From positions 1 through 28,572 of IMG/VR virus record IMGVR_UViG_3300032086_003046: a DNA stretch of 28,572 nt; one strand, written 5' to 3'. A model generated the notes under the pieces. The model was not told the origin of the DNA. It did no database searches and saw nothing but the letters and a program-made list of their open reading frames with translations. Position numbers and translations under genes: made by a program. Positions within the stretch are counted from its first letter, which is position 1. Each line of letters begins with the position of its first letter. The DNA comes from a virus. Positions 1 through 28,572 of the stretch are shown here, one piece after another.

Positions 1-802
1 CAATGCTATTATTAGCTAATGCTCTTTGAGGATCTGCGTCATACCAGTTACCTATTTTAGCGTCACGCATACGTTGATCAGATAGATTGCTTAAGCTAAT
101 CAAGGCACTGCGACGTACGCCTCCTACTACGACTATCTCGCCTACCATACACATCAAATCATGCACTTCAATACTAGTTAGCTTCCGTCCTGCTGCTTTT
201 TGAAAAGTCATAATAGTATAGTTAAACAGCCGCTTTAATGGTTCAGGTCCTGATGAACGGCCACCAAAGGTCTTAAGTCTTGCACCTGCCGGTCGCAACC
301 TACTGAAATCAGTGTCCGGAACACTGCCATTATACAAATAATTAAAAAGCGCGTGATAAGCTTTCGCCCAGCCCTTTTTGCTATCTTCGACAACAATTGT
401 ATCTCCAGTTTTTTCTAAAATTTGCGGTATTTTAGGTAACTTCGAGATCTCTTGCCGCTCACAAGAAAAGCCCACACCGGTGCCACACATTAAAATGTAT
501 AAAGTTTCAGCAAATGCTCGTTTAGTATTTACAGCTATATAAGAACAGTTATACCCAGCTAAATTTTCTCTGTCTAATGCAGGTCCTGCAGTCATTAGCG
601 CACGCATAGACGGCATTACTTCTAGATTAACTATAGCAGGTTTAACTTGCTCTTGTAACACAGAACTAAATTGCTTATTAGTTCGATTATCAAAATAGTC
701 TATATATCTTTGTACTGTTTCTGGCCATGTCTCTCGTCTTCCCAAATCTTCTCTCCATCTTGAGTATCGAGAAATATGGATATATTGTTGGTACAAATCC
801 AT
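1..802 (-). CDS. Class II (B12-dependent) ribonucleotide reductase, N-terminal part
   Basis: The frame stays open from an ATG at 802 to the window edge (267 residues); the C-terminal half, with the thiyl cysteine and cobalamin-binding parts, is outside. The protein would reduce ribonucleotides to deoxyribonucleotides using adenosylcobalamin and no oxygen. Evidence is the monomeric RTPR-type N-terminus YSRWREDLGRRETW (residues 13-26) followed by ETVQRYIDYF, then NCSYIAVN with C86 in the place of the first redox cysteine, CGTGVGFSCER, and VGGVRRSALISLSNLSD followed by MRDAKIGNWY and RALANNS at the left edge. These are family landmarks of Lactobacillus-type RTPR and phage homologues. I chose the start at 802 because GAAGAGG lies about 10 bases upstream, the conserved N-terminus begins soon after, and an in-frame stop lies at 818-820. 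The first 103 bases overlap the gene at 700-903 in another frame. Host cobalamin would be needed. Confidence 0.9.
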   Translation of the reverse strand, partial: MDLYQQYIHISRYSRWREDLGRRETWPETVQRYIDYFDNRTNKQFSSVLQEQVKPAIVNLEVMPSMRALMTAGPALDRENLAGYNCSYIAVNTKRAFAETLYILMCGTGVGFSCERQEISKLPKIPQILEKTGDTIVVEDSKKGWAKAYHALFNYLYNGSVPDTDFSRLRPAGARLKTFGGRSSGPEPLKRLFNYTIMTFQKAAGRKLTSIEVHDLMCMVGEIVVVGGVRRSALISLSNLSDQRMRDAKIGNWYDADPQRALANNSI

Positions 803-903
803 TCTATACTGTCCTCTTCAATAGTTATATTTAATACGTTTAATAAAGAATCGCCTTCCGTAGAAAGCGACTCCTCTATCCAATCATCAAAGTCAAAGCT
901 CAT
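700..903 (-). CDS. Small acidic hypothetical protein overlapping the RNR start
   Basis: This 67-residue protein begins MSFDFDDWIEES and is strongly acidic. I place the start at 903, not at the in-frame ATG at 912, because the ATG at 903 forms an ATGA junction with the TGA stop of the upstream gene, typical of coupled translation here. I recognise no domain. Its last 103 bases are also the beginning of the ribonucleotide reductase gene in a different frame, an unusually long overlap for this genome, where most are 1-20 bases. It may be a real overlapping gene, or a short coupling ORF whose translation delivers ribosomes to the reductase start. Moderate confidence that it is translated; function unknown. 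Confidence 0.5.
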   Translation of the reverse strand: MSFDFDDWIEESLSTEGDSLLNVLNITIEEDSIEWICTNNISIFLDTQDGEKIWEDERHGQKQYKDI

Positions 904-1100
904 TTTATCCAAGCATCTAGTCTAGTATCTGCACTTGCATTACGTTGAGCTTTAAGCTTTAACATAGCCTCTCTAGGTGTAATATAAGGTTCGGATTGAA
1001 TTTTACCTCCGTTAGCTAAAAAGTTTTTTACTTGCCTAGCAATTTCTGCTCTTTCTTCCTTTTTAGCTTCTATAGTATAAGCTAAAATATCTTCATTCAT
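900..1100 (-). CDS. Small hypothetical phage protein
   Basis: The product has 66 residues and is charged and mostly helical-looking, with an early EAKKEERAEIARQVKNFLAN stretch followed by GGKI. The pattern FLxxGGKI followed by a Pro-rich turn is common in small phage proteins of unknown function, and I cannot assign a role. Its start forms an ATGA overlap with the stop of the A1-like gene (1097), with GAGGGAG a few bases upstream as ribosome binding site. Its stop forms another ATGA with the next small gene at 903. It is therefore an interior gene of the leftward operon ending in ribonucleotide reductase. Confidence 0.7.
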   Translation of the reverse strand: MNEDILAYTIEAKKEERAEIARQVKNFLANGGKIQSEPYITPREAMLKLKAQRNASADTRLDAWIK

Positions 1101-2629
1101 TTAATTAACTCCCTCATTAATGGACTTAGTTTGTCGTCAATTATACTAAATAATCCGCGTTTTCCATTATCGTATATAAAGCAATGAGTACTCATCCAAC
1201 TGCTATAGCCAACAGCGAAATGCGCACGATCTTCTGATGCTCCTATTTGATAACACCCTTTAAAAATGCCTGGAGTATGTCCGTGACCTATTACAGTTTT
1301 GCGGCCAGTTTTACTAAAGGTTCTAGCACTGCCTTTGACTCCATTAGGTCCTATGTCTCCGTGTTGAGAGCAGTCTATACCCCTTATATCGAAATCGTCG
1401 TTACCGCCAATAAATCTAACTTTATTTTTACAATACTTTTCTACGAATAATCTAAATAAATTTCCGTCTCCTCCTTTTTTAATATCTTTACAAGCTAACG
1501 AACCCAACTCAAAATATAAATCTAAATTGATTAAGTCCGAGCCTCTTGGATTAAAACGATTAAACCATTGATCTAGATGTCTATGATGGTTAGAATCGAC
1601 TATAGTAACGTTTTCTATCTCTTCTAAAAAGTCTATAGACAACATTAACTCTTTTCGTATGCTAAAATCTTTATTGTAAACTCTAGTCAGAGAACTAAGT
1701 ACTTTTCCTTCCGCATGGTGTGAGCCTATGTAGTGGTCATGTACATCCTGTAAGACTCGATGCTCAGGTTTTACTGCTTTAGCTATTTCTGACAGTAATT
1801 CTTTAGTTTTAGGTCTCAACCTCTTTATATGTGTATCCCCGTCTAGCATGCCCGCAACTTTACCGTTAACTTTTCTGCCTGGTGAGTAATACTTATCAAA
1901 TAAATGCGCGCCTGTGCCGTCAAAGTGTACTTCATGCGTCCAAAACTTCTTGCCTTCAACTTCTATGAATAACGCACTAATAGAGTGGTGGAACTCTGCT
2001 TTTTTAGCTTTCTTAGATCCTCCATAGTTAGGCGCAGACACAGAACCAGTAGTATGTAACATTTTAGGATAGTGATTATGTGGAGTTGCCACCATTTCCA
2101 TTGCAACTTGAGGATGCCCATATATTTCAGATTTCATGTCGCCTGCGTGATTCATTCCTTCTAAAGGATTAATCGCTGTATACTGTATTCTAGTTTCCCC
2201 GCGAATAACTAAATTCTCATTTAGCTCGATATCTACATTACAAATATAAGGTAATATTTCTTTAGGCCAAGTATATTGCTTAATAATGCCTTGATGCTTT
2301 AAGTCAGGGTTTTTGTACACTCCGGGAATAACTAAATAACAAGCGTTTAACTCTCTTGCTATTTTAAGCCAAGTTTTATGCGCATCTGCAACTACTGGCG
2401 TATCATTAACCGCACTAGTTATTAAGAATCTGCGTTTCCTTTTTATTTCTGTTACACGAGTTTTAGGTAGTATTTGTGGTTTAGTGTAAATAACTTTAAC
2501 TGTTCTAAATCCGCAAGAAGGGCATCTATACCTAGTTCTACCTGATTCGGTTTTATCTGCAGTTGTCCTCATACCTTTGTTAGCACATTCAGGACAATAC
2601 AAATCTTCTCTTAGTTCACTTTGGCTCAT
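1097..2629 (-). CDS. T5 A1-like protein: zinc ribbon plus metallophosphoesterase
   Basis: This 510-residue protein starts with a zinc ribbon (C12, C15, C36, C39). A central region contains ITSAVNDTPVV, VIPGVYKNP, an IYGHP segment, VATPHNHYPK and a TTGSVSAPNYGGSKKAKK stretch. The C-terminal half has calcineurin-like phosphoesterase landmarks: GDTH (264-267), DVHDHY (295-300), the metal-binding SNHHRHL (346-352), QHGD (422-425) and GHGHTPG (448-454). This arrangement matches the phage T5 A1 family, whose founding member is a pre-early protein needed for host DNA degradation and completion of DNA transfer. The family link is from recalled motif patterns; the host-takeover role here is inference. 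AAGGAG lies just upstream of the ATG, and the start overlaps the previous small gene by 14 bases. It sits in the leftward operon between the primase-helicase and ribonucleotide reductase. Confidence 0.8.
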   Translation of the reverse strand: MSQSELREDLYCPECANKGMRTTADKTESGRTRYRCPSCGFRTVKVIYTKPQILPKTRVTEIKRKRRFLITSAVNDTPVVADAHKTWLKIARELNACYLVIPGVYKNPDLKHQGIIKQYTWPKEILPYICNVDIELNENLVIRGETRIQYTAINPLEGMNHAGDMKSEIYGHPQVAMEMVATPHNHYPKMLHTTGSVSAPNYGGSKKAKKAEFHHSISALFIEVEGKKFWTHEVHFDGTGAHLFDKYYSPGRKVNGKVAGMLDGDTHIKRLRPKTKELLSEIAKAVKPEHRVLQDVHDHYIGSHHAEGKVLSSLTRVYNKDFSIRKELMLSIDFLEEIENVTIVDSNHHRHLDQWFNRFNPRGSDLINLDLYFELGSLACKDIKKGGDGNLFRLFVEKYCKNKVRFIGGNDDFDIRGIDCSQHGDIGPNGVKGSARTFSKTGRKTVIGHGHTPGIFKGCYQIGASEDRAHFAVGYSSWMSTHCFIYDNGKRGLFSIIDDKLSPLMRELIK

Positions 2630-2828
2630 CTTTAATCTCCTTAACTAATTTAACTACTTTATTAGTTTCGGTCTTTTTAATATCGTAGACATCCGCTAAA
2701 TATCTAACTAAATCTTCAAAGTCAGAACAAACTAAATGTCTAACGACTTCTAATACTTCCGCTTCGTCTTGCCACTCTTCTTTCAAGTGCCAACCGTTGT
2801 CACATTCTTGTATATGTAATAATAACAT
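2616..2828 (-). CDS. Small acidic hypothetical protein
   Basis: A 70-residue acidic protein beginning MLLLHIQECDNGW and ending in a lysine/glutamate-rich helix. No domain is recognised. It starts two bases after the stop of the primase-helicase gene and its end overlaps the A1-like gene start by 14 bases, so it fits the compact leftward operon. The ribosome binding site is weak (GTGGAA about 8 bases upstream), which suggests translation by reinitiation from the gene before it. Confidence 0.6.
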   Translation of the reverse strand: MLLLHIQECDNGWHLKEEWQDEAEVLEVVRHLVCSDFEDLVRYLADVYDIKKTETNKVVKLVKEIKDEPK

Positions 2829-2830
2829 AG

Positions 2831-5047
2831 CTATTCCACCGAATATTTCATTAAACCCGCTATTTCATAGAAATAGGCCTTTTGTCCGTTTCTTGTGGTA
2901 GGCACTTTATTAAAATCTTTCATTCCTACAGTTAATCCTCGTTTTGTGCCTTTGCCTTCCGTCATTTCATAGTACAAGTCGAACAAGTCACTTTCATGGA
3001 GTTTGCCTTCTGCAGCTGTACTAAGCACGTTTGGTAAGTCGTGTGTTGTGCACAACTCTTCGAAATCTTTAAACATTCTATTAGCTAATAAGAAAGCTAT
3101 CTTTTGTGCAGCGCCGAATTTAGATGCTATTAAGCGTTTTTTATCTTCTGTATTTGGCGGAGTCTGATAAGCATCTGCAGATAACATTTCTACTTCAGTA
3201 GCTAAATAGTAACAAAAATCAACTATTTCTTTATCCATTTGTTTATGAATAAGAGACAAGCCGCCTGCTTCTTGCACCCATAGTTCATCTTTTAACACAT
3301 TAGGACAATTAAAAAGAGCAAAACGTCTGTCTTCGCCTTCTATAAAAAGCGGGTTTTTATTCGCAGTCATAATGAAAGTGACACGATGCTCATATTGAAA
3401 AGGGTCAGTGCGCATCTTACGAATAGACACTTCCGGCTTACCCGTATAAGCTTTAATTTTGCCTATAACGTTTTCTTTTTCGTCAAACTTAGTTAGCTGA
3501 TTACCATACTCATCGAGTTGCACAAAATAAGTATCTAGCAGATAGTTGTTATACTTTTCTAAAAACTCTTTTACTGTAGGTCTAGCTAAAGACGGGCCGC
3601 CGATTATTTTCTCCATCAAATGTACAAATGTGTCTTTACCTGCACCAGGCACACCAAGAAAATAAAGTACTGTAGGAGAATAATCGAAATAAGTTAGTTT
3701 ACGTTTTATAAACTTGAGTAGATAATTTCTATTATAATTATCTGGAATTAAACTCTTTAAAAAGTTAAGTATATATGTAGGCTTACTATATTTAGACTTG
3801 TGCGTTAAAGGTTCTTTAAATACTTGTAGTGCTTCTGTAGGATAAAAAGAATTAAACGCAGTTTCTTCATTCTTAATAAAAAATCCAAAATCTTTAGCTG
3901 GAGTGCTAACTACATCAACTAAAGGAACTAAACTTTGCATAGCTTTTTTAGGCGGTGCTTCTACGCAAGTAGTTGCAATATAAGCGGCGAAGTCGTCGGG
4001 CCTTTCAAATTGTTTAACTCTACCTCTAAAAATATCTGCAAAATAATAAGAACATCGTTGTGGATCAAAGAATAAATCTACAACTTCATTTCTTTTAGTT
4101 AATAATTGAAGCTTACCATCTTGCCAATTTTCATCGTATTGCCAAATAGGTTTGCCGTCTATATTAGCACGTTCTTCTGCCATAGGATCTAAGATAGTTG
4201 TTTGCAGCCTTTTCTTTAACATAGGCTCTTCAAACATCTCATTAATTAGTTCCATGCATTCGTAATACAACTCAATATCAATAGAATTATCTGCGCCTAA
4301 AATGGCGCTTACTTTAGATAAGTATTCAGAGCCGCGACCTTCTGGCACTTCTTCAGGATGCAAATAACCTTTAGCTTTATATTCTTGTATGTCACGAAAA
4401 TCTTTAGGCGTTAAAAAACCAAATAGCTTAGGATCTACTTTCTTTTTAGCTAAAAAGCTTCTGACTTGTGGAGCTAAATTATAAGACCACATTTTGTCTT
4501 CTAGTTTAGCTTCATCTCTAGTTAGGACAACAGGCTGAATAGACTTTAACAAAGCTATAACTTCAGCAGGAGGTTGCTTTAATTCACACAATTCAAAATC
4601 GTGTTTAGTCTCATTTGCTTCTGTTGGTAAATAGACAAAGCCACCATTTGCGTAGAAATCTAACTCTATAACATTATTTTTAACTATAAAATTCTCTAGC
4701 TCTTCTTCAGGATATTTGTATATAATAGTGCCGCAAATCTTTTCATTTCCGTTAGAATCAGTTTTGCCTTTACTCATAAAGCGGAAATTATAGTTAGGAT
4801 CTAAGGACTGAAATAAACTAAACGTTATAGCGTTATCACAATCTATAGCAATTATATTAGATAGCTTGCCTGTTAATACACCACCTAAAGGAGAGTCTTT
4901 TGTATTTCGTTCTTTAGAATAAATTTCGCGCCAATTTTTATCAAATATAGGTAAAGTCTTTTTACCGTTAGATTGACGCTTTAACTCGCCTTTTAACGGT
5001 ACAGTGTGCCAGTTTAAATCTATGAATGGTTGTATTGTTTTAATCAC
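2831..5047 (-). CDS. Primase-helicase (prim-pol domain plus D5/SF3 helicase)
   Basis: This 738-residue protein probably primes and unwinds DNA at the phage fork. The N-terminal part looks like an archaeo-eukaryotic prim-pol domain: GGVLTGKLSN (55-64) leads into IDCD with metal-binding candidates D69 and D71, followed by FMSKGK and a hydrophobic segment ending GGFVYLP (135-141). The C-terminal part is a D5-type superfamily 3 helicase: Walker A GVPGAGKDT (465-473), Walker B FVQLDEYG (508-515), sensor segment FIMTANKNP (558-566) and arginine-finger region GEDRRF (571-576). The start codon is GTG at 5047, overlapping the end of the HTH-like gene by 8 bases and with only a weak ribosome binding site, so translational coupling is likely. 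No separate replicative helicase of DnaB or T7 gp4 type is in the window, so this is the likely replicative helicase. Confidence 0.85.
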   Translation of the reverse strand: MIKTIQPFIDLNWHTVPLKGELKRQSNGKKTLPIFDKNWREIYSKERNTKDSPLGGVLTGKLSNIIAIDCDNAITFSLFQSLDPNYNFRFMSKGKTDSNGNEKICGTIIYKYPEEELENFIVKNNVIELDFYANGGFVYLPTEANETKHDFELCELKQPPAEVIALLKSIQPVVLTRDEAKLEDKMWSYNLAPQVRSFLAKKKVDPKLFGFLTPKDFRDIQEYKAKGYLHPEEVPEGRGSEYLSKVSAILGADNSIDIELYYECMELINEMFEEPMLKKRLQTTILDPMAEERANIDGKPIWQYDENWQDGKLQLLTKRNEVVDLFFDPQRCSYYFADIFRGRVKQFERPDDFAAYIATTCVEAPPKKAMQSLVPLVDVVSTPAKDFGFFIKNEETAFNSFYPTEALQVFKEPLTHKSKYSKPTYILNFLKSLIPDNYNRNYLLKFIKRKLTYFDYSPTVLYFLGVPGAGKDTFVHLMEKIIGGPSLARPTVKEFLEKYNNYLLDTYFVQLDEYGNQLTKFDEKENVIGKIKAYTGKPEVSIRKMRTDPFQYEHRVTFIMTANKNPLFIEGEDRRFALFNCPNVLKDELWVQEAGGLSLIHKQMDKEIVDFCYYLATEVEMLSADAYQTPPNTEDKKRLIASKFGAAQKIAFLLANRMFKDFEELCTTHDLPNVLSTAAEGKLHESDLFDLYYEMTEGKGTKRGLTVGMKDFNKVPTTRNGQKAYFYEIAGLMKYSVE

Positions 5048-5348
5048 GTTTCCAAAGTCCCCAAGGAAAAAAGCCTTCGTAATACCACGAGTTAGGTTGA
5101 ATCTTTATATAGTCGTTATCTAACCAAGGAGGAAATAAGGACATATATAAAATTAGCTTTTGCTCAGGATCGGACAAAGAAATATAAATATCATAGTAAT
5201 GTAATAAATTGGTTAAATGAGGTCTAGAAATATGCAAGCCTAATTGTTTTATAATACGAGTAATAGGCACACCAGTTTGTTGTAACTGATATGCCTTAGC
5301 TAAAGTATTTTCAACAACTAGTTTACGCTTAGCTCTTGAAGTTTTCAT
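5040..5348 (-). CDS. Small HTH-like protein
   Basis: A 102-residue protein with a basic N-terminus (KTSRAKRKL) followed by a segment resembling a resolvase/homeodomain-like helix-turn-helix, about residues 17-50: alternating hydrophobics, TGVPITRIIKQLGL as helix-turn, then SRPHLTNLL as the possible recognition helix. The C-terminus is rich in aromatic residues (WYYEGFFPWGLW). It may bind DNA as a small regulator or replication accessory factor; this is inference from the helix pattern only. It overlaps the glycosylase-like gene by 20 bases and the primase-helicase by 8, placing it in the early leftward operon. Confidence 0.55.
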   Translation of the reverse strand: MKTSRAKRKLVVENTLAKAYQLQQTGVPITRIIKQLGLHISRPHLTNLLHYYDIYISLSDPEQKLILYMSLFPPWLDNDYIKIQPNSWYYEGFFPWGLWKRD

Positions 5349-5673
5349 ACCGTTCCTTGCACTCGGGACAACGAGTTATTAGATCATTTAGTGCAGCTTC
5401 TTTGTTAACCGTAGCTAGTTGAGTAAATCTCGATAAATAAGAACTATCTGCAACTAATAAGTCAGAATCATGATTATAACCACGCCTGATCATTTCGCGT
5501 GCTAACTCTTCGTGACGTGCAGCTAATTGGCTTATTTGCAACTGATTTAATACTGCATGACCTTCTAAAGACTTTTGCTTATTCAGCGCGCCGTTAATCA
5601 TGTGACATTCAACATGCTCGCCTAGTAAGTGCTTTCTGCACATGATTTCTGGCGGTAACATCCACATACGCAT
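5329..5673 (-). CDS. Pyrimidine dimer DNA glycosylase-like protein
   Basis: The 114-residue product resembles the Pyr_excise family (T4 endonuclease V-like), enzymes that cut UV-damaged DNA at pyrimidine dimers. Landmarks are the N-terminal MRMWMLPPEIMCRKHLLGEH, the segment AARHEELAREMIRRGYNHDS in the middle, and a C-terminal LITRCPECKERY. In T4 endonuclease V the catalytic nucleophile is the N-terminal amine and an early Glu is essential; E19 in HLLGEH is the natural candidate here. T4 enzyme has Thr after Met, while here Arg follows Met, so the initiator Met may be kept. The stop of the preceding gene is two bases upstream, and AAGGG serves as ribosome binding site. DNA repair early in infection would suit a phage of sunlit water. 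The family call rests on motif memory. Confidence 0.6.
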   Translation of the reverse strand: MRMWMLPPEIMCRKHLLGEHVECHMINGALNKQKSLEGHAVLNQLQISQLAARHEELAREMIRRGYNHDSDLLVADSSYLSRFTQLATVNKEAALNDLITRCPECKERYENFKS

Positions 5674-5675
5674 AA

Positions 5676-6017
5676 TTAAACCCTTGATTTTTGCTTATCG
5701 GTTTTCTTTAATTCTTTCATTTGTCTGTGTTCTTTATGTCGTTGCTCTAAGAATTTTTCTGGGCTAATTGCACCTACAATCCACTTATATTCATAAGGAG
5801 CTTTGTAATCTATTTTAGGTGAAGCGTGCACTTCTTTAGCACAGCCTAATTTATACCCTGTAACAGTTTCAACAACTACCAAGTCGCCTACTTCAACATA
5901 AGTTTCATTTTCTACTTTATATGTATAGCGTTTTTTGCTTCTATCATTTAAAAATTCAAATGAAATTGTATAAAAGGTGCCTGCTTGTTGTTTAGTTAAT
6001 TCGTGAATATCCGCCAT
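5676..6017 (-). CDS. Hypothetical early protein, first gene of leftward operon
   Basis: This 113-residue protein is the first gene read leftward from the divergent control region. The middle holds a small beta-rich segment (YVEVGDLVVVETVTGYKLG, about 40-58) followed by AKEVH, reminiscent of an SH3-like or OB-like barrel. The C-terminus is very basic (KELKKTDKQKSR), suggesting nucleic-acid contact. I do not recognise the family. GGAG lies 9 bases before the ATG, and the putative -10 box at 6050-6055 would give a leader of about 25 bases. Position suggests early, strong expression. Confidence 0.7.
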   Translation of the reverse strand: MADIHELTKQQAGTFYTISFEFLNDRSKKRYTYKVENETYVEVGDLVVVETVTGYKLGCAKEVHASPKIDYKAPYEYKWIVGAISPEKFLEQRHKEHRQMKELKKTDKQKSRV

Positions 6018-6049
6018 GTTTGGTCTCCATATAACTGAATTTATTAAAG

Positions 6050-6076
6050 ATTATATTATACTAGATATTGTTGCAA
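6050..6076 (-). promoter_or_regulatory. Putative leftward promoter
   Basis: On the minus strand TTGCAA (6076-6071) is followed after 15 bases by TATAAT (6055-6050). A second, overlapping TATAAT lies at 6060-6055, only 10 bases from TTGCAA and so too close to use with it. The hexamers fit sigma-70 consensus well (4/6 and 6/6) but the 15-base spacer is short. It is the only promoter-like signal directly before the leftward gene cluster. Confidence 0.5.
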
Positions 6077-6084
6077 AAATGAAA

Positions 6085-6141
6085 TAACTTTTAGTTATAA
6101 GAAACGGCTAAATTTAGTCTTAATAAATCTATTAAAAGTTA
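6085..6141. repeat. 9-bp inverted repeat in the divergent control region
   Basis: TAACTTTTA (6085-6093) and its exact reverse complement TAAAAGTTA (6133-6141) are separated by 39 bases. The right arm overlaps the putative -35 box of the rightward promoter and the left arm lies just upstream of the leftward -35 box. It could be a paired operator for a regulator acting on both transcripts, or part of a replication origin. At this AT content a 9-bp repeat could also arise by chance. Confidence 0.35.
6093..6104 (+). repeat. Direct repeat copy 1 (AGTTATAAGAAA)
   Basis: AGTTATAAGAAA occurs here, about 125 bases before the start of the gene at 6218, and again at 6712-6723, about 103 bases before the SSB gene. 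Both copies are followed by one variable base and then G. Similar placement before two consecutive rightward genes suggests a shared regulatory site. Confidence 0.4.
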
Positions 6142-6169
6142 ACACAAGTTAGAATATTTAAACTATAAT
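6139..6169 (+). promoter_or_regulatory. Putative rightward promoter
   Basis: TTAACA (6139-6144) and a perfect TATAAT (6164-6169) are spaced by 19 bases, slightly longer than the 17-base optimum. A start near 6176 would give a leader of about 40 bases, with TGAGG as ribosome binding site before the ATG at 6218. It would drive the replication gene cluster. The whole of 6018-6217 has no gene and is very AT-rich, so it may also hold the replication origin; I see no clear iterons. Confidence 0.5.
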
Positions 6170-6217
6170 TAAATCTAATGTGTGAATCAAACTTAACCAA
6201 TCAAATGAGGATTAATA

Positions 6218-6712
6218 ATGTCAATTAAAAAAGCTTATACAAGCCTAGTATCTTTTTTACAAGCTAATCAAGATAAAACTGTTTCAGATATTTTGGATGA
6301 AGTGGTTGAAATGTGTTCGGCTAAATCTGCTGGTTCTTCTGCTACTACTGTCCATAAAAATGAAGAAGGTGTTGTTACTCACATTCGTTGTGGATTTTTC
6401 AAGCAATGGCTACCTCTTTCTCATGTAGAATTCGGAACTAAGTCAAGTTCTGCTTCTGGATACAACTCTATGAGTAAAGCAGGCCAATCAATTTGGACTA
6501 AAAAACAACGTGACGCTAAAAAAGCTCGTGAAGAGTTGCTTGATGGTGTAGCTTCTGGTGATGTCGATCCTTCTGATCTTGCTGAAAAGTTAGAAGCTAT
6601 CGAAGCAGAACGCACTGAAGTTGTACCCCATCCTTTAGGTGCTGACACGTTAGAAGAAGCTTTAGCTTACTCTGCTGAAGAATTAGACAATATGGCTGAA
6701 GCTGCAGCTTAA
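6218..6712 (+). CDS. Hypothetical early protein, first gene of rightward cluster
   Basis: This 164-residue protein opens the rightward cluster. The N-terminal half is polar, with a small segment around EGVVTHIRCGFFKQWLPLSH (48-67) that looks like a compact beta fold. The middle is basic (IWTKKQRDAKKAREELLDG) and the last 60 residues are acidic and helical, ending EELDNMAEAAA. No family is recognised. GAGG sits about 8 bases upstream of the ATG. Being first behind the main control region and next to the SSB gene, it may be an abundant early or replication-associated protein; this is inference from position only. Its codon use is rich in T-ending codons like those of highly expressed neighbours. 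Confidence 0.75.
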   Translation: MSIKKAYTSLVSFLQANQDKTVSDILDEVVEMCSAKSAGSSATTVHKNEEGVVTHIRCGFFKQWLPLSHVEFGTKSSSASGYNSMSKAGQSIWTKKQRDAKKAREELLDGVASGDVDPSDLAEKLEAIEAERTEVVPHPLGADTLEEALAYSAEELDNMAEAAA

Positions 6713-6723
6713 GTTATAAGAAA
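6712..6723 (+). repeat. Direct repeat copy 2 (AGTTATAAGAAA)
   Basis: Second exact copy of the 12-base sequence found at 6093-6104. It begins on the last base of the stop codon of the preceding gene and lies just before the hairpin at 6732-6767, in the SSB leader region. Confidence 0.4.
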
Positions 6724-6731
6724 TGTGATTA

Positions 6732-6767
6732 GTATAGCTAAAAGTTATTGTTAATTTTTAGCTATAC
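6732..6767 (+). terminator. 12-bp perfect hairpin before the SSB gene (attenuator-like)
   Basis: GTATAGCTAAAA (6732-6743) pairs perfectly with TTTTAGCTATAC (6756-6767) around a 12-base loop. The stem is AT-rich and no T-run follows on the plus strand, so it is a poor intrinsic terminator. It may be an RNA processing or stability element, a weak attenuator, or, as DNA, an operator palindrome overlapping the putative promoter at 6748-6777. Confidence 0.45.
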
Positions 6768-6777
6768 GTTGTATTAT
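6748..6777 (+). promoter_or_regulatory. Putative internal promoter for SSB
   Basis: TTGTTA (6748-6753) and TATTAT (6772-6777) are separated by 18 bases, placed so that a transcript would begin about 40 bases before the SSB start codon at 6826. Matches are moderate (4/6 and 5/6). The right arm of the hairpin at 6732-6767 lies between the two boxes, which would allow a DNA-binding regulator to act there. Confidence 0.35.
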
Positions 6778-6825
6778 AGAATCTAATTTATTAAATCAAC
6801 TTAATCTTAAAGGTAATATCATATT

Positions 6826-7500
6826 ATGTCGAAAAATCCCTCTATACTTGTAGATACTCCTATTGGTGACCTAGAATGGGTTATTATTTCTGGCGAAGGC
6901 TCTGAAGACTTAAACGGTAATATGAAGTATAAAGCTTCTATGGTACTTGACCTAGAAAAGCAAGCACACTCAGAATTTGTTGCTATGGTCAAAGACTTTT
7001 GGAATACTAATAAACCAAAAGCGTTCAAAAAAGCCGAAGCAGATTCTATGGGGTTATATCCTCATAGGGTACCTACAGGAAATAAGGACGAGAATGGCGA
7101 TCCTATTTATGAAGAAACAGGAAAAGTTATTGTGGTTTTCAAAACTGGCACTACGTTTAAAGACGGCAAGCCTAAAACTGTTAAAGTATTTAACGCTAAA
7201 GGCGCTGAAGTTCTCTTGGGCGATAAGAAGATTGCTAACGGAAGTAGAGGCAGACTTGGTGGCGTTATGGCTATATATACTACAACGGATAGAAGTGGCA
7301 ACAAAATAGTTAATTCTGGTGTTACTTTTTATCTAAATAAAGTGCAATTAACTAAGTTTGTAGAATTCGTTGGCGAAGGCTTTGACGCTATTGAAGATGC
7401 TGAAGTAGAAGAAGCTTTCGAAGGTACTGGCGACATGGGTGCAGTAGTTGATGACGAAGTAACTGAAACTGCTACGATAGACAAACCTCGCTTAGATTAA
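6826..7500 (+). CDS. Single-stranded DNA-binding protein, T7 gp2.5-like
   Basis: This 224-residue protein has the shape of the T7 gp2.5/DUF2815 group: an OB-fold-like core and a long acidic C-terminal tail (about residues 185-224, with runs of D and E, ending DKPRLD). In the core, FKTGTTFKDGKPKTV (about 106-120) is followed by KVFNAKGAEVL, a conserved glycine-rich GSRGRLGG (about 143-150), and then a strand pair ending VTFYLNKVQLTKFVEF, parallel to the equivalent region of gp2.5. It would coat single-stranded DNA at the fork and recruit polymerase and helicase through its acidic tail. It has its own leader with hairpin and promoter-like boxes and is followed by a terminator, suggesting separate high-level expression, as expected for an SSB. 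Confidence 0.85.
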   Translation: MSKNPSILVDTPIGDLEWVIISGEGSEDLNGNMKYKASMVLDLEKQAHSEFVAMVKDFWNTNKPKAFKKAEADSMGLYPHRVPTGNKDENGDPIYEETGKVIVVFKTGTTFKDGKPKTVKVFNAKGAEVLLGDKKIANGSRGRLGGVMAIYTTTDRSGNKIVNSGVTFYLNKVQLTKFVEFVGEGFDAIEDAEVEEAFEGTGDMGAVVDDEVTETATIDKPRLD

Positions 7501-7520
7501 TAATAAGAAGTGCCAACTAT

Positions 7521-7552
7521 AGCCCGCATTATGCTTGTTGTGGGCTCTTTTT
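7521..7552 (+). terminator. Rho-independent terminator after SSB
   Basis: AGCCCGCA (7521-7528) pairs with TGTGGGCT (7539-7546) through 8 base pairs including one G-U, around a 10-base loop, and is followed by C and five T. It lies between the SSB stop and the polymerase start, so full-length transcription of the downstream replication genes must depend on readthrough or antitermination. Confidence 0.75.
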
Positions 7553-7571
7553 AACCAAATAGGATAAAGAT

Positions 7572-9236
7572 ATGTCAATCTATAAAACAGTTAATTTAGA
7601 TGAAGTACAAGCCGCAATAAACCCTTCTGAAGACCTTGCATTCGATACTGAAACTATTGGTAAATATGGACATATTAAGCTAGCTCAATTTTATCAACGG
7701 CATTGGAAGCAAGCTTTGATAGTGATAGACCCGCCAATATTTGACTTGTTCCTTTTATTAAATAATTTCAATAAAACTAATATTGTAATGCAATATGCTT
7801 CTTACGATATTAGCACCATACAAACCCAAACAGGTTCTCGTTGGGTACCTAAAACGTTTAGCGATACTTTCTTGCTCGCTAGATTGGCCTTTCCTCATTT
7901 AGACAAATACAGTTTAGATGAACTAATTGCTTTAGTTTATGATGGCGATCCTTACGCTGAAGCTAATATTATTAAAGCAGATATGCATAAAGCAGATTGG
8001 AAATTCTTAGACGAACAGAAATTACTCTATGCTGCAATAGATGTCTATTATTTATTTTATCTTTATGATAAAGTCAAGCATTGCGAAAATAGCTTATCTT
8101 ATAAAATAGATATGAGAGCATTACGACGTGCATTAGATTTTCAATGTAATGGTTTAGCAGTAGACAGAGATAAACTAGACGCTAAACTAAAACAGAATCT
8201 AATAGATATAGACTATGAAGCGCTTCCAATTAACGCTAATAGCTATAAACAAGTTAGACCTTATATCGGTTCGGATGAATCAGACGCAAAAGGATTAGCT
8301 AGATTAGCTATGTTTGGCAATGAAAAAGCTGCACAAGTACGTAGAGTTAGATCGTTGTTGAAACAAAATTCTTTTATTAAGAAATTTGACACTGAAGAAG
8401 GTAGAATATACGGTCGCTTTGCTCCTTCTACACGATCTGGGCGCTTCTCTTGTTCGGACCAAAATTTACAGCAGTTGCCTAGAGCTTTGAAAGGTTGTTT
8501 TGGAGTGTCTGAAGACAAGGTGCTAATTTTCTCTGATTATGCTCAATTAGAGTTAAGAACAATTGCGGCTATAACTGGCGATGTAGCTTTATGCCAATTC
8601 TTTTATAACAAAGAAGATGCGCACGGTATTGTAGCCGAAAAGTTTTTTGGGCCTAATTGGACTAAAGATAATAGACAGACAACTAAGACAATTAACTTTA
8701 ACGCGCTATACGGCGGAGGTGCGCCCATGCTACAGCAAATTCTACTAATGCAAGCTAATCAATGGCATGAAGTAGAAGCAGTACGAACAATGATGCGGAA
8801 ATGGAAACGCTTGTTTGCAGGCATCGCAGCATGGCAAGAAAACGGCATTAAAGAGCATAAGAAAGGTAGATTAGGTTCTACTCCTTTTGGTCGGCAGTAC
8901 AAAGGCCGTTTAATGACTGATCATCTTAATATTGAAAATCAAGGTTTTGGAGCAGACGTGGCTAAATTAGCTTTACACTATATGTATGATGATCTTATAG
9001 CTACTGATGCTAAATTAGTTAATTTCGTGCACGATTCTTACATTATTGAAATGGATAACGACGAATCTGCGTACAAAACTGTTTGTGCACGTTTAGCAGA
9101 AGCAATGAAAGATGCGTGGAGTGAAGCAAGTAAAATGGCCCGAATTAAAGATATACCAATGCCGGTAGAAGTATCTGTCGGTTTTAATTGGGGTGAAATA
9201 GAATCAGGTAAAACTATATACAGTACGGAGGCCTAA
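7572..9236 (+). CDS. polA: Family A DNA polymerase with 3'-5' exonuclease domain
   Basis: A 554-residue replicative polymerase. The exonuclease domain shows Exo I FDTET (D25, E27), Exo II region YASYD (D79) and Exo III YAAID (Y153, D157), so proofreading should be active. The polymerase domain shows STRSGRFSCSDQNLQQLPR (286-304), motif A SDYAQLELR (321-329, catalytic D322), motif B RQTTKTINFNALYG (368-381) with Phe376 at the E. coli Pol I 762 position, and motif C VHDS (486-489). Motif C has Ser instead of the usual Glu after the catalytic Asp488. Only about 130 residues separate Exo III from the motif before A, much less than in T7 polymerase (704 aa in total), so the thumb is strongly shortened. 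AGGATAAAG precedes the ATG, and its stop is directly followed by the ThyA-family start. Confidence 0.95.
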   Translation: MSIYKTVNLDEVQAAINPSEDLAFDTETIGKYGHIKLAQFYQRHWKQALIVIDPPIFDLFLLLNNFNKTNIVMQYASYDISTIQTQTGSRWVPKTFSDTFLLARLAFPHLDKYSLDELIALVYDGDPYAEANIIKADMHKADWKFLDEQKLLYAAIDVYYLFYLYDKVKHCENSLSYKIDMRALRRALDFQCNGLAVDRDKLDAKLKQNLIDIDYEALPINANSYKQVRPYIGSDESDAKGLARLAMFGNEKAAQVRRVRSLLKQNSFIKKFDTEEGRIYGRFAPSTRSGRFSCSDQNLQQLPRALKGCFGVSEDKVLIFSDYAQLELRTIAAITGDVALCQFFYNKEDAHGIVAEKFFGPNWTKDNRQTTKTINFNALYGGGAPMLQQILLMQANQWHEVEAVRTMMRKWKRLFAGIAAWQENGIKEHKKGRLGSTPFGRQYKGRLMTDHLNIENQGFGADVAKLALHYMYDDLIATDAKLVNFVHDSYIIEMDNDESAYKTVCARLAEAMKDAWSEASKMARIKDIPMPVEVSVGFNWGEIESGKTIYSTEA

Positions 9237-10043
9237 ATGCCAAGTCAATTTGAATTAGATTATATTAGTCTTATAGACAAAATTAAGCGTAAAGGAGTTC
9301 GCAGAGAAACTAGAAATTACCCTACTTTTTCTCTTTTCGGCGAAACTTTAGAGATAAGAGAACTAGAGCAAGGAATCTTTCCTATTTTAACAGGGCGTAA
9401 AATGTATTATAAAGGAGTATTAGGAGAATTCGCTGCTTTTATTCATGGAGTAGACAAATTAGAAGACTTTGAAAAGTTTGGCTGTAACTATTGGAGGCAG
9501 TGGGCTAATAAAGATGGTTCAATTAAAGTGGACTACGGCAACACTTGGAGGAATTTCGAGGGCTATGATCAGTTAGCTAAACTAATAGAGACACTTAAAA
9601 CTAATCCTGCGGATCGTAGGATGTTGATCTCTGGTTGGAGACCTCACGCTTTAGCTGAATTGTCTTTGCCTTGTTGTCATTTATTGTACCAATGGTATGT
9701 TAATGCGGATACTAATAGACTTGAAATGATATGGTATCAGCGATCTGTAGATGTAATGGTCGGTTTACCTTCAGATATTATCTTAGCAGCAATATGGAAT
9801 ATAACTTTAGCTGCTGAAGTAGGGCTAAAGCCGGGCAAGATTACTATGATGTTAGGTGATACACATATATATTCCAATCACGCAGAAGCAGCTATGCAAT
9901 ATTGTAGGCAATCGTTCCAAGCCCCTTATTCTCCAAAATACAAGATATTAGCTGGAACTAAATGCACTACATTTACTCCAGACGAATTTGAACTTATTGA
10001 TTACCATCCAGCAAATCCCATTAAATTCGAGGTACATACATGA
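9237..10043 (+). CDS. ThyA-family pyrimidine (hydroxy)methyltransferase, possibly dCMP-specific
   Basis: This 268-residue protein is the usual ThyA length. Family landmarks are clear: R26 for phosphate near the N-terminus, GEF with E64, WRQW (86-89), DRRMLISGW (126-134), catalytic C147 in LPCCH, YQRSVD (R169, S170, D172) and GDTHIYSNH (207-215). The enzyme transfers a one-carbon unit from methylene-tetrahydrofolate to C5 of a pyrimidine nucleotide. Thymidylate synthases have Asn (E. coli N177) in GLPFN to select dUMP; here the motif reads GLPSD, with D180. Asp is found at this place in T4 dCMP hydroxymethylase, and Asn-to-Asp mutants of synthase prefer dCMP. The substrate may therefore be dCMP, giving 5-hydroxymethyl- or 5-methyl-dCMP. 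The retained Trp pair and His148 look synthase-like, so ordinary dTMP synthesis is not excluded. GGAGG is 5 bases before the ATG, and the stop overlaps the kinase gene by 4 bases. Confidence 0.85.
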   Translation: MPSQFELDYISLIDKIKRKGVRRETRNYPTFSLFGETLEIRELEQGIFPILTGRKMYYKGVLGEFAAFIHGVDKLEDFEKFGCNYWRQWANKDGSIKVDYGNTWRNFEGYDQLAKLIETLKTNPADRRMLISGWRPHALAELSLPCCHLLYQWYVNADTNRLEMIWYQRSVDVMVGLPSDIILAAIWNITLAAEVGLKPGKITMMLGDTHIYSNHAEAAMQYCRQSFQAPYSPKYKILAGTKCTTFTPDEFELIDYHPANPIKFEVHT

Positions 10044-10672
10044 ATAATTCACACTTACCTAATATTTTAGTTTTAGGCTATAAAGAGCACGGTAAAGATT
10101 TTGTGTGCGAATTATTAGCTAAACATTTTGGTTTTAGTTTTACTTCTAGTTCTATGTTTTGCGCAGAAGAAATTCTCTTTCCACTCATGAAAGACAAATA
10201 TGCATATAAAGATGCAGAAGAGTGTTTTAATGATCGTAGAAGTAGTCAAGAAAAGCGCGCCTATTGGTTTGAACAAATTACGCAGTTCAACATACCTCAT
10301 AGAGATAGGTTAACTAGAGCAATATTGCGAACTAACGATATTTATTGTGGCATGCGCAATATAGAAGAATTTGAGGCCTCTAAACAGCATTTCCATTGCG
10401 TTGTTTGGGTAGATCGTAGTGAGCATTGTGAGCCTGAACCTGAAAGTTCTTGCACTGTGCATGCAAGTTTAGCTGATATAGTATTTGACAACAATGGCAC
10501 TAAAAAGCAAACTGAGCAAAAAGTTAAAAATTTGTATGCCACTATTATGCAGCAATATTTCAATAAAGAAATTGTTGTACCAGAACCGCAAAAAGTAGAA
10601 GTGGTTGCTATGGCCGCAGCTAAACCTAAATTTGATTTTAAACTGCAGACTAAAGGAACTTCAAATGAGTAA
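10040..10672 (+). CDS. Deoxynucleoside monophosphate kinase-like P-loop protein
   Basis: A 210-residue protein with a Walker A loop GYKEHGKD (13-20), in which Asp follows the Lys as in T4 gene 1 dNMP kinase and other phage dNMP kinases (GKD). A middle segment, DRLTRAIL followed by GMRNIEEFEA (about 107-116), resembles the substrate-binding/LID arginine region of these kinases, and VVWVDRS looks like a following core strand. It probably phosphorylates a dNMP to dNDP. It starts inside the stop of the ThyA-family gene (ATGA), so the two proteins are made together, suggesting that it acts on that enzyme's product. The C-terminal 40 residues are a basic, proline-containing tail not needed for the kinase fold. 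Confidence 0.65.
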   Translation: MNNSHLPNILVLGYKEHGKDFVCELLAKHFGFSFTSSSMFCAEEILFPLMKDKYAYKDAEECFNDRRSSQEKRAYWFEQITQFNIPHRDRLTRAILRTNDIYCGMRNIEEFEASKQHFHCVVWVDRSEHCEPEPESSCTVHASLADIVFDNNGTKKQTEQKVKNLYATIMQQYFNKEIVVPEPQKVEVVAMAAAKPKFDFKLQTKGTSNE

Positions 10673-11450
10673 GATAATTATTAGGCCTTCTTCTGTGGAC
10701 GCTTTTTTACAGTGTCCGCAGCAATGGTATCAAGTATTTATCAAAGGGCGTACCTCTATACCAGGCGCCCGTGCAGCTATAGGCACAGCTATACATAAAG
10801 CTGCAGAAGTTTTATGGAATAACGCCATGAAGACTAGATCTAAAGATTCTAATATGTCTGAGTTGACAGATGCGGCCATGGAGGCGTATTCAGAAGAAGA
10901 GCAAAAAGGTTTGATGTATGATAAAGACGAAAATAAAAATACTGCGGCAGTCGAAATAGTCAAAGGTACCGAAGCGTTTGTAGAAGACGTCGTGCCTTGG
11001 GTATCTATACCTACTGGGGTTGAAAAGCGGTTTACAGTAGAGTTAGAAGGCCATCCTATAGTTTCTGCAGTTAGTGGCACGGTTGATTATATAGCTGACG
11101 GCATCATAGCAGATTTAAAAACTACTAAACGTAAGCCTACAGTAGCTAATTACAAAACACAGCAGTCTATTTATAAGTTTTTAGCTGAGAAGAATGGCGT
11201 AAACGTCAAAGAAAATCAGATTCATGGAGTAGTTTTAAAGAAAGTTCCAGAAGGAACAGTAATTCCTGCAGCAATAGATGTGCCTCAAGCTAAATCTACT
11301 GTTAACACTTTATTAGATACTTTGGAAGTGTATAATGAAGATATAGTAGATCCTGATATTTTGTTTAGGGGTAATCCTAAATACTATTTGTGTAGTCCTA
11401 AGTATTGCTCATTCTATAACGAGTGCAAATTTGTCAAAGGAGAATCTTAA
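10665..11450 (+). CDS. Cas4/RecB-type PD-(D/E)XK exonuclease with Fe-S cysteines
   Basis: The real start is the ATG at 10665 (MSKIIIRPSS), preceded by AAAGGA, giving 261 residues; the longer frame lacks a sensible N-terminus. The protein shows the Cas4/AddB/RecB nuclease pattern: SSVDAFLQCPQQWY with C17, H44 in GTAIHKAAE, D141 in SGTVDYI, D150 and K152 in IADLKT, and QQSIY (Q167 and Y170) as motif QxxxY. Three C-terminal cysteines (C243, C248, C254) with C17 match the 1+3 arrangement that holds a 4Fe-4S cluster in AddB and Cas4. It probably resects DNA ends for recombination or degrades host DNA. It overlaps the kinase gene by 8 bases, and with the helicase, ligase and VRR-NUC downstream forms a DNA processing set. 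Confidence 0.85.
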   Translation: MSKIIIRPSSVDAFLQCPQQWYQVFIKGRTSIPGARAAIGTAIHKAAEVLWNNAMKTRSKDSNMSELTDAAMEAYSEEEQKGLMYDKDENKNTAAVEIVKGTEAFVEDVVPWVSIPTGVEKRFTVELEGHPIVSAVSGTVDYIADGIIADLKTTKRKPTVANYKTQQSIYKFLAEKNGVNVKENQIHGVVLKKVPEGTVIPAAIDVPQAKSTVNTLLDTLEVYNEDIVDPDILFRGNPKYYLCSPKYCSFYNECKFVKGES

Positions 11451-11620
11451 TGAGTGTTGAAAAAGAAGTGCAAAATAAAATACGTTATCGTAACGATAGA
11501 ATATCTAAGTTAGAAGCGGAGCTAAAAATATTACGAGATGAGCGTAAACTACTAGAAAGTTGTTTGAGGCCGCCGAAACCTATAGATATAGCTAATGCAG
11601 TAATGAACGAGTACTATTAA
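11450..11620 (+). CDS. Small coiled-coil protein
   Basis: A 56-residue protein beginning MSVEKEVQNKIRYRNDRISK. I choose the ATG at 11450, which shares one base with the previous stop (TAATG) and has AAAGGAGA just before it. Residues 5-45 form a heptad-like helix (ISKLEAELKILRDERKLLES). The protein ends PPKPIDIANAVMNEYY, a possible short binding peptide. It lies between the nuclease and the helicase, joined to each by one-base overlaps, so it may be a small cofactor of one of them; function unknown. Confidence 0.65.
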   Translation: MSVEKEVQNKIRYRNDRISKLEAELKILRDERKLLESCLRPPKPIDIANAVMNEYY

Positions 11621-12813
11621 TGAAGCCTAGAGAATCCCAAATTCGAATGGCAGAAAGAGCGTTTGCTGTATTAAAGGCAAATGCTCTTGTTTATTTAGCT
11701 GCAGAAGAGCGAACAGGTAAAACGTTAGCTTCTATATTAGTTGCAGAGAAATGTACTACAGTAAATAGAGTCTTAGTAGTTACTAAGAAAAAGGCTTTAG
11801 ACGGTTGGCGTGATACCTTGAAAAAGTTTAAACATACTAAGCAATATACAGTAACTAATTATCATCAAGCTAAAAAAGTAAATGGTAAAGACTTAGATCT
11901 TGTAATTTTAGATGAAGCACATAATTATATAGCTTCTTCTCCCAAGCCTTCAGGTTTATGGAAGACGATTAAGCCTTTAACTAAGAATTTGCCTCTTATC
12001 TATATCTCTGCTACGCCTCATGCACAAGGCTATCAGCAGTTATTCCATCAATTAGCGCTTAGTTCATGGTCTCCTTGGGTTGATTATATAAACTTTTACA
12101 AATGGTTTAAAGATTATGGAGTGCCTAATAAGATATGGATTCAGGGCCAAATGAAGGAAACCTATACTAAAACTAAAGAGGAACTAATTAGACAAGAAAC
12201 TAACCATTTATTTATAACAGCCACTAGACGAGAATTAGGGTTCGAGCACGAGCCAGAAGATAAACTTCATTATATAACTCTTAAGAAAGCCACTAAACAG
12301 CTTTATAATGATTTAATGAAAAAACGTCTTGCTGAAATGGAAGGAGAGATGCTTGTTTGCGATACGCCAATGAAATTGCGCGTAAGTCTTCACATGTTAG
12401 AAGGAGGTGTAGCTAAAATAGAAGATAAATATATCGTGCTAGACAATACTGAAAAGATAGACTATATCATAAGAGAATGGGGCGATACTAATGATATGGT
12501 TATCTTTTATCACTACATAGCCGAAGGAGAAAAGCTGAGGAAAATATTCGCCAATGCTGAAATATTGCAAGGTACTTCTTATGCAGAAGGAGTAGACCTA
12601 AGTAAATATAAACATTTAATTGTATATAGCCAAGATTTTAGCACAGCTAAACACACGCAACGGCGTGCAAGACAAGCAAATTTTAAGCGCAAAGAAGCTA
12701 TTACAGTACATTATTTAGTTGTAGAGAAAGCTATATCTGAACAAGCTTATCACACTGTGTCAGTGAATAAAACCAACTTTGTTGACTCTGTATTTGAAAG
12801 GATAGAACTATGA
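11620..12813 (+). CDS. SF2 (SNF2/DEAH-like) helicase
   Basis: A compact 397-residue superfamily 2 ATPase. Visible motifs are Walker A AEERTGKT (28-35), VLVVTKKK (51-58, Ia region), Walker B LVILDEAH (94-101), motif III SATPH (130-134), motif V-like GVDLSKYKHLIVYSQ (324-338) and motif VI QRRARQAN (347-354). These define a DEAH-box enzyme close to phage SNF2-like helicases, with little beyond the two RecA-like domains. It would remodel DNA or protein-DNA complexes in recombination or replication restart. It is joined to its neighbours by TAATG (upstream) and ATGA (downstream ligase) overlaps. Confidence 0.85.
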   Translation: MKPRESQIRMAERAFAVLKANALVYLAAEERTGKTLASILVAEKCTTVNRVLVVTKKKALDGWRDTLKKFKHTKQYTVTNYHQAKKVNGKDLDLVILDEAHNYIASSPKPSGLWKTIKPLTKNLPLIYISATPHAQGYQQLFHQLALSSWSPWVDYINFYKWFKDYGVPNKIWIQGQMKETYTKTKEELIRQETNHLFITATRRELGFEHEPEDKLHYITLKKATKQLYNDLMKKRLAEMEGEMLVCDTPMKLRVSLHMLEGGVAKIEDKYIVLDNTEKIDYIIREWGDTNDMVIFYHYIAEGEKLRKIFANAEILQGTSYAEGVDLSKYKHLIVYSQDFSTAKHTQRRARQANFKRKEAITVHYLVVEKAISEQAYHTVSVNKTNFVDSVFERIEL

Positions 12814-13652
12814 TTAAACAGCCAATGCTAGCTTATAGTAAAGTACCTGCTTTAGACACTATTAATTACCCTGTATTTGTTTCTCCTAAATTAGATGGTA
12901 TTAGATGTGTAATGTTAAATGGAATACCGCATACGTTTAATCGTAAAAATAAAGTATGGAACAAAGTACCTAATGAATTTGTCTGCCAAGAATTAAGTAA
13001 ATTAGCCTTACCTACTTTTGACGGAGAGCTCATGGTTAACGGAGGTTTTAATAAAGTTCAAAGTAGCATAATGAGTGCTAAAGGAGCTTGTGATTTTACG
13101 TATAATGTTTTTGATATTATCGCAGAAGCGCCTTTTTCTAAAAGAATAGAGCAGGTTACTAGTATTATTCGAACAATACAAAGTCCGCGCATTTCTGCTG
13201 TAGATCAATATTGGGTAGAAAATTCTACGCAATTGTTAAGTTTATGGGATAGTTTTATCGCAAAAGGCTATGAGGGCGCGATGGTACGAAGTTTATTAGG
13301 TCCATATAAGTTTGGACGGAGCACTTTAAAAGAAGGCTATTTAATGAAGCTAAAGCAGTTTTTTGAAAGTGAAGCTATCATAGTTGATTACAAAGAACTA
13401 ATGCACAACGCAGATACTACTACAAACAAACAAGAGAATATGTTTGGAGGTAATACCTTAGGCGCATTGGTAATGGATTGGAAAGGAGAGGAATTCGATT
13501 TAGGTTCTGGATTTAATCAAGAACAGCGAGATAAGATATGGGCGAACAAAGAAAGTCTTCTTGGTTCAACAGTTACTTTTAAATACCAAGAAGTAACTAA
13601 AGATAATAAACCTCGTTTTCCCGTATTTAAATCTTTTAGAGAAGGCTACTAG
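12810..13652 (+). CDS. ATP-dependent DNA ligase
   Basis: A 280-residue minimal nucleotidyltransferase ligase. The adenylated lysine is K27 in SPKLDG, with R32 after it; motif III is DGELMV (71-76, E73), motif IV EGAMVR (155-160) and motif V LMKLK (178-182). A C-terminal OB-fold-like domain follows, including VTFKYQEV near the end. The size is somewhat smaller than T7 ligase (359 aa), with no extra N-terminal domain. It would seal nicks between Okazaki fragments and after repair. The ATGA overlap with the helicase and the one-base overlap with the VRR-NUC gene mark it as part of one operon. Confidence 0.9.
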   Translation: MIKQPMLAYSKVPALDTINYPVFVSPKLDGIRCVMLNGIPHTFNRKNKVWNKVPNEFVCQELSKLALPTFDGELMVNGGFNKVQSSIMSAKGACDFTYNVFDIIAEAPFSKRIEQVTSIIRTIQSPRISAVDQYWVENSTQLLSLWDSFIAKGYEGAMVRSLLGPYKFGRSTLKEGYLMKLKQFFESEAIIVDYKELMHNADTTTNKQENMFGGNTLGALVMDWKGEEFDLGSGFNQEQRDKIWANKESLLGSTVTFKYQEVTKDNKPRFPVFKSFREGY

Positions 13653-13942
13653 TGGCGGAAGCTAAGCTTCAGGCTAAAATCCTAAAGTATTTAGAATCTT
13701 TAGGTTTTGTAGTCATTAAGATTGTCGTTGCTAATAAAGCAGGCCATGCAGATATAGTTTGTTGTGCGCCTAATGGCAAATTCTTCGCTATAGAAGTTAA
13801 AGACGATGACGTGCCTAGAGAACTACAAGAATATAAATTAAACTTATATCTTAAAAATAATGGAGTCGCTTTCTGGTGCGACTCCTATGAAATGTTTGAA
13901 AAAGAATTTAATAAAGTTAAACGTTCACTTGGACTTAAATAA
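13652..13942 (+). CDS. VRR-NUC-type endonuclease
   Basis: A 96-residue protein with the VRR-NUC form of the PD-(D/E)XK fold: helix EAKLQAKILKYLESLG, then HADIV with D34, followed by GKFFAIEVK with E48 and K50, and a helix with Q59. Stand-alone phage VRR-NUC proteins are thought to act on branched DNA such as Holliday junctions, a role consistent with the ligase and helicase upstream. The start is GTG at 13652 sharing one base with the ligase stop (TAGTG). It is the last gene of the rightward cluster and its end overlaps the end of the opposing holin gene by 18 bases. Confidence 0.85.
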   Translation: MAEAKLQAKILKYLESLGFVVIKIVVANKAGHADIVCCAPNGKFFAIEVKDDDVPRELQEYKLNLYLKNNGVAFWCDSYEMFEKEFNKVKRSLGLK

Positions 13943-14437
13943 ATTACCTCCTCTAGAACCAAACCACCACCCTACAGCCAACACAGTTAAGTATAAAGAT
14001 GCAGCTACCATATCTTTAAGCATAACAACTAATTCTGTTTTATCGAAAGCCTCTAATCCGCCTACTGCTACCCATACTTGGGCAAAAAGTGCAGTTACTG
14101 CAAGTAATAAGTAAGAAGTTACTGCAGGACGCACAAACTTTAGTAGACCTTCTACCTTGTTGCCGTGCTCTTGGGAGACTGTAAATGCAGCAAGTTCTCC
14201 TTCATTAATACGGATAGCGCCTTCAACTTCTGCTTTGTCTATTTGTTTGTCAACTAAATCTAGTTCATGTTCGCGTTCTAGTTTAGCTTCTTCAATATCC
14301 AGTTCACGCATTTTAGAGTCGAAGGCGTATTTTTCTCGCTGTGCCTTTAACTCAGTAAACTTAGTTATTACGCCTCCAACCAATCCTGTTATCCCGGCGG
14401 CTCCAGGACCTGCAAGTATATCAACTAACCAACTCAT
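13925..14437 (-). CDS. Holin, 3-TM GTA-holin-like
   Basis: A 170-residue membrane protein resembling the 'holin of 3 TMs' family known from gene transfer agents and many phages. A short glycine-rich hydrophobic N-terminus (6-25) is followed by a charged helical stretch (about 28-75), then two strong transmembrane segments, 101-127 beginning FVRPAVTSYLLL and 144-161 ending VGWWFGSR; RPxxT and WWFGSR are typical of the family. It would open the inner membrane at lysis. Its start overlaps the end of the DUF5675 gene by 17 bases. It is the last gene of the leftward virion/lysis operon and meets the VRR-NUC gene tail to tail. Confidence 0.8.
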   Translation of the reverse strand: MSWLVDILAGPGAAGITGLVGGVITKFTELKAQREKYAFDSKMRELDIEEAKLEREHELDLVDKQIDKAEVEGAIRINEGELAAFTVSQEHGNKVEGLLKFVRPAVTSYLLLAVTALFAQVWVAVGGLEAFDKTELVVMLKDMVAASLYLTVLAVGWWFGSRGGNLFKSK

Positions 14438-14828
14438 CGATTACCTCCAATTCAAATTGTTTTCTCTTAGTAATTTCATTCAATTTTCGCATAGCACTGC
14501 GGCTATTTAATACTGCATTTTGTCCTGCTAATTTGCCTACTCTAAGTCCTAAAAGAAAGCATCCTTTAGTATGTTTAGCTGTATTACCATTGTGTATTAA
14601 GATACCAGTCCTATTTTTTACCTTCATAATGTGAAAACAGTTTCGGTATTTGCCCGAAGCAGAACGAGCTAAATAATTAACTTTGTAGAAACCTTGTGGT
14701 ATACAAGACACATTCCTAGTATTGTTTTTCCATGTTGGCTCCAAGACAAAAAACTTATGGCCGTTTATTACTAAACAGCCTAAAGTTTCTTTGTTGGTCC
14801 TTAGATATCTAATTAAAATAGCTTTCAT
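14421..14828 (-). CDS. DUF5675 family protein, candidate lysis enzyme
   Basis: I place the start at the ATG at 14828, one base after the tailspike stop, giving 135 residues (MKAILIRYLRTNKETLG). Landmarks are EPTWKNN, SCIPQGFYKVN, then GILIHNGNTAKHTKGCFLLG, which match the DUF5675 pattern of a HxGN motif followed by GC. The His then Gly-Cys arrangement resembles the L,D-transpeptidase active site (HxxG...S/T-x-G-C), so a peptidoglycan-related activity is a reasonable guess, supported by its position immediately before the holin. No lysozyme, amidase or peptidase is seen elsewhere in the window. Its function is not established in the family, so I treat it as a candidate endolysin only. Confidence 0.65.
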   Translation of the reverse strand: MKAILIRYLRTNKETLGCLVINGHKFFVLEPTWKNNTRNVSCIPQGFYKVNYLARSASGKYRNCFHIMKVKNRTGILIHNGNTAKHTKGCFLLGLRVGKLAGQNAVLNSRSAMRKLNEITKRKQFELEVIDELVS

Positions 14829-14829
14829 A

Positions 14830-17301
14830 TTAAGTAGCAGGGCTGACTGTTGAAAGATATTGAGCAACCCAAGTTCCAGGAGAGCCTGCAACAGTACATA
14901 CCCAATGGTCTAAGACCATATTATTCCCATCTACAGAAGGCGTAGTATTATACACTCTATCTCCTCTCTTCCAAGTGCCTGCTGTAGGTGCTGCGGTGCC
15001 TAAAAAGTTGGTTTTTAAGCTTCGCTCGTCGCACAACTCTTTTGTGATACCTCCCAATTCTCTAACAACTGGGCAAGCAAATTGTACTGTACCACTTGCA
15101 CCTACCTTAGTGACAGAAAAATCCATTACGCCTTTCACAGGAAATCTAAATATAGTTCTATAAGGTATCCAGTCGGTAATCGATTCGCTTGGAGTATCAG
15201 AGACTCCATTAACATACGTATTAATATAAGGATCATTAGGAGATTTTGCGTATATCACAAATTCGCCAAACATTCCTTGCAAATTAGGGTAATCATCCAT
15301 ATCAATTTGGAACCCAAACCGCCCAGACTCGCCAGAACTTAGATATTCTATTTCCCAAACCAAAGCGTTAGGATTCAAATCAAAAACAGTGGATGATCTT
15401 TGCCAGGTTCCTCCGCTACCAGAAACTAATGTCCATTTATTAAAATCTGCTTCAGTAAGTTCTATTTTTTCTGCTTCATCATATTCAATTCCAGCAAAAC
15501 CGCTTCCGGAGTCTAAAACAGCCCCAGTGCCAGCTAAAGGCATATTCATGATTCTTAATTCAGGTATAACTATTTCATAGGTATCTCCTGTATCCCAATC
15601 ATTATCTGTCCCACCTACTAAAGAAGCAGTAACAGTTGTGGCAGTATTATCTGTAATTAAATTATAAGAATCGTCAGTGACATTTTTAACTACAGAACCT
15701 ATTAAATAATCTACTGGGAAGGATGCACTAGAATCAGATAACGTAGCGCTATTATTACTTCCGTCGTGGGTTCCTGTATATTTCTTAGTAAAGCCGCTGT
15801 TGCCGAATATTTTAACGTTACTAAATTGGCCGTAGGTTAAATTACCTGACACATTGCCATAAGTGGCTATTAGCGAAGCTGTAGAGTTATGTAATGTATT
15901 ATTAGATACTCGCCCACCGTTCATTCCAGTCGCATAAATAAACGCAGTACCGCCTCCGCTAGCCACATAATTACTGTCTATAACAGTGTTAACACAAGGA
16001 GCACCATAGCTTAGATTAGTAGTACCTCCACCATTAATTATAATATCGGCTTTAATAGTTTCAGCCGGAGTGGTAAACGTGTAGCCTGTATTAGCGTTTG
16101 ATTCAAAATAACTATCTCTTATTGTACAATTTCTTAAATCATTAGTTAGTAGTACACCGCCTTTCGCGTTCAATTCAATAGTTGTACCGGAATCTATTGT
16201 GAATGAATTTGTTGAAGATCCCGCTATGACTCCTACACCGCTATTGCTGAATATCTTACAATGGGTAATAGATACTGAATTGTTAGAGCCTTGACCTCTC
16301 GCGGTTATCCCGTCACCAGAATTATTGGAAATCTCCACATTATCATATACAATCGACCAGCCATAACTAATATCAATTGCAGAAGTTAATGTCGCGTTTA
16401 TATAGCAATCTCGCATAGTAAAGTTATTAGTATAACCTTTAATCCCATGCGTTGCAATTGAATTGCCTATAAACCGCATACCGGTAATAGAAGATCTTTG
16501 TGTAATCGAGGTATCGCCTATCACAGAATCAGGCAAAGAAATCATTTCCGTGACACCTGCAAGCGCTTTAATTTCTGTGCCTGTTTTACTTGTCCCAATC
16601 CAGTTAAAAGTGCCGTCAACTGTAAGAGAAGCATCAATTAAATAAGTGCCATCTAACCAATCTAAAGTAAGTGCGCCTGCGGGTAATCCAGCTCCCGTTG
16701 CAGTCGTAGCATTGATAGCTGCTTGAAGATAGCTTGTATCAGTCGCACTATTATCTCCTTTTGCTCCCCATTGCCTCACATTTCTTTTGCCATCAGGAAA
16801 TAGTCCTTTTGCTTGATGCGTAACTAAATCTATATAGCGTCCGCCGTCATCAGTTCCTGTTGCAGCGGCCACTATTTCATAAGAGTTTGCTCCTCCGTCT
16901 CCAGCAGAGTAATATCCTAGAGTTTTTACTCTATCTCCTACAACTAAATTTGTATTGCTTTGCATCTCACTTACAGAAACGAAAGTTTGCTCTGTGCCTG
17001 TAATAGCCGTACGCACCCATTGCCCGCCTCCTAGCGCAGCGATAAAGTTATAATTATCTACAATTTCAGCAGAGGCAGCATCAAAACGATAGAAGGTGAA
17101 ATAATTATCTTTTGATAGCATGCAATGCTTTAACTTCGTTGTATCTAACAGACCTATTTCGCCTACTGTTGTATATACCCACGGTAAATCCATTAATGTG
17201 ACTGTTGTGTTAACTCCTTGTCGAGTCTGTACGGTAGAACCTTGCCCTAAAGCTAAATCCTCTTGGGCGGCTAATACTTTAGTTATAGTTCGCTCTGTCA
17301 T
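14830..17301 (-). CDS. Tailspike with right-handed beta-helix
   Basis: An 823-residue receptor-binding tail protein. Residues 1-100 look like a virion-anchoring head. Residues 105-145 carry the GYYSAGDGGANSYEI motif common at the neck of phage tailspikes. NVRQWGAKGDNSATDTSYLQ (174-193) opens the pectate-lyase-like beta-helix, with many N- and G-rich repeated strands (TMRDCYINAT, SITHCKIFSNSG, CTIRDSYFESN) up to about residue 480. The C-terminus has a jelly-roll-like region and a final APTAGTWKRGDRV...GSPGTW module, often seen as a trimer or carbohydrate-binding tail. It probably binds and may cleave a surface polysaccharide; catalytic residues cannot be assigned. It lies downstream of the ejection proteins and before the lysis genes, where host-range genes usually sit. 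Confidence 0.85.
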   Translation of the reverse strand: MTERTITKVLAAQEDLALGQGSTVQTRQGVNTTVTLMDLPWVYTTVGEIGLLDTTKLKHCMLSKDNYFTFYRFDAASAEIVDNYNFIAALGGGQWVRTAITGTEQTFVSVSEMQSNTNLVVGDRVKTLGYYSAGDGGANSYEIVAAATGTDDGGRYIDLVTHQAKGLFPDGKRNVRQWGAKGDNSATDTSYLQAAINATTATGAGLPAGALTLDWLDGTYLIDASLTVDGTFNWIGTSKTGTEIKALAGVTEMISLPDSVIGDTSITQRSSITGMRFIGNSIATHGIKGYTNNFTMRDCYINATLTSAIDISYGWSIVYDNVEISNNSGDGITARGQGSNNSVSITHCKIFSNSGVGVIAGSSTNSFTIDSGTTIELNAKGGVLLTNDLRNCTIRDSYFESNANTGYTFTTPAETIKADIIINGGGTTNLSYGAPCVNTVIDSNYVASGGGTAFIYATGMNGGRVSNNTLHNSTASLIATYGNVSGNLTYGQFSNVKIFGNSGFTKKYTGTHDGSNNSATLSDSSASFPVDYLIGSVVKNVTDDSYNLITDNTATTVTASLVGGTDNDWDTGDTYEIVIPELRIMNMPLAGTGAVLDSGSGFAGIEYDEAEKIELTEADFNKWTLVSGSGGTWQRSSTVFDLNPNALVWEIEYLSSGESGRFGFQIDMDDYPNLQGMFGEFVIYAKSPNDPYINTYVNGVSDTPSESITDWIPYRTIFRFPVKGVMDFSVTKVGASGTVQFACPVVRELGGITKELCDERSLKTNFLGTAAPTAGTWKRGDRVYNTTPSVDGNNMVLDHWVCTVAGSPGTWVAQYLSTVSPAT

Positions 17302-17309
17302 AAGTTACC

Positions 17310-17630
17310 TCACACATGAAAAAAATGTTTAATTAGTTTAGACGCAGCGTAGCCGATAACAGTGAATACCACACTCATAGCTGCTACTACTCCCATACCT
17401 TTATGTTTTAAATCCTGCAGTTCTTCCACAGAAGGTTCAATCCTTAGTTTTAAATCAGATTCTATTGTGTCTAAACGCGCTGCAACCAATTTTACTTCTT
17501 TTCTTATTTCTTCGTTATTATCATGCAATGCACCTAATTTAGAGCTTATTGCATCTACTCTTTGACTAGTTGCATCCTGTTTAGCTTCTATATTACCTAA
17601 TAAACGACTGATCTGATCTAACTCACTCAT
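17310..17630 (-). CDS. Coiled-coil protein with C-terminal membrane segment (XhlA-like)
   Basis: A 106-residue protein. Residues 1-75 form a long heptad-patterned helix (ISRLLGNIEAKQDATSQRVD, then VAARLDTIESDL), and a single transmembrane segment (GMGVVAAMSVVFTVIGYAAS, 78-97) is followed by a short basic tail. This topology, N-terminal coiled coil and C-terminal anchor, is that of the haemolysin XhlA group, small phage proteins often near holins. It could assist lysis or be a membrane component used in DNA entry. It starts three bases after the stop of the large ejection protein gene, with GAGG overlapping that stop. Confidence 0.6.
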   Translation of the reverse strand: MSELDQISRLLGNIEAKQDATSQRVDAISSKLGALHDNNEEIRKEVKLVAARLDTIESDLKLRIEPSVEELQDLKHKGMGVVAAMSVVFTVIGYAASKLIKHFFHV

Positions 17631-17632
17631 GA

Positions 17633-20128
17633 TTACCTCAACTGTAGCACTGTGCCGTCTTTTAACCTTAATCCAACAAACCCTTGGTTTAAAAGCAGGG
17701 CTTTTTCTGTTTTACTAAGATCTGAGCTTTGTTTAATCTCTCGTCCTAGTAAATTTTCTACAGTGTCTGCGCTTGTCATTCTGTGCGCTGGAATACTGCT
17801 AATTTCTTTTCTTCCGCTGCCTGGAGTAGTATAAGTTGTAGTGCCTTTCTGATAAAGTTTTATTTTATTTCCTACATTACCTTCGGCAGCTTCTTTAGCC
17901 ATTTCTTTTTGTAGAGAGGTAAAGGCAGCTTTTAATTCTTCATCTTCACCAATAGCGTCTAATACTCTTTTAGCAGCTTTTGCATCTAAAGGATTTTCTA
18001 AAGCTTCTGCAGTTTTGTTAATTAAAGCGTTTACATCTGCTTTAGATCCGCCTACAATATCTTTAATTCTACGCCATATAGAATTGACCATTTGCATTTT
18101 AGCTTTACCTTCAATAGTAGTAGCTATAGTTTGGCCTACTCCATGTTGCAATTGAGGATTCATTTGGAACAATAACTTATCGTTTTTATATACTTCCGCA
18201 AACTTTTGCGCAGCTTTTTGTAAAGTAATAGCTTTAGGTGAATTAAATTTATATAGTTGCAACTCTTGCGCTAAATCAGGAAAAGAGATAGCTTTAAACC
18301 CTTCTGTCTCTCCAGAAGCGAATTTATTCGTTAATACGTCTATAATTTCATTCTCCACAGTAGCACGAGTTTTCGCAGGTATTTTAGCCATAACATCTGT
18401 ATAAGTGTCGTCAATAGACGGCCCATATTTCACTAAAGCTTTAGCTATGTCTTTCTCATTGATGCCTTTGCTCTTTTTGGTAACAAAATTAAATAAAGCA
18501 TTCTTTTGTAACATTTTATATTGGCCATACTCTTTATTAACATCTTTCCACTGCTTTAACCATTCTTGGCCTTCTTTAGTGTTTTTTGCGACTCTAGCAA
18601 TTTCTTGGTCTACTTCATTCCGCGCTGCCGTAACAGCTTCATTTGCAACAAATTTAGACTTAGAAGTTATTTTATTAGCATATTTAAATTCATTTAATGC
18701 TTCTCTTAAGTCTAATAAGTCTTGAAAAGTCCTACTTTCTGTTCGTTGTTCTATTCGAATTAAAGTTCGCTGCAACTTTTCTACTACAGAAGGGTCAGCA
18801 ATTTCTTCTATAGTTTCTTCTAAAGCAGGAACTAGAGATTTGTTTACAAGATTAAATTCGTAACCTTTAGGGGCAAAATCTGCTGCAGCTTTAGTTTCTG
18901 CATAGGCATTTCTTACTGATGTAGTATAATCCGATAAAGCTTGGCGCAAATTGGCACCTGTTTCAGCAGGATTTTTTGCAAAATTTAAGACTGTTTGAGC
19001 CCTTGCGTTTAAGTCTGCTCTTAAAGTAATTGCCGCTTTGGCATCTTCTCTGGCCGCAGCTGCAACTACTGTCTCGCCTCCAGGAGTTGTACGAGGAAGA
19101 ATAGAAATAGCTTTTTCTTTCGTTGTTTTACCTGGTGCTTTTTGTTGGTGTAGCCGTTCCCATCTAGCCACTATTTCTTGCGCTTCTTCATCTGTAATAT
19201 AACCTAAAGCGTCTTTTAATGCTTTGTGAGCGCCTACAGTATTACCATCTTTAACTAAACTAAAGGCGTGCTTTGCGGAATTCCAGCCTGCTGCCCCTAA
19301 TTTGCTTAAAACTTTACCTCCGGCAGCAATGCCTCCAGTTAATAAGGCGTCCATTGCTGCGGCTCCCATAGCTTTTTCTGCCGCTACTTTAGCGTCTAAC
19401 TCTTCTTGAAGTTCTACAGCAGAAGCTAAATAATCAACAGACTCTCCTAAAGCTGCTCCTGCTGCGCCTCCTGCCATGGCAGCAACAAGCTTTGCCAAAG
19501 GATGAGCTACAGGGGCCCTTAAACCTGCAGCAGCGCCTGCGATTGCTCCTACAGTTTCAAATTTCTCTGCCCCTATAGATTGAAGGAAAGAGGGCGTGAT
19601 TTTTTGTAGGTTACCCTGCTCGTCGTAAGCAACAAATTCGCCGTTTCTATATTCTGCTTGTAATCCTCGGTCTGCTGCCATAGACAATATATTTTCTATG
19701 CTTTGGCGTTTCATCTGCTCATATTCAGCATTCGCAGCAGTATTGTAAGTACTTTTAATAGCCGAAAAAGGTCGTGCTACGTTGTTAAATTCTTGTAGAT
19801 CTGTTAATAACTCTTGTCCACTTCTTTGCCAATTCTTTTGGCGTTGTGCTTGAGAATAGGTTGCATTTATCCCATCTTCAGTAGAAGGATCTACTCCGAT
19901 GGCTGAAGCTATTTGTCTTACCTCATCTTCTGGTAAAGCAGGAAAGAAAGAATATCCGCCTTCTTTATTGAAAGAAACTGTCGGTTTAGCTAAAGGTTTA
20001 ATTTCTGGCTCAACTACTTCCGGAACAGAACTAGTTGCAGTTTTTTCTGCTATGTACGCAGAAATCTTCTCTTCAGAAAATCCTGCTGCAGTTGCTTTTT
20101 GTCTAAATGCTGCTTCGTCAAAAGCCAT
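17633..20128 (-). CDS. Large DNA ejection / internal virion protein
   Basis: An 831-residue protein with the build of P22 gp16 or T7 gp16-type ejection proteins: an N-terminal UBA-like segment (MAFDEAAFRQKATAAGFSEE), then a glycine/alanine-rich hydrophobic region at about 195-235 (AGAAAGLRAPV, LAKLVAAMAGGAAGAALG) that can insert into a membrane, a second one near 255-275 (AMDALLTGGIAAGGKVL), and a long charged helical C-terminal part. It would be packed in the capsid and injected to form a conduit across the host envelope. Its start shares one base with the stop of the portal gene (TAATG). I cannot identify enzymatic motifs such as a transglycosylase. Role assigned by composition and neighbours. 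Confidence 0.65.
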   Translation of the reverse strand: MAFDEAAFRQKATAAGFSEEKISAYIAEKTATSSVPEVVEPEIKPLAKPTVSFNKEGGYSFFPALPEDEVRQIASAIGVDPSTEDGINATYSQAQRQKNWQRSGQELLTDLQEFNNVARPFSAIKSTYNTAANAEYEQMKRQSIENILSMAADRGLQAEYRNGEFVAYDEQGNLQKITPSFLQSIGAEKFETVGAIAGAAAGLRAPVAHPLAKLVAAMAGGAAGAALGESVDYLASAVELQEELDAKVAAEKAMGAAAMDALLTGGIAAGGKVLSKLGAAGWNSAKHAFSLVKDGNTVGAHKALKDALGYITDEEAQEIVARWERLHQQKAPGKTTKEKAISILPRTTPGGETVVAAAAREDAKAAITLRADLNARAQTVLNFAKNPAETGANLRQALSDYTTSVRNAYAETKAAADFAPKGYEFNLVNKSLVPALEETIEEIADPSVVEKLQRTLIRIEQRTESRTFQDLLDLREALNEFKYANKITSKSKFVANEAVTAARNEVDQEIARVAKNTKEGQEWLKQWKDVNKEYGQYKMLQKNALFNFVTKKSKGINEKDIAKALVKYGPSIDDTYTDVMAKIPAKTRATVENEIIDVLTNKFASGETEGFKAISFPDLAQELQLYKFNSPKAITLQKAAQKFAEVYKNDKLLFQMNPQLQHGVGQTIATTIEGKAKMQMVNSIWRRIKDIVGGSKADVNALINKTAEALENPLDAKAAKRVLDAIGEDEELKAAFTSLQKEMAKEAAEGNVGNKIKLYQKGTTTYTTPGSGRKEISSIPAHRMTSADTVENLLGREIKQSSDLSKTEKALLLNQGFVGLRLKDGTVLQLR

Positions 20129-21972
20129 TATGCTTCCTCATTAGTATTAGTAGGCAGTTTTAAACTTTGGCTGTTAGATCCTCGGTTGTCTCCTTGCCCT
20201 GTATTTTGTGCTATCATAGCTGCAGCATCTTCCATTTGGGGGTTTCCGCCTAGCATTTGAGCAGTTTCTTGTAGTATTCTAGAAACTTCTGGACTATACT
20301 TAGTTTTAAAAGTGCGTAACATTAGAGCACTCATTCGGAAAAATCCTGCCGGATTTATTTGAGACATCATTTGGCCTACGTTACCAGACATTACTTGCTC
20401 TAGCATAAGCTGAGTACGTTCATCTTCGTCATTATATGCTACGCTTTCTATAGTAATGTCAAAATCAGTAAAAGCAATCTCAGTACCTTCTTCTGGAACA
20501 GGAGCAAAAACTAAATTACCTTCGTCGTCTGTTTCAGGCTCATTAGTTTCCGGGTTATATACTTGCTCGTATATAGGTCTCATAATAGGCTGACCTGTTT
20601 CATCCATTTGCCCTGACCAAACCATCATAGGTTTATTCAGCTCTATATAACGTCTTCCTACTATTTCGTCAGAAAGTCTTAAAACTTGATTAGCAGTAAA
20701 ATATTGTTTAACTAAGTTAACCACATCTTTACCTAACAGCTCATAAAATGCTTCAATACGTACAGTTAAATAGCGCAAAGCCATTACAGTAGCGTTTTGC
20801 TGTAATTTAACTTTTCTGCCCGAATCTGAAGCATAGGCCATACCAAGAAAACTATCATTAACACTAAGAATTCTTTGGATTCTGTCAAATGCTCTGTCTA
20901 TAACTGCATATTGTTCTAGTGCTTCACGAGCTAAATTTTCTACTTTAACTCCTTTTAATGACTTAACTTGAATAACTCCATTAACTCTGTTAAAAGCATC
21001 TGTGAAGTCGTTAATGTCTCCAGCCAATGCCGTAGATTCTACAAAAGCTTTTTGTGTATTAACCATTAATTGAAGTTTAACTAAAGCTTGATTGATAGCT
21101 TTTTGTGACTCTTTAACTTCCCTAAAAATACCATAATATTCCGTATAACTAGAAGAATGTAATTTTACTACTCTATAAGGCCATTTTACTTCCTTGTAAG
21201 TAATTTCTTTTCGCTCTAGCTCTACTCCGTCGGACCAAAAAATATTCCAACGCTTGCCGTCGTCATCTTCTATAACAGTATGAACTATAAGATAGTTGTC
21301 AAATACTCTATAACGTCCTTGAAATTGATCTCCGTGGCTATACTCAAATTCGGCTTCTTCTACTTCTAAAAAGTTATGGTACTCAGTTAGCTTATCTAAC
21401 TTAGCTTGGCCCCAAACTTTTCTAATTGTTTCTGCGGGCACCCACTTAAATCTATGTAAGAATCGTGCATCTTCATAGTTTCTATCTTTACTCATAGGGT
21501 CTAAAACTAATTCGTGATCATATACCTGATTTATATCTATACGATAAATAGGACGATTAAAAGTATCTCTTTTGCCTGTAAAAACAGGAGTTACTTGTGC
21601 TGCCATTAAACCTGCAATCATTCCACATAGCTTTACTTCATCGCCTTCTGTGGCCATTCTATTTTGGTTAAAAACAGCGTTTATAGTATCTGTCATTAAG
21701 CTAGCAATGGTTTGGTCATTATTTTGAGTAGGCTCTGCCCGCACAGTGTTAACTACAGTAGAATAATATCCTACTAACATTCTAGCAAAGAGTTTTATTA
21801 TGTTAAAAGTTTCTTTCGGCTGCCCTCTGTTTTCTAATATAGCTAATTGATCTTGTGTCCACTGACGATTATGGTACATATTCCATATTTCGTCCGCTTC
21901 AACACGAGATTCCCAATAAGCTTCGTAGCCCATGTGAAAAGAATCTTTTAATGTCTCTAGGTCTGTTTTCAT
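20128..21972 (-). CDS. Portal protein, P22-like
   Basis: A 614-residue protein matching the P22-type portal pattern. Near the N-terminus, WNMYHNRQWTQDQLAILENR (30-49) is followed by FNIIKLFARMLVGYYSTVVN, the conserved wing entry; then VLDPMSKDRNYEDARFLHRF (about 171-190) and WVPAETIRKVWG, the typical 'DP.S...D.Ar...' portal signature; and long stem and crown helices with KESQKAINQALVKLQLM and a Gln- and Asn-rich C-terminus. It forms the dodecameric ring through which DNA is packaged and ejected. It lies in an unusual place, between the two groups of ejection protein genes and not next to terminase and capsid. GGAG lies about 8 bases before the ATG. Family call is confident; the neighbourhood is what surprises. 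Confidence 0.8.
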   Translation of the reverse strand: MKTDLETLKDSFHMGYEAYWESRVEADEIWNMYHNRQWTQDQLAILENRGQPKETFNIIKLFARMLVGYYSTVVNTVRAEPTQNNDQTIASLMTDTINAVFNQNRMATEGDEVKLCGMIAGLMAAQVTPVFTGKRDTFNRPIYRIDINQVYDHELVLDPMSKDRNYEDARFLHRFKWVPAETIRKVWGQAKLDKLTEYHNFLEVEEAEFEYSHGDQFQGRYRVFDNYLIVHTVIEDDDGKRWNIFWSDGVELERKEITYKEVKWPYRVVKLHSSSYTEYYGIFREVKESQKAINQALVKLQLMVNTQKAFVESTALAGDINDFTDAFNRVNGVIQVKSLKGVKVENLAREALEQYAVIDRAFDRIQRILSVNDSFLGMAYASDSGRKVKLQQNATVMALRYLTVRIEAFYELLGKDVVNLVKQYFTANQVLRLSDEIVGRRYIELNKPMMVWSGQMDETGQPIMRPIYEQVYNPETNEPETDDEGNLVFAPVPEEGTEIAFTDFDITIESVAYNDEDERTQLMLEQVMSGNVGQMMSQINPAGFFRMSALMLRTFKTKYSPEVSRILQETAQMLGGNPQMEDAAAMIAQNTGQGDNRGSNSQSLKLPTNTNEEA

Positions 21973-21976
21973 TAAA

Positions 21977-23440
21977 TTACTCCGCAGCTATAGCATCTAA
22001 AGCAGCTCTGTCTTCATCACTTAAGCCAGTGTCAATTTGTTTAGCAGGTGCTTTAATTACGTTTTTGTCTTTTTCAAACTCATCCAAGAATTCTAACCGT
22101 TCTTCTATGCCATCTATCATACCCTGCAAGTCTTCAGCATCTCGTCCTAATCTAAAGTGCATTACATAACTATTATTTGTATTAGCTAAGGCTTCTAATT
22201 CGCCTTGTAATTGCTGTAAAGCTACTTTAAACTGCGCTAACACGGGACCTGTTTGTTGTCCTAAGTCTCCAAACTGCTCTCTAAATGCTGTCATCTCGCC
22301 TTCTGTTAGTACAGAACCGTATAGAGCATTCCTTAAAACGTTTCTATATGCTGCATAAGCAGATTCTGCTTCTATGCCACTTACTTCATTGCTAACAAAC
22401 TTTTTAATTTTTCTGCTAAATCTATCTATAATACCTGTTTCTTCATTTGATATTTCTTCCGATGCCGTTCCACCTACGGCTAATAATTGTTTTATAGAAC
22501 TAATCTTTTTCTTTTCTGATTCGCTTAATTCCAGTTCACCCATGCGCTCCATACGCTCTATTTCACGCTCAAATACACGTCTGTTTTGTGGCTTAGACAT
22601 ATCTAACTCGAAGAAATCTGCGCCATAACGCTCTGAAGCTATACGATCTATGTTAGCTACAATCACGTCTACTTCATCTTCTTGTTTACTAGCAGAAGTT
22701 TGTCTATTGCGAGCAATAATATTATCGAATTCTCTATTATACGCTGATTCATATTCGGCAGAACCTTCTTCTAACTCTGGAAATCGTTCTGCTACTCGTC
22801 TAGCAGCTTCTCGCTCATCTTTAGTATTTCCTCCAGCTCGGCCTTTTTGTAACAGTTTAACTATCTTAGCCCTTTTTAATTGTCGATCTAATTCTCTGTT
22901 ATCGGCATAATCTGCATACCCTGTAGCTGCTTTTAATCCGTCTGCAGACCATAATTTAGTTGTTCCATCTGCAAAAGTAGCCCTCATTAAAGTCTCTTTA
23001 GCCTCAGGCGAATTAAGTACTGCATCAGCATCGTAACCTGTTTGTTCTAACATAGTTCTATCGATCTCTGCTAAGGAATCAAATCTAACAATATCGCCTA
23101 AAGGTCCAGTAGGAAGCCCTTGAGATTTAAATTCTCTTAACATATTAGTTAAATGCTTAGGATCATTATCGCTACTATAACGATCCAAAGAATCAAACAT
23201 GCGCTGCTTAACAAAGCCTCTAACTAATTGATTATTCTTTTCTCGCAAAGCTAAAAGTTCTTGCTTAGTAGCATCTGCTTCTAGCTGCACCATTTCAGGA
23301 GTAGAAGTTGCTTTAATCCGTTGTAATTTAGCCTCTTGCTCTGCTTTAATGCGTCGAGCTGTAGCTCTTTCTGCTTCTCGCTCTGGGCTAGTATTTCTTG
23401 CTATGCCTTGAGCAATTGCGCCAAATATTTCTGTTGTCAT
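21977..23440 (-). CDS. Putative ejection / internal virion protein
   Basis: A 487-residue, highly charged, nearly all-helical protein with many Arg/Glu stretches (PEREAERATARRIKAEQEAK; MERMGELELSESEKKK) and no transmembrane segment. This build and the position between a small glycine-rich virion protein and the portal and large ejection genes fit a P22 gp20 or T7 gp15-like internal protein ejected with the DNA. I see no enzymatic motif. GGAG overlaps the end of the preceding gene (stop two bases upstream of its ATG). Confidence 0.5.
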   Translation of the reverse strand: MTTEIFGAIAQGIARNTSPEREAERATARRIKAEQEAKLQRIKATSTPEMVQLEADATKQELLALREKNNQLVRGFVKQRMFDSLDRYSSDNDPKHLTNMLREFKSQGLPTGPLGDIVRFDSLAEIDRTMLEQTGYDADAVLNSPEAKETLMRATFADGTTKLWSADGLKAATGYADYADNRELDRQLKRAKIVKLLQKGRAGGNTKDEREAARRVAERFPELEEGSAEYESAYNREFDNIIARNRQTSASKQEDEVDVIVANIDRIASERYGADFFELDMSKPQNRRVFEREIERMERMGELELSESEKKKISSIKQLLAVGGTASEEISNEETGIIDRFSRKIKKFVSNEVSGIEAESAYAAYRNVLRNALYGSVLTEGEMTAFREQFGDLGQQTGPVLAQFKVALQQLQGELEALANTNNSYVMHFRLGRDAEDLQGMIDGIEERLEFLDEFEKDKNVIKAPAKQIDTGLSDEDRAALDAIAAE

Positions 23441-23442
23441 AA

Positions 23443-24084
23443 TTACTCCATTATTTGCATTGGTGTAGCTGCAGGTAACTGCACAGGAGCAGGCGTGCTT
23501 TGTTTAGGAGTTAGCAAGCTACTTAATTGATTAAAAGTGGTATCTATAGCGCCGCCTACAGCTTGCACGGCTCCTGCTGTAGCTTGCTGCGATCTTTGTG
23601 CAGTTAATTCTGTTTGTCGTCCTAAAGCAGTGCTAAGGTTGCCTGCAGGATTTTGACCTAAACCTACTTGTAAAAAATCTCTCTGTTCTGTAGCTGCTTT
23701 CATAGGAGCTTCCGCCCTTATTTTTGCTCTTTCTGCTGCAGAAGATATCTCGATATCTTTCTCTATATCCCCAGCTAAACCTGAAGTACTTATGCCTCTT
23801 TGCTCTAAAGTTGTCCTTACGTTTTCTAGCGTGGCTGCTTTTTCTTGCTCAAATGCTTGCAATTCTTGCGACTCAATAAAAGCAGGGGTTAAATTTTGAT
23901 AGTAATTAGATAAATTTTGTTGGATGTCTCCAAAAGCTGCAAACCAATCGTCATATTGTTGCTGAGCAAAAGCTAACTCATTTTTAGCAGCTCTTTTCGC
24001 ATCTTTCCGACCTTTTCGAGCTTCAGATACCCCTGCTACAGCGGCGCCAGCTCCTACTACTGTTGCGACTACTCCGAAAGACAT
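23443..24084 (-). CDS. Small internal virion protein (T7 gp14/P22 gp7-like)
   Basis: A 213-residue protein with an N-terminal hydrophobic, glycine/alanine-rich segment (VVATVVGAGAAVAGVSEARKG, residues 5-25) followed by an amphipathic helical body rich in Gln and Ala (QQQYDDWFAAFGDIQQNLSN) and a flexible proline/threonine tail. This is the typical layout of the smallest of the three ejection proteins in podoviruses. It overlaps the cupin-like gene by 16 bases; GAGGAG lies upstream of the start. Assignment is by architecture and neighbours. Confidence 0.55.
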   Translation of the reverse strand: MSFGVVATVVGAGAAVAGVSEARKGRKDAKRAAKNELAFAQQQYDDWFAAFGDIQQNLSNYYQNLTPAFIESQELQAFEQEKAATLENVRTTLEQRGISTSGLAGDIEKDIEISSAAERAKIRAEAPMKAATEQRDFLQVGLGQNPAGNLSTALGRQTELTAQRSQQATAGAVQAVGGAIDTTFNQLSSLLTPKQSTPAPVQLPAATPMQIME

Positions 24085-24488
24085 TTTTTCTGCTCCTCAA
24101 TAACTTCTTGTTGCTTTGAATCGTCAATTACTAACATTTCTTCAAGCTTAGCTATATTTGTTTCTTCTGTAGGATGTATAGTCATGTACTTAACTTTAGT
24201 ATGAGCTATTACTGCTCGCTTGTCACCTGCCATAGAGTGAATTATATACGGTGCATTGTATAAGGCTGTCCCGTATTTAGAGCTAATAGTAATAGTTCCT
24301 TCTAAAATAACCGATAAATGGTTTGTTTTGTGTGTTTTGCCTATTACCGCACAGCCTGGTTCTATTGTGCAAACTCTTGCGTATACTCCGTCTGAAAAGA
24401 AATGATCCACGTGCATTTCAACTTTCTGACTTTCGTCTAAAGCTAGCATAGTTTCTTGTAATTTTTTAATCTCGGTGCTTTTAGTCAT
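24069..24488 (-). CDS. Cupin-like phage structural-region protein
   Basis: A 139-residue protein whose centre resembles the small cupin-like proteins found among podovirus structural genes: YARVCTIEPG (36-45), KTHKTNHLSVILEGTITIS (51-69) with H53, H57 and E63, a turn then APYIIHSMAGDKRAV with H84, and YMTIHPTEETN with H105. The His/Glu set could hold a metal as in other cupins. Function is unknown in phages; it may be a virion component or a chaperone-like accessory. It is sandwiched between the 266-residue structural protein and the small ejection protein, one base after the former's stop. Confidence 0.65.
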   Translation of the reverse strand: MTKSTEIKKLQETMLALDESQKVEMHVDHFFSDGVYARVCTIEPGCAVIGKTHKTNHLSVILEGTITISSKYGTALYNAPYIIHSMAGDKRAVIAHTKVKYMTIHPTEETNIAKLEEMLVIDDSKQQEVIEEQKKCLSE

Positions 24489-24489
24489 A

Positions 24490-25290
24490 TTAGCTCACTA
24501 TATCAGCGAAAAATCCCATAAAACCTGCATTTATTGCTTGAGTGCCAGATGAAGCCACTCCTGTCATGACAATATCGCTATTAGGTTTAATTATTTCATA
24601 AGGCAGTACAAGCTGTTCTAAAGGAGAGTCTAGACTTACAGCCCAAATGTCGTCTGTATAAAAATTATTACCTAGAATTTCGTCGTCTAGATTAGCTATT
24701 TTAACTCGCACATCAACTGCAGCGGACCCTGCAGCTTTACCCATAGTGGCCCAATAATGTGTAAGTATAAAATAATTGGTACTTGCTATACTTGTTCCTG
24801 CTTTTAAGCTAGTGTTTTCTGCCGCGAGCACTTTATTGTGCACTTTAGACAAATCATTAGGTACTCCTGCCGTAATAGCAGAATCTTGATATACATAAAT
24901 ATCACCCACCGCAGCGCATCTCACTCTAGTACATCTAGCTAAAGGAGTATCTAATGTAACTTTACTTTGGCCATTAAGTGTTTTTGTTTGAGACACAAAA
25001 GTTAATACTCCACTAGAAATTGTCATACCTTCAATATATACAACAACTGCAGTATCTGCAGCATTACTACTACTAATAGAATCTATTGCATTAGTAGAAG
25101 GTAAAGTTTCAGTGGGAGTAGCCGTAACATTCCAACTATTTATATCTATTTCTGTTGTACCTACGTCGGTGCTCCTGCCATACTTTCGTAGAGTCTTTCT
25201 ATTAATAGTAGTTCGATGGCCGTAAGTTTTGTATATTTCTAATTGAGCTAATTCTAAAAAATTAGCGGCTAGTGGTTTATAATAACTCAT
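24490..25290 (-). CDS. Virion structural protein with beta-rich module
   Basis: A 266-residue protein starting MSYYKPLAANFLELAQLEIY. The centre has the pattern of a beta-rich module common in marine phage structural proteins: AADTAVVVYIEGMTISSGVL, then TKTLNGQSKVTLDTPLARCTR, then GDIYVYQDSAIT; a receptor- or capsid-decoration-type fold is likely. Its start forms an ATGA overlap with the stop of the tiny gene upstream. It could be a head fibre, decoration protein or tail component; I cannot decide. It is not a typical HK97 capsid. Confidence 0.55.
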   Translation of the reverse strand: MSYYKPLAANFLELAQLEIYKTYGHRTTINRKTLRKYGRSTDVGTTEIDINSWNVTATPTETLPSTNAIDSISSSNAADTAVVVYIEGMTISSGVLTFVSQTKTLNGQSKVTLDTPLARCTRVRCAAVGDIYVYQDSAITAGVPNDLSKVHNKVLAAENTSLKAGTSIASTNYFILTHYWATMGKAAGSAAVDVRVKIANLDDEILGNNFYTDDIWAVSLDSPLEQLVLPYEIIKPNSDIVMTGVASSGTQAINAGFMGFFADIVS

Positions 25291-25394
25291 AGGATTTTGT
25301 ACCTCAGTAACCGTGGGTATAGGGTATTAATAATATCCGGATTATCCGTCACTCCATCTCGTGTAGCTACATTTACATTTATTTTTAACGCCAT
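25287..25394 (-). CDS. Tiny 35-residue protein coupled to the structural gene
   Basis: MALKINVNVATRDGVTDNPD begins this 35-residue frame in what otherwise looks like a gap between two virion genes. AAGGG lies about 8 bases before its ATG and its TGA overlaps the ATG of the next gene (ATGA), the same coupling used elsewhere in this genome. No domain is recognised. It may be a real small virion protein or a leader that couples translation of the next gene. Confidence 0.5.
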   Translation of the reverse strand: MALKINVNVATRDGVTDNPDIINTLYPRLLRYKIL

Positions 25395-25403
25395 AATTAA
25401 CCC

Positions 25404-25826
25404 TTAAGTTAAAATGCCTGCAGAACGTAATACGCCTAGCAAAGTGTCTAATTTATCCGAAACTGTTTCTAAATCATCTGCCACACCTTGTGCTTCTGCT
25501 TGAACATATCCTGCAGAACGTGTAGGTGCAGTGTAAGAAGTATCCGAAATGCTTGTACCTTGTTGAATAGTATTTATATCGTTTTCAGTAGCATCTATTC
25601 TTGCAACTACTGCGTCTAGTTCTGCTTCTAGCGCAAATGCCGTAGCAGCAATTGAAGTTAAAGTCAATTCAGTTGTATCCGCAGCATCAGTTTCTGTCTG
25701 ATACCCGTCATTGCCTCTATAACCTAACACGATATCTAATTGTTCTACTAGTTTTATAGCAAAAGCCCTTACTTGCTTAAATTCTTCGAATTTTGTAGGT
25801 ACGCTTATTATAGTCTGATTAGCCAT
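25404..25826 (-). CDS. Small coiled-coil virion-region protein
   Basis: I choose the ATG at 25826 (MANQTIISVPTKFEEFKQ; 140 residues) because GGAGG lies 9 bases upstream, instead of the ATG at 25856, which lies deep inside the previous gene. The start still overlaps that gene by 8 bases. The N-terminal 45 residues are helical, the middle is Thr/Ala-rich and the C-terminal 35 residues (QGVADDLETVSDKLDTLLGV) form an amphipathic helix. It may be a small tail or fibre-chaperone protein; no family is recognised. Confidence 0.6.
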   Translation of the reverse strand: MANQTIISVPTKFEEFKQVRAFAIKLVEQLDIVLGYRGNDGYQTETDAADTTELTLTSIAATAFALEAELDAVVARIDATENDINTIQQGTSISDTSYTAPTRSAGYVQAEAQGVADDLETVSDKLDTLLGVLRSAGILT

Positions 25827-27738
25827 TAATGCTAGCCTCCGGCCAAGATAATTCACGAACTATTCCAGAAGTTTTAACCTCAAAAGATATCGTAACTCCT
25901 CGTTTCTGTGCTTCAGGCAGCTTTAACTCGTGTATACCAGTAGTAAGTTTAGTTTGAGTTAAAGCTAAAGTATCATCGATATAAACACTAATTTCTGCAG
26001 AACCTATAACATGAAATTTAACATCAGTAAAAGCTTTTTCTACTGTATAAGAACCGCTAGCAAAATTAGGAGATTTGTACTCTAGAGTAGTTAACAATTC
26101 GCTAGCTTCTAACTTGTATAAATCATTGTTTAAGTCTATTCCATACAACTCATCATTAGCAATAGCTAAACTATCTACACCATATCTAAACCTCTTAAAT
26201 ATACCTCTCTCAAAATCTAAAGCTAAAGTTAAGCCGTCCGTTAAGTGTAGTCTATAAACTTGGTCAAATAAAGTAGAATTACTTACAGATAAAGCTAACT
26301 TTCCTAATTTGTCTCTTGAAATAACCTTTACATCCGAACCATCTGAAATGCATATCCCATCTGTACTTGCCCATATAGCAGTATCTTTAGTTTCTTGTAT
26401 AGAATCGTGAGAAATACAGCCTTGATCGTTCGCCAACGGCTGTTGTACGAAAGAAGTAGGACCTGTGCCGGTTATAAGGAACGTAGTGTAATAAGTATGG
26501 ACTAACAAGCCTATAGCGGTTTTGCTTATACCTGTAATAGTAGCAGGAAAGTCTAAAAAATATTCTTCTGGCCATGCATCAGGTTTACCTATTGGCGTAA
26601 AGCGAAGTTTATCTTCTAGCGCTCCAAATAACATTGAATAAGATTCTTTTAAGTATCTTAATCCTGTTGGAGCAGGATCGTTATCTACTGTACTTAATAT
26701 AGTTCCTATTATATCAGTATCAGCTATACTATCAGTAAAAGATGTAGCTGCATTATCTATCGTAGCTACTAAACTGTAAGAAGTTAAATTGCCCCCTATT
26801 CTGTAAATTCTTTTCTTATCAACTAAAGTATTGGCAGAAACGGGTATATTAGTTAAAGTGATTTGTCCTTTACTTACTTCGACTTCGCTAGTTAAAATAG
26901 GCGCAGACTCTACTCCTCTAACAGAATCATAGTTAGTTATTGCGTAAGTAATAGTGCCAGTAATAAATCTATCTTCATCTAATGCAGCTTTAGCTGATAT
27001 GTCATACACATTATCTGTAATAGTAGCAGGCATAGACACAAAACCTGCAGTTACCTCTCTCCATGTACCATCAAAACGTCGGAATACCTTTATTTCATCT
27101 GCATGAGTATCATTGACATCTATGTCTATTTCATTGTCACCTGACGTAACTGTGCCAGAAAGATAGTTCGTATATTTAATTCCTGCAATAGTAGTACCAG
27201 AAGTGTTTTTGCTTACCGTTTGATTTACATCGGGTTTAGCTGTAGCTTCATTAGTAGGCGTTTCGAAATACGAAGTAGATTCTAGTAAAGTTGTAGAATC
27301 TCTATTAATAATCTTATATTCATAAGTACCCGTAGGAAGATCAGAACCTCCAGTATTAGAACTAGTGAAATCCACTCTAGAAACTGGATTAGGAGCAGAA
27401 GTGGCTGTTGTTATAGTGCCGCTTATTGGAGCTTCTATACCTAAGTCGTATTCAGTTCCTCCTATTATTTTCTTAGGAAGGCCGACTCTGTCTGTTTTAT
27501 ATAAAATATCTTTGTATTCAATATAGTCAGCAGGCGCAGTGTCAAAAAACCATTGTCCTAAAGAAGAGAAATAATACCCATACTTACCAGAAGTTTCGCT
27601 AACTAACAGTTTATCTTTAATAGGAGTTAGTGTAGCTTTATCTGTATCTACGTTAATTAGTTCTCTCGCCTCATTGACTTTAATAAGATGAGAATCTACT
27701 CTAGTATTTAAGCCACCATCAAAAGTAGTTATTCTCAT
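25819..27738 (-). CDS. Large tail protein (tail hub/stabilisation type)
   Basis: A 639-residue, mostly beta protein that starts FDGGLNTRVDSHLIKVNEARELINVD, a pattern common in podovirus tail-tube or tail-stabilisation proteins (FxGGLN...EA..L.N...). The middle contains many beta stretches and fibronectin-like segments (GTYEYKIINRDSTT, GTITYAITNYDSV), later ones look like blades of a propeller (AIWASTDGICISDGSD; DVKVISRDKLGKLALSVSNS). It would form part of the short tail below the portal/adaptor ring, comparable in place to P22 gp10 or T7 gp12, though I do not claim homology to either. Its start forms an ATGA overlap with the stop of the adaptor-like gene upstream, so the two are produced together. 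Confidence 0.6.
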   Translation of the reverse strand: MRITTFDGGLNTRVDSHLIKVNEARELINVDTDKATLTPIKDKLLVSETSGKYGYYFSSLGQWFFDTAPADYIEYKDILYKTDRVGLPKKIIGGTEYDLGIEAPISGTITTATSAPNPVSRVDFTSSNTGGSDLPTGTYEYKIINRDSTTLLESTSYFETPTNEATAKPDVNQTVSKNTSGTTIAGIKYTNYLSGTVTSGDNEIDIDVNDTHADEIKVFRRFDGTWREVTAGFVSMPATITDNVYDISAKAALDEDRFITGTITYAITNYDSVRGVESAPILTSEVEVSKGQITLTNIPVSANTLVDKKRIYRIGGNLTSYSLVATIDNAATSFTDSIADTDIIGTILSTVDNDPAPTGLRYLKESYSMLFGALEDKLRFTPIGKPDAWPEEYFLDFPATITGISKTAIGLLVHTYYTTFLITGTGPTSFVQQPLANDQGCISHDSIQETKDTAIWASTDGICISDGSDVKVISRDKLGKLALSVSNSTLFDQVYRLHLTDGLTLALDFERGIFKRFRYGVDSLAIANDELYGIDLNNDLYKLEASELLTTLEYKSPNFASGSYTVEKAFTDVKFHVIGSAEISVYIDDTLALTQTKLTTGIHELKLPEAQKRGVTISFEVKTSGIVRELSWPEASING

Positions 27739-28556
27739 TCGCCCATGCCTCTATATTCAGAAGTATTATTGTGCGCAGCAGAAGTATTAGAATGTAGTCC
27801 CATGCTTTTAATATCATTTAACTCGTTTTGATAGATAATTAGCTCCTCGTTACCCATAGCCCTATTCTGCGTATCTGTATCGTCTCTTAAAGCAGTACCA
27901 GCTATATATCGAACTAAAGCGGTATTATAAGCAGGGGGTAACTCAGGTGTTTGATTTATTGTAGTAATTTCAATGGGTCTTCTTATGTATTCTATAGTAA
28001 TGAAGTCACCCTCTAATGCGTCTGCTATAATACCAAAAGTATCTAAATCTACGTCTAGCAAATTAATATCGAAGATGTCGCCAATTAATCCAACGTTAGT
28101 ATCAAAAACGTAATCTGTAATAGCGTCTTCTATGCCGTAAGGATCTGGAGTAAAATTATAAAGATCATATAAATCGTCTATATAAGGACGAGGATAAATA
28201 CGGATAGTCTTAGCATCTTGTCTGTCTGTAATGCAAGCTAAAGGTTCGCTTGTAGTCGTGTGCATGCGCCAATCATTACCAAATAGACGTACCATTTGTT
28301 GTGCAGAATAAACAGGTAAAGGCTCCTGTGCAAATAGGACACCTTTTATTAGAACAAAATCATCAGGAAGTTCGTAAAAATGTTTACCTTTAACTATTTG
28401 AATAGAAATAGAATCTTTAAAGACTTCAGTCTTTTTAGCTATATCAACTAAACCTTCATTTAGTCTGCGGATAAGAGAGTCGTCGGTCCAGCGCGTCTTA
28501 TCTGGATCGCCTAAAATATCTCTTACACGAAGTAATATAGTTTCAACTGTAGCCAT
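27735..28556 (-). CDS. Phage adaptor-like protein (DUF6682 type)
   Basis: A 273-residue protein whose start, VETILLRVRDILGDPDKTRW followed by TDDSLIRRLNEGLVDIAKKT, is the helical pattern of phage head-tail adaptor (P22 gp4/T7 gp11-like, DUF6682) proteins: a 'L+R..LGD.....W.D..L...LN.a...I' signature. It continues with FYELPDDFVLIKGVLF and a C-terminal helix with NTALVRYIAGTALRDD. It would connect portal to the tail. Only 16 bases are visible upstream and they show no ribosome binding site on this strand, so the start is less certain; the natural N-terminus supports it. Confidence 0.65.
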   Translation of the reverse strand: MATVETILLRVRDILGDPDKTRWTDDSLIRRLNEGLVDIAKKTEVFKDSISIQIVKGKHFYELPDDFVLIKGVLFAQEPLPVYSAQQMVRLFGNDWRMHTTTSEPLACITDRQDAKTIRIYPRPYIDDLYDLYNFTPDPYGIEDAITDYVFDTNVGLIGDIFDINLLDVDLDTFGIIADALEGDFITIEYIRRPIEITTINQTPELPPAYNTALVRYIAGTALRDDTDTQNRAMGNEELIIYQNELNDIKSMGLHSNTSAAHNNTSEYRGMGE

Positions 28557-28572
28557 AAGTAAATAAAGGAGG

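Follow-up and report, generated by a model that had tools for sequence, protein, structure and literature searches.

In the MetaGPA work on phage DNA no domain was more significantly linked to modified cytosine than thymidylate synthase (PMC8670742); unmodified contigs mostly had Asn177 and modified ones mostly Asp177 (PMC8670742, eLife 2021), and position 147 was the other top position (PMC8670742). With Asp substituted for Asn at 177, the substrate of a canonical synthase changes from dUMP to dCMP and the product is 5-methyl-dCMP; other associated domains include PF14743, PF01068 and PF00383 (PMC8670742). Asp is common to MilA, BcmA and T4 gp42, all of which use cytosine substrates (PMC5175136). 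Hydroxymethylation has its own signature, an Asp or Glu at −3 from the catalytic Cys together with Ser or Thr at −2 from the active-site Tyr, and the T4 dCMP hydroxymethylase is missing the C-terminal tail; synthases yield dihydrofolate and hydroxymethylases tetrahydrofolate, and the latter need no dihydrofolate reductase, DHFR (PMC6400193). For phage Xp12, with its 5-methylcytosine, a 2020 paper on the DNA leaves the 5mC pathway to be published elsewhere (PMC7653180). The connection of Asp177 to modified cytosine is already known from MetaGPA, and what is described here is a large group of its own that carries this residue, that of Kafunavirus-like podophages, for whose enzyme a limited literature search found no paper treating it.

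The window, meaning the whole stretch of 28,572 nucleotides analysed here (IMG/VR record IMGVR_UViG_3300032086_003046), has a ThyA-family gene at 9237..10043 (+) whose 268-residue product matches PF00303 at 219.8 bits and is a candidate dCMP methylase from the active-site census, the tree and the predicted structure. Immediately upstream lies the gene of a family A DNA polymerase (7572..9236, +; PF00476, 135.2 bits), whose stop and the ATG of ThyA adjoin as TAAATG. The selecting-site motif reads WYQRSVDVMVGLPSDI, and alignment puts Asp180 (codon GAT, 9774..9776, +) opposite Asn177 of E. coli ThyA and Asp179 of T4 gp42, the same GAT codon being found in two further assemblies of the window's phage (L017 and L021). 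The preliminary description had read a GLPSD-type motif with Asp at the E. coli N177 position, and alignment and codon both confirm that observation, Asp at residue 180 standing in an otherwise intact ThyA. Kept in E. coli numbering are E58, W80, W83, Y94, R126, R127, C146, H147, R166, S167, D169, H207 and Y209; the PF00303 match with Glu58, Cys146, Arg166, Ser167, Asp169, His207 and Tyr209 places the protein in the ThyA/TS superfamily, and Asp180 stands in place of the Asn177 that marks a canonical dUMP synthase. The AlphaFold model (pLDDT 94.5) superposes on E. coli thymidylate synthase with Z 35.2 and rmsd 1.4 over 257 residues. Compared with canonical ThyA and T4 td the window protein has the same fold and the same other examined active-site residues but differs by Asp for Asn177 (T4 td, chain 1tis, has Asn there), and with T4 gp42 it shares the Asp of the base-selecting position and the catalytic Cys, Glu, Tyr and Arg.

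How general the Asp is was read from alignments of loci found in IMG/VR with three alignment queries and with single ThyA proteins, plus two metagenome-assembled contigs from a genome collection; an ORF was obtained in 216 of 217 loci, the clade locus L133 giving none. Five repeat loci were dropped before counting and near-copies on different contigs were kept, including the window's own phage twice. Since the searches use patterns taken from the queries, the counts are samples and not censuses, the clade list holding the best 80 of 141 matches and the control list the best 80 of at least 588. Within these bounds position 177 is Asp in 80 and Asn in 3 of the 83 contigs of the window's clade (clade list best 80 of 141), the td/ThyA-like phage control sample has 79 Asn and 2 Asp (n=81; best 80 of at least 588), and the Xp12/AXL1-like clade has Asp in 47/47 among the matches listed; all five named relatives that were read also have Asp. 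The Asp is typical of the window's clade and not a matter of chance. At position 147 the window keeps His, as ordinary synthases do, and the Xp12-like clade has Pro.

A quick maximum-likelihood tree of 98 rows was made with the selecting-residue column left out and with SH-aLRT as the only support. The window's clade (51 rows) is split from the ordinary Asn synthases at SH-aLRT 99 and the Xp12/AXL1-like clade (22 rows) forms its own branch at SH-aLRT 97, separate from that of the window; T4 gp42 is a very long branch whose placement is unsure. The nearest row to the window is L047, at 62% identity, the pair being held at SH-aLRT 97. A tree against thymidylate synthases had been proposed earlier as a check, and its outcome is that the window's clade stands apart and not among ordinary dUMP synthases. 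Asp at the selecting site together with a clade apart from ordinary synthases makes dCMP the likely substrate of the window enzyme. The Asn members L065, L066 and L067 lie scattered within the clade, so that the selecting residue seems to have undergone a natural switch inside it. The records of L066 and L067 gave no PF00383 deaminase match.

Whether a dCMP-using enzyme of this kind would make a methyl or a hydroxymethyl group can be judged from the published signature. Leu144-Pro-Cys-Cys147 of the window (9666..9677, +) has Leu three residues before the catalytic Cys, where the T4 hydroxymethylase has Asp145, and Leu is found there in 83/83 clade contigs (clade list best 80 of 141). Val98-Asp99-Tyr100 has Val two residues before the Tyr, and none of the clade motif matches listed has Ser or Thr at this place. 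Both tryptophans, Trp83 included, are kept, and the C-terminal tail is full length, its alignment with E. coli ThyA running right to the end although several letters differ. Asp145, Ser94 and Val85 of T4 gp42 have no equivalents in the window, which does have the tail. As a check on the acid criterion itself, T4 gp42 has the acid at −3 and AXL1, a phage that shares its genus with Xp12 and its 5mC DNA, is without it. The absence of the hydroxymethylase marks and the full-length tail sort the window with the methyl-forming enzymes, and Asp177 without those marks is the combination of the Xp12 kind of dCMP methylase.

A T4-like dCMP hydroxymethylase, giving 5-hydroxymethyl-dCMP, would account for the Asp at the T4 Asp179 position and for the 34 of 38 related records in which no DHFR was found, an enzyme that hydroxymethylases do not need (PMC6400193); the Leu before the Cys, the lack of Ser or Thr before the Tyr, Trp83, the tail and the presence of DHFR in the window's own phage all point the other way. 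No PF16861 carbamoyltransferase was found in any of 50 records (38 of the window's clade and 12 Xp12-like), and family scans found no glycosyltransferase among selected gene products of the window and of a longer record of the same phage (G001). The hydroxymethylase is accordingly judged a distinctly poor candidate. The preliminary description had left the product as 5-hydroxymethyl- or 5-methyl-dCMP; its dCMP half is upheld as probable by the Asp and the separate clade, its hydroxymethyl option is not supported, the marks being missing, and a methyl product appears favoured over a hydroxymethyl one on these residues.

The reading preferred here, given a probability of about 0.57, is that the window protein methylates dCMP in the manner of the Xp12 enzyme, whose phage has 5-methylcytosine, but belongs to a separate lineage. 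In such an enzyme the Asp, in place of the uracil-recognising Asn, would allow dCMP to bind, Cys147 would attack C6 and the carbon would be taken from methylene-tetrahydrofolate, with a folate hydride completing the methyl group so that 5-methyl-dCMP and dihydrofolate are formed. The phage DHFR would regenerate the folate, and the kinase coupled to the gene, or host kinases, would phosphorylate the product further to 5-methyl-dCTP as a substrate of the phage's DNA polymerase, with a dUTPase_2-type pyrophosphohydrolase perhaps lowering the competing dCTP or dUTP. Incorporation of 5-methyl-dC into the DNA would be a plausible outcome. Against a methylase count the three Asn contigs of the clade, the His147 that ordinary synthases also have, the lack of a PF00383 match in the window's phage and the rarity of DHFR in the clade.

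Much of what bears on this lies beyond the window. Record G001, of 41,916 bases in IMG/VR, is 99.96 to 100% identical to the window over 1-15111 and 15864-28572, and the 752 window bases between 15111 and 15864 fall at its ends. The N-terminal part of a ribonucleotide reductase at the left end of the window (1..802, −) is continued in G001, which holds the rest of it (PHROG 367, E 3.7e-189), followed there by genes for a DHFR (L016:9119-9727; PF00186, E 3.3e-45) and a dUTPase_2-type pyrophosphohydrolase (L016:8440-9135; PF08761, E 3.4e-25). The latter is the sole PF08761 match of G001 and lies outside the window, which agrees, for this family, with the earlier remark that the window has no dCTPase. 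T4 gp56, annotated as dCTPase/dUTPase, itself matches PF08761 (25.4 bits), BLASTP aligns it with the phage protein in short pieces (best E 5e-5), and the closest solved relative of the phage protein is the dUTPase 1w2y (E 4.4e-24). DHFR in G001 fits a reaction that yields dihydrofolate.

DHFR and dUTPase also fit plain dTMP synthesis, and nothing speaks more strongly for the main rival, an ordinary thymidylate synthase in which Asp is tolerated and dUMP becomes dTMP, the dUTPase giving dUMP, DHFR recycling the folate and the kinase making dTDP. Ribonucleotide reductase, dUTPase_2 and DHFR in one genome with ThyA and the kinase make up the usual dTMP kit, the fold is nearest to thymidylate synthases, the other examined active-site residues, His147 included, are synthase-like, and there are Asn members inside the clade. 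That a diverse clade holds almost uniformly to Asp (80/83, clade list best 80 of 141) and that Asp at 177 shifts synthases to dCMP (PMC8670742) both tell against it, and on balance an ordinary synthase seems unlikely. A T4-like phage with an Asp-type td is a further point in its favour. Of the controls, two loci carry Asp: L014, a seed of the control search, and L181, a 98% relative of the seed UPEC01; L130:295-1155 (Escherichia phage UPEC01, a Gaprivervirus) and L181 both hold a T4-like td with GLPFD and so Asp at 177. These Gaprivervirus proteins are nested among Asn td proteins in the tree, which means that Asp alone proves nothing, and their own substrate may deserve attention. UPEC01 has a DHFR gene upstream of the Asp-type td.

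Neighbouring genes were surveyed in 38 related records, chosen from the larger contigs. Of these, 34 have a PF00383 deaminase, which was not found in the window's phage, in VPMS1 or in two Asn-type records, one of which is a 21 kb fragment; the PF14743 ligase is in 35/38, and in the window it is an ATP-dependent DNA ligase with a DNA_ligase_OB_2 domain at 12810..13652 (+), with 65.1 bits for PF14743 and 32.9 bits for PF01068. PF00186 DHFR occurs in 4/38, the window's phage included, one of these matches being below the curated cut-off. dUTPase_2 (PF08761) also occurs in 4/38, and in these four no NTP pyrophosphohydrolase was detected near ThyA (for L047, 526 bases downstream were seen).

Flank counts were made with home-made profiles on loci with at least 2.5 kb downstream, repeats being kept. 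Among the matches listed, the deaminase is in the flanks of 92/116 Asp-type loci (52/72 in the window's clade and 40/44 in the Xp12-like one) vs 6/80 Asn-type loci, and the flanks of both Asp-type controls gave none. In a dereplicated set the figures are 44/48 Asp-type and 3/23 Asn-type, but the tree offers just three independent pairs; shared descent could by itself account for the association, which loses significance when kinship is taken into account. DHFR is in the flanks of 61/75 Asn controls, 32/44 Xp12-like loci and 5/72 Asp loci of the window's clade among the matches listed, the last figure speaking against DHFR as a general part of the pathway; for L083/G019 the home-made DHFR profile and Pfam disagree. 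In G003, a sister record, one contig end cuts through the kinase frame and the other end carries a deaminase gene and then a nuclease. No terminal repeat was found in G003; its ends probably meet, which would place a dCMP-deaminase-type gene between kinase and nuclease. Against this arrangement the window order of ThyA, kinase and nuclease makes the deaminase appear missing there in the window's phage.

The frequency of the deaminase raises the possibility that dCMP is methylated for thymidine supply and not for DNA modification, with 5-methyl-dC nucleotides being deaminated to thymidine nucleotides. 5-Methyl-dCMP is a substrate of dCMP deaminases, and for the enzyme of Xp12 a conversion of 5-methyl-dCTP to dTTP is reported (PMC12088426), so a dCMP-methylating phage could make thymidine nucleotides, and in most of the sampled relatives a dCMP-deaminase-type enzyme could do this within the clade. 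Its occurrence in most of the records scanned and near most of the clade's Asp loci is in keeping with such a role, although neither the window's phage nor VPMS1, both of them with the Asp, gave a PF00383 match; as the sole purpose of the enzyme, thymidine supply is considered very improbable.

Downstream of ThyA lies an NMP-kinase-like protein with the P-loop GYKEHGKD (10040..10672, +), assigned from PHROG matches and a model, whose ATG overlaps the ThyA stop in ATGA at 10040-10043, so that the coupling noted in the preliminary description looks real. It matches PHROG 139 (dNMP kinase) over residues 98-177 at E 2.7e-10 and PHROG 38514 (unknown) at E 3.2e-43, and there is no Pfam match at E 0.01. 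The model (pLDDT 89.4) has an NMP-kinase-like fold and aligns with the T4 dNMP kinase 1dek at Z 11.6, rmsd 3.0 and 161 aligned residues, the best row having Z 13.3, so that dephospho-CoA and other kinases tie with or beat 1dek. Foldseek gives a sugar kinase and dephospho-CoA kinases as top hits with 1dek at E 2.3e-3, and by profile 1dek is found at E 0.0098, behind dephospho-CoA and adenylate kinases. The proposed likeness to T4 gene 1 shows in the PHROG 139 match, but it is distant and finds no echo in Pfam, and the protein is probably a nucleotide kinase.

A role for the kinase as a pointer to base modification, put forward with the coupling, is not supported by its distribution and was rejected as a mark. 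It is present in just 4/38 whole related records, and a single-protein search of IMG/VR gave matches solely from the window's own phage; near ThyA it is seen at 24/116 Asp-type loci (the window's phage counted twice) vs 0/80 Asn-type loci among the matches listed. There are 35 phage records with a kinase match, and 14 of these were examined for PF00303, which was matched in six and gave no match in the other six plus two N4-like roseophages in which the kinase family is fused to ThyX (Thy1; L028:2492-4018 and L034:2480-3922). In five of the six PF00303-bearing records, from Roseobacter, Ruegeria and Rhodobacter phages, ThyA adjoins the kinase and has Asp; in the sixth, Chryseobacterium phage MA9V-1 (L044), an Asn ThyA is far from the kinase, and a second, weaker PF00303 match of 48.4 bits has the motif GLPID by eye. 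The phages RcRudolph, RDJL Phi 1, RcSimone-Hastad, Tedan and RDJL3 (L024, L025, L026, L030 and L031) have a kinase-bearing gene, an Asp-type ThyA and a dCMP deaminase, with an annotated DHFR in all except Tedan, and the kinase-bearing gene has a PRA-PH pyrophosphohydrolase domain in both of those scanned. The set resembles the AXL1 cassette, and the five phages are candidates for 5-methylcytosine DNA.

After the kinase comes a PD-(D/E)XK nuclease (10665..11450, +; PF12705, 57.2 bits). It had been called Cas4-like, and a base change was suggested to shield the phage DNA from it; among PHROGs it matches an exonuclease best (5.5e-20) and 'CRISPR/Cas system associated' less well (2.7e-8), which leaves the shielding argument without direct basis. 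Elsewhere in the window a small protein at 5329-5673 (−) matches PHROG 1183 (endonuclease V N-glycosylase UV repair enzyme, E 2.5e-10), a protein of 510 residues at 1097-2629 (−) matches PHROG 1745 (DNA transfer protein, E 5.8e-97), and one of 139 residues at 24069-24488 (−) is cupin-like by eye.

Set beside the known systems, the Asp177 synthases of the MetaGPA modified contigs are alike in the Asp and, for the clade, in the PF14743/PF01068 ligase and the PF00383 deaminase, while a carbamoyltransferase was seen there and PF16861 was not found in the 50 records scanned here. As the clade carries the domain set associated in MetaGPA, that study may well have sampled it. Xp12 and its kin (AXL1 and PaMx28, AXL1 standing in for Xp12) are alike in having a ThyA-family protein with Asp177 and no acid three residues before the Cys, and in having DHFR and an NTP pyrophosphohydrolase in the genome, as does the window's phage; they differ in belonging to another clade of the tree, with Pro147 in contrast to His147, and in that a dCMP deaminase adjoins the gene there and none was found in the window's phage. 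The Kafunavirus-like podophages KF-1 (Edwardsiella), VPMS1 (Vibrio) and PH1 (Pseudoalteromonas) are of the same clade as the window, at about 46% identity and with Asp, and have the polymerase upstream and the ligase downstream of ThyA in the order of the window, with an annotated NTP pyrophosphohydrolase after ThyA in VPMS1 and KF-1 where the window has the kinase.

A wider proposal, held as tentative, is that Kafunavirus-like podophages may hold a second dCMP methylase lineage, distinct from that of Xp12 and derived from a thymidylate synthase largely through the single Asn-to-Asp change, mostly coupled to a deaminase for thymidine, with DHFR instead of the deaminase in the window's phage and with some lineages having switched between Asp and Asn. 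If the methylase reading is right, podophages including isolates of Vibrio, Edwardsiella and Pseudoalteromonas probably have 5-methylcytosine DNA, the enzymes of the clade would be misnamed thymidylate synthases, and in the clade one could study how nature moves between methylating dUMP and methylating dCMP by a single residue.
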